The position numbers were made by a program, and so were the translations under genes. A stretch of DNA of 43,702 bases from contig LBYP01000007.1 of assembly GCA_000996245.1 (NCBI GenBank), forward strand, positions 12,302 to 56,003, read 5' to 3'. Under the pieces are notes generated by a model. The model did no database searches, had not been told where the DNA came from, and worked only from the letters and a program-made list of their open reading frames with translations. Positions 1-43,702 of the stretch are shown here, in pieces (within the stretch, counting starts at the first letter, position 1; every line of letters begins with the position of its first letter). Origin of the DNA: Parcubacteria group bacterium GW2011_GWA2_40_23. Lineage in GTDB: Bacteria > Patescibacteriota > Patescibacteriia > UBA11705 > JABHMO01.

Positions 1-86
1 TCTCAATTGTCATTGCGGGAGCGCTCTGGGCAGACTCGAAGCAATCTCACATTTCTTGACTACAAATTAACTACTTATCCAAATCT

Positions 87-380
87 TCATACCACTCCCC
101 TACTTAAATCCTCCCAGCCTTTATTCTCTTTAACAATCAAAGCTACTTTATTTTTCCTCGATCCTGCTTTTAGCTGCTTTTCCCTAGCAATCGCATCTCG
201 AATATCATCATACTCTTCCCAATAAACGAGTTTATTTAATTTGTATCTCGCACTAAACGAATCTGGATATTTGCCTGTTTTATGTTCCCAAACTCTTTTG
301 GTTAAATTTGAAGTAATGCCAGTATAAATAACACTATTACCTGCATTGGACATGAAATAAACAAAACCCTTTTTGTTCAT
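87..380 (-). CDS. GIY-YIG nuclease superfamily protein (97 aa)
   Basis: MNKKGFVYFMSNAGNSVIYTGITSNLTKRVWEHKTG...; GVYxx/GIxxNLxKRVxEH motif of stand-alone GIY-YIG (UPF0213-like) proteins. Confidence 0.9.
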   Translation of the reverse strand: MNKKGFVYFMSNAGNSVIYTGITSNLTKRVWEHKTGKYPDSFSARYKLNKLVYWEEYDDIRDAIAREKQLKAGSRKNKVALIVKENKGWEDLSRGVV

Positions 381-711
381 ATACTATATTAAAAAGTTTT
401 CTCTATTGAGGAAATGTTAGCAGCTCAGGGTCATTAAGATTTCGGGGATTGCTTCCCTGTACCATAAAGTGTTCCATGCAGTATAAAGTGTTCCCTTTAA
501 CTACATGGCAAGCCCTTTAGGTGCGGGGTAAACAACCTGTTTCACGGCTTGCCATGCACCGTAATGGTGCGTGGTCTCGCAATGACGTTTAGGATATGAC
601 TAAGCGATTGCCACCATGCACCATAAAGTGTTCCCTTTAGATGCATGGTAAACGCCATCGTTGAATCCATTACAAAGTAACGGGCTCGCAAATCGGATGA
701 GGGCTCCCCGC

Positions 712-1665
712 TTACCGGCGCAGGTCTACTCGCAAATCGGATGATTTAGTAGCAAACCATTCAACCGTCGCCGCAACACCCTCTTCAATCTTCGTCTTCG
801 GCGACCAGCCAAGATTTTGCTTAATCTTTTCCGCGCTCAAGCAACTCACCTTTTGCCCAGAAAAAACATCTACATGTTTTGGTTCAAAATCCAAATCTAG
901 GCTACGCCGCACCATGTTAAATATTTCATTAACAGTAGTTTGACGTCCAGTACCGACGTTATAAGTATCATTTTTGTCGCTTTGAAAAACACATAAATTA
1001 GCTGCCACCACATCACCCACATAAACAAAATCACGCGTTTGATGCCCCTCGCCATGAATCATGATTGGTTCACCGGCCAACATCTTTTCTGCAAAAATAG
1101 CCACTACGCCTGCTTCTCCCTTACTATTTTGTCTTGGGCCATAAACATTAGCATATCGTGTAATACCATAACTCAGCCCTTTTTGTTCAAAATAAAAACG
1201 AACATAATTTTCAACTGCTAATTTTGCAATCCCATAAGGTGAAAGCGGAGTGCAAGGATAATCTTCTGGCGTTGGAATTGTTTCCGCCTCGCCATAAAGC
1301 GCCCCACCCGTGGACGAAAACATAATTTTTTTAACACCATGCTCTACGCAGTTATCAAGCACATTTAAACTTCCGATGATGTTAACGTCCGCATCAAAAA
1401 TTGGATCATCAACCGAACGATTGACATTAATTTGTGCTGCGAAATGAAAAACATAATCAGGTTTTTCTTTAGCAAAAACTTCAGCCAGTTCTGCATCACG
1501 GATATCAACTTTGTAAAAAACTAAACTTTCTGGCAAATTTTCTTGTTGACCAGTCGAAAGATCATCCACCACGACAACTTTGTAGCCTTCTTTAATCAAC
1601 AGATCAACTTGGTGTGAGCCGATAAACCCAGCTCCACCGGTTACGAGGATTTTCCCTTTGCTCAT
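712..1665 (-). CDS. NAD-dependent epimerase/dehydratase, UDP-glucose 4-epimerase-like
   Basis: N-terminal GGAGFIGSH, SPYGIAKL (YxxxK), R.ANVYGPRQ; extended SDR family. Confidence 0.9.
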   Translation of the reverse strand: MSKGKILVTGGAGFIGSHQVDLLIKEGYKVVVVDDLSTGQQENLPESLVFYKVDIRDAELAEVFAKEKPDYVFHFAAQINVNRSVDDPIFDADVNIIGSLNVLDNCVEHGVKKIMFSSTGGALYGEAETIPTPEDYPCTPLSPYGIAKLAVENYVRFYFEQKGLSYGITRYANVYGPRQNSKGEAGVVAIFAEKMLAGEPIMIHGEGHQTRDFVYVGDVVAANLCVFQSDKNDTYNVGTGRQTTVNEIFNMVRRSLDLDFEPKHVDVFSGQKVSCLSAEKIKQNLGWSPKTKIEEGVAATVEWFATKSSDLRVDLRR

Positions 1666-1708
1666 ATAATTACAAATTACTAATCAGCTACGAATCTACG
1701 GGTAATCG

Positions 1709-1782
1709 GGTACGTGCAGGTCGCGACCTGCACGTACCGTTGATTGTCGTCTGCGTACGTGTAAGTCGCGACTTACACGTAC
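1709..1782. repeat. Two tandem perfect palindromes (30 bp at 1709-1738, 28 bp at 1755-1782)
   Basis: GGTACGTGCAGGTCG|CGACCTGCACGTACC and GTACGTGTAAGTCG|CGACTTACACGTAC read directly. Confidence 0.9.
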
Positions 1783-1796
1783 CGACACAAAATTAT

Positions 1797-1964
1797 TTAC
1801 TGGCTCGCCTTCCATTGTTCGAATGGAACTAGCCCCTCAATTTTAAACTCACGATTGGCTTGTTCCTGAATTATTGGATGCTGATTTTGTCGCCACAAAT
1901 AAACAAAAACGAATGAAAGACAGATCAGAATCAATATCAAGAAAGACAAAAATATATAGCGCAT
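1797..1964 (-). CDS. Small single-pass membrane protein, 55 aa, unknown function
   Basis: MRYIFLSFLILILICLSFVFVYLWRQNQHPIIQEQANREFKIEGLVPFEQWKASQ*; N-terminal TM helix; immediately downstream of prfB; below the ORF-track size cutoff. Confidence 0.55.
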   Translation of the reverse strand: MRYIFLSFLILILICLSFVFVYLWRQNQHPIIQEQANREFKIEGLVPFEQWKASQ

Positions 1965-1965
1965 A

Positions 1966-3060
1966 TTATTTAACTTGCGACCGCAAATAACTTTCGATGA
2001 ACGGCATTAATTCCCCATTCAAAACTTCATCAACATTCGTAGCTTCAAAATCAGTTCTATGGTCTTTCACTAATTTATAAGGGTGGACAACATAAGAACG
2101 CGCTTGATTACCCCAAGCCGCTTCAGTATATTCACCGCGCAAACGCGCCCGTTCTTCTTCCACTTCTGTTTGATAATATCGTTGCAATTTTGTTTTTAAA
2201 ACACGCATGGCTCTTTCTTTGTTTTGCGCTTGTGAACGTTCATTTTGACAAGTGACAACGATATTCGTCGGAATATGTGTAATGCGCACCGCAGAATCTG
2301 TTGTATTTACACTTTGCCCGCCAGCCCCACCAGACCGAAAAACATCGATGCGTAATTCTTCCGGCTTCACATCCATTTCCACACTATCTGGTAAATATGG
2401 CAAAACTTCAACCAGCGCAAAAGAAGTATGACGCAACTTTTCCGCATCATAGGGCGAAATACGCACGAGTCGATGAACTCCGCCTTCAGATTTCAAGTAT
2501 CCATAAGCGTGTTTGCCTGTCACTTCAAAAAGAACACTCTTAATACCAGCTTCTCCACCGTACGAAGTATTAATAATAGCTGTTTTCCAACCTTGTTTTT
2601 CGCAAAAACGCAGATACATGCGCAATAACATTTCAGCCCAATCTTGAGCGTCGGTTCCACCCGCGCCAGCATGGATAGCAATAATCGCATCTTCAGCATC
2701 GTATTCACCAGAGAACAAAAGACTGAATTCTTCCTCAGCAAAAACTTTTTCTAGACGCTCGATTTGTTTTTCTACGTCCGCACTTAAATTAACTGATTGA
2801 TCTTCTTTATCAATTTCAGTAATTTCTAATAAATCTTTCAATTCTTTTTTTATTTTACTCCAAAGGTTCACTTCAACTTCTAGCTCGCTCGCTCGACGTG
2901 CAATCATGGCTGCCTTTTCCTGATTATCCCAAAATCCCGGTGCACTCATTTCATTTTGCAGTTTAATAATTTCTTGACGCTTCTCATCAATCTTAAGCAG
3001 TTGCCAGGCCGTTTGTAAACGGTCGCGCAAGGCTGCAATGCGATTAATAAGATCTTGCAT
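1966..3060 (-). CDS. prfB: Peptide chain release factor 2
   Basis: GGAGGQSVNTTDSAVRITHIPT; GGQ motif; full-length uninterrupted frame. Confidence 0.95.
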   Translation of the reverse strand: MQDLINRIAALRDRLQTAWQLLKIDEKRQEIIKLQNEMSAPGFWDNQEKAAMIARRASELEVEVNLWSKIKKELKDLLEITEIDKEDQSVNLSADVEKQIERLEKVFAEEEFSLLFSGEYDAEDAIIAIHAGAGGTDAQDWAEMLLRMYLRFCEKQGWKTAIINTSYGGEAGIKSVLFEVTGKHAYGYLKSEGGVHRLVRISPYDAEKLRHTSFALVEVLPYLPDSVEMDVKPEELRIDVFRSGGAGGQSVNTTDSAVRITHIPTNIVVTCQNERSQAQNKERAMRVLKTKLQRYYQTEVEEERARLRGEYTEAAWGNQARSYVVHPYKLVKDHRTDFEATNVDEVLNGELMPFIESYLRSQVK

Positions 3061-3061
3061 A

Positions 3062-4276
3062 TTATTTTGTTCTTTCAGCTAGTTTAACTGTGATTGTTTT
3101 TTCTTCCTTATCACGCGCATATTTGACTGTTATTTCGTCGCCAGGAACATATTTATTAACTTCTTGTAGTAGCGGATGTTCTAAATCAATCTTAACACCA
3201 TTTACTTCTAAAATAATATCTTTTTCTTGTAAACCTGCAGCCGCAGCGGGGCTATCTGGAACAATAGCAGTTTCGTCTGCATCGTTACCGCTTAGGATTA
3301 AAGCACCGTATGTATAATTTAAACCCTTTTCTGTCGCAATGGCATCATCAATTTGCACGTAACGTACTCCAATCCAAGGACGTACAATTCTGCCAAACTT
3401 TTTCACGCTTTCAATAACACTTCTAGCTTGATTTATGGGGATAGCAAAACTAATGGATTGCCCTTGTTGAGAAATAGCGGTATTAATACCAATCACTTGT
3501 CCAAAAAGATTCAACAATGGACCGCCAGAATTACCTGGATTAATAGCAGCATCTGTTTGGATGGCGCCATCGATTATCTCGGCTCCGCTATTATAATCCC
3601 CTGCAGTTATACGACGATCGATTCCGCTAATAATGCCGCGCGTAACTGTATTTCTAAATTCACTAAACGTATTTCCAATGGCAATCACAGTTTGTCCCAA
3701 TTCGATATTATCAGAATCACCTAAATCAACTACCGGTAAATTAGTAGCTTCGATTTTCAAAAGAGCCAAATCACTCACAACATCGCGAGCAATAATTTTG
3801 GCAGGATATTTTTCCGAGCTATTTAAAATTACCGTGTATTCAGCGGTTTCATCGAAAACAACGTGTTTGTTCGTGACAATTAATCCGTCGCTCGAGACAA
3901 TAAAACCTGTTCCCCCACCAATTTCTTGCGTTTGTTTGGCCTCTGGTTTTAAAGTAATTCCATTATTTTCTAAACCAACAATATCTGGACCGGTTTGGTT
4001 ATAAATATTTTCTAACGCTTTGCTAACTACAATGCTCACAACCGAAGGTGCTACTTTTTTAACTGTATTAATTGTAGCCGCGTCTTCTTGGTAAATTCCA
4101 TCTTTATTTAATGACCCATTGTAATTACTCGAAACACCTAAAAATTCTTGGCCCCAAGAACGATTCATTAGATAGGGACGTAAAAACAGAGACCCCAAAG
4201 CCCCACCCAAAGCGCCAACGAATAAACTGATAATTATAATTAGAGCTAAATAACCACGTAATTCTTTTTTTTGCAT
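3062..4276 (-). CDS. HtrA/DegP-like trypsin-like serine protease with PDZ domain
   Basis: N-terminal TM; GGGTGFIVSSDGLIVTNKHV, SDLALLKI, GNSGGPLLN; C-terminal PDZ. Confidence 0.95.
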   Translation of the reverse strand: MQKKELRGYLALIIIISLFVGALGGALGSLFLRPYLMNRSWGQEFLGVSSNYNGSLNKDGIYQEDAATINTVKKVAPSVVSIVVSKALENIYNQTGPDIVGLENNGITLKPEAKQTQEIGGGTGFIVSSDGLIVTNKHVVFDETAEYTVILNSSEKYPAKIIARDVVSDLALLKIEATNLPVVDLGDSDNIELGQTVIAIGNTFSEFRNTVTRGIISGIDRRITAGDYNSGAEIIDGAIQTDAAINPGNSGGPLLNLFGQVIGINTAISQQGQSISFAIPINQARSVIESVKKFGRIVRPWIGVRYVQIDDAIATEKGLNYTYGALILSGNDADETAIVPDSPAAAAGLQEKDIILEVNGVKIDLEHPLLQEVNKYVPGDEITVKYARDKEEKTITVKLAERTK

Positions 4277-4453
4277 ATTTTGGGTTACGAATAATTTTTT
4301 ATTTTGGTGTTACGAATTACTACTTAACTCCGACATGTATCATGTAACATGTATCACGTTTTTACTACATGATATATGATACATGACAAATCCTAACTAC
4401 TTGCTTTGTTGTTTACTTGTTTATTTGCTTACTTGTTTACTTGTGTATAAATA

Positions 4454-4480
4454 AAACACTCTGCGAAACGCAAAGTGTTT
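4454..4480 (-). terminator. Hairpin terminator downstream of the 93-aa ORF
   Basis: AACACTcTGCG AAA CGCAaAGTGTT followed on the minus strand by TTTTATTTAT. Confidence 0.65.
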
Positions 4481-4487
4481 GATAAAA

Positions 4488-4769
4488 TCATTTCTTTAAT
4501 AAATCCAGGACATTATTGTAAACTGCGCCACCACCAGTAGCTGAATTAAATTCACGCATCATACTCTCGTAAACCTTGATGGTCTCGCGCAAATAAGGGA
4601 TGGCAAAGAAAATTGCTAAGAACAGTGGTACAATAATCAAAATCAATTTCAGGATATTCATGATGTGCTGCATGAGAATATAACGTTTTATTTTCATGAG
4701 CATCCGGTGCGTTTCTTTACTATACTCTAAATTTTTTTGTAGAAGCTGTTTTATTTCCTCCTCATGCAT
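4488..4769 (-). CDS. Hypothetical membrane protein (93 aa)
   Basis: Single strong hydrophobic segment ILKLILIIVPLFLAIFFAIPYL; overlaps no other gene. Confidence 0.7.
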   Translation of the reverse strand: MHEEEIKQLLQKNLEYSKETHRMLMKIKRYILMQHIMNILKLILIIVPLFLAIFFAIPYLRETIKVYESMMREFNSATGGGAVYNNVLDLLKK

Positions 4770-4775
4770 ATAAAA

Positions 4776-5462
4776 TTAGCGAACACGACAAACTTTAAAC
4801 CAATCTTTAAATGTTTGCATTATTTCGGTTAGTTGTTTTTTGGTATATGTGACTTTACTTAAAAATTCGGGGTCGACTAAAGCACCCGCTGGACGGAATT
4901 GTTGTAAAAAATATTTGTCTGCGCCCTTAATTTGACGCGCCATCGCTACAATATCATTTTCTGAATGTAAGGCCGGTAAAACCGTGGAACGAAACTCATA
5001 CGGGATTCTACCTTCCTTTATCATTAAAACACTTTCTTTAACTTTTTCCAAGTCTGAATCGCGAGTAACAACCTTTAAATATTTTTTCCAAGGGGCTTTA
5101 ATGTCCATGGCAATATAATCAATTAAACCTTTATCAATAAGCTTTTTTATAACCTGCGGACGATGACCGTTGGTGTCGAGTTTCACTGCATAGCCCAGAT
5201 GTTTTATTCTTTTGATAAAATCCAACAGATCATTTTGTAATGTCGGCTCTCCACCAGTAATGCAAACACCATCAACTAAATCTTTACGACTTTTTAAAAA
5301 TTCAAAAATCGTTTCTTCGGGAATAACTTTTGCGATACCTTTTACAATTTCTGGGTTATGACAAAAAGAGCAGCGATAATTGCATCCAATAGTGAATATG
5401 GTCGCTGCTATTTTACCAGGGTAATCGACTAAAGTCGTTTTTTGTAAACCGCCAATGAGCAT
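4776..5462 (-). CDS. nrdG: Anaerobic ribonucleotide reductase activating protein, radical SAM
   Basis: CNYRCSFCHNPEIV (CxxxCxxC), GGEPTLQ; adjacent to nrdD. Confidence 0.9.
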   Translation of the reverse strand: MLIGGLQKTTLVDYPGKIAATIFTIGCNYRCSFCHNPEIVKGIAKVIPEETIFEFLKSRKDLVDGVCITGGEPTLQNDLLDFIKRIKHLGYAVKLDTNGHRPQVIKKLIDKGLIDYIAMDIKAPWKKYLKVVTRDSDLEKVKESVLMIKEGRIPYEFRSTVLPALHSENDIVAMARQIKGADKYFLQQFRPAGALVDPEFLSKVTYTKKQLTEIMQTFKDWFKVCRVR

Positions 5463-5498
5463 ATATTCGGGCGTTTATCTGCGTCGAATATTAAAAAT

Positions 5499-5639
5499 CT
5501 AATTTAAAGCCTTATCGTATGTTTTGCGATCGCTAAATTCTTCACGTTTGCCCTTATTCCAACGATGGATTGGGCTTAAATAACCAACGACGCGAGAATA
5601 CACTTCACACTTTTGACGCTCCATTTTTTGTGCTGTCAT
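5499..5639 (-). CDS. Stand-alone glycyl-radical domain of anaerobic ribonucleotide reductase (46 aa)
   Basis: MTAQKMERQKCEVYSRVVGYLSPIHRWNKGKREEFSDRKTYDKALN*; RVVGYL glycyl-radical motif and WNKGKREEF typical of the NrdD C-terminus; absent from the main nrdD ORF. Confidence 0.8.
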   Translation of the reverse strand: MTAQKMERQKCEVYSRVVGYLSPIHRWNKGKREEFSDRKTYDKALN

Positions 5640-5649
5640 ATTTTTATTA

Positions 5650-5708
5650 GTATTAAGGGAAAAGGGATGTGGGATATGGGTTTTCGCTTACCCCTGACCC
5701 CATAATGC
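5650..5708. repeat. Imperfect palindromic dispersed repeat (MITE-like family, copy 1)
   Basis: GTATTAAGGGAAAAGGGATGTGGG...CCCCTGACCCCATAATGC; related to 9633-9700 and 35824-35882. Confidence 0.65.
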
Positions 5709-5729
5709 TTACCCCAAATAATTTTTATT

Positions 5730-7796
5730 TTAATTTAATATTTGTTTTTTAATATTTTTAATAGCTTCGTCGGTGTAACCCATTTCTTCGTCGCAATAAG
5801 GACAATATTCATGTTCGCCTTCGATATAACCATGTTGAGGGCAAACGCTGAACGTTGGAGTAATGGTAAAATATGGCAACTTGAAATTTTCAGCAATCTT
5901 TTTTACTAAAGCCTTAGTGCTTTCTGCAGACGGCATACGTTCACCAATAAAACCATGTAAAACTGTTCCGCCAGTGTAACGAGTTTGCAAATCGTCTTGT
6001 AAACGTAAAGCTTCAAAAATATCATCTGTGTAGCCGACTGGCAGTTGGGTAGAGTTTGTATAATATGGAGCCGCATCGCGAGCCACCACCGCCTCTTGGT
6101 TAGCCACAATAATATCTGGAAATTTTTCTTTATCTAAACGAGCAAATCGGTATGCCGTACCTTCGGCTGGTGTGGCTTCTAAATTGAAAAGTTCATTATT
6201 TTCATTTTGATAATCCATACAACGTTCGCGCATAAAGTCTAAAACTTCACGGGCAAACTTATGACCTTCGGGTTCAGCAATATTTACTTTTAAAAGATTT
6301 AAACATGCTTCGTTCATGCCATTTAAACCAATGGTATTAAAATGGTTTTTCCAATATTCACCAAAACGTTCTTTAATAGTGCTCAAATAATGTCTGGAAT
6401 ATGGATAAAGGCCACCTTCGGTAAAACGTTCGAGCGCATTACGCTTGATTTTTAAACTAGTTCTGGCTAAATCCATTAATGTTTTCAAACGTTCTAAAAA
6501 TTCTTCCTTACTTTTTGATAAATAGCCCAAGCGCGCCATGTTGACTGTCACAACGCCAATAGAACCAGTGAGCGGATTAGCACCGAATAAACCACCGCCA
6601 CGACGGCGTAATTCGCGATTGTCCAGACGCAAACGGCAACACATGCTGCGGGCGTCTTCTGGACTCATGTCGCTATTAATAAAGTTTGAGAAATATGGGA
6701 TGCCGTACTTAGCCGTCATTTCCATTATTTTGTTGATAATCGGCGCATCCCAATCCCAATCTTTAGTGACATTATAGGTTGGAATTGGCCAGCTCAAAAC
6801 GCGTCCTTTTCTGTCGCCTTCCGTCATAACCTCAATAAAAGCTGTATTAAACATGTCCATTTCTTTTTGAAAATCACCATAAACTTCTGTTTGTGGTTCC
6901 CCACCACGCAAAACAGCTTCTTTTGCGATGTTTGATGGAACAAATAAATCGAGAGTTACATTTGTAAAAGGTGTTTGGAAACCAACACGTGTTGGCACAT
7001 TGATATTGAACAAAAACATTTGTACTTGTTGTTTGACTTCATCGTAAGTCAAATTATCATAACGGATAAATGGCGCCACATAAGTATCTAAGCTGGAAAC
7101 TGCTTGTGCACCAGCAGCTTCACCCTGTAAAGTATAGAAGAAATTAACCAGTTGACTAAGAGCAGTTGTAAAATGTTTGGGTGGTTTGCTTTCAACTTTT
7201 CCACGAACACCGCCAAAACCACGTAATAATAAATCTTTAAAATCCCAACCGCAACAATATGGAGCTAAAAGTTGTAAATCGTGGATGTGGAAATCGCCGC
7301 TAATATGAGCTTCGCGAATATCTGGTGAATAAACCTTATTTAACCAATAATTGGTGCTGATGCTTGAAGCGACATAATTATTCAAACCTTGCAATGAATA
7401 ATCCATGTTACTATTTTCCTTAACTTTCCAATCGAGTTGGCTTAAATAACTTTCCATGAGCTCATCGGAATTGATCATGCTTTGGATATCGCGCATTTTG
7501 GTATGCTGATCGCGATACACAATGAAAGCCTTAGCCACTTTTATTAAACGTTCTTCAATTAAGACTTCTTCCACAAGATCTTGAATTTCTTCAACAGCTG
7601 GGATGGAACGTTCGTGAAATTTTTTATTTAGAAGTTCAACCACACGATCTGAAAGTTTATCTGCTCTTTCTTGATCTGGTTCACCGCAGGCGCGCATGGA
7701 TTTAAAAATAGCTTCAGCGATTTTTTCTTGTTCAAAATCAACAATGCGGTCGTCGCGTTTGCGAATCTGGATAATTTTGTTAGCAGTATACACCAT
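5730..7796 (-). CDS. nrdD: Anaerobic ribonucleoside-triphosphate reductase, ATP-cone plus catalytic body, lacking the terminal glycyl-radical domain
   Basis: N-terminal ATP-cone (IIQIRKRDDRIVDFEQEKIAEAIFKS), NrdD body, C-terminal zinc-site CPQHGYIEGEHEYCPYCDEEMGYTDE, then stop. Confidence 0.93.
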   Translation of the reverse strand: MVYTANKIIQIRKRDDRIVDFEQEKIAEAIFKSMRACGEPDQERADKLSDRVVELLNKKFHERSIPAVEEIQDLVEEVLIEERLIKVAKAFIVYRDQHTKMRDIQSMINSDELMESYLSQLDWKVKENSNMDYSLQGLNNYVASSISTNYWLNKVYSPDIREAHISGDFHIHDLQLLAPYCCGWDFKDLLLRGFGGVRGKVESKPPKHFTTALSQLVNFFYTLQGEAAGAQAVSSLDTYVAPFIRYDNLTYDEVKQQVQMFLFNINVPTRVGFQTPFTNVTLDLFVPSNIAKEAVLRGGEPQTEVYGDFQKEMDMFNTAFIEVMTEGDRKGRVLSWPIPTYNVTKDWDWDAPIINKIMEMTAKYGIPYFSNFINSDMSPEDARSMCCRLRLDNRELRRRGGGLFGANPLTGSIGVVTVNMARLGYLSKSKEEFLERLKTLMDLARTSLKIKRNALERFTEGGLYPYSRHYLSTIKERFGEYWKNHFNTIGLNGMNEACLNLLKVNIAEPEGHKFAREVLDFMRERCMDYQNENNELFNLEATPAEGTAYRFARLDKEKFPDIIVANQEAVVARDAAPYYTNSTQLPVGYTDDIFEALRLQDDLQTRYTGGTVLHGFIGERMPSAESTKALVKKIAENFKLPYFTITPTFSVCPQHGYIEGEHEYCPYCDEEMGYTDEAIKNIKKQILN

Positions 7797-8011
7797 AGAA
7801 TATTTAATAATTTCCCCCTCCAGGTTTGTTAAAATCTTCGTAGAGACTAAAAAAATAGCCCCTAAAAAACTTGCTTTGCAGCGAATTTCTTGTCTCTATT
7901 GTACCTCATTTTTAGGGGTCGTAGCAACTTCCTAAATTTGTAAATTTAAAAGGCTAAATTGACGTTAGATTATGTGTCGACAAACACTTTTTTTGAGATA
8001 AAATTTTTGAC

Positions 8012-8020
8012 TGTGGATAA
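8012..8020 (-). promoter_or_regulatory. Perfect DnaA-box consensus TTATCCACA
   Basis: tgtggataa on the plus strand, upstream of nrdD. Confidence 0.3.
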
Positions 8021-8091
8021 GTGAAAAAAGCAAATTCCTTAGCTATAATCAAGAAAGCAAAAAAGCAAGAAAACAACTGCTTTAGATTTGT

Positions 8092-8117
8092 CATAGAACA
8101 TAGATCATGGATCAAAA
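8092..8117 (+). repeat. 26-bp direct repeat copy 1 flanking the GC-rich receiver cassette
   Basis: CATAGAACATAGATCATGGATCAAAA; 25/26 identical to 9596-9621. Confidence 0.85.
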
Positions 8118-8188
8118 TTTACTAGTCCCTAGTCTCTAGTCACAAAGCAATAATTCGTAACTTCGATATAAAATGTGTTATTCGTAAC

Positions 8189-8224
8189 AAAAAAACACCG
8201 CACACAGAATGATCTGCATGCGGC
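8189..8224 (-). terminator. Intrinsic terminator of the receiver-like operon
   Basis: Minus strand: CCGCA-TG-CAGA...TCTG-TG-TGCGG stem followed by TGTTTTTTTG. Confidence 0.7.
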
Positions 8225-8235
8225 TTAAGTACTTC

Positions 8236-8628
8236 TCAGGCTTGTGCCACCTGCTGAAGGATCACCTCACCGATTTGCTCGTTCTTCTCGACGACCTGGA
8301 CGACGATTTTCAACATGCACCGTCGAAGAGCGTTCGCAACCTCAGCACCAGTTACCTTGGTCAAGTCGCACATGATGGTCGCAACCGGCAACTTCTCTTG
8401 CGCAACATCGAACTGTGCCACGAGTTGAAGCAAGACCTGGTCCGCAGTGTCTGCACCCAACTGCCAGTCGGTCACGATCACGTCGGGTTTGAAACCCTTG
8501 ATGATGAAACGTGCCGCATCGAGATCCTCGCATCCATGGACCTCGTTTCCTCCGCCACCCTGACCGAGGAAACGAACCAAAGCGCGGAGCTGTTCGAAGT
8601 CACTGCAAAAAACCAAGATTTTTTTCAT
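8236..8628 (-). CDS. Divergent response-regulator receiver-like protein (130 aa)
   Basis: MKKILVFCSDFEQLRALVRFLG...GFKPDVIVTDWQLG; beta3 Asp in VTDW; GC-rich; SD AGTAGGA 5' of the ATG. Confidence 0.65.
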   Translation of the reverse strand: MKKILVFCSDFEQLRALVRFLGQGGGGNEVHGCEDLDAARFIIKGFKPDVIVTDWQLGADTADQVLLQLVAQFDVAQEKLPVATIMCDLTKVTGAEVANALRRCMLKIVVQVVEKNEQIGEVILQQVAQA

Positions 8629-8641
8629 TCTTTTCCTACTT

Positions 8642-9068
8642 TCAGGCTTGTGCCTGTTGCTGAGCGAATTTGACCAGAGACGCCACGAGTGCCTCCTCGG
8701 GTTGCACGATGAACGTCACGTCGAACGATTTCAGAACCGACACGACGATCAGTCCCAACTCAGGCTCGGGTGTAGCGAAGATGGCGAGAGGCAGATTCTT
8801 GCCCTGCGATTGCACTCCACGCAAATGGAAGAGAACTTCACGCGACCAGGCATTAATCTGCCGCGCTTCACCACCAGGCACCGCGGATGATTCCACGCAA
8901 GCCGCAACTACGGCCACGGTAGGTTCCCACCCAATGACAGCAGTCAAGACTTCAGCAAAGAGAATAGCAGACCTTGCACGACACGTTGGGCGAGAGCTTC
9001 AGGCTCTTGACGAGCTTATAGAACCGCAACGGGAAAGGCGCAAAGAACAAGATTCTTACTTCTTTCAT
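8642..9068 (-). pseudogene. Receiver-like gene with apparent single-nucleotide frameshift between 8955 and ~9000
   Basis: Frame A (8952-9068): MKEVRILFFAPFPLRFYKLVKSLKLSPNVSCKV; frame B (8642-8947 and upstream): ..SAILFAEVLTAVIGWEPTVAVVAACVESS..; fused they match the length and layout of the flanking receiver-like proteins. Confidence 0.6.
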
Positions 9069-9080
9069 TGTCTCCTACCT

Positions 9081-9452
9081 TCAGGCTTGCGCCAAGCGCA
9101 GGATCGCGTTGGTAAAACCTGCTGCTTTATAGATACAGGTCGCACCCTGAAGTCCAGCTTCGTCATCGACCATTTTCCGATTCAGTCCGTTGAACGGCAG
9201 GAGCCAAGCGTACTTCACGGGAAATGTTGCACTCTGCTGCAACCGGAACTGCGTCGGAATCATGATCGCACCGATCCCGTCGAACATCCAGTCGATGACC
9301 ACGAGTGCCGGCGTTTCACGCTTCAGCGTAGCCATGGCCTCGTCGTAGGTCTCGGGCGCGAACACGGTGAAGGAAAACCCTTCCAAGGTCTCCTTGATCA
9401 TCCGACGAAGACCAGCTCCGTCTGTCAGAACCATGATGACACTGTTAACCAT
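9081..9452 (-). CDS. Divergent receiver-like protein; start likely at 9452 rather than 9491
   Basis: MVNSVIMVLTDGAGLRRMIKETLEGFSFTVFAPETYDEAMATLKRETPALVVIDWMFDG; beta3 Asp in VIDW. Confidence 0.6.
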   Translation of the reverse strand: MVNSVIMVLTDGAGLRRMIKETLEGFSFTVFAPETYDEAMATLKRETPALVVIDWMFDGIGAIMIPTQFRLQQSATFPVKYAWLLPFNGLNRKMVDDEAGLQGATCIYKAAGFTNAILRLAQA

Positions 9453-9481
9453 GACACACCTAGTATCTATTTCTTGGCTAG

Positions 9482-9510
9482 AGGTTAACACAGAAGCTTA
9501 GTTTTGTCAA
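9482..9510 (-). promoter_or_regulatory. Sigma70-type promoter for the receiver-like operon
   Basis: TTGACA - 17 bp - TAACCT on the minus strand. Confidence 0.5.
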
Positions 9511-9513
9511 CAC

Positions 9514-9540
9514 AAAAGCTCCCGTATTACCGAGAGCCTG
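9514..9540 (-). terminator. Terminator downstream of ftsAZ
   Basis: GCTCTCG-GTAATA-CGGGAGC then TTTTGTGTT on the minus strand. Confidence 0.55.
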
Positions 9541-9595
9541 TTATCCTAAATTCTTATTCTAATTTCTTTGACTTAATTCTTGTTTCATCATAGTT

Positions 9596-9621
9596 CATAG
9601 AACATAGAGCATGGATCAAAA
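9596..9621 (+). repeat. 26-bp direct repeat copy 2 flanking the GC-rich receiver cassette
   Basis: CATAGAACATAGAGCATGGATCAAAA. Confidence 0.85.
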
Positions 9622-9632
9622 AGTTGGGTTAA

Positions 9633-9700
9633 GCATTAAGGTGTATGGGGTAAGGGGCAGACTAATTATTCCATAACCCTTATACCTTTTTCCTTAATAC
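9633..9700. repeat. Imperfect palindromic dispersed repeat (copy 2)
   Basis: GCATTAAGGTGTATGGGGTAAGGG...CCATAACCCTTATACCTTTTTCCTTAATAC. Confidence 0.7.
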
Positions 9701-9705
9701 TTTCA

Positions 9706-10995
9706 TTACATCATTTTTCTACGTATAAAAGCCGGGATCTCCAAATCTTCATCATCCCCTGCAGTCGCTGTACCAGGATTAACTACCATATCTTCTGGAC
9801 GAATTTTATCTGGGTCTTCTTGCTTTGGTTCTAAAGTACTTTGTTCTAATCTTTTGGCATCAAAGTCAATATTCGGTTCTGGACGTCTGTCCATCAGTGA
9901 ATCTCTGGCTGAACCTGAAGAAGCCGATGAAGCTGTTGGAGCTGATTGAGTCGACACAGGAACATCTTTTTTAATTGGAGCAAAATAATTTGGAGTAGAT
10001 GGTTGCATGGCATTCACACGTAATAAATGACTCTGCACACCAGGTTGATCAAAACCAGTGGCCACCACCGTTATTTTAATTCTATCTTTTAAATTATCAT
10101 CAACAACTGCGCCAAAAATAATGCGCGCATCACTATCGACTGATTCAGTAATTGTTTTTGCAGCTTCACTCACTTCGTACATGGTTAAATCTGGGCCACC
10201 AGTAATTGTGAAAAGAATTCCTTTAGCTCCTTCAATTGAAACTTCCAAAAGAGGACTGGCAATGGCAGCCTTAGCGGCTTCAATAGCACGATTGTCGCCG
10301 GCTGATTCGCCCATGCCCATGAGTGCTGAACCACTATTTTCCATAATAGTTTTAACATCAGCAAAGTCGACGTTGATTAAACCGGGGAGTGTAATCAATT
10401 CTGAAATTCCTTGAACACCTTGGCGCAAAACTTCATCAACCACACCAAAGGCTTCAATGAGTGGAGTTTTTTTATCAATAATCTGCCAAATACGATCGTT
10501 AGGAATTGTAATTAAGGTATCTACTTTACTAGCTAATTCTTTTAAGCCTTCTTCAGCAATACGTTTGCGTGGGCCACCTTCAAATGAAAATGGTTTTGTA
10601 ACTACGGCGATTGTTAAAGCGCCCAACTCTTTGGCGATTTCTGCAACTTTTGGACCAGCACCAGTTCCAGTTCCGCCACCAGTACCATAAGTGATAAAAA
10701 CCATGTCAGCACCCTTTAGCATTTCGCGAATTTCATTTTGAGATTCTTCCGCGGCTTTGCGGCCAACAGCAGGGTTCATACCAGCACCCAGACCACGAGT
10801 AGTGCTCTTGCCAATGTGGATTTTCTCGGGCGCTAAATTGGCCTGAAGAGATTGTAAATCAGTATTTAGAGAAATAAATTCAACGCCTTTAATATGGGCT
10901 TGAATCATGCGGTTAATGGCTGAATTTCCGCCACCACCCACACCAACGACTTTAATTTTGGCGAAAGTTTGTATCTCTGGTTTGACTTCTGGCAT
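9706..10995 (-). CDS. ftsZ: Cell division protein FtsZ
   Basis: [17 protein letters not shown] tubulin signature; C-terminal [13 protein letters not shown] tail. Confidence 0.97.
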
Positions 10996-11040
10996 ATTTC
11001 TTTGTGTTATTCATTCCCCCTCCAATTTATAAAATATATA

Positions 11041-12291
11041 TCATGAAATTAAATGCTTGAACCAACCCTTAACTTTATTTGCCGCATCTTTAACTGAACC
11101 CAGTTTATGTGCAAAGTTAAATTTGTTACCGCCTTTTTCGCTAATAACACCATAGCCCCACATAACTAGACCTAAGGCAGTTGAAAAAGAAACATCATTT
11201 ACTTTATCGACAGCGGTATTAAACCTTTTATTGTTGCCAATTGAAACCGGCAACATAGTTTTCTTTTTACCAACCTCGATCATGCCATTCAATTTTGAAC
11301 CACCACCGATCAAAACAACGCCAGCTGGCAAAAGACCTGAACGATTTATTTTTTGTAATTCTTGATCTATTTTTTGAAAAATTTCTTCAACCCGTGCTTC
11401 TATGATTTCCGCAATATATTTCTTGGAAAAAGTTTGGTCTTCTCCACCGTAATCCCGGAGGTTAACCTCATCATCTTTATTAAATTCTTTGACTAAAGCG
11501 CTACCAATATCTAATTTGATTCTCTCGGCCACATCTAATGAGGTTTGTAATCCGATCGCCAAATCAGCTGTAATATGATCTGCACCAAGAGGTAAAATAG
11601 CGACGTGAATAACATCCCCTTCTTCAAAAACAATCAATTTTGTGGTGGCAGCACCGATGTCGACTAGAGCCACGCCCAATTCCTTTTGACGTACAGAAAG
11701 GACTGCCTCGCTGGCCGCTAAAACTGACAAAACTAAATCATTAATGTCTAGTCCTGTACGATAAATACTCTTTGTTAAATTTTTAATTTGGGAACTTAAC
11801 CCTCGAATAACTTGCGTTGTAACTTCCAAACGGATGCCGCTCATGCCAATAGGATCTTTAACTCCCGATTGATTATCAATAGAAAATGATTTTGGGATAA
11901 CATGCAAAACTTCGTAGTTAACTGGTGCGGCAACCGCACGTGCAGCTTCGATAACGCGACCCACATCATTCTCTTGAATTTCTCCATTGGTTCTGGCAAT
12001 GGCAATAACACCATTACTCTCTTGCGAACTGATATGAACTCCGCCTATACCAACCCAAACATTTTCTATGGGTAAACCAATCATGCGTTCAGCTTTTTCT
12101 AAACAAGCAGAGATACTAGAAACAGTGTCTTCGATACTTACAACTGAGCCCTTGTTCATACCCAAAGCAGGGACCTCAATTACACCAATTACATTTAATT
12201 GTTCATTATCATTATTTTTTGCTAATTGGCCTACAACCACACGTATGCTGGATGAGCCAATGTCTAAACCGGCGAGGATGTTTTCTGCCAT
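11041..12291 (-). CDS. ftsA: Cell division protein FtsA
   Basis: AGLDIGSSSIRVVVGQL, VALVDIGAATTKLIVF, VVLIGGGSKLNG; upstream of ftsZ. Confidence 0.95.
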   Translation of the reverse strand: MAENILAGLDIGSSSIRVVVGQLAKNNDNEQLNVIGVIEVPALGMNKGSVVSIEDTVSSISACLEKAERMIGLPIENVWVGIGGVHISSQESNGVIAIARTNGEIQENDVGRVIEAARAVAAPVNYEVLHVIPKSFSIDNQSGVKDPIGMSGIRLEVTTQVIRGLSSQIKNLTKSIYRTGLDINDLVLSVLAASEAVLSVRQKELGVALVDIGAATTKLIVFEEGDVIHVAILPLGADHITADLAIGLQTSLDVAERIKLDIGSALVKEFNKDDEVNLRDYGGEDQTFSKKYIAEIIEARVEEIFQKIDQELQKINRSGLLPAGVVLIGGGSKLNGMIEVGKKKTMLPVSIGNNKRFNTAVDKVNDVSFSTALGLVMWGYGVISEKGGNKFNFAHKLGSVKDAANKVKGWFKHLIS

Positions 12292-12362
12292 AATATTTTT
12301 ATTTTCTCATCTATAATTATAGTATAAAATTTTCAATTCTCCAAGGAATTATTTTTTGGAGC

Positions 12363-12388
12363 AAAAAGACCCTATTTAAGGTCTTTTT
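12363..12388. terminator. Intrinsic terminator between dgkA and ftsA
   Basis: AAAAAGACC-ctatttaa-GGTCTTTTT. Confidence 0.8.
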
Positions 12389-12405
12389 CGTTCCTTTTGC
12401 ACAAT

Positions 12406-12771
12406 TTATGAGTTCAGTTGTAAATAAGGCAAGAAAATGATTAAACCTAAAATAAGAGCAGCTACAGACGCCACAAGAACCATACCAGACATAATATCTT
12501 TTATCTCCCCTACGTATGGGTGTAAGCGTGGTTTAAACAGATCTACCAATCTTTCAAAAACAGTATTCAGCATTTCTAAAATAAAAATGAGTGCAATCAT
12601 CAGAACTATAATCGTCCATTGCCAAGCTTTGATTTGAAAATAAAAACCAAAAAAAGCTACAAACAACGCAGCTAGTAAATGAATCTTAAAATTTTGTTCT
12701 GTACGAATTAAAGAAGCTAAACCAGCAAAGGCATGTTTAAAGCTTTTAAATAGTCGCATTATTTTAAGCAT
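12406..12771 (-). CDS. dgkA: Diacylglycerol/undecaprenol kinase
   Basis: FKHAFAGLASLIRTEQNFKIH, ILEMLNTVFERLVD; three TM segments. Confidence 0.9.
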   Translation of the reverse strand: MLKIMRLFKSFKHAFAGLASLIRTEQNFKIHLLAALFVAFFGFYFQIKAWQWTIIVLMIALIFILEMLNTVFERLVDLFKPRLHPYVGEIKDIMSGMVLVASVAALILGLIIFLPYLQLNS

Positions 12772-13183
12772 AAAATTTATTTAAAATCGTTTCTTCTAAT
12801 GTTTCCATTGCAACGGCTTCTTCTTCTTTAACATGATCATAACCAGACAAATGTAGATAGCCATGGAGAGCTAAACGCAAAACTTCTTTTTCAAAACTAT
12901 GTTTGAATTCTTTCGCCTGTGACTCGGCTCGTTTACCACAAATTATAATTTCACCAAGATCAGCAGATTTTTGATCATCTTCGAAAGACAAAACATCTGT
13001 CACCGCATCTTTGTGCCTATATATTTTGTTCAGCTTCTTAATTTGAGGTGCTGAGACGAACGCTAAAGAAATATTTTTCTGACCTTTTTGTTTAATATTC
13101 TTTTGAGCTAACTCAAGCAATGAAACAATCTTTTTTCTAGAAACACGAAAAACAGTCTGATTGTTTATTTCCAGAACTATCAT
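12764..13183 (-). CDS. ybeY: Endoribonuclease YbeY
   Basis: LALHGYLHLSGYDH (HxxxHxxxxxH) metal site. Confidence 0.93.
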   Translation of the reverse strand: MIVLEINNQTVFRVSRKKIVSLLELAQKNIKQKGQKNISLAFVSAPQIKKLNKIYRHKDAVTDVLSFEDDQKSADLGEIIICGKRAESQAKEFKHSFEKEVLRLALHGYLHLSGYDHVKEEEAVAMETLEETILNKFYA

Positions 13184-13184
13184 A

Positions 13185-14618
13185 CTATGGTTGTTGCGGT
13201 TTGATTAAACTAGCTAAGTCACCCGTGCAGTTTTCAACAGCCGTTAACCCAACCTCGAAACCCTTGGTCGGATCATATTTACATCTCATGGTTTTTCCGG
13301 CCCAAGTAGCATCTGAAATCTTAGTGAAACGAGCCGCATAAACGCAGTCTGTTCCTTCTTTGCCGCTGGCACTAACTTCGTAAGTTAAATTATCTGTTAG
13401 TTTAAAAATTCCCAACCCTGCTTCGCAAGCAGTAAATGAATCGTAAAAACAGGTTTTGCTACCACAAGTAAATTCACTGACTACTTTTGTATTATCAACA
13501 ACTTCTTTGACATTTAAAGATTGCATGATACTTGAAAAATCTATGGCCGGCGCAGCTTTTTCAATGGGAATGAACTCAAAGCCATTAACCATCATGGCAA
13601 AAAGACCAGGAAAACTAGCTTCTTCATTTAAACCAATATTGTAGTTTATAATGAAAACCTTATCAGTGCTGGCAACATAAGCCGTAAAACCATCAGGACT
13701 TTCCAAGACCATTACTTTTTTATAATTTTGATATTTCTTTAATTGTGTTGCAGTAACTGTTGGAGCTTTCTCCAAATACCAATCATCAAGGGTTTGTGAT
13801 GTCCCCTTAGTATCAACAAAAACGTTGACGAACTCATTTCCCTTAGAAGTGAACATGACTTCTGACGGGTCGTTTACATTAAGTGGACTAGCCAACCAAG
13901 TTTTTGGATATAATAATTTATAACCATAATTTGTATTCTCGTAAGAAGCTGCAAAAGCTGAATCATTTAAGCGGACACTACCTGGTTTTAACGGGTCATA
14001 AAAATTTTTCATTTCGTCACCATCGCGATAAGTGTCTTTATCAGTGTCATTAATATTCTGGTCGGTTCCAATAATAGCTTCTTCGGCATCAGTTAACCCA
14101 TCTTTGTCCTTATCCAAACTAGCCATAAGAGCTAAAGAAACCTCACTAAGTTTGCTCGGATCAAAATTTAGAACGTCAGTAGCTGGTTGGTCTGCTGGCA
14201 TGTCAACTGGAGGTGGGACATCTGTGTCTACCACTGCTGGTTGATCGGTAACAGCGGGCTGATCTACAACAACAGCTGGTTGTTCAACATTAACCACATT
14301 TTGATTATTAGTTGGTGTTTGATAACTAGCATAGAGTAAATAAGCAGAAACACCCACAACAATAACTAAGACTATAACAATAGCAATGTTTAAAAGTTTT
14401 TTTCTACCACCAGAAGCTGGGGCCATTTGGCCGGAAGATTGCATGGTTGGTTGTACAGCTTTAGCGATATTACCTGTTTTGCCACCAGTGTAATAATCCA
14501 TGGGCATGGTATGGATCTCTTCTGATCCAGTCGAAGGGGCTGCAGGTGCAGGCTGAGGTGGAGTTGCCGGTATGGCTGGCGCTGGTGTATTAGATTGTGG
14601 AGCTACATCGTCAAACAT
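13185..14618 (-). CDS. Membrane-anchored surface protein with TSP3/dockerin-like Ca-binding repeats (477 aa)
   Basis: TM helix LLNIAIVIVLVIVVGVSAYLLYA; DKDKDGLTDAEEAIIGTDQNINDTDKDTYRDGDE. Confidence 0.75.
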   Translation of the reverse strand: MFDDVAPQSNTPAPAIPATPPQPAPAAPSTGSEEIHTMPMDYYTGGKTGNIAKAVQPTMQSSGQMAPASGGRKKLLNIAIVIVLVIVVGVSAYLLYASYQTPTNNQNVVNVEQPAVVVDQPAVTDQPAVVDTDVPPPVDMPADQPATDVLNFDPSKLSEVSLALMASLDKDKDGLTDAEEAIIGTDQNINDTDKDTYRDGDEMKNFYDPLKPGSVRLNDSAFAASYENTNYGYKLLYPKTWLASPLNVNDPSEVMFTSKGNEFVNVFVDTKGTSQTLDDWYLEKAPTVTATQLKKYQNYKKVMVLESPDGFTAYVASTDKVFIINYNIGLNEEASFPGLFAMMVNGFEFIPIEKAAPAIDFSSIMQSLNVKEVVDNTKVVSEFTCGSKTCFYDSFTACEAGLGIFKLTDNLTYEVSASGKEGTDCVYAARFTKISDATWAGKTMRCKYDPTKGFEVGLTAVENCTGDLASLIKPQQP

Positions 14619-14629
14619 AGAATATTAGG

Positions 14630-15238
14630 TTATTGTTTTGTTTTTAAATTATTCAAGGCCTCATTGAAATTTAGTAACTGGCCAGCGCCCTTAGGATTAT
14701 AACCGCCCTTTACTTCTTCCCCATCCAAATAACCATCACCGTCTGTATCTGATGCTAAAGGATCGGTTAAAAATATTTTAACTTCATCATAATCTGAAAG
14801 ATCATCATTATCTGTATCAGCTTTGTTGGGATTGGTCTGCAAGGTTGTTTCTTCCTGGAGCGACAATCCATCGTTATCAGCGTCATCAATTGCTGGGACA
14901 TCAGTTTGAGTTTCGACTTCTGGGGTTATTATTTGCGGGACTATAACTTCTTCTTGTGTATCAGGATAAGGAACAACAGGTGTATCAATTGGTGTTTTTT
15001 GGAATAAACCAAATTGCTTAATCATGACGTAAATTACAATACTCAGTATAGCGACAATTAAAATTAAACCAACTATAAACCAAATCTTTTTTGTCTTTGT
15101 GCCAGCTTCAACAGTTAGTGGTTTTGTAGCCTCTAGCGCGGAATTACTATACAAAAGATTACTTCCCTGATTTTGATTTTTAGGAGTTTTATCAACTGAA
15201 GAAAAAATGTCTTCGATTTGATTGTCGGGTGTGGGCAT
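14630..15238 (-). CDS. Membrane-anchored protein with TSP3-like Ca-binding repeats (202 aa)
   Basis: TM helix IWFIVGLILIVAILSIVIYVMI; DADNDGLSLQEE..KADTDNDDLSDYDE..ASDTDGDGYLDGEE. Confidence 0.8.
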   Translation of the reverse strand: MPTPDNQIEDIFSSVDKTPKNQNQGSNLLYSNSALEATKPLTVEAGTKTKKIWFIVGLILIVAILSIVIYVMIKQFGLFQKTPIDTPVVPYPDTQEEVIVPQIITPEVETQTDVPAIDDADNDGLSLQEETTLQTNPNKADTDNDDLSDYDEVKIFLTDPLASDTDGDGYLDGEEVKGGYNPKGAGQLLNFNEALNNLKTKQ

Positions 15239-15239
15239 A

Positions 15240-18200
15240 TTAGTAGTTTTCTTCTAGGGTTACGTCCTGTGTTAATGGTGGCAAGGCAGCAATAACACTC
15301 ATTAAACTCTCCAACTTCGGTTTTATTGAATCAACAGTCCCCTGTAACCAAATTCCACGGTGCTTAGAGTTAACTTTATTGCTATACATACTATACAATT
15401 CATATAAGCACTGATCATCTCCCGCTGCTTCTGCTGCACACTTGGATAGGTCTGGTTCTGCTGTTAATTCACCGTCTTTTCTCACATAAATAAAGTGTAT
15501 TGGCATTTCATATGTATTAGCTGTCGTTGTTGAAGTTACTATTTTTTGATAGGCTAGATTCTCACTTCGGAAATAACCATCTTCCGCATCAGTTATAATA
15601 AAATATACAAGAGCCTTAAAATTATAACTTGAAGTCTCATATAAAGTTACAACATCATTTAAATACTCATTAATATGCCCAGGCATATTTGATGCAGCCA
15701 TGTAGGCATATGGGGAACTACAAATGTCTTCGTCCGAAGCTACACACATATTACCTGTTGAACATTCATTTGAAGCACACTCATTGTCAGTTGTACAAGC
15801 CTGGAAAGGACACTTTTTTTCATCACCACAAGCATATGTTGCATCACAACCGTTAGTACCTGCATTAACACATGCAAGCCAACCAGGCTTACAAGTTAGC
15901 CATTTTAAAAACTTGGCAGCATCATTGCTTGGCGTTAAAAACTTTTCAGACTGCAATCCTACGTCATCTCTAGAATTGCTTAATACATAGTAAGCCTTGT
16001 TACCAAAAACTTCATGTAAGCCTTTTATATTGGTTCCTGTTTCATGAACGCCGTCAATAATGGTTTTTATCATTATTTTATGAATGTATTCTGGATCATT
16101 TTTTTTATTCCCACCAGACATCGAAATACTACTATCAACAAAAAAAGCAAACAAGATATTTCCTTCACTATCGTCATTAGCTTCAGTACAACCCACAGTA
16201 TCTGGCGGTGTCCAAGTAGCAGAAGCACTTATACACGCTGCTTGAGTAGTGTGTACCGGCTTTGAGCAACAACCAGCAAAATCACAAGTGTTATCACCAT
16301 CATTATCAACACCATCGCTACATTGAGGTGGCCAAAACTCATCATTATCAAAAGCAGAGGTACAACTTGGATCTGCAGGCTTCCAATCGCGAGCATCGCA
16401 ATCAGCTTGTGTATCGATAGTTGCATTTGAACAACAACCGTCGACATCACAAGTACCGTCACTATCATTATCAGTATTATCTTTACACATTGACAAATAA
16501 TCTTCTGCAGGATCATCAGGACCGGTACAACCAGGATCATTTGGATAATCTGTTTTGCCATTTACATCATTATCAACACCATCACTGCAAGCTTTGGGAG
16601 CGGTTGGTGCAACAACCACCTCTGGTGGAGCAACTTGAAGTTGATCCCAGCCAGTGCCAGAAGATTCAACTACAGGAACATATCTATAATTTAATGTTGG
16701 AATTTCGTAGAAATATCTAATTCTAAATTGGCTTTGAGTTGCATCTGCACCATTAGCTTCATAGGTATAAGTAAAGTTTTTAATATTATCGGTTGCTGTT
16801 TTGCTCTTGTTGTAATAACTGTATAAATTAGCAAAAGTCAGGGTAGAGCTGTTATAACAAGCCTTAGAATCATAACCACCGGAGCTTGAGCAATCGATGC
16901 AAGCAACACCTGGAAGAATACATTGTTGAGTACTAGAACAAGCTAATATATTACCAGATGAATCAGCTCCACAATCAACCGTCTGAGTAGTAGAAGAGAT
17001 ACAGCCAGCGTCATCTTTTTTGCAGGCAACACCAGTGGCAGTAGTATATTTATAAGTCGGTGGAACATTATACAAAGCATTTATCGGATCAATTGGCATA
17101 TCCAGACCTAACTCTGTTTTAAAAGTAGTCTTCCAGGAATCCCAAACACTATTGGTATTATGGCGTTGCAAAGTACCGGCCTCTAATTGTGGTACTTTCC
17201 CACCATGTTGTGATTTATAAACATTGACATATTCCTGCATCAAAACAAAATCCTGCAAACGCTGCGTATCGCGAATAAGTTTAATTTTACTGATAGTTCC
17301 ACTATCGAGCTCATTCATGTTGAACTTTAAGAACTGAACAAGCTGACCAAAAATATTTTGAGTGGCGGGGTTAGCGCCTTGAGAATAACTCAAAAGATAA
17401 ATATTATTCCAAACATTAGAACCATTAATATTCGAAGCCGAAACATAGAGAGTGCGACCATCTTGGACACCAGCATAACAAAATTCACCAAAACTATCTG
17501 TCAAACAATCTGAGTTGATAATTGGCACGCTACTGGCTGGGTTTGGTACATTGCGCGCGTACCACAAACTTGGTGGCAAACCCTCCGGATTTTCATAAAT
17601 GCGTAATGAAATAGCATCGGGTGCATTATCATTAGTGGTTGCATAATCATTATCTGTTTTACGGACAAAGAAATATTGTGCAAACAAGGCTGGCTCTTCC
17701 CAACCATCTGTTGCTGAAGTACATTTTGGATCATGAGAATCGATTAAACCATTATTATCATCATCAATACCATTATTACATTGATTTTGTGTGTCCACAT
17801 TTAATTCCTGCCAACCAGAGTTATCGCCATAGAAAATTCCCTTAGATTTAGCGACATCAGTGATATTAATGTATTTAAATCTTAAAGGAACACCCCCATG
17901 ATCTTGAATACACTGTGAAGAAATACTACAAATACAATCTGTACTTGGCGTAGTACAGGCCTCCCCACTAGCAAGAGTACAAGAAGCAGAATAATCAGCG
18001 GTACAATTAACTGTTCCGGGAACAGTAGAATTAAAATCCCAAGCAGCTTTCAGCCCTGTTTCTGGATTTGTATTTATTTGTTCTGGCGTTTTTGCACCCG
18101 CCCAAACACGGAAATCATCCATATAACCACCAAATGAAACTAGAGGAACCTTTGTCTTACCTAAACCCCCAATAAAAAGTTTATCATAGTCAGCTCCGGC

Positions 18201-21200
18201 CTCATCTTTTTCGCTAATACAAACACAACCCGGATCATTCTTTGCGCAACTTGAACCATCAGACTTAATACAAGTATCTTGTCTTGGCCAAACAAACATA
18301 GGAGCAGTTTGATTCTCCAGTGTTTTGGCCCCGGTACAACTAGCAGCAGCTAGATCGCATTGCATTTTACCGTTAATGAAAAGCGCTGCGATTCCACTTC
18401 TATGGGATAAAAGTATTTGATTGAAACCATTATTCAGCAAACCATCGGCTGCCTCGACACCTTTATATATAGCCGTCTTCCCGGGATATTTGATTTCAAA
18501 GACAACTGAACGTTTAATATTTGCCACAGTACAAGCGCCACATTGCTCGCGCGTCTTGAGGCCGCTCATAACATCGCTCCAGCATGCTGGGTCAGCAGAG
18601 CACCAACTGCGCACCCCTAACTGGACATGCGCTTGATTAGGAACACTCTTTAGTCCATCAGGATCTGCGGATGTTGTTAAATTTTTATAAAATATACGGA
18701 CATAGCGGTCTTGCGGTAAATCATCATTATAAACCCAAGTAGAAATAGTCCAACCCTTTGTATAATCATTCATTATAGGGTTCAAATCTTCATGAGCTTC
18801 TACATAATCATAATTACGATCGAAGTAAATTCCGAAACGTGGGTTTGGGTTAACTTCTGTAAAAGCACCGGTCATTAAACCAACAAGTGGTAAATCATCG
18901 GATAAATCTTTATCTTTGCCAAAATCACGACAATAGAACAAGCCAGCGTTGAATTCTTTTTCAACTAAATAACTTGGCATCAATTGTCCATTATTAGTCA
19001 GCTCAAGTTTAAGATCTAACTTTTTGTGTGTTATAGCTTCGCCCGAATTATATTGATATTCTGGTGGGATAGATCTATTAAAACTATTGTAAACATCACC
19101 AAACCAAGGGTTATCGCAAATAAATACTTTAATATTGCCGACCCCAGTGTATGTGGCACCGGTAGTTGACTCTTCTCCGGGGCTATACGAACAATAACAA
19201 TTTGCAGTACCATAAGTGCAACTAGCACCACTGCCGTTAGTACAAACTTGACCAAGAGCGTCTTCACTAATAGTCGCTGTTGCTTTTATTTGTCCTTGAC
19301 CATTCTTTGTTTGAGTCACAACATCCGCTGCAGTTCCGCTTGGATTAACAATTTGAGCCAGTGCAGTGTCAGTTGACTCCCAATTCCAATCCCAATTGTA
19401 AACACCAGGCATTGGGAAAATTTCATTAATGCCACTCTTAGCGTAAGCAGTGTAGGCAAATGACTGGCCCGATTTCATGACAAACAAATCGGCTGGTGAA
19501 ACAACGACATTGTCGAGACGGCAAGCTTCAGCACCGGTGGTAAATTCAATGATGGCTGGATTCGGCGTTATGGTTCTATTACATTTATTTTTTAAATTCT
19601 TTAAAACAATCCCATATCTTGTGTCCGGCAATAATAATTCTTTAGGGATAGCGCGCATTTCGATTCCACTAGTTGTTTGTTTAAGCTCCATAGTCATTTC
19701 TGGTCCTACACAAAACTTTAGGGGATCAGCCAAACCAACTTTAAATAATAACGAACGAACAAATTCCTTTGCTTTTTCATAACCATTAACAAACCAATTT
19801 ATTGTCGTGTTTTGAGTTAAATATCCTGGTGCAGGATTACTTATTTCGCCTCTGACACAAGTAGCGGCACGGTAATAAAAGAAAAGGCTATTATTCTCTT
19901 TGCGACAATTTGATCCTGGAATTGGTTGATTACATAATTCCATTGTTGCCTGAGTCACTCCTGCACAAACACAAATATCTTCGCCCTTTACCTCTGTAAG
20001 TGGTGTTGATATGACCAGTGCGATATTACGACAAACATCTTGCGCATTATTAGCTGGAATGGTTGTGGGGTTTAAGGCAGTTCCCGCCTCACACGTTGTA
20101 TTCACTGCTTCATTATAAACAGATTTTGGTACACGCAAAGTAATACCTGTATCACCGCTTTTTGGGGTAGTCTCGCCCTCAATTTTTTCTACAGTAGCAG
20201 CAATGATTTTTTTCGTTAAACTGTACGAAGTTTTTGGTGCAACATCTGGGTTAAGACGTAAAACAACTTGGAATACAGATGAAGTGGCTGAATGTTTTTC
20301 TGTGTTAATAGTTGCTTTTTGGTATGGGCTACCAGTGTTACATTTGCTCATATCAGATTCAACCGTGCCACACATACACTTGCCTGATGTTGTGTTAACT
20401 GTACAAGTAATAGCGGATGCCACTTCGCAAGCAGCATCTTCCCCTTCTTCCTTAGTCCCATTACCGCACTGTGAACCATATTTAATATCTGAACCTAAAT
20501 TTGTACATTTGGTAGTGCAACCTTCTGAGAAATCACAAACACAATTATCCGTTCCTCGATCACAAGAAACTTTTATTTTGCCATTTGCCCCGCAAGTATT
20601 TGCTTCGGCGCAAACGCATTTACCTGACTGGACTGTACACCCAGGGATTGCAAGAACTCCAGTACATTTCACTTTGTCAGATAGGATTAAATCTTCTCCG
20701 CAGAAACAATTTTGCGCGGCGCCCATCAACGAACACCCTGCAACTGGTAAAATTCCAGCGCATTGAACCATGTTCGCTGTCTGAACTGGGCAAGCTTCTT
20801 CTTTAAAACATGCCGTTTTATCGCAGGCTTTTAATCCCAAACCTGGAATAGTTTCAGTAAGATTCCCATTACCACAGCAAAGTGTGTCTGTTGGATTAAC
20901 GCACAAAGGATAACCAGTAACTAAACATTTATCATTACATAAAGCTTTATTAGTAGCCGGATCAGAAACCAAAGGATCGCATTTTTCGCCAGGGTCAACT
21001 ACATGATTACCACAAATTGACAGGCCAGCAGTATATTTAATTTGAGAACCTTCCTTTAAACAAGTGTTACTGATGCCGTCTCCAGGTTTATTATTAGAAT
21101 CATCAGAATCTTCTCCGGCTTCTTTAATGCCATTGCCACAAACATAACCAACAGCGGTACCAGCATTCAAACAACCAGGAGTACACGCTTTACTCTTAGA

Positions 21201-24200
21201 GACTAAGGCACAAGGTGGATTCGCTTGAGTGGCGGCTGCGGGGTCGCAAGAAACACCATTTTTATCTTTATATTCAGCAGCAAAATCACACTCTTCTTGA
21301 CCATTAACCCTGCCATTACCACAACAAACAGAGTCTTCGCTAATTAACTCCGCAACAGTACAAGGACTAAAATTATTTAATAAACAACTAGTATCGTTGC
21401 AAGCTACTCCCTCATCAATGACTTCAACGCCTGCCTCATTCAACACCATTGTCTTACCGGCAGTTTCTTCTGCCTGCGAAAAATCACATTCTTCACCAAC
21501 ACCAATTTTACCATCACCGCAAACAGCGCGATAAGTTATGCTTCCCTTTAAAAGACAATTGCCTGTACATTTATTATCACCAGAAGCGGCCGCATTATAA
21601 ACCTTATTTGTTATCTCAGCCAAAGGAGCGCCATCATTTACATTGCTCGTTGGAAAATAGGAATTAGGGAATACAGTGTCATCCGTATTGTCACCAGTAA
21701 CATCATTATCACTATCCTTTGTGCTCCAAGTCCAAGGATAATGCAGTGGGTTCAAAATTTGGCCAGTAATATTGCATTTATCCGGTGCGCTCGTTGGTTC
21801 AACTGAATAGCTGACTACTTCACCCGGAGTAGCGGCTTCATAATTGGCTGGCACAACATTAACAGAATCAATAACGCATTGATTTTGATCATTTTTCGTT
21901 TTGAATACCCAACTAAAACTATTCAATCCGGTTGCGCCGCCAGCATCATGATAATTCAATCCAGTTAAATGCACGCCACTAATACTCTCGAGCGCATTGG
22001 AAATAACAACGCGATGATATTTGTTGAATAATAAATTTGTATTTGGCTTTAAATCTATTTTTAAAATATTATCCCCAGTTGAAGGCGCTATCGCAGGATT
22101 ATAAATATATGTAACTGTGTCAATTTCGGCGGTTGATGGAGTAACAACAGTACACTCCTCTGTTTCACAAGTATAAATTTTAATGTTTTCTTTAACAGGG
22201 GTCTTCATCTTAGTATTAAAAGTCACACCAAGCTGCGCATTAATACAAGCTTCCTTACAATTTGGATAAAATGAAGTTACTCGTGGTTCACTAAAGTTAA
22301 TTTCTAGCTCTCCTGTTTTGTGGTAAACAACAGTGGCTTTCGCGACAACAGCATCAGCAGAGATAATGATCGGGGTGCTTGTTTCTAAATCACCATCAAC
22401 CCGACATTCGCAGCCTTCTTCAAACTGATTGACACAAGCACTGTCATCGGCTTTTTTACAATTTTCTAATTTACTATCATTAATCGCATAGACACCAATA
22501 TCATTTCGTTTAGGGTCAACTGTACAATATAATGCCGGGCCAGTTTTACAACCATAACCTATTTTTTCAGCTCTCTCTTCAGTTGCAGGAACAGTCCAAA
22601 CCCAGGGCTTATCCTCCACGTTAATTTGCTGACAACCAGACATTCCAGAAACTAAATATTTTTGAATTTGTTGAACAGATTTAATAATGCCTTTCGAAGG
22701 AGTCATCAAAAACTTATCAGGTTCGCAATTCGCAGCCTTTGTTTTGAAAAACCAGCTATAATTTTCTGTCATTGCTTTGCCTGAAGGTGAAGCGACGCCA
22801 CTGGTCCCGCCCAAAATTTCTACTTGATACCAGGTATCCGTTTTAAGGGTAGCATCAATTCCTTGTTGCAAGAAACTGCCAATTCCAGGATAGACTTTCA
22901 GTGTGTCGTACAAAGAAAAGGAAGTCAGCATATTGGTAGAATCAGCACTTTCCGGTTGTGGCCAGATATCAAGTGGATTGATCTCTGAAAAAGTAATGCT
23001 ATCCCACTCACTCGCTGTATATGTTGCTAAATTACATTCCTCATCTCTACATTTACGAAGAGTGATCTTGCCATCTAAGGCAGTCAGATTAAGTGTCATG
23101 TTGAAAGTAGCGGAAATCAAACCATTTGGACATGCCAATTCATCACTTTTTGCTGGTGAGGGCGATTGAGTATAACCAGTACCAGTAGCTGGAACCAAGC
23201 AGGTACGTTCAAGAACCGCAGGAATTTTTGGAATTACACCAGTACTCATAACCCAAGCATATTCTGAATTATGCGACTGAACAGTAGTTACGCAAACATC
23301 TTGTTTTGTCTGACCTGCAGTGGCATCTTTACAAACACCATCGCCACAACAAAACTGACTAGCCAAACAAGAAGTATCAGTACAAATACCAAGTTTAAAC
23401 TGAACTGAATTACTTTCTACAGACCGGTCTGCGCTATGCACCAGAACGCCACCAGTCATAGCATCAGCAGGAACTTTAGCATTCCCAATTTGTTTATCGA
23501 CCCAGGTCAGGTCTGTTTTATCTACCAAGGCGCGGAGATCTGCTGTATCAACATCTTTTTTATCAAACGAAACATTATAAATACTTTTGTCAGTACCAAA
23601 ATTTTCTCCGACAATCGTAACCACGGTATTCATTGGTCCATTATTTGGTGAAATACTACAAATACCCGGACCAGGAGCATTTGTATTAACGATAAAATTT
23701 TTATTGTTACTTGGTAAGCTTTGATTGGTTATTATTTTAACCCAATAATTTCCAGGGGTCATTGCGGTGGTACTCCCTGGCAAAGTCTCTGGAACTTTAA
23801 CTTTAACCTCAGTATCAGACCAACTAGCTGCACCACAAGCTAATAGTCCAATAAATGATGGCTCAAGTTCTTCAGTCGTTGGATTTCTAGCTTCCATAAA
23901 ACCACCATGTCCATCGCTTTGTAATGGCGAAAAAATAACTTGCCCCGTCTTGTCTCCAAAATTAGTGCCTAGAACAGAAATTATCTGATTCAAAGGTCCG
24001 GCTCCGGAACAAATGCAAGCATCTGTCCCCTTGGTACAAATCTCATGTTTAGTGCAAATCTTTACCGGTTCAGCTGTTTTACAACTACAATTTGATTCAC
24101 CCTCCAAACATTTTGAGCCTGCCAATTTAAGACAAATCCTAAAAGCGTCACCAGTACAAACGCAATCTTCTGACGACCCCTCAATACAAGTTGCTTTCGC

Positions 24201-26882
24201 GCTTAAAGTACATGTTTTTACCGGTTCATTTTCCATGCACGTGCAGCCATTCGTTCCTTCATCTTCTTTGTCGCAAGTTGTTGCGGCTGTTGCAGTACAA
24301 ATTCTTGGCGTAATTTCTGTAATTGTAGGGAAAGAACTTGATTCTATTAAATTAAAAGATAAAGGATTGCTCATGACATTATAGCAATTGCAACCAATTG
24401 AATCTTTAACACAATCTTCAAGACAAGATCCTGATCCAGCTACACAATCAGCTTTTGTTTTTTGGCAACGCTCCCCTTTGCCAACTACAACATTATAAAG
24501 ACCTTTGTTTATTTGAGGTACGCGCACATTGGTGATTGAAGTGTCAGACCAAGCACCCATAACAGCGGCTGAGAAATCACCAAAATATATATTATCAGAA
24601 GTACCTCTTGAACCAAATTTCTCGCCGCCTAAAACAGTATAAGCACCTGGAGACCCTTCCTCCGGAGTCATTGAGCACAAACCTGGATATTGTAAATTTA
24701 AATTTTTTGAAAAATCACCAATCCAACCAAGATCATTGGTAGTATCATCAAATTGATAGGTTTTAGTGACCGAATCTAAGCTGTTGGTAACAACTTTTAT
24801 GGGGCCATCTTCAATGCCCGCCGGAACCTTAACTATAATTTGATTGTCTTTCCAAGCATCGGCAGGATCACAAGGCACCTCTGCTGGTAAGGTCATGGTA
24901 CCGGCAGCACCAGTGAAGAACACGCCACTTACTCCCGCAGTGTAATCAGAAAATCCACTACCATATATTGTAATAAAATTACCATCTCCACCTTCTTTCG
25001 GATTTACATTATTTATCACAGGCACAAACACGCAAACGCCATCTGCACAATAACCCCCATTACAATCACCATCAACCCTACAAACACCATCGTCACAAGC
25101 ACCGCAAACTGGGTTGTAAGCCGGATCGGTGCAAGCAAGCATGACGCCTGTGGCATCGCAACAAAAATCCGGTCTAACAATAACATCCATTTTCTTAGTA
25201 CCATGGTTACCATCAATATCATCAGCCTGGAGCATTAAACTATGTTCTTCGAAATTTTTTGATCCCAAAGGATAATCATTAACGGCCCAAGGGATTGATG
25301 AGCTAAATATTTCAGGAGATAATTCATCTGTTTGCGTCACAGAACTAATTGCTTGATCCGTCGCATCTCCCTTAGGATCAACGTACAAAGAAACAACACT
25401 AACTGCGACATCATCTTCAGCTGTAAATGGAATCATTCTGTCATCCTCAGCACCAGATGGGAACTGACAAACATTTTTATTAAAAGCATCAAAATTAACC
25501 GTTGGTGGAGTGACATCACAAATATCACCAGTAGTAAATTTAAAAGTGCAAGGATGAGTGGTCTCGCAAAACAGTTCATCTCCATTAGCTGCCTTTAAAC
25601 CAATTTTATCAGTGGCACTAGCTTTATTTTTTAAACTGACAGTATATTCTGTATCTTTCTTTAAAGCATAAGCACCAGGATTTAATGGATCACACACACC
25701 CGCGGGGACAAATTCAACTAAACGACCACCATTCCAAAATTTAAAAGTTCCATTAACCGTGTCTACCCCGGGGAAATCAGATATAAATCTGAGACGAACA
25801 TAATTCATTTTTAAACAAGTTGTCCCCTGGCGTGCCCACTTAATAAAAACTTTATCACCACCAAGACAAGCCGGGTCTAAATTAAGTGAATTTTTACCAT
25901 CTGGTGGCAACCATTTTTCTTTCATTAAAATTAAATTATCCTCGCTTTTTCCACAAGAAATATTTACCAAAGAATCTGCTCCTGACTCGGTAGTTTGAAA
26001 GTCTAAATAACTGTTAGCTGCTGTTTCTGTGCCGTTATCGCTAACATCAAACTCAATTAACATTGGGGTGCCACCCAAATGAGCTTCATCACACATTACC
26101 CAATCGGCCGTATAGTTATGGTCCATTTCTTTAATTGCTGTCAGTATTTCTTCCCCATGTCCATTTGGTTCTGTAACTGTTTTGGGTTTATCAACAATCG
26201 TGTGTGACACTGTTCCTGCACTGGTTGTAATTTGGAGATTCGATAAATTTACGGTTGCTTCACTAACAGCTTGATTAAAAGAAATACGTGGGTGAACATT
26301 TATAATTTTTTGAGGTGCTGGTGGTGGGCTGAATTGATCTGTTTTTAATAAACCATAGCCGCTAATATCAAAACCAGATTTTTCGCTATAATAGGTTGCA
26401 GAATAGCAACCTTTGTCAGATGGGAAGTCGACAGAACCATCGCCATCATTATCAATACCATCAGCACATTGATAGGTATAGGTCGCATCTGTCAGAGCCC
26501 CAGTAATTCTACTCATGACAAAGGCAACGATAGAATAGGATAAAAGTATAATTACCAAACCAATAAGAGCGTTAGTTATATATTTTTTGGCATCAGCAAC
26601 TTTTTCCTGTTCCCCACCAGAAGTCATGTATAAAAATCCTCCATAGAGGACTAAACAAACGGCAACAATACCCAAAAAGCCTAAAATTACTTTTATAATT
26701 TTGCCAATCAAGCTCTTCAAGTCTGCATTGGCTAAACCAGCCCCACCAGCTACTGTCTCTAATCCGCCCTCAACACTATTATTATCAGCTGCTAAAACCG
26801 AAGCAATGTCATAAAAACAAAAACTGACAACTGCCAAAACAATGCCGATGAAAACTAAATTACGAAAGACTTTTTTTGACAT
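15240..26882 (-). CDS. Giant multidomain surface protein (3,880 aa): T4SS-pilin-like N-terminus, Ig-like/IPT-TIG, Cys-rich CGNGxxExGExCD, LamG-like, MopE-like and C-terminal VWA regions
   Basis: Continuous ORF; N-term two TM with LYGGFLYMTSGGEQEKVADAKKYITNALIGLVIILLSYSIVAFV; IPT: NVNPKEGGDGNFITIYGSGFS; CGDGKIGVGEECDF; DGVDNDGDNTCD; VWA: ILFAFFVDSSISMSGG. Confidence 0.93.
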   Translation of the reverse strand: MSKKVFRNLVFIGIVLAVVSFCFYDIASVLAADNNSVEGGLETVAGGAGLANADLKSLIGKIIKVILGFLGIVAVCLVLYGGFLYMTSGGEQEKVADAKKYITNALIGLVIILLSYSIVAFVMSRITGALTDATYTYQCADGIDNDGDGSVDFPSDKGCYSATYYSEKSGFDISGYGLLKTDQFSPPPAPQKIINVHPRISFNQAVSEATVNLSNLQITTSAGTVSHTIVDKPKTVTEPNGHGEEILTAIKEMDHNYTADWVMCDEAHLGGTPMLIEFDVSDNGTETAANSYLDFQTTESGADSLVNISCGKSEDNLILMKEKWLPPDGKNSLNLDPACLGGDKVFIKWARQGTTCLKMNYVRLRFISDFPGVDTVNGTFKFWNGGRLVEFVPAGVCDPLNPGAYALKKDTEYTVSLKNKASATDKIGLKAANGDELFCETTHPCTFKFTTGDICDVTPPTVNFDAFNKNVCQFPSGAEDDRMIPFTAEDDVAVSVVSLYVDPKGDATDQAISSVTQTDELSPEIFSSSIPWAVNDYPLGSKNFEEHSLMLQADDIDGNHGTKKMDVIVRPDFCCDATGVMLACTDPAYNPVCGACDDGVCRVDGDCNGGYCADGVCVFVPVINNVNPKEGGDGNFITIYGSGFSDYTAGVSGVFFTGAAGTMTLPAEVPCDPADAWKDNQIIVKVPAGIEDGPIKVVTNSLDSVTKTYQFDDTTNDLGWIGDFSKNLNLQYPGLCSMTPEEGSPGAYTVLGGEKFGSRGTSDNIYFGDFSAAVMGAWSDTSITNVRVPQINKGLYNVVVGKGERCQKTKADCVAGSGSCLEDCVKDSIGCNCYNVMSNPLSFNLIESSSFPTITEITPRICTATAATTCDKEDEGTNGCTCMENEPVKTCTLSAKATCIEGSSEDCVCTGDAFRICLKLAGSKCLEGESNCSCKTAEPVKICTKHEICTKGTDACICSGAGPLNQIISVLGTNFGDKTGQVIFSPLQSDGHGGFMEARNPTTEELEPSFIGLLACGAASWSDTEVKVKVPETLPGSTTAMTPGNYWVKIITNQSLPSNNKNFIVNTNAPGPGICSISPNNGPMNTVVTIVGENFGTDKSIYNVSFDKKDVDTADLRALVDKTDLTWVDKQIGNAKVPADAMTGGVLVHSADRSVESNSVQFKLGICTDTSCLASQFCCGDGVCKDATAGQTKQDVCVTTVQSHNSEYAWVMSTGVIPKIPAVLERTCLVPATGTGYTQSPSPAKSDELACPNGLISATFNMTLNLTALDGKITLRKCRDEECNLATYTASEWDSITFSEINPLDIWPQPESADSTNMLTSFSLYDTLKVYPGIGSFLQQGIDATLKTDTWYQVEILGGTSGVASPSGKAMTENYSWFFKTKAANCEPDKFLMTPSKGIIKSVQQIQKYLVSGMSGCQQINVEDKPWVWTVPATEERAEKIGYGCKTGPALYCTVDPKRNDIGVYAINDSKLENCKKADDSACVNQFEEGCECRVDGDLETSTPIIISADAVVAKATVVYHKTGELEINFSEPRVTSFYPNCKEACINAQLGVTFNTKMKTPVKENIKIYTCETEECTVVTPSTAEIDTVTYIYNPAIAPSTGDNILKIDLKPNTNLLFNKYHRVVISNALESISGVHLTGLNYHDAGGATGLNSFSWVFKTKNDQNQCVIDSVNVVPANYEAATPGEVVSYSVEPTSAPDKCNITGQILNPLHYPWTWSTKDSDNDVTGDNTDDTVFPNSYFPTSNVNDGAPLAEITNKVYNAAASGDNKCTGNCLLKGSITYRAVCGDGKIGVGEECDFSQAEETAGKTMVLNEAGVEVIDEGVACNDTSCLLNNFSPCTVAELISEDSVCCGNGRVNGQEECDFAAEYKDKNGVSCDPAAATQANPPCALVSKSKACTPGCLNAGTAVGYVCGNGIKEAGEDSDDSNNKPGDGISNTCLKEGSQIKYTAGLSICGNHVVDPGEKCDPLVSDPATNKALCNDKCLVTGYPLCVNPTDTLCCGNGNLTETIPGLGLKACDKTACFKEEACPVQTANMVQCAGILPVAGCSLMGAAQNCFCGEDLILSDKVKCTGVLAIPGCTVQSGKCVCAEANTCGANGKIKVSCDRGTDNCVCDFSEGCTTKCTNLGSDIKYGSQCGNGTKEEGEDAACEVASAITCTVNTTSGKCMCGTVESDMSKCNTGSPYQKATINTEKHSATSSVFQVVLRLNPDVAPKTSYSLTKKIIAATVEKIEGETTPKSGDTGITLRVPKSVYNEAVNTTCEAGTALNPTTIPANNAQDVCRNIALVISTPLTEVKGEDICVCAGVTQATMELCNQPIPGSNCRKENNSLFFYYRAATCVRGEISNPAPGYLTQNTTINWFVNGYEKAKEFVRSLLFKVGLADPLKFCVGPEMTMELKQTTSGIEMRAIPKELLLPDTRYGIVLKNLKNKCNRTITPNPAIIEFTTGAEACRLDNVVVSPADLFVMKSGQSFAYTAYAKSGINEIFPMPGVYNWDWNWESTDTALAQIVNPSGTAADVVTQTKNGQGQIKATATISEDALGQVCTNGSGASCTYGTANCYCSYSPGEESTTGATYTGVGNIKVFICDNPWFGDVYNSFNRSIPPEYQYNSGEAITHKKLDLKLELTNNGQLMPSYLVEKEFNAGLFYCRDFGKDKDLSDDLPLVGLMTGAFTEVNPNPRFGIYFDRNYDYVEAHEDLNPIMNDYTKGWTISTWVYNDDLPQDRYVRIFYKNLTTSADPDGLKSVPNQAHVQLGVRSWCSADPACWSDVMSGLKTREQCGACTVANIKRSVVFEIKYPGKTAIYKGVEAADGLLNNGFNQILLSHRSGIAALFINGKMQCDLAAASCTGAKTLENQTAPMFVWPRQDTCIKSDGSSCAKNDPGCVCISEKDEAGADYDKLFIGGLGKTKVPLVSFGGYMDDFRVWAGAKTPEQINTNPETGLKAAWDFNSTVPGTVNCTADYSASCTLASGEACTTPSTDCICSISSQCIQDHGGVPLRFKYINITDVAKSKGIFYGDNSGWQELNVDTQNQCNNGIDDDNNGLIDSHDPKCTSATDGWEEPALFAQYFFVRKTDNDYATTNDNAPDAISLRIYENPEGLPPSLWYARNVPNPASSVPIINSDCLTDSFGEFCYAGVQDGRTLYVSASNINGSNVWNNIYLLSYSQGANPATQNIFGQLVQFLKFNMNELDSGTISKIKLIRDTQRLQDFVLMQEYVNVYKSQHGGKVPQLEAGTLQRHNTNSVWDSWKTTFKTELGLDMPIDPINALYNVPPTYKYTTATGVACKKDDAGCISSTTQTVDCGADSSGNILACSSTQQCILPGVACIDCSSSGGYDSKACYNSSTLTFANLYSYYNKSKTATDNIKNFTYTYEANGADATQSQFRIRYFYEIPTLNYRYVPVVESSGTGWDQLQVAPPEVVVAPTAPKACSDGVDNDVNGKTDYPNDPGCTGPDDPAEDYLSMCKDNTDNDSDGTCDVDGCCSNATIDTQADCDARDWKPADPSCTSAFDNDEFWPPQCSDGVDNDGDNTCDFAGCCSKPVHTTQAACISASATWTPPDTVGCTEANDDSEGNILFAFFVDSSISMSGGNKKNDPEYIHKIMIKTIIDGVHETGTNIKGLHEVFGNKAYYVLSNSRDDVGLQSEKFLTPSNDAAKFLKWLTCKPGWLACVNAGTNGCDATYACGDEKKCPFQACTTDNECASNECSTGNMCVASDEDICSSPYAYMAASNMPGHINEYLNDVVTLYETSSYNFKALVYFIITDAEDGYFRSENLAYQKIVTSTTTANTYEMPIHFIYVRKDGELTAEPDLSKCAAEAAGDDQCLYELYSMYSNKVNSKHRGIWLQGTVDSIKPKLESLMSVIAALPPLTQDVTLEENY

Positions 26883-26905
26883 TATATAAAATTAATTTCG
26901 ATAGA

Positions 26906-29101
26906 TTATTCTTCAGCACCCCAAGGCTCTGCACATTCTCCGCCAAGAGGGTCGAGTGTCGGCTTGTGTGTAAGAACATTAGGGCAACAAGACTTCCCGT
27001 ATTCCTTATCTCCAATATCATTACAATCTGTTGCGGTTGATTCGGGAATCGCTGTTGGAGAAGTTAATTCATAAGCTGAGTTCTCAGCTGGAACCACATT
27101 TCTACTTGGTGTAAAACAATTTTGGCGCATATCGCGCAACTGAGCTTTAATGACAGGCATATATAATGGCCCTTCTTCGCCTTCATTAACTTCTGTAAAT
27201 GGACCATGAGACATATTAACAATATTCATGGAAGGGATAGGTAGCTGTGTTACTGGATCAACGTCTACCGCCTCTATATTTGGATCGAACCAATTAGCAA
27301 AACCAGCGCCAGACAAGAAAATTTGCGTATCCACTGAAGCTGCATCTAAATCTTTATTAAAAATAACTTTTATGGGCACAGATTTATCAACGCTTTGTGC
27401 GTTATTTCTTGGTAATAATTCCTGAATCGCGGGCGGTGCCAAATCAATAGCATGACCAACACCAAAGGACCATTCAAAATCATCAGCTGGTTGACCATCG
27501 GCCTTGCCATCTCCACTACCATCCAAAGAATTTCCAGCCAAATCGACAATGCCGGTTCCTATTTCAGCTATTTCAGCTGTGATCTTGGCTGCTTTTAATA
27601 AACCGTTTAAATCTTTATCTGCTGGCAAGCAAAATACTTTTTCTCCACAACTATTTTCTGTCACACCTTCACATTCCATAGTTGAAAGAAACTGAATCGT
27701 ACGATATTGATTAATCCCCGTAATCCAATTACCAGGTACGTGTGACGTTCCAGCACAACCAGTAGCCTTAGTACCATCAGCAATCAAAAGCTGAGCTTCA
27801 TTGCTGGTGTTATTAGCGACACACCCAGTTTGATCGGTTGAAAATAATGGTAAAACCGGTTCATTAAAATTAGCCACCACTATTTGATTACGGAAAACTT
27901 TAGCGATTGGGCAATTAAAATCTTTTTCTGGATCACAAAGACTTCCATCGATTGCGTCTGTATCAATACCAACCTGATCTTTAGGAATAGTTAAGGTTAC
28001 CTTGGGCGGAGTTAAATCTACAAAAGTCCCAGTGGTAAAACGCCAGCTATATCCACTAAGACCACTGGTAGGCACAGAAAAAACACTGGTACCTACTGGT
28101 TCTAGTTTTCTGATACCAGCACCAGCTGGTGGTGGTCCAACAAGATGGACTATATAAGATACATTTTCTTCAGAACTACCCAAATAATCGTCTGTTGTCT
28201 TGCCATTTCCAAACGGATTAAAAACAACCGTACGACGGTCTTGAGTTATCATAACAAATCCCGGAACAACATCATTAATATTTGCTGGATCAGCAATAGT
28301 GGCATCGACACAATCGCTTGGTGACTTGAGCGGAGTTGTAGTGGGCCAACCAGCCATCTTATCGCAACGATAAGTTTTAAAAGCATTTTTATCAACTGGT
28401 CCGCAAACAGAGGCGGTCTCCGGACAATCACCTGTTTTACATTTAGCTAAGGCATCAGGACAAACATCATAACCAATAGTTGTCCCGGTCGTAACATCGG
28501 GCGCAGTTAAATCTATAAAAGAAGTTGGATCAATTGGTAATTTAAAAGTTACCACAATCATAGTGTTGCGTGGCACTTCTGCTTGCTCTGGATAAGGCGA
28601 ATGCCCTGAAAGAATTTCCCCAAAAGAGCTGCCAGATAAATTATATCCAAGGCCTTTTGGAATAGTGGAAGTTATGTTGTAGGTTCCCTCCCCGATGTTT
28701 TCCTTCAAGGCATTAAAAACAAAGGCAACTATTGAATAAGACAAAAAGATTATTATTAAACCGATAACTGCATTGATGATCCAAGCTTTAGCTGTTTTGG
28801 TTTTTTCAGGATCCCCACCAGAAGTCATGTAAAGATAACCAGCGTAAAGGACAATGCATAAAAATATGATGCCTAATACATCTAAGAAAATCTTGATAAT
28901 CTTTCCCACTGTTTGGAGCAAATCTGCTTTTTGCAATGGCGTTTGAGCTGCAACTGTATCTAAATTGCTAATAATATCACTTTGAGTTGTGGCAGCATAT
29001 GAAACTGTAAATGGCGTAAATAAAATAACTGCCAACGTAAATATTAAACAACTGGCAGTTATCCAAAAAATAAACTGATTTTGATTTTTTTTGACAAGCA
29101 T
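26906..29101 (-). CDS. Surface protein with T4SS-pilin-like N-terminus and Ig-like (Big_5-type) repeats (731 aa)
   Basis: LYAGYLYMTSGGDPEKTKTAKAWIINAVIGLIIIFLSYSIVAFV, paralogous to the N-terminus of the 3,880-aa protein. Confidence 0.85.
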   Translation of the reverse strand: MLVKKNQNQFIFWITASCLIFTLAVILFTPFTVSYAATTQSDIISNLDTVAAQTPLQKADLLQTVGKIIKIFLDVLGIIFLCIVLYAGYLYMTSGGDPEKTKTAKAWIINAVIGLIIIFLSYSIVAFVFNALKENIGEGTYNITSTIPKGLGYNLSGSSFGEILSGHSPYPEQAEVPRNTMIVVTFKLPIDPTSFIDLTAPDVTTGTTIGYDVCPDALAKCKTGDCPETASVCGPVDKNAFKTYRCDKMAGWPTTTPLKSPSDCVDATIADPANINDVVPGFVMITQDRRTVVFNPFGNGKTTDDYLGSSEENVSYIVHLVGPPPAGAGIRKLEPVGTSVFSVPTSGLSGYSWRFTTGTFVDLTPPKVTLTIPKDQVGIDTDAIDGSLCDPEKDFNCPIAKVFRNQIVVANFNEPVLPLFSTDQTGCVANNTSNEAQLLIADGTKATGCAGTSHVPGNWITGINQYRTIQFLSTMECEGVTENSCGEKVFCLPADKDLNGLLKAAKITAEIAEIGTGIVDLAGNSLDGSGDGKADGQPADDFEWSFGVGHAIDLAPPAIQELLPRNNAQSVDKSVPIKVIFNKDLDAASVDTQIFLSGAGFANWFDPNIEAVDVDPVTQLPIPSMNIVNMSHGPFTEVNEGEEGPLYMPVIKAQLRDMRQNCFTPSRNVVPAENSAYELTSPTAIPESTATDCNDIGDKEYGKSCCPNVLTHKPTLDPLGGECAEPWGAEE

Positions 29102-29140
29102 GTGAACACCACGCTGACGCGTATTATTGCAATTATGTTT

Positions 29141-29590
29141 TTATTTTTGCAAAAGCTCTTTAACGGCTTGACTTACAAGCTTTCCATCAGCCCCTCCCTG
29201 CAATTCGGCCATGACTTTTTTCATCACTAAACCGAAATTGTTTTTTTCCTCTTCCCCCAGACCAGCGATTATATCTTGTGCTTTTGTTCTAACCTCTTCG
29301 GCTGACATCTGCGTTGGTAAATATTTTTCCAGGATAGCGATTTCTTTCTTTTCTATTTCAGCTAAATCATTACGATTCCCCTTCTCATATATTTCAATCG
29401 CATCTTGTCTTTTCTTTATTTCACTCTTGATGACAGCCATGGCTTCGGGTTCTTCTAATTCCTTTTTTGAATTTTCAATAGCCTTATACATAAAAGCAGA
29501 ACGCAACATTCTGAGCACACCCAAGGTCGGCTCATTCTTCGCTTTCATGGCCATTAAAAAGTCAGCATCAATATCTTTATATATTGCCAT
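29141..29590 (-). CDS. GatB/YqeY domain protein
   Basis: LGVLRMLRSAFMYKAIENSKKE...KKRQDAIEIYEKGNRNDLAEIEKKEIAILEKYLPTQMS. Confidence 0.93.
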   Translation of the reverse strand: MAIYKDIDADFLMAMKAKNEPTLGVLRMLRSAFMYKAIENSKKELEEPEAMAVIKSEIKKRQDAIEIYEKGNRNDLAEIEKKEIAILEKYLPTQMSAEEVRTKAQDIIAGLGEEEKNNFGLVMKKVMAELQGGADGKLVSQAVKELLQK

Positions 29591-29644
29591 AACTTACATT
29601 TAAATTATACAACATTTTTCGGTAATCCCAAAACAACTTGGGGA

Positions 29645-29890
29645 TTAACGATGTTTCTTTTTTCTCTTATCTTCAATAATATGACCTGTCTTTTTCAGGT
29701 ACTCTATTTTTTCTCGGTAATCTTTACGTTCGACCGCTAGCCTCTTTTGCCTATTGCGGCTAACATGGCTCTTTTCATGGGCCTTGTCTTTGAACTCAAG
29801 AATAACTTTACTTTGGATTAAACGTTTGTTGAAACGTCGTAAAAAAGATTCGAAAGTCTCCCCTTTCTTACGTTTTACTTCGATAGCCAT
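29645..29890 (-). CDS. rpsU: 30S ribosomal protein S21
   Basis: MAIEVKRKKGETFESFLRRFNKRLIQSKVILEFKDK...; bS21 architecture. Confidence 0.9.
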   Translation of the reverse strand: MAIEVKRKKGETFESFLRRFNKRLIQSKVILEFKDKAHEKSHVSRNRQKRLAVERKDYREKIEYLKKTGHIIEDKRKKKHR

Positions 29891-29962
29891 GGTAATAACA
29901 ACTCCTTAATGGATTATTTATTCTAACTCGCCAATATTATACTAAATTTGCATGAAAGTCAA

Positions 29963-31291
29963 CTAGTCCTTTTTTTCTTTTAAACGCTTCTTAACTTCAA
30001 CCACAATGCGGTTTTGGTTGATAACTTCTTGAATACCACTTTCCAAATCGCGCAAAAGAACTGTACCTTCTACAATTTCCTTTTGGCCAAAAATTAAGAC
30101 GAGTTTTGCATTGGCTTTTTTGGCTAATTCTAGTTGAGCTTTTAAACTACTCTTGGAAAAATTAGCACGGACCGTAAAATCTTCGTGACGAATTTTTTCG
30201 TAAATAGCAAAGGCTTTTTGACGTGCTTGTTCACTTAATTGTGTGACAAAAACATCTGGTGCTGGACCAGCCGGAACTTCAATTTTACTATTTTTCATCT
30301 GATTAACAATACGTTCTAAGCCAAAGGCAAAACCAGCCGCTGGAGTACGCACGCCACCAACCATTTCGATTAAATAATCGTAACGACCGCCACCAGCCAA
30401 AACAACTGGAGTGGTATTTTCTTCGTCAGTCTTGGTTGTAATTTCGAAAACAGTTTTTGAATAATAATCGAAAGTACGTAACAAGAATGGGTCAAGACGA
30501 TATGGGATCTTTAATTCATCGAGATATTCCAATACTTTAAATAAATGACTACGACATTCATCGCATAACCAATCGATTGTTTGAGGCATTTCTTCGCGTA
30601 ACTTCAAACATTTTGGATTAGTGCAAGAGAAAAAATGCATAGGATCGCGGCCAGCACTCTTGCGGCAATCGGCACAAACAGCTGAACGCTTAGATTTTAA
30701 GAAACCAGAAAGAGTCTTTTTATATTCCGGACGACAAACAGCGCAACCTAAACTGTTCAAATGAATTTCTGATTCCAACATTAAATTTTTTAATAAATAA
30801 TGTCCTAAAATTATAAGTTCAGCATCAATAGCCGCAGTAGCATCGCCAATAATTTCGAAACCGACCTGAGTGAATTGTCTAAAAGTATTTTCTTCAACTC
30901 TGTTTTGTCGGAACATTGGGCCCCAATAGTAAACTTTCATCGGCATAGTCTGATTGACCATATTATGGCTTACAAAGGCGCGGGCAATGGAAGTTGTAGC
31001 TTCTGGACGAAGAGCTAATTTTTCGCCACGATCAATGAAACTAAAAACTTCTTTTTCAGCTAAACCACTTTGTTTAAAAAGAGTATGGTTAAACAATTCG
31101 TATTTTTCAATAACCGGAGTTTCGATGCGTTTAAAACTGTAATCATCTATGAGCTTAACAACCGTACGCTCCACAAATTCCCAATAACGAGCATCCGTTG
31201 GCAAAACATCCTTCATGCCCATGATAAGTGGCGGGGTTTTGATAGAGCGGATATCCTCTTGGGGTTGATCTTCTTTTTTACGACGTGGCAT
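29963..31291 (-). CDS. hisS: Histidyl-tRNA synthetase
   Basis: ALRPEATTSIARAF (motif 2 region), AGGGRYDYL, GFAFGLERI (motif 3); Zn-cluster insert CAVC..CADC..CTNPKC..CDEC. Confidence 0.96.
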   Translation of the reverse strand: MPRRKKEDQPQEDIRSIKTPPLIMGMKDVLPTDARYWEFVERTVVKLIDDYSFKRIETPVIEKYELFNHTLFKQSGLAEKEVFSFIDRGEKLALRPEATTSIARAFVSHNMVNQTMPMKVYYWGPMFRQNRVEENTFRQFTQVGFEIIGDATAAIDAELIILGHYLLKNLMLESEIHLNSLGCAVCRPEYKKTLSGFLKSKRSAVCADCRKSAGRDPMHFFSCTNPKCLKLREEMPQTIDWLCDECRSHLFKVLEYLDELKIPYRLDPFLLRTFDYYSKTVFEITTKTDEENTTPVVLAGGGRYDYLIEMVGGVRTPAAGFAFGLERIVNQMKNSKIEVPAGPAPDVFVTQLSEQARQKAFAIYEKIRHEDFTVRANFSKSSLKAQLELAKKANAKLVLIFGQKEIVEGTVLLRDLESGIQEVINQNRIVVEVKKRLKEKKD

Positions 31292-31499
31292 ACTTTTTAA
31301 AGTTACGAATAATACATTTATTATGATGGTACGAATTATTGATTTTATTATTAGCTAGATTATTCAGGATATAATCAAGAAAGCAAGAAAGCAAAGAAGC
31401 AATTAGTCTGGCCTTGTTTATTTGTTTTGTTGCTTTACTTGCCCAGCACTTAAAGGGAACACTTTATAGTACTGGGTTGTTTTTTTGATTGAATGTAAA

Positions 31500-32111
31500 T
31501 TACTGATTCTCGACCGCCACACTATTATAATTAATATCTGAAAAAACTTTGGCGCGCCACACAGGCCAACCACGTAACCAAACACGGCCAATAATTAAAT
31601 CTTTAAAAACAGGACCAAAACTGCGTGAATCTAAACTTTCACCACGATTATCACCCATAACATAATATTCATTTGGGCCCAAGGTCCAAGAATTATTGCC
31701 AGTGGTCTCGATATCGGCTAAATAAATTTTTTCATCTAGAATAAACTTCTTCCCTTCCTTGGGATAAATATAAACCTGCTTATCTTTAATTTCAACTTTT
31801 TCGCCCGGCAAACCAACGACCCTTTTAATAAAGTACTGAGAAGGAACTTTAGGATAACGAAAAACAACTATATCCCCTCTTTCGGCTTCGTGGAATCGGT
31901 AGGTCAATTCATCGACTATTAAATATTCATGATCGTAAAAGCTCGGTTCCATTGATGCTCCCTTAACATAAAAAGGCTGAATTACAAAATATCTAACTGG
32001 AATAATTATGGCCAAAGAGATGGTAACCACCTTGAGTAAATCCCAAAAAAACTGGACTACTTTTTGCATTGGAGAGAGCTCTTCGTCTTCGAAATCATTG
32101 TATTCAGACAT
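31500..32111 (-). CDS. lepB: Signal peptidase I
   Basis: VKGASMEPSFYDHEYLIVDEL (Ser site), RGDIVVFRYP, FIKRVVGLPGE (Lys site), GDNRGESLDSR. Confidence 0.95.
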   Translation of the reverse strand: MSEYNDFEDEELSPMQKVVQFFWDLLKVVTISLAIIIPVRYFVIQPFYVKGASMEPSFYDHEYLIVDELTYRFHEAERGDIVVFRYPKVPSQYFIKRVVGLPGEKVEIKDKQVYIYPKEGKKFILDEKIYLADIETTGNNSWTLGPNEYYVMGDNRGESLDSRSFGPVFKDLIIGRVWLRGWPVWRAKVFSDINYNSVAVENQ

Positions 32112-32279
32112 GTTTTTGTTTTGTAAGTTAATAATACAAAGAACAACAAAATTTGTTCTTTTATCTGACTTGGGTTATTATACCACCCTGGAGCAGATTA
32201 AGCAAACCACTTTCTTGTAAACTTAGATGGAATAAACTATAATACTGATGTAAAAGAATTTACGCAAAAATTTTTTATT

Positions 32280-33713
32280 ATGAAAAAAAATACTTTCAAC
32301 GATACTGACTTCACGGCCCCACGTATTAACCTACTTTCTAATGAAGATAACCGCCAACCACGCGGCAAAAAAGTTTTTCGAATAAGTCGCTTCATTATTT
32401 ATCTTTTTACAATTTTGATCCTTGCATTCTTTGCTTTTTCCTACCAGATTTTAATTACCAATAATAGTTTGACTGATGTTTTTTCGGGCAAAGTAAACAT
32501 TTTCCAACAGTTAAATATTTTGGCCGGCGATGGAAGTCGCTTGCAGGGGGAAGCTGATGATCGAATTAATCTTTTAATGCTCGGCATGGGTGGGGCGGAA
32601 CACGATGGTCCTTATTTAACAGACACCATGATTCTTTTAAGCATACAACCCTCCACCAAAAAAGTGGCCATGATCTCTATCCCCCGCGATTTGTTAGTTG
32701 AAATCCCAGGTTATGGTTGGTGGAAAATAAATAATGCTAATTCTTTTGGTGAAACACAAAATAAAGGCAACGGTGGAGCACTCTCAAAAGAAGTAGTCCA
32801 AAATATTTTAAATGTTCCAATACATTATTATGTTCGCGTTGATTTTTCTGGTTTTGAACAAATGATCGATACTCTTGATGGCGTTAAAGTTAATGTTGAA
32901 AAAAGCTTTACAGATTATCAATATCCAACTGATGATTATAAATATCAAATTATTTCTTTTGACGAAGGCCCACAAACCATGGATGGAGATATAGCTTTAA
33001 AATATGCGCGCTCACGACATGGCAACAATGGCGAAGGCTCTGATTTTGCGCGTAGCAAAAGGCAACAAAAAGTAATGCAAGCCTTTAAGCAACGAGTGCT
33101 TTCTAAAGATTTTTTTCTCAGTCCGCGCAAAATCAGCAATCTTTCAAAAGATTTAGCTGAACATTTGCGAACCGACCTCGAACCATGGGAAGTGGTTAAA
33201 CTGGCTCAACTAATAAAGGCTGTGAATACTGATCAAATTATTAATCATGTTTTAGATGATAGCCCTGGTGGTTATTTGTATGCCAACTTTGTCAATTCAG
33301 CTTATGTATTACAACCACGTGGCGATGATTTTTCTCAAATTCAAGCTTTAGCTAAAGATGTTTTTGCCACACCCGCATCAACTACTGATGCGGCACCTGT
33401 TCACACATCAATTAATATTGAGATAAAAAATGGCACTGCCATTGTGGGGCTCGCTTCGCGGCATTCTCAAGAATTAAAATTGGCGGGCTATCGTGTTTTA
33501 CAAGTTGGTAACGCACCAATACAAAATTACTCCACCACAGAAATTTATAAATTAAGCGGACGTGATTTACCGGAAGAAACAATCTTTTTAGAAAAACAAT
33601 ATAAAACAACCATAATTAAGAATACTGTTCCTGATTGGATTAAGAATATCGCTGCACCGGACCTAGATTTCTTCATCATCTTAGGCACTGATTCAGAAAC
33701 TAAACCCAACTAA
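32280..33713 (+). CDS. LytR-CpsA-Psr family cell envelope protein with LytR_C-like C-terminus
   Basis: TDTMILLSIQPSTKKVAMISIPRDLLVEIPGYG, DGDIALKYARSRHG. Confidence 0.93.
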   Translation: MKKNTFNDTDFTAPRINLLSNEDNRQPRGKKVFRISRFIIYLFTILILAFFAFSYQILITNNSLTDVFSGKVNIFQQLNILAGDGSRLQGEADDRINLLMLGMGGAEHDGPYLTDTMILLSIQPSTKKVAMISIPRDLLVEIPGYGWWKINNANSFGETQNKGNGGALSKEVVQNILNVPIHYYVRVDFSGFEQMIDTLDGVKVNVEKSFTDYQYPTDDYKYQIISFDEGPQTMDGDIALKYARSRHGNNGEGSDFARSKRQQKVMQAFKQRVLSKDFFLSPRKISNLSKDLAEHLRTDLEPWEVVKLAQLIKAVNTDQIINHVLDDSPGGYLYANFVNSAYVLQPRGDDFSQIQALAKDVFATPASTTDAAPVHTSINIEIKNGTAIVGLASRHSQELKLAGYRVLQVGNAPIQNYSTTEIYKLSGRDLPEETIFLEKQYKTTIIKNTVPDWIKNIAAPDLDFFIILGTDSETKPN

Positions 33714-33714
33714 T

Positions 33715-35121
33715 ATGCGTCACATTATCGAAAATTATCCTCTTGTTGCTCTTGTTGGTCGAACCAATGTGGGCAAATCAACTATTTTCAACCGTTTGAT
33801 TGGTGACAAAAAAGCTTTAGTCTCCTCTATTGCTGGCACCACACGCGACCAACGCGTAGGTATTTGTAGTTGGCAGAATAGAAACATTCAACTTTGTGAT
33901 ACAGCCGGACTAGATATTTCCATGGAAGAAGAAATCGATCGACAATCTATTAAAAAAGCCGGCGAAATGGCACAAAAAGCTGAACTTGTTCTGTTAGTTG
34001 TTGATGTCCGACATGGATTATTACCACAAGACAGAGAATATGCGCAAAAATTAAAAAAATGGAAAAAGAAAGTTTTTCTAGTCGTCAATAAAGTTGATTC
34101 TAACAAACAACTTTCGGATGTTAATGATTTTTATCGTTTAGGATTCAAAGATGTTTTTGTTATTTCAGCTAAAACCGGCGCTGGTACCGGAGATTTGCTC
34201 GACGCTGTCACGGCGCAATTTAGCAAAACTGAAATGGACGAAAAACCGGTTAATGAAACAATTAAAGAAATTAAAATTGCCATCATCGGCAAACCTAATG
34301 TGGGCAAATCATCACTTATCAATAAAATTATTGGCGAGGAACGCGCCATTGTTTCTTCTGTCGCCCATACGACTCGCGATAGTCAGGACCTTAAAATCGA
34401 ATACGCTGATGAAAAGAATGAAATTTATTATTTAACTTTCATTGACACTGCCGGTATCGTTAAACATCGCAAAATTACTGATAAATTAAAAGAACAAAGC
34501 ATTGAGCAGAGTTTTGAAATGATCCGCAACAGCGACATAGTCTTTTTGGTTCTTGATGGGTCTGACGAAATAACTGTACAAGATAAAACTTTGGCTGGTG
34601 AAATTTTAGAAAATAATAAATCTTTAATTTTTGTCATTAATAAGTGGGATTTGCTCCCAGAAAAAGATACTCATAGCGATAAAACATATATTGAATTTTT
34701 ACATGGCCATTTTCCTTATCTGACTTGGGCTCCAATAATTTTTGTCTCAGCTAAGACCGGATTCAAAATTGATCGACTGGTAAAAATCGTTTTGGAAATT
34801 TATCACAACCAAAACAAAGTTATCTCTGACGACTCGGTAAATGAACTTTTAACCAAGGCTTTGCATAAACAAATGCCACGCGTGGCTAAGGGCGTAGCGA
34901 TTCCAGTTATTGATACACTGAAACAAGTTAAAACCAATCCGCAGACTTTTGAAATTACAGCCAAAAATACTCAAAGCATTCATTTCTCGTACCGTCGCTT
35001 TATTCAAAACCAATTACGCGAAAAATATAAACTGGCTGGTTGCGGAATTAGAATACGACTAGAGGAAAGAGAAGATACCAGAAAAATTGATGCACATCTT
35101 AAAACAAAAAGATCGAAATAA
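33715..35121 (+). CDS. der: Ribosome biogenesis GTPase Der (EngA)
   Basis: Two GTPase domains: GRTNVGKST and GKPNVGKSS; NKVD and NKWD; C-terminal KH-like. Confidence 0.96.
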   Translation: MRHIIENYPLVALVGRTNVGKSTIFNRLIGDKKALVSSIAGTTRDQRVGICSWQNRNIQLCDTAGLDISMEEEIDRQSIKKAGEMAQKAELVLLVVDVRHGLLPQDREYAQKLKKWKKKVFLVVNKVDSNKQLSDVNDFYRLGFKDVFVISAKTGAGTGDLLDAVTAQFSKTEMDEKPVNETIKEIKIAIIGKPNVGKSSLINKIIGEERAIVSSVAHTTRDSQDLKIEYADEKNEIYYLTFIDTAGIVKHRKITDKLKEQSIEQSFEMIRNSDIVFLVLDGSDEITVQDKTLAGEILENNKSLIFVINKWDLLPEKDTHSDKTYIEFLHGHFPYLTWAPIIFVSAKTGFKIDRLVKIVLEIYHNQNKVISDDSVNELLTKALHKQMPRVAKGVAIPVIDTLKQVKTNPQTFEITAKNTQSIHFSYRRFIQNQLREKYKLAGCGIRIRLEEREDTRKIDAHLKTKRSK

Positions 35122-35127
35122 ATTTAT

Positions 35128-35170
35128 AAAAAAACGTACGGAACAAAAATTTTTGTTCCGTACGTTTTTT
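35128..35170. terminator. Bidirectional intrinsic terminator between convergent genes
   Basis: Perfect palindrome AAAAAACGTACGGAACAAAAA|TTTTTGTTCCGTACGTTTTTT. Confidence 0.9.
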
Positions 35171-35174
35171 GTAT

Positions 35175-35759
35175 TTAGAATGAAAATTCTTGTTTAACTT
35201 TTTGTTGTTGAAGATCACGTTGATACTTTGTATATTGTTGAATCATGATTGGGGCTTCTACATCTGTAAAAAAACAAAGGTTAATGCTTACAGAAAAGCC
35301 CAAGGCAGACAATCTCGACACCCAACCAACTCCACCATGAGCCACTTCGTCTTTTAGTTCGTCAATTTTTTCTGCATCAAACTCTACGCTAGCAATATTA
35401 CCAGAGGCGTCCTTATAATACAAAGTACCCCCGCCAAACTGATCAGACTGAAAGACTGCATAACCCGTAGGTTTTGTCATAAAATCATCATAATACTGAA
35501 CCCAACCTTTTTCCGTGACCAAAGTCTTAAATTGTTCATTAGTCATGGGCAGTTTCTTATGCATTCTAATATAAGTAGCCAAGTCTGGAGCATGTCCTTC
35601 GGACTCAACGAGAGCCTTGGCTTTCTCTATTTCGTCTTTGGTGCCGATATATAAATCGTCCCCACCAGCGTTAATCTTCTTTTTAATCTCACTGTACCCA
35701 GGCTCGCCCGCGTTTGGGCCATGGATATCGGCTGGGTTTGGTGCTAATTCTGTTTTCAT
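35175..35759 (-). CDS. Hypothetical protein (194 aa)
   Basis: Long ORF with host-like composition; followed by a shared terminator; no recognised motif. Confidence 0.75.
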   Translation of the reverse strand: MKTELAPNPADIHGPNAGEPGYSEIKKKINAGGDDLYIGTKDEIEKAKALVESEGHAPDLATYIRMHKKLPMTNEQFKTLVTEKGWVQYYDDFMTKPTGYAVFQSDQFGGGTLYYKDASGNIASVEFDAEKIDELKDEVAHGGVGWVSRLSALGFSVSINLCFFTDVEAPIMIQQYTKYQRDLQQQKVKQEFSF

Positions 35760-35823
35760 AAATCTTTTAATTATTAGTAAAAAATGCTAATATAAGCTTA
35801 GCACAAAAAAATGGGGGGGAAAA

Positions 35824-35882
35824 GTATTAAGGATTATGGGGTAAGGGAAAACCCATATCCCTTAGCCCTTTTCCCATAATAC
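35824..35882. repeat. Imperfect palindromic dispersed repeat (copy 3)
   Basis: GTATTAAGGATTATGGGGTAAGGG...CCCTTAGCCCTTTTCCCATAATAC. Confidence 0.75.
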
Positions 35883-35897
35883 AATATTAGAAATACT

Positions 35898-36443
35898 ATG
35901 AAGCTCTTTGTTGGTCTAGGAAATCCAGAAAAGAAATATGAAGGCACACGCCACAACATTGGCTGGGCCATGATTGATTTTTTATATAATGAATGGCTCA
36001 AAAAAGAAAATTTTGATGATTGGGGCAAGAATAAAAAGTTTAATTCAGAATTTACGGTTGGGACGATCAATGGTGAAAAGATTATTCTGGCTAAACCACT
36101 CACCTTCATGAATAATTCCGGCACAGCAGTACAAGCAATCGTCAATTACTTTAAAATACCAACAAAAGATGTTTATGTTTTCCAAGATGAATTAGATTTG
36201 AAATGTGGTGATTATAAAATTCAGTTTAATAAGTCGAGTGCTGGGCATAATGGCGTGGCGTCGATAATCGAGCGACTCGGAACTCAAGAATTCACGCGCA
36301 TCCGAATCGGAATTGGCAAGGAAGATAAGCAGAAGCAAGGCAATGGTGCGGACTTTGTACTCAATAAATTTAATTTATTGGAACGGATGAAGTTGAAGGA
36401 TGTGAAGAAGAGGATTTTGGAAGAGATGAGGAAATTGTTGTAA
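35898..36443 (+). CDS. pth: Peptidyl-tRNA hydrolase
   Basis: MKLFVGLGNPEKKYEGTRHNIGWAMID, LAKPLTFMNNSG, SSAGHNGVASI. Confidence 0.96.
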   Translation: MKLFVGLGNPEKKYEGTRHNIGWAMIDFLYNEWLKKENFDDWGKNKKFNSEFTVGTINGEKIILAKPLTFMNNSGTAVQAIVNYFKIPTKDVYVFQDELDLKCGDYKIQFNKSSAGHNGVASIIERLGTQEFTRIRIGIGKEDKQKQGNGADFVLNKFNLLERMKLKDVKKRILEEMRKLL

Positions 36444-36709
36444 GTGTTGTAGATGTTGTATCGCTTCGCTTGTTGTAAATGTTAATGTGAATGAAAATCG
36501 GCTTAAGGGTCGGTTTTTTGTTAAATCAGCTTACCCATGATAGCAGTTCAAGATAATTAAAATATGTGGGATTGCTTCCCTGTACCAGAAAGTATTCTCT
36601 TTCGGTGCAGGGTAAACGGGGCTACCCAGATTGCCCTCGCCTGCCGGCAGGCAGGCAATGACGTTTGGGATATGATAAAGAGATTGCCACGTCGTTCCTC
36701 CTCGCAACG

Positions 36710-36742
36710 AAAAGCCGACGCACCTAGGAGAGGTGCGCCGGC
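36710..36742 (-). terminator. Strong intrinsic terminator after the Tyr-rich lipoprotein gene
   Basis: Minus strand: GCCGGCGCACCT-CTCCT-AGGTGCGTCGGC-TTTTCG; 12-bp stem with one G.U. Confidence 0.8.
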
Positions 36743-36761
36743 GTCGAAGACTTCGTCGGGG

Positions 36762-37049
36762 TTACCGACGATGCGACCGTGCTGGTCGCGAGGGAGCCAC
36801 GTGCTGATGCACGTGTCGGCGATTGCCGTGGGAGTAGACCGAGGAAGACTGGTAGTGCCGGGTCGGAGTGGCCCGGTAGGTCGAACCGTAGTTGCGCGAC
36901 GGCGCGTAGTAGTACGGGGTCGAGTAGACGACCCGGGGACGCGCGTAGTAGTAGCTGTCGTCCCGCACCACGCCGATCCCGATCGAGCCGTAGCAACCAC
37001 CGAGCAACATAGTCAGGACGAACAGGATCGCGAAGCGATAGCGCTTCAT
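36762..37049 (-). CDS. Tyr/Arg-rich predicted lipoprotein (95 aa) on a GC-rich island
   Basis: MKRYRFAILFVLTMLLGGCYGSIGIGVVRDDSYYYARPRVVYSTPYYY...; lipobox LGGC; SD TGGAGG 5' of the ATG at 37049. Confidence 0.65.
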   Translation of the reverse strand: MKRYRFAILFVLTMLLGGCYGSIGIGVVRDDSYYYARPRVVYSTPYYYAPSRNYGSTYRATPTRHYQSSSVYSHGNRRHVHQHVAPSRPARSHRR

Positions 37050-37179
37050 TGAAGCCTCCAACGTTGTTGATCGATACCATAATGCTTACCAGAAAGAATA
37101 CTCCGACAGTAGAGGAGGGGCCACTGTGCGTTTTTACTTACTGATAAGCATGATGGTAAGGACCACTTGTTAAGGATGC

Positions 37180-37208
37180 ATTATAAATTTCTTCTACTCA
37201 CCTGTCAA
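37180..37208 (-). promoter_or_regulatory. Consensus sigma70 promoter P1
   Basis: TTGACA - 17 bp - TATAAT on the minus strand. Confidence 0.75.
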
Positions 37209-37232
37209 ACTTCATAACTATTCAACTATCTC

Positions 37233-37261
37233 ATTATAGCACATTTTACCGTTCTTGTCAA
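37233..37261 (-). promoter_or_regulatory. Consensus sigma70 promoter P2 (extended -10)
   Basis: TTGACA - 17 bp (ending TGC) - TATAAT on the minus strand. Confidence 0.8.
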
Positions 37262-37376
37262 TTATTTTTATTTATTATCTTTTTTGATTCGTCTTTGTCA
37301 TATTAGCTAAAATTAGCCAAAATACAATTTTACACCTAGAATTGCTTTGTCTTTACTTACCTATTACTATTATATA

Positions 37377-38474
37377 ATGGATAATGAAGAACTCAAATAT
37401 TGGCTGGCTTTTACTAAATTGAACCTATTTCGGCACAAGAATTTTTTGTTTTACAAAAAATTCTTCGATTCACTCCAATCTTTCTGGACAGCTTCAATCT
37501 CCGCACTAACTGCGGCAAAGGTTACCGAACAACTAGCAAATAATTTTGTGACACAACGAAAAGATATCAACCCAGACCAAGAATTAGATATTCTTTTGAA
37601 ACATGGAATCAATGTTTTACTTTTCGACGATGCTGATTATCCAAAATTATTAAAAGAAATTTCTAGTCCCCCCTTACTTTTATTTTACCGCGGAAATCAT
37701 GAGATACTTCAACAACAATTATTCGCTATCGTCGGCACGCGCAGATTCTCGTCTTATGGAAAACAAATTTCGATTAAATTGTCGCAAGAAGTAATTAATA
37801 ATAAATTAATTCCTGTCAGCGGGTTAGCTTTTGGCATCGACACTCTTGTTCACAAAACTTGTGTTGAAAATAACTATCCGACCGTGGCTGTTTTAGGTTC
37901 AGGCATTGATGATGCCAGTATTTATCCACGTTCCAATTACCGCTTGGCACGCGAGATAATTAATAATAATGGTATAATCATTTCTGAGTATGCGCCGGAG
38001 ACAGAACCTCTTAAACATCACTTCCCCGCTCGCAACCGCTTGATTTCTGGCTTATCTCTTGGTACGCTAGTCACCGAAGCGCGTCAAAAATCTGGTGCAC
38101 TCATCACCGCACACTTTGCACTGGAACAAAACAGAGAAGTTTTCGCGATCCCCGGACCTATTACCCAATCAACTTCAGACGGAACAAATAACTTAATTAA
38201 ACTCGGCGCTAAAGCAGTCACAAATATTCAAGATATTTTAGATGAACTAAATATTCCACAAAGGATAGCTATCCAAAAAACTTGCGAGGTCGTGCCCGAC
38301 TCCACCGAAGAAACTGAAATCCTAAATCAACTATCCACTGAACCAAAACATATCAATGAAATTGCGAGTGCTTGTCAAAAATCAATTACATATATTAATG
38401 CTAAGTTACTTTTACTCGAGATGAAGGGTCGTGTCAGCAATTTAGGTAACATGCACTTTATTTTAAAGGTATGA
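37377..38474 (+). CDS. dprA: DNA processing protein DprA
   Basis: FAIVGTRRFSSYGKQ, SGLAFGIDTLVH, EYAPETEPLKHHFPARNRLISGLS; C-terminal winged helix; start at MDNEELKYW. Confidence 0.94.
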   Translation: MDNEELKYWLAFTKLNLFRHKNFLFYKKFFDSLQSFWTASISALTAAKVTEQLANNFVTQRKDINPDQELDILLKHGINVLLFDDADYPKLLKEISSPPLLLFYRGNHEILQQQLFAIVGTRRFSSYGKQISIKLSQEVINNKLIPVSGLAFGIDTLVHKTCVENNYPTVAVLGSGIDDASIYPRSNYRLAREIINNNGIIISEYAPETEPLKHHFPARNRLISGLSLGTLVTEARQKSGALITAHFALEQNREVFAIPGPITQSTSDGTNNLIKLGAKAVTNIQDILDELNIPQRIAIQKTCEVVPDSTEETEILNQLSTEPKHINEIASACQKSITYINAKLLLLEMKGRVSNLGNMHFILKV

Positions 38475-39739
38475 AAACAGAATTATACGCCCAATATTTA
38501 GAGGCTCTTAATTACATTGATTCCCTGGGTAATTTAAAGGCCAAAGATTTTTTTACTGGTACCAAGAACCCTCGTCCACAACTAGAAAGGATGAAGCATC
38601 TTCTTAAACTTGCCGGTAACCCAGATCGCGGACTTAAAATTATTCATATCACCGGCACCAGTGGCAAAGGTTCGACCACAAATTACATCTACAACATTTT
38701 ACAATGTGCTGGGCATAAAGTCGGTGCGTATTTTTCGCCCTCTGTTTCTGTCCCAACTGAAAAAATTCAGATCAATAATAAATTTATTTCTGTTTCAGAT
38801 TTAATCGAACTCATCGAACAAATAAAACCGATTGTCCAACGTTGCTACGAAACTTTGGATGCGCCCAGTCATTTTGAAATTTGGTTTTTAATAGCTCTGC
38901 TCTATTTTAAAAAACAAAAATGCGATTACGTAGTTTTAGAAGTTGGCTGTGGCGGACGCTATGACGCCACCAATGCAGTTGAAAAAACTTTGGTTTCTGC
39001 AATTACCAACATTAGTCTCGACCACATGCACATACTCGGGAATACATATACAAAAATTGCCTATGAAAAGGCCGGCATCATTCGACTACGCGGAAAAGTT
39101 TTCACCACAACAGAAAGTCCAGCAGCTCTCAAAGTTATTGAGGCTGAAGTTGAAAAACAGCGCGCAGACTTGACCATCCTCCACAATCAAGAGAATCCAA
39201 ATATTGCACTTGCCTCAGTAATAGCAGAATATCTTGAAACCAAACCAACAGCAATCGAAAAAGGTATTCAACAGTCAAAACTACCCGCTCGTTTTGAGAT
39301 CATACAGACTAATCCGACTGTAATCCTCGATGGTGCACACAATGCTGACAAAATTACTTTCTTCTTTAAAAAACTAGATCAATTCAGATCTAAATTAAAA
39401 ACCCAAGGTCAACTACATGTTATCTGCGGATTAACCAGCCAGAAAGATGCTCGCAAAGTTTTTGCACCTTTATTCGCCAAGGCCGATAAAGTCTATATAT
39501 CCAGATTCACCACGACATTCAGAAAAGTAACTCCACCGCTAGTGATCAAAAAATTCTGTCCAAAAAATAAGTTTACTGGAATTTTTCTTGACCCCAATGA
39601 GGCTCTAAAATCTGCCCTCAAAAAAGCACATAAAAATGATCTTATTATAATCACTGGATCCTTCTTTTTATGTGGAGATTTACGCAAATTCTGGCAAGCT
39701 GAAATTAAGCAATTAGAACAGAGAAAGAACTTTGTTTAA
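38471..39739 (+). CDS. folC: Folylpolyglutamate synthase-like Mur-family ligase
   Basis: ITGTSGKGSTTNYIYNIL P-loop, LEVGCGGRYDATNAV, NISLDHMHILG, ILDGAHNADK. Confidence 0.85.
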   Translation: MKTELYAQYLEALNYIDSLGNLKAKDFFTGTKNPRPQLERMKHLLKLAGNPDRGLKIIHITGTSGKGSTTNYIYNILQCAGHKVGAYFSPSVSVPTEKIQINNKFISVSDLIELIEQIKPIVQRCYETLDAPSHFEIWFLIALLYFKKQKCDYVVLEVGCGGRYDATNAVEKTLVSAITNISLDHMHILGNTYTKIAYEKAGIIRLRGKVFTTTESPAALKVIEAEVEKQRADLTILHNQENPNIALASVIAEYLETKPTAIEKGIQQSKLPARFEIIQTNPTVILDGAHNADKITFFFKKLDQFRSKLKTQGQLHVICGLTSQKDARKVFAPLFAKADKVYISRFTTTFRKVTPPLVIKKFCPKNKFTGIFLDPNEALKSALKKAHKNDLIIITGSFFLCGDLRKFWQAEIKQLEQRKNFV

Positions 39740-39834
39740 CCCAGCACCACTCACTCAGTTCGGATGGTGGGCAAGATACAGCATTTGACAAAAAAAACCT
39801 GGTCTGTCATATTTAGTCAGAATTATAAAATATT

Positions 39835-42039
39835 ATGAAGCACTTAGTCATAGTCGAAAGTCCTACCAAAGCCAGAACCATCTCCAAATTCTTAAGTCGC
39901 GATTACAAGGTCGAATCTTCTTTCGGCCATATTTGCGATTTACCAGCATCAAAACTGGGCGTTGATGTTGATAACAATTTCGAACCAACCTACGTCGTCC
40001 CAGTGAAAGCCAAGAAACAAGTCACCAAATTAAAAGAATTGGCAGCCAAGGCCGATGAAATTATTCTTGCAACAGACCAAGACCGCGAAGGAGAAGCTAT
40101 TGCTTGGCATTTAAAAAATATTTTAAAACCGAAAAAATATACACGCATTGCCTTCCACGAAATTACTAAAAAAGCGATTGATGAGGCCCTTTCAAAACCG
40201 CACGACTTAGATCTCAACGTCGTTGATGCGCAACAGGCGCGTCGTGTGCTCGATCGTTTAGTGGGTTATCAACTTTCACCTTTTTTATGGAAAAAGGTGG
40301 CCCGCGGTTTATCTGCCGGACGCGTACAGAGCGTGGCCGTACGTCTTGTTGTGGAAAAAGAACGTGAACGCGACGCTTTTAAACAAGATGAATACTGGAC
40401 CATTGAAGCTATTTTCTCAAAAGACGAAACCAACAAATTTCCTGGAAAGTTATTTTCAATATCCGGTAAATCACTTGGCAAACTCGGGCTAAAAACAAAC
40501 GATCAAACCGACGAAATCCTCAAAGAATTAGCCGATAAAAATTATTACATCGCCAACATCGAACTGAAGACCAGCAAAAAAACTCCACCAGTCCCCTTCA
40601 CCACATCAACGCTACAACAAGCAGCGAACAATCAATTGAACTTTTCAGCTAAGCAAACCATGATGATTGCTCAAACATTATATGAAGGTGTAAAATTGGG
40701 CACGGAGGGTCAAGGTCTGATTACTTACATGCGTACAGATTCGTTAAATCTTTCTGATTCATATTTAAACCCCGCACGGGAATACATTCAACAACAATTC
40801 GGTGCTGAATATTTACCCAAAGCAGCGGTGAAATATCACACCAAGAGCAAGGGTGCGCAAGAAGCACACGAAGCGATTAGACCAACAGATGTTTTGAAAA
40901 CTCCAGAAAGCGTTCAACAACATTTGGATGCGAATCAATACAAACTATATAAATTGATTTGGGAAAGAACTTTAGCCACTCAAATGACTGCTGCTGTTAT
41001 CGATGCCACAGCATTAGACATCAACGATGAAACCGATAAATATACTTTTAGAGCAACCGGACAAACCGTTAAATTCCCGGGATTCTTAAAAGTCTATCCA
41101 ACTGGCACTAAGGAAATCACTTTGCCAACGCTCGAAGTCAAAGACAAGGTTAAAGCAGAGGAGATGAAGTCTGAACAACATTTTACTCAACCTCCAGCAC
41201 GCTATACGGAAGCTTCTTTGGTCAAAGTTTTGGAAGAATATGGCATTGGACGTCCATCAACTTATGCGCCGACCATTGCCACCATTCAAGAACGCGGTTA
41301 TGTAGAAAAAGAAGCCAAAGCCTTAAAACCGACCGAGATTGGCTGCCTCGTCAACGATATTTTAGTTGAACATTTTAAAGATATTGTTGATTATGAATTT
41401 ACGGCTGATATGGAAAAACAATTTGATGAAATAGAAGCTGGCAAAAAAGAATGGCAACCAGTTATTGCAAAATTCTATGGACCTTTTAAAAAAAACCTAG
41501 ATGAAAAGACGGCTGAATTAACAAAAAAAGGTTTAACCGAAGAAAAAACAGATGAAATCTGCGACAAATGTGGCTCGCCCATGGTTATAAAAGTGAGCCG
41601 ACATGGAAAATTCTTGGCTTGTTCCAAATATCCTGAATGCAAAAACACAAAATCAATTGATGACAATGGCAAAATTGAAGCTAAAGAACCAGAAAAATTG
41701 CTAGATGAAAAATGTCCAGATTGCGGCTCGCCACTTACCGAGAAACACGGCCGCTTTGGTCCCTTTATTGGTTGTTCAAATTATCCTAAATGTAAATACA
41801 TTCAAAAGAAAGATTATGGCACCGGCGTTCATTGCCCACAATGCGAAACTGGTGAGATAGTCAGCAAACGCACTCGTGGTGGTAAAATCTTTTTTGCTTG
41901 TAATAAATATCCTGATTGTAAATTCGCACTCTGGAGCAAACCAACTGGAGAAAAATGCCCGACTTGTCTCTCTCTCATGGTTTATGCCGCAGACAATAAG
42001 ACAGTTTGCAGCAGTAAGGATTGTCCGACGAATAAATAG
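39835..42039 (+). CDS. topA: DNA topoisomerase I with multiple C-terminal zinc ribbons
   Basis: VIVESPTKARTISKFL, ATDQDREGEAIAWHL, ITYMRTDS; CxxCGSP..CSxYPxCK repeats. Confidence 0.97.
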   Translation: MKHLVIVESPTKARTISKFLSRDYKVESSFGHICDLPASKLGVDVDNNFEPTYVVPVKAKKQVTKLKELAAKADEIILATDQDREGEAIAWHLKNILKPKKYTRIAFHEITKKAIDEALSKPHDLDLNVVDAQQARRVLDRLVGYQLSPFLWKKVARGLSAGRVQSVAVRLVVEKERERDAFKQDEYWTIEAIFSKDETNKFPGKLFSISGKSLGKLGLKTNDQTDEILKELADKNYYIANIELKTSKKTPPVPFTTSTLQQAANNQLNFSAKQTMMIAQTLYEGVKLGTEGQGLITYMRTDSLNLSDSYLNPAREYIQQQFGAEYLPKAAVKYHTKSKGAQEAHEAIRPTDVLKTPESVQQHLDANQYKLYKLIWERTLATQMTAAVIDATALDINDETDKYTFRATGQTVKFPGFLKVYPTGTKEITLPTLEVKDKVKAEEMKSEQHFTQPPARYTEASLVKVLEEYGIGRPSTYAPTIATIQERGYVEKEAKALKPTEIGCLVNDILVEHFKDIVDYEFTADMEKQFDEIEAGKKEWQPVIAKFYGPFKKNLDEKTAELTKKGLTEEKTDEICDKCGSPMVIKVSRHGKFLACSKYPECKNTKSIDDNGKIEAKEPEKLLDEKCPDCGSPLTEKHGRFGPFIGCSNYPKCKYIQKKDYGTGVHCPQCETGEIVSKRTRGGKIFFACNKYPDCKFALWSKPTGEKCPTCLSLMVYAADNKTVCSSKDCPTNK

Positions 42040-42062
42040 TAACGTACTTAACGGTAGCCGTA

Positions 42063-42096
42063 GAGGTAGGGGTTCAAGATTTTGAACCCCTACCTC
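42063..42096. repeat. REP-like palindrome copy 1
   Basis: GAGGTAGGGGTTCAAGA|TTTTGAACCCCTACCTC followed by GATTAATACC. Confidence 0.9.
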
Positions 42097-42228
42097 GATT
42101 AATACCGCAAAATTTCACCACCACATCCATCGACCACCTAGATTAAAACATCCATTTCTTTTGGTTGTTTTTTGTTCGCCTAAAATTGGATTTTGTTAAA
42201 TTGACTGATAAGTTAATAATATCCCCAT

Positions 42229-42810
42229 ATGGCATTCAACCATATAAATTATTTTCGGCGATCCACTCGCTTACCAGGCTATAATTATGCACGACCTGGA
42301 ATGTATTTTGTTACTATCTGTACCCATAAAAAAGAAATGCTCTTTGGAGAAATTAAATCGAATCAAATAGTACTAAGTGATTTAGGCGATAATGTCGAAT
42401 ATTATTGGAAAGAAATTCCAAAACATTTTCCGAATACAACTTTGCAGGAATATGTTGTTATGCCTAATCATTTTCATGGAATTATTGTTATTTCTGCCAC
42501 TCTAACCGCTGATGTAGGGGTTCAAAATTTTGAACCCCTACATCGATTAATACCACACAATGCCTTCCAAAAAATCATCCCTAAATCAATTGGCTCCATC
42601 GTCCGTGGCTTCAAAATCGGCGTAACAAAATGGTCCCGTAATAATGGGAAAAATTATATCGTTTGGCAAAGAAACTTTTATGAGCATATTATTCGTAATG
42701 AAATTGAATTATTAAATATTAAAAAATATATTATAAATAATCCTCAAGAGTGGGCTAACGATCCGGAGAAACAAGCACATGACCAAAGAGGTAGAGGTTC
42801 AAAATTTTGA
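42229..42810 (+). mobile_element. REP-associated tyrosine transposase (RAYT, IS200-like/Y1 family)
   Basis: RLPGYNYARPGMYFVTICTHKKEMLFGEI; MPNHFHGIIVI (HUH); NFYEHIIRNE Tyr region; flanked by REP palindromes. Confidence 0.92.
42511..42544. repeat. REP-like palindrome copy 2, inside the RAYT coding sequence
   Basis: GATGTAGGGGTTCAAAA|TTTTGAACCCCTACATC perfect 34 bp, followed by GATTAATACC. Confidence 0.95.
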
Positions 42811-42821
42811 ACCCCTACCTC
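42788..42821. repeat. REP-like palindrome copy 3, containing the RAYT stop codon
   Basis: GAGGTAGAGGTTCAAAA|TTTTGAACCCCTACCTC. Confidence 0.9.
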
Positions 42822-42904
42822 GATTAACATTCTATGAATGTTAACAATTTAAGAAATTTTTTTGTAATAGAAAAGAGGGGTCGCATGAACCCTTCCTTCT
42901 TCTG

Positions 42905-43018
42905 TTATTCTACCGAGTGATAGGGATTCATGTGTCCCCAAAGAACAAGCGGCAGAAACAAGGAAAGAACCATAGCCGCAAAGCAAAAGATCGGAAAGAA
43001 CTGGGTCGCCGAGGGCAT
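42905..43018 (-). CDS. 37-aa predicted single-pass membrane peptide
   Basis: MPSATQFFPIFCFAAMVLSLFLPLVLWGHMNPYHSVE*; SD GGAGGAAGTC-ATG; preceded by a strong promoter; not in the ORF track. Confidence 0.55.
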   Translation of the reverse strand: MPSATQFFPIFCFAAMVLSLFLPLVLWGHMNPYHSVE

Positions 43019-43056
43019 GACTTCCTCCAAGCAAATTTTTCTCCGTTACAATTGTA

Positions 43057-43085
43057 AGTATAGCACACTTTCGCTGTTTTGTCAA
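43057..43085 (-). promoter_or_regulatory. Consensus sigma70 promoter for the 37-aa ORF
   Basis: TTGACA - 17 bp (ending TGC) - TATACT on the minus strand. Confidence 0.8.
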
Positions 43086-43150
43086 TAAGTGTCAATAAGA
43101 CAGAAGAAAATTTATTCAAATTTAGGGAAAAAACCCCTTATAAAACCTCC

Positions 43151-43174
43151 ACGTGCAGGTCTAGCCCTGCACGT
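43151..43174. repeat. Palindrome related to the 1709-1782 family
   Basis: ACGTGCAGGTCT|AGCCCTGCACGT, one mismatch. Confidence 0.75.
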
Positions 43175-43239
43175 ACAAAACAGGACAATCTCGTACCTGT
43201 CCGTCGGAGTTCAAAATCTTGAATCCCTAGAGCTGTAAA

Positions 43240-43342
43240 GCAACAAAAAAGGCCCTGAAAAAATCAGGACCTTTTTAGTGTAGGGATCTGGATAAAAACC
43301 CCAAAACATTGTTGATGATAGGGTTGTCACAGATACCCTACG
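43240..43342 (-). ncRNA. Candidate ~105-nt small structured RNA (RNA1)
   Basis: Promoter TTGTAT-17-TATACT (43349-43377), terminator GGTCCTGA..TCAGGGCC-TTTTTT (43245-43276), pairing GTAGGG-T-ATCTG with CAGATCCCTAC. Confidence 0.5.
43245..43276. terminator. Intrinsic (bidirectional) terminator
   Basis: aaaaaaGGcCCTGAaaaaaaTCAGGaCCttttt. Confidence 0.8.
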
Positions 43343-43499
43343 TTTGAAAGTATAGCGGAAACAAGTGCAAAATACAAGCAAAACAGACTATAATCAAGAA
43401 AGCAAAAAAACAAGAAAACAAATAATGAGACCACTTAATAGTAAAACTTATTGCTTTTTTGCTTTCTTGTTTTTTTGATTAACGCTCACCTGTTTGTTT

Positions 43500-43566
43500 G
43501 GAAACGAAAACTCCTAGACCAAAAGCCCAGGAGTTCTCTTTTTGAGGTTTTACCTATCATCAACAT
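43500..43566 (-). ncRNA. Candidate ~65-nt small RNA (RNA2)
   Basis: Promoter TTGACA-17-TATACT (43571-43599); terminator AACTCCTGGGC-TTTTG-GTCTAGGAGTT-TTCGTTT. Confidence 0.5.
43506..43536 (-). terminator. Intrinsic terminator of RNA2
   Basis: 11-bp stem AACTCCTGGGC/GTCTAGGAGTT with U-rich tail on the minus strand. Confidence 0.7.
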
Positions 43567-43570
43567 AACT

Positions 43571-43599
43571 AGTATAGCAAACTTTTGCTTACTTGTCAA
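43571..43599 (-). promoter_or_regulatory. Consensus sigma70 promoter of RNA2
   Basis: TTGACA - 17 bp (ending TGC) - TATACT on the minus strand. Confidence 0.8.
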
Positions 43600-43702
43600 T
43601 AGCACGTTCTAGCTCATAAAAACTGTTACCGAAAACCTAGTGGATAGCTCATAAATGGGTTACCGTAGTCGTATATGACTATGGAAACAAGAAATAACAT
43701 CT

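Follow-up and report, generated by a model that had tools for sequence, protein, structure and literature searches.

A giant gene with a pilin head

The window, a stretch of 43,702 nt from a Parcubacteria group genome, carries at 15240–26882 a single uninterrupted ORF, as the earlier note had it, with an ATG start, no internal stop codon and a predicted product of 3,880 aa that contains 188 cysteines (4.8%). The giant, its domains and its three neighbors described below are all encoded on the minus strand. The longest ORF in any overlapping frame has only 187 aa, so the length of the giant ORF is not a matter of chance, and no tandem DNA repeat was found within the gene. Hydropathy analysis revealed three hydrophobic segments only, the first of which (residues 3–33) lies in a putative signal segment (residues 1–33; 26784–26882) and is followed by two more at residues 55–90 and 100–130. 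None was detected in the 3,750 residues after residue 130, so that, given export of the N-terminus, the rest of the giant would be extracellular. This agrees with the previous description of the protein as membrane-tethered and exposed.

The N-terminus had also been likened to the T4SS_pilin family, and Pfam bears this out, with PF18895 matching residues 56–121 at 31.3 bits (cut-off 26.6). The T4SS_pilin/VirB2-like core (residues 49–130; 26493–26738) consists of two hydrophobic helices joined by a short basic loop (GGEQEKVADAKK), and no match to an N_methyl or class III prepilin leader was found in the giant with Pfam. In an alignment of 17 giants, the core shows 52% mean identity to the 16 relatives with 5% gaps, the maximum over all segments (about 20–40% elsewhere), and a small stand-alone pilin encoded in the same genome is 49% identical to it. 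Conservation and likeness of this degree exceed what a generic anchor would require, and they are the chief reason to read the head as one that still works as a pilin and not as an anchor only. The departure is in size, the giant having 3,880 aa and its partner 731 aa, against 126–156 aa for the small stand-alone pilins of the genome. A tree of pilin heads had 114 columns, too few to tell whether the giant heads arose once.

Directly upstream, with its stop codon 23 bases ahead of the ATG of the giant, is the gene for a 731-aa pilin-headed partner (26906–29101) with matches to T4SS_pilin (PF18895, 35.4 bits) and Big_5 (35.1 bits). Downstream there are genes for two single-pass membrane proteins, one of 202 aa with TSP3 calcium-binding repeats (14630–15238; PF18884, 48.7 bits) and a conserved position, and one of 477 aa with a TSP3 repeat and a hint of a PsbP-like domain in Pfam (13185–14618). 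The TSP3 repeats of the neighbor are similar to those of CglD, the TSP3/VWA gliding adhesin of myxobacteria, but the score is 26.1 bits against a cut-off of 400 bits, so the likeness is at the level of repeats and the neighbor is not a CglD member.

Stalk, domain X and tip

Beyond the head, a first MopE-like CxDGxDNDxDG repeat (residues 139–162; 26397–26468; NCBIfam and alignment) precedes an Ig-like, Big_5-type domain with an adjoining domain (residues 371–620; 25023–25772) that are collinear in the relatives. The IPT/TIG domains noted previously were confirmed as an array at residues 621–1165 (23388–25022), where PF01833 matches several stretches at 50.6 bits, and TIG was found in 16 of 17 giants. 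Further Ig-like (Big_5-type) domains are seen at residues 1241–1670 (21873–23162) from Pfam, collinearity and alignment; Big_5 is present in 15 of 17 giants, and scores 20.9 bits in the window giant, below the cut-off of 23.6. The CGNGxxExGExCD disulfide repeats at residues 1791–2150 (20433–21512), also reported earlier, match myxo_disulf_rpt (TIGR02232) of NCBIfam at 23.6 bits (cut-off 20.8), and DUF4215 occurs in 9 of 17 giants. A LamG-like (concanavalin-like) stretch had been claimed as well, and is located at residues 2690–2960 (18003–18815). It stands as a likeness in the window giant, where Laminin_G_3 (PF13385) gives 24.0 bits, under the cut-off of 27.6, and is above the cut-off in the sister giant L030 (31.1 bits). 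A second set of MopE-like repeats was aligned at residues 3432–3565 (16188–16589), and acid_disulf_rpt of NCBIfam matches three stretches of the giant at 40.4 bits (cut-off 41). Mean identity in the 17-giant alignment is 31–39% for the TIG domains and 23–33% for the Ig-like ones. Of the long filament that had been proposed, an elongated stalk built of Ig/TIG-type domains is the likely part, and a filament by itself would be a further step.

Between the TIG domains is a lineage-specific, cysteine-rich run of CxnCxnCxC inserts (residues 860–955; 24018–24305) that the 16 relatives lack in the alignment (99% gap). The motif C-x(4-9)-C-x(3-10)-C-x-C occurs thirteen times in the giant, some of the copies being in this run, and 0–7 times in the relatives. 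Copies are also found at residues 813, 1475, 2041–2184, 2547, 2871 and 2968, where they sit in loops of conserved domains, and the motif looks like a disulfide-knot insert that is spreading.

Residues 3061–3401 (16680–17702) form a class-marker region, here termed domain X, with a PsbP-like half followed by a half that resembles type IV pilins and GspG. The PsbP-like half has 39% mean identity in the 17-giant alignment, and in several genomes it has weak matches (E 1e-8 to 1e-4) to the membrane protein whose gene is the second one downstream of the giant. An AlphaFold model of domain X was of medium quality (pLDDT 68.9, pTM 0.71); a Foldseek search with it returned no PDB match at E<=0.001, and the weak matches included folds of the PsbP/DcrB type, which covered the first half only. 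Sequence searches of the PDB with the whole giant, the tip or domain X gave nothing meaningful. Within the second half, profile matches outline a type IV pilin-like module without a head (RDTQRLQDF... DPINA, residues ~3191–3300; 16983–17312). It is called pilin-like because its matches are small prepilins bearing N_methyl: the domain-X profile matched small proteins at E-values of 4e-8 to 3e-11, and all four of the small prepilin-like proteins scanned had N_methyl above cut-off, one of them T2SSG as well. The N-terminal hydrophobic assembly helix is absent from the module, there being nothing hydrophobic after residue 130, and on these matches the latter part of domain X can be described as a type IV-pilin/GspG-like module lacking the helix.

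Counted at E<=1e-10, domain X was detected in 160 of the 191 genomes sampled from the class and in 148 of the 166 good ones, nearly always once. A sample of the whole phylum, at the same threshold, gave matches in 16 of 18 genomes of the class and none among the 222 from other classes. Seven outside genomes gave weak matches (1e-6 to 1e-8) confined to model positions ~115–240. Six of these were short proteins (frames of 147–312 aa) with typical prepilin leaders at their start; the seventh (locus L111, G256:C3, 3–2426) has 807 aa and contains two headless stretches that resemble type IV pilins, and headless pilin modules may thus be used in another class too. Two giants (G022 and G034) do not have domain X and it is instead carried elsewhere by separate frames of ~1,000 aa (G022:C3:119684-120472 and G034:C22:14463-15203), which suggests that domain X can act in trans. 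In G017, a second giant-like ORF follows the first (L066, G017:C6, 4719–17501), and three copies of domain X lie in a span of about 7 kb (G017:C6:68083-75310).

The C-terminal tip (residues 3569–3880; 15243–16178) is VWA-like at the level of motifs. A DxSxS motif (DSSISMS) lies at residue ~3583, near position 16,136, and the MIDAS motifs DSSIS and ITDAED of the window giant have counterparts (DNSSS and ITDAKD) in the giant of G001. The two tips share 32% identity, and in both of them domain X is followed by MopE-like repeats and a VWA-like stretch of 310 residues. Of the VWA domain announced in the earlier note, these motifs and their conservation in G001 stand, whereas Pfam VWA and VWA_2 gave no match at E<1 in the window giant, nor at E<=0.01 with the C-terminal 586 aa alone. 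With hhalign, only 17 columns of the tip, at the MIDAS, were aligned to VWA, the profile being in register on DxSxS only, and the score was 25 for the pair alignment and 18.5 for the window sequence alone (other segments of the giant reached up to 17). A single-sequence AlphaFold model of the tip had a mean pLDDT of 33.5. A scan of genome contigs detected no named relatives of the tip, and a class-wide profile search found it in the window giant and G001 only (2 of 286 genomes). Most relatives in the 17-giant alignment lack the VWA-like part, and many giants of other lineages stop right after domain X, others adding several hundred to 1,500 residues. In G010 and G019 the giant bears at its C-terminus a VWA domain above the Pfam cut-off, and such matches also lie on long frames in G132 and G309 in which domain X is present as well, so that the ligand-binding tip suggested previously is backed by Pfam in other giants and by motifs in the window giant. 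Kazal and fn3 occur once each among the giants. The family pattern is one of a conserved head and stalk and a tip that varies between lineages.

A class-wide family and the T4SS genes of the genome

When the first 661 residues served as the query, pilin-headed relatives turned up in all 36 of the 36 genomes, most of which have long frames of 1,500–3,900 aa with a pilin-headed frame of 550–860 aa just upstream. The class sampled is presumably GTDB class ABY1, and among the members reached by way of domain X are some labelled Kerfeldbacteria and Buchananbacteria. Relatives' loci were fetched (24 further and 17 named ones), and the gene order lepB-hisS-rpsU-yqeY-[partner]-[giant]-[TSP3 protein 1]-[TSP3 protein 2]-ybeY-dgkA-ftsA-ftsZ was the same almost everywhere, with nrdD added in closer relatives. 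Complete giants of the first locus set (n=21) have 1,931–3,880 aa (median 2,835) and partners 549–853 aa, and the BLASTP matches of the window giant to each relative keep the same order over the whole length. In G001 contig breaks split the giant: contig 8 ends with the initial 1,517 residues, and the final 1,781 lie at the end of contig 7, where ftsA-ftsZ are found beyond the C-terminal part. Two members of the Kerfeldbacteria type (L082 and L084) have a giant with no recognized upstream partner. This class-wide conservation and gene order, together with the partner and the headless pilin-like module, are the most informative additions to the earlier note. In other classes, from which domain X was not recovered, there are pilin-bearing frames of 845–1,644 aa (G057:C1:505966, G041:C86:11220, G062:C17:36216 and G055:C13), and fusions to pilins may be a wider theme in Patescibacteria.

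The genome itself is a 37-contig draft of 1.22 Mb (99.8% complete). Contig 3 carries seven small T4SS pilin genes in tandem (L024, 12521–15572; 126–156 aa), and a separate T4SS locus comprises genes for a large polytopic protein, PrgI (30.5 bits), a TrsD-sized protein and a VirB4-type ATPase (PF19044, 99.6 bits), followed by comF, the last assigned by reading the sequence. A Pfam search of the genome for TrbL/VirB6 gave no match; a 977-aa polytopic protein is encoded within the T4SS locus, and VirB6 is often too divergent (PMC12102498). The array and the locus agree with what has been reported for class ABY1 (PMC12102498). Neither is adjacent to the giant and partner genes, virB4 being on contig 4, the pilin array apart on contig 3 and the giant on contig 7.

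Proposed role and comparison with known systems

To our knowledge, no mechanism of host recognition has been described for most Patescibacteria, nor any adhesin that serves their T4SS. The giant is a concrete candidate for a host-binding protein, and probably a tool for gripping other cells; we infer surface display, pilus incorporation, adhesion and the tip's ligand alike. We give roughly an even chance to its being a modular VirB2-type pilin that brings a long stalk and a variable tip to a T4SS pilus for cell contact. The giant would be exported through Sec and anchored in the membrane through its pilin hairpin, as a T4SS pilin subunit made up of signal segment, two membrane helices and basic loop, with the C-terminus facing outward. 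To that C-terminus would be attached a stalk of ~3,700 residues of TIG/Ig, CGNG, lectin-like and pilin-like domains, stabilized by disulfides and calcium, and ending in a lineage-variable tip (MopE repeats and the VWA-like domain in the window giant). With its partner, the giant would be built as a rare subunit, at tip or base, into a VirB2-like pilus or collar by a VirB4-driven T4SS, and would act as a long-reach adhesin by which host-dependent cells recognize a partner cell and take hold of it. Presentation on a VirB2-type pilus, proposed because the core is conserved like that of a working subunit, would be a more specific idea than a filament by itself. More tentatively, the main host-contact organelle of the class might be a T4SS pilus whose rare subunits bear stalks of 200–500 kDa with exchangeable tips, the variable C-terminus of a single core gene setting the host range. 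We know of no VirB2-type pilus of a Patescibacterium that has been imaged.

A precedent for such an architecture is found in the type IV pili of Streptococcus sanguinis, with the modular minor pilins PilB (VWA) and PilC (lectin), and fusing a VWA or lectin module to a pilin is a well-documented route to a tip adhesin of these pili (PMC8179133). The giant family likewise joins a pilin module to large ligand-binding modules (VWA and LamG) that a filament could present, and the architectures of giant and partner both fit a functional module grafted on a pilin. PilB and PilC differ in having an N_methyl/class III leader and about 50 kDa, against the VirB2-like head, Sec-type leader and roughly 200–500 kDa of the giants. 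VirB2-like pilin arrays have been described in Patescibacteria and are essential in Southlakia (PMC12102498, PMC12857230); they belong to the same family as the giant's head (PF18895), and the present genome also has an array, PrgI and VirB4. The described pilins are, however, small and stand-alone, and neither an adhesin nor pilin-headed giants are reported in PMC12102498. PrgB-type adhesins, surface adhesins that serve a monoderm T4SS, would have the same role as that proposed for the giant, and were looked for in Patescibacteria but not found (PMC12102498). Highly expressed T4SS-pilin proteins are noted in PMC10936435. No description of pilin-headed giants was met in the freely accessible journal literature searched, and the family is apparently undescribed so far. 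The T4SS-type head, the size, the conservation throughout the class and the fixed module of four genes seem new, the principle of modular pilins being already known.

The pilin head could instead be a membrane anchor only, the giant being an ordinary surface adhesin or fiber without any pilus. A hairpin that crosses the membrane twice and leaves both ends outside would be an adequate anchor, virB4 and the pilin array lie far from the gene, and Vampirococcus and Absconditicoccaceae are known to have giant surface proteins of 1,400–4,200 aa that carry adhesion domains (PMC8080830, PMC13059738), although no pilin head, class-wide locus or domain X has been reported for those. An anchor would not, however, account well for an 82-residue pilin core that surpasses every other segment of the 3,880-aa giant in conservation and is close to stand-alone pilins, nor for the adjoining partner with the same head, and we consider this reading rather unlikely. 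It is quite improbable that the protein is an envelope scaffold or S-layer-like component of growth or division, and not an adhesin, with a functional reason for its place beside ybeY-dgkA-ftsA-ftsZ: the gene order is kept throughout the class with one copy per genome, and the neighbors are calcium-binding TSP3 proteins, but small genomes often keep gene order without shared function, and the C-terminal third is variable and holds ligand-binding domains (VWA, LamG, Kazal and fn3). Misassembly or a chance fusion of separate genes, raised in the earlier note and conceivable in a draft of 37 contigs, was rejected and is excluded in practice, because independent genomes carry giants collinear along the whole length (G002/L055 over residues 3–3403, G001/L030 over 2368–3800) and the fetched loci hold 21 complete giants.

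If the giant is indeed a modular VirB2-type pilin, the principle of modular pilins extends from type IV pili to T4SS pili. A single-copy giant kept in about 89% of the good genomes of a class with genomes of ~1 Mb must pay its way, and the split between conserved pilin and stalk and variable tip could predict host range. Domain X provides a marker for the class.

The same genome encodes another giant, of 3,386 aa, from which the pilin head is absent (L026, G000:C6, 8082–18242); it has an N-terminus that by eye is NHL-like, and MopE-like repeats. Within the window, the G+C content rises to 45–50% at 36000–37000 and 8000–9500, compared with ~39% elsewhere. The former stretch contains a lipoprotein-like ORF (36762–37061) and the latter two ORFs with weak likeness to response regulators (8236–8628 and 9081–9491), and both stretches are possibly recent arrivals.

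Follow-up and report, generated by a model that had tools for sequence, protein, structure and literature searches.

Two small RNAs, RNA1 and RNA2, are predicted on the minus strand of the window, the whole 43,702-nt stretch of DNA analysed here (contig LBYP01000007.1, Parcubacteria group bacterium GW2011_GWA2_40_23). The best explanation of the pair, to which a probability of roughly 0.7 is assigned, is that these separately encoded, single-copy RNAs evolve as dedicated partners that would assemble through a four-way junction, and that formation of the complex changes the state of RNA1. The features of the locus are collected in Table 1.

Table 1. Predicted features of the RNA1/RNA2 locus and its neighbour topA, in window coordinates.
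Feature	Position	Strand	Basis or remark
topA	39835..42039	+	TIGR01051; RNA1/RNA2 pair on its 3′ side
RNA1, predicted small RNA	43245..43342	-	~98 nt with terminator; start ~43342
RNA1 -35 (TTGTAT)	43372..43377	-	sequence; 17-nt spacer to -10
RNA1 -10 (TATACT)	43349..43354	-	~7 nt upstream of conserved GTAGGG start
RNA1 structured core	43277..43342	-	closing stem GTAGGG/CCCTAC, inner stem, apical stem ACCC/GGGGT
RNA1 pairing site I (CCTATCATCAACA)	43310..43322	-	part of apical stem 5′ arm and 5′ loop half
RNA1 pairing site II (TTTTGGGG)	43299..43306	-	loop 3′ end and stem 3′ arm
RNA1 intrinsic terminator	43246..43276	-	terminator scan
RNA2, predicted small RNA	43500..43566	-	~65-70 nt with terminator; start ~43565
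RNA2 promoter TTGACA-17-TATACT, TG before -10	43571..43599	-	scan; 11/12 consensus
RNA2 pairing site I′ (TGTTGATGATAGG)	43553..43565	-	very 5′ end of RNA2
RNA2 small hairpin AGGT-AAA-ACCT	43545..43555	-	comparable hairpin in most relatives
RNA2 pairing site II′ (CCTCAAAA)	43540..43547	-	just after small hairpin
RNA2 terminator hairpin GAGAACTCCTGGGC...TCTAGGAGTTTTC	43507..43538	-	folding and scan

In covariance models the core of RNA1 is a rod of 65 nt that covaries and carries an apical hairpin. Its fold (z = -7.3) comprises 16 pairs, of which 13 show changes on both sides; 95.3% of the alignment cells are paired, a figure favoured by an alignment that was fitted to the tested structure, and in slid controls the paired cells fall to 39-52%. 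Comparative evidence of this kind indicates that RNA1 is a real structured RNA, its transcript being predicted. The RNA1 promoter (43377-43349) is a by-eye reading that the promoter scan missed because its -35 is weak; in relatives, a -10-like hexamer is found in the same place ahead of RNA1.

RNA2 was called by a scan for a promoter and a terminator in which complementarity was left out, and it has homologues in relatives. These carry a strong promoter, a 5′ tail complementary to the loop of their own RNA1, usually a small hairpin, and then a terminator. The preliminary description of this DNA had proposed two separate minus-strand small RNAs, and a promoter and terminator are indeed predicted for each. 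Its wording of a strong promoter for both suits RNA2 but is too generous for RNA1, whose promoter is moderate. The seed-like character that it gave to the RNA2 5′ end agrees with the promoter position, which puts the pairing site at the very 5′ end. Its placement of the RNA1 site on the 3′ arm of a hairpin has to be corrected: ACCC forms the 5′ arm in the conserved fold and pairs with the downstream GGGGT. The involvement of the RNA1 apical hairpin as such stands, since the site covers the 5′ arm and the 5′ half of the loop and is conserved. Between the two genes lies an A-rich imperfect inverted repeat (43380-43485), possibly a small dispersed repeat, which recurs at ~20 places in its own genome and also in relatives.

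Sites I and I′ of the two predicted transcripts form an exact 13-nt complement, as first noticed, and dinucleotide-preserving shuffles of both transcripts produced a complement of at least 13 nt in 2 of 3000 cases. Loss of this complementarity in relatives had been named at the outset as grounds for abandoning the pair; when relatives were looked at, pairing proved to be kept through compensatory change. Among 33 aligned pairs from 12 families, columns 2, 3 and 5-10 of this first helix (helix I) pair without exception and column 4 pairs in 31 cases, while columns 13-14, at the very 5′ end of RNA2, are paired in only about half. Compensatory pair types occur in 10 of the 14 columns (2, 3, 5, 6, 7, 9, 10, 11, 12 and 13): column 6 occurs as T-A, G-C and A-T, column 7 as C-G and T-A, and column 12 as A-T and C-G, and column 9 is compensated in genome G008 (ATTACCAACA / TGTTGGTAAT).

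A second helix (helix II) joins the 3′ half of the RNA1 loop to the RNA2 stretch after the hairpin, and here too the two sequences change in step. Examples are AATTGGGG/CCCAATT (G005), GTCATTGGG/CCCAATGAC (G006), GTGTTATTTGGG/CCCGAGTAACAC (G008, with a G-U), CATTGTAAT/ATTACAATG (G090) and GGTTTC/GAAACC (G053). In the window, the register of site II against site II′, with one G-U, was read by hand, and the region is backed by a comparison of matched with exchanged partners. In the helix II region matched partners score -16.6 against -11.3 kcal/mol for cross-family combinations (re-pairings as good: 0 of 5000). In the helix I region, over 42 pairs from 15 families, they score -20.9 against -13.5 (0 of 10,000). 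The matched scores are raised because some RNA2s were first noticed partly through complementarity. This bias is limited by the RNA2s found by BLAST (G002, G005), by a blind scan described below and by the genomes added later. In G006, G330, G203 and some genomes of family f47, several foreign RNA2s would pair with the resident RNA1 as well as its own or better, and the RNA1 loop of these genomes is close to the family consensus. Between families the loop sequence drifts (TATCATCAAC, TATTACCAAC, TTACATTTAC, TTATTATTAC).

The pairing rule was formulated on 24 genomes, and the later genomes constitute an out-of-sample check. A fitting RNA2 is carried by 9 of the 10 further genomes brought in by the second RNA1 model and by 9 of the 11 brought in by the third (for example CCTTATTATTACC/GGTAATAATAAGG in G247 and TTGTATCAATATA/TATATTGATACAA in G230). 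The two misses of the third model are G346, where RNA1 lies at a contig end, and G026, where the RNA1 match is weak. Complementarity has thus been kept while the sequences changed across ~40 genomes, which argues that RNA1 and RNA2 evolved to bind each other. Judged by covariation, they are dedicated binding partners.

When relatives were searched by BLAST, RNA1 and RNA2 were matched separately and in differing relative orientation. With a covariance model built from seven RNA1 sequences, RNA1 was recognised in 10 of the order's 11 genomes and in 24 of the 383 from the class; rebuilt models raised the latter count to 34 and then to 45, with one copy per genome, and 45 is a lower bound because model sensitivity was still rising. 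The four RNA1 matches in a draw of 382 genomes from the phylum all fall inside the class, and a search of viral contigs with one exact RNA1 pattern found none. RNA2 is present in 42 of the 45 RNA1-bearing genomes; a pattern search for partners in the other three (G026, G346 and G173) found none. Other TGTTGATGAT seed sites examined in relatives nearly all read as coding sequence.

The end of topA adjoins RNA1 in 29 of 34 loci, usually in convergent orientation and often across a gap of ~60-130 nt. Each locus was scanned blind for sigma-70-like promoters (at least 9/12) followed by a terminator, and pairing with RNA1 was asked about afterwards. The scan yielded 1-4 candidates per locus, and in 33 of the 34 loci, all except G173, the predicted 5′ end of one candidate pairs with the loop of the RNA1 found there. 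As a rule 120-570 nt separate RNA1 from RNA2; in G231 the distance is 950 nt, and in G004, where the two genes lie on opposite strands, it is 3.0 kb. In the window one strand carries both pairing sites, with 230 bp between them. At the G004 locus (L093), ~3.1 kb from RNA1, a second strong promoter near RNA2 is followed by a stretch with TATGTTGATTGATAGGG, perhaps a decayed RNA2 copy. Between topA and RNA1 the window holds a REP-associated tyrosine transposase (42229-42810; NF047646, below cut-off), flanked by REP-like palindromes (GTAGGGGTTCAAAATTTTGAACCCCTAC) and with a further copy of these within its reading frame (42511-42544).

Covariation shows the 5′ tail of RNA2 pairing with the 5′ half of the RNA1 apical loop and a stem arm to give helix I (~9-14 bp), and the RNA2 stretch just past the small hairpin pairing with the other, 3′ half of this loop to give helix II. 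The two helices, the RNA1 apical stem and the RNA2 hairpin would then meet in one four-way junction, which could branch-migrate through GGG/CCC stem exchange. Each arm has support of its own: the RNA1 stem shows covariation, helix I compensation and helix II matched partners, and folding gives the RNA2 hairpin in most relatives. Both RNAs are presumed to be transcribed. Since the order of pairing is crossing and not nested, the RNA2 5′ end would have to thread the RNA1 loop; a free 5′ end can do so, and first contact is therefore probably made by the unpaired RNA2 5′ tail on the open RNA1 loop. When the RNAs are folded in their free state, this loop and this tail are more accessible than the remainder. 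Cofolded with nested pairing, the two RNAs of the window gain only 1.9 kcal/mol relative to folding alone, the crossing four-way form being outside what the tool scores. Complex formation would alter the state of RNA1, either by inactivating it (anti-sRNA control) or by completing it as a bipartite RNA. That RNA2 flips RNA1 between structures, as originally suggested, is only one possible outcome, because each free RNA has stems that are themselves conserved, and these could persist together in a four-way junction.

If the dedicated-partner reading is right, the two RNAs may be pieces of one bipartite non-coding RNA, perhaps within a ribonucleoprotein, the complex being the functional form; granted that reading, the chance of this falls a little short of even. 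It is consistent with the near-strict co-occurrence (42 of 45) and linkage, with a dedicated pairing that persists despite drifting sequence, and with the conservation of pairing in every junction arm. It sits less easily with the conservation of stems in the free RNAs as well, with genes that can be separated by 3 kb and face opposite ways, as in G004, and with the lack of a known protein partner. A more specific suggestion, less likely than not, is that the class has a novel two-piece housekeeping non-coding RNA whose separately transcribed parts assemble via the four-way junction into one functional particle.

Under the same proviso, RNA1 may instead be an sRNA with an mRNA or protein target and RNA2 its dedicated antagonist, an anti-sRNA or sponge, which is a credible prospect at somewhat less than even odds. 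Helices I and II together cover the whole RNA1 apical loop, so that binding would mask it; the RNA2 promoters are near consensus; and the antagonism of CJnc180 and CJnc190 provides a precedent (PMC8687705). However, the loop sequence drifts between families, unlike a seed held in place by many mRNA targets, and RNA1 has no known target. A standing two-RNA complex is favoured, with a very slight lean, because of the near-constant co-occurrence, the near-consensus RNA2 promoter and a recognition sequence that drifts with its mate; such drift would be unexpected of a regulator whose many mRNA targets are fixed. The sponge- or antitoxin-like role put forward in the preliminary description is conjectural, as no toxin was seen and the recognition sequence drifts.

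A type I toxin-antitoxin arrangement would fit the antisense-like pairing and could draw on a nearby ORF of 37 aa, hydrophobic and served by a strong promoter of its own, but it is very improbable: no conserved reading frame is visible by eye in the aligned RNA1 or RNA2 sequences, the fetched loci contain no relative of the ORF, and the pair occupies a fixed chromosomal site beside topA. The ORF itself (MPSATQFFPIFCFAAMVLSLFLPLVLWGHMNPYHSVE; 42905-43018, minus strand) is preceded by GGAGG and by an 11/12 promoter resembling that of RNA2 (43085-43057); it was rejected as a toxin partner for its lack of conservation in the fetched loci. Chance complementarity of two unrelated intergenic elements, conceivable in a long scan when 2 of 3000 shuffles give a 13-nt complement, can practically be discounted in the face of compensatory changes in many families and of 10,000 re-pairings, none of them as good.

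It is uncommon for natural compensatory mutation to back the pairing of two bacterial small RNAs. For RNA1 and RNA2 such backing extends over 42 genomes from 15 families, which suggests selection on the interaction itself in addition to selection on each RNA. The dedicated-partner reading gives RNA1/RNA2 a precise, testable predicted structure, and the pair supplies natural data for methods of predicting RNA-RNA complexes whose helices cross.

A further observation concerns another part of the window, where a single ORF of 3880 aa (15240-26882, minus strand) combines a pilin-like membrane segment at the N-terminus with many stretches rich in Cys. The adjoining 731-aa protein is similar and weakly matches the Mbov_0395 family of pilin-like proteins, below cut-off.

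At the gathering cut-off, Rfam 15 gave no match in the window or in 18 loci from relatives. Under relaxed settings, suhB/mmgR (RF00519) matched RNA1 with 28.4 bits (cut-off 41) and rli52 (RF01480) matched RNA2 with 34.3 bits (cut-off 70); both identities are taken as chance, the scores being below gathering and the 18 loci giving no match at that level. 6S RNA (RF00013) was likewise set aside, with no match in the whole own genome, where controls were detected. No description of such an RNA pair was found in the open-licence papers searched, and this pair of reduced-genome bacteria, absent from Rfam and from the literature searched, seems undescribed.

The four-way junction layout recalls CopA-CopT of plasmid R1, as cited in PMC10798244: the likeness lies in the predicted meeting of the RNA1 stem, helix I, the RNA2 hairpin and helix II at one point. 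CopA is cis-antisense to the repA leader that it controls and pairs via a loop, whereas RNA1 and RNA2 each stand alone on the chromosome and contain no ORF, with RNA2 pairing via a linear 5′ tail and its 3′ flank. The RNA1 and RNA2 genes do not overlap, hold no conserved ORF and, in the window, lie on one strand with their pairing sites 230 bp apart, which is not the arrangement of a cis-encoded antisense pair that blocks an mRNA leader. Because the pair is not cis-encoded and lacks an ORF, it is not filed in the CopA-CopT-type antisense group.

U4/U6 and crRNA-tracrRNA follow a logic comparable to the two-piece RNA reading, with no known protein partner in the present case. Sponges match a seed that is also present in mRNA targets, whereas the recognition sequence of RNA1/RNA2 drifts together with its mate. 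In a review (PMC8383071) and in PMC12559287, sRNA sponges are RNAs that pair with an sRNA. In Campylobacter jejuni, one locus encodes two small RNAs, CJnc180 and CJnc190, one of which is the antagonist of the other (PMC8687705). Their complementarity is automatic because they are cis-encoded, whereas the RNA1 and RNA2 genes are non-overlapping, usually lie on the same strand, and keep their complementarity via compensatory mutation.
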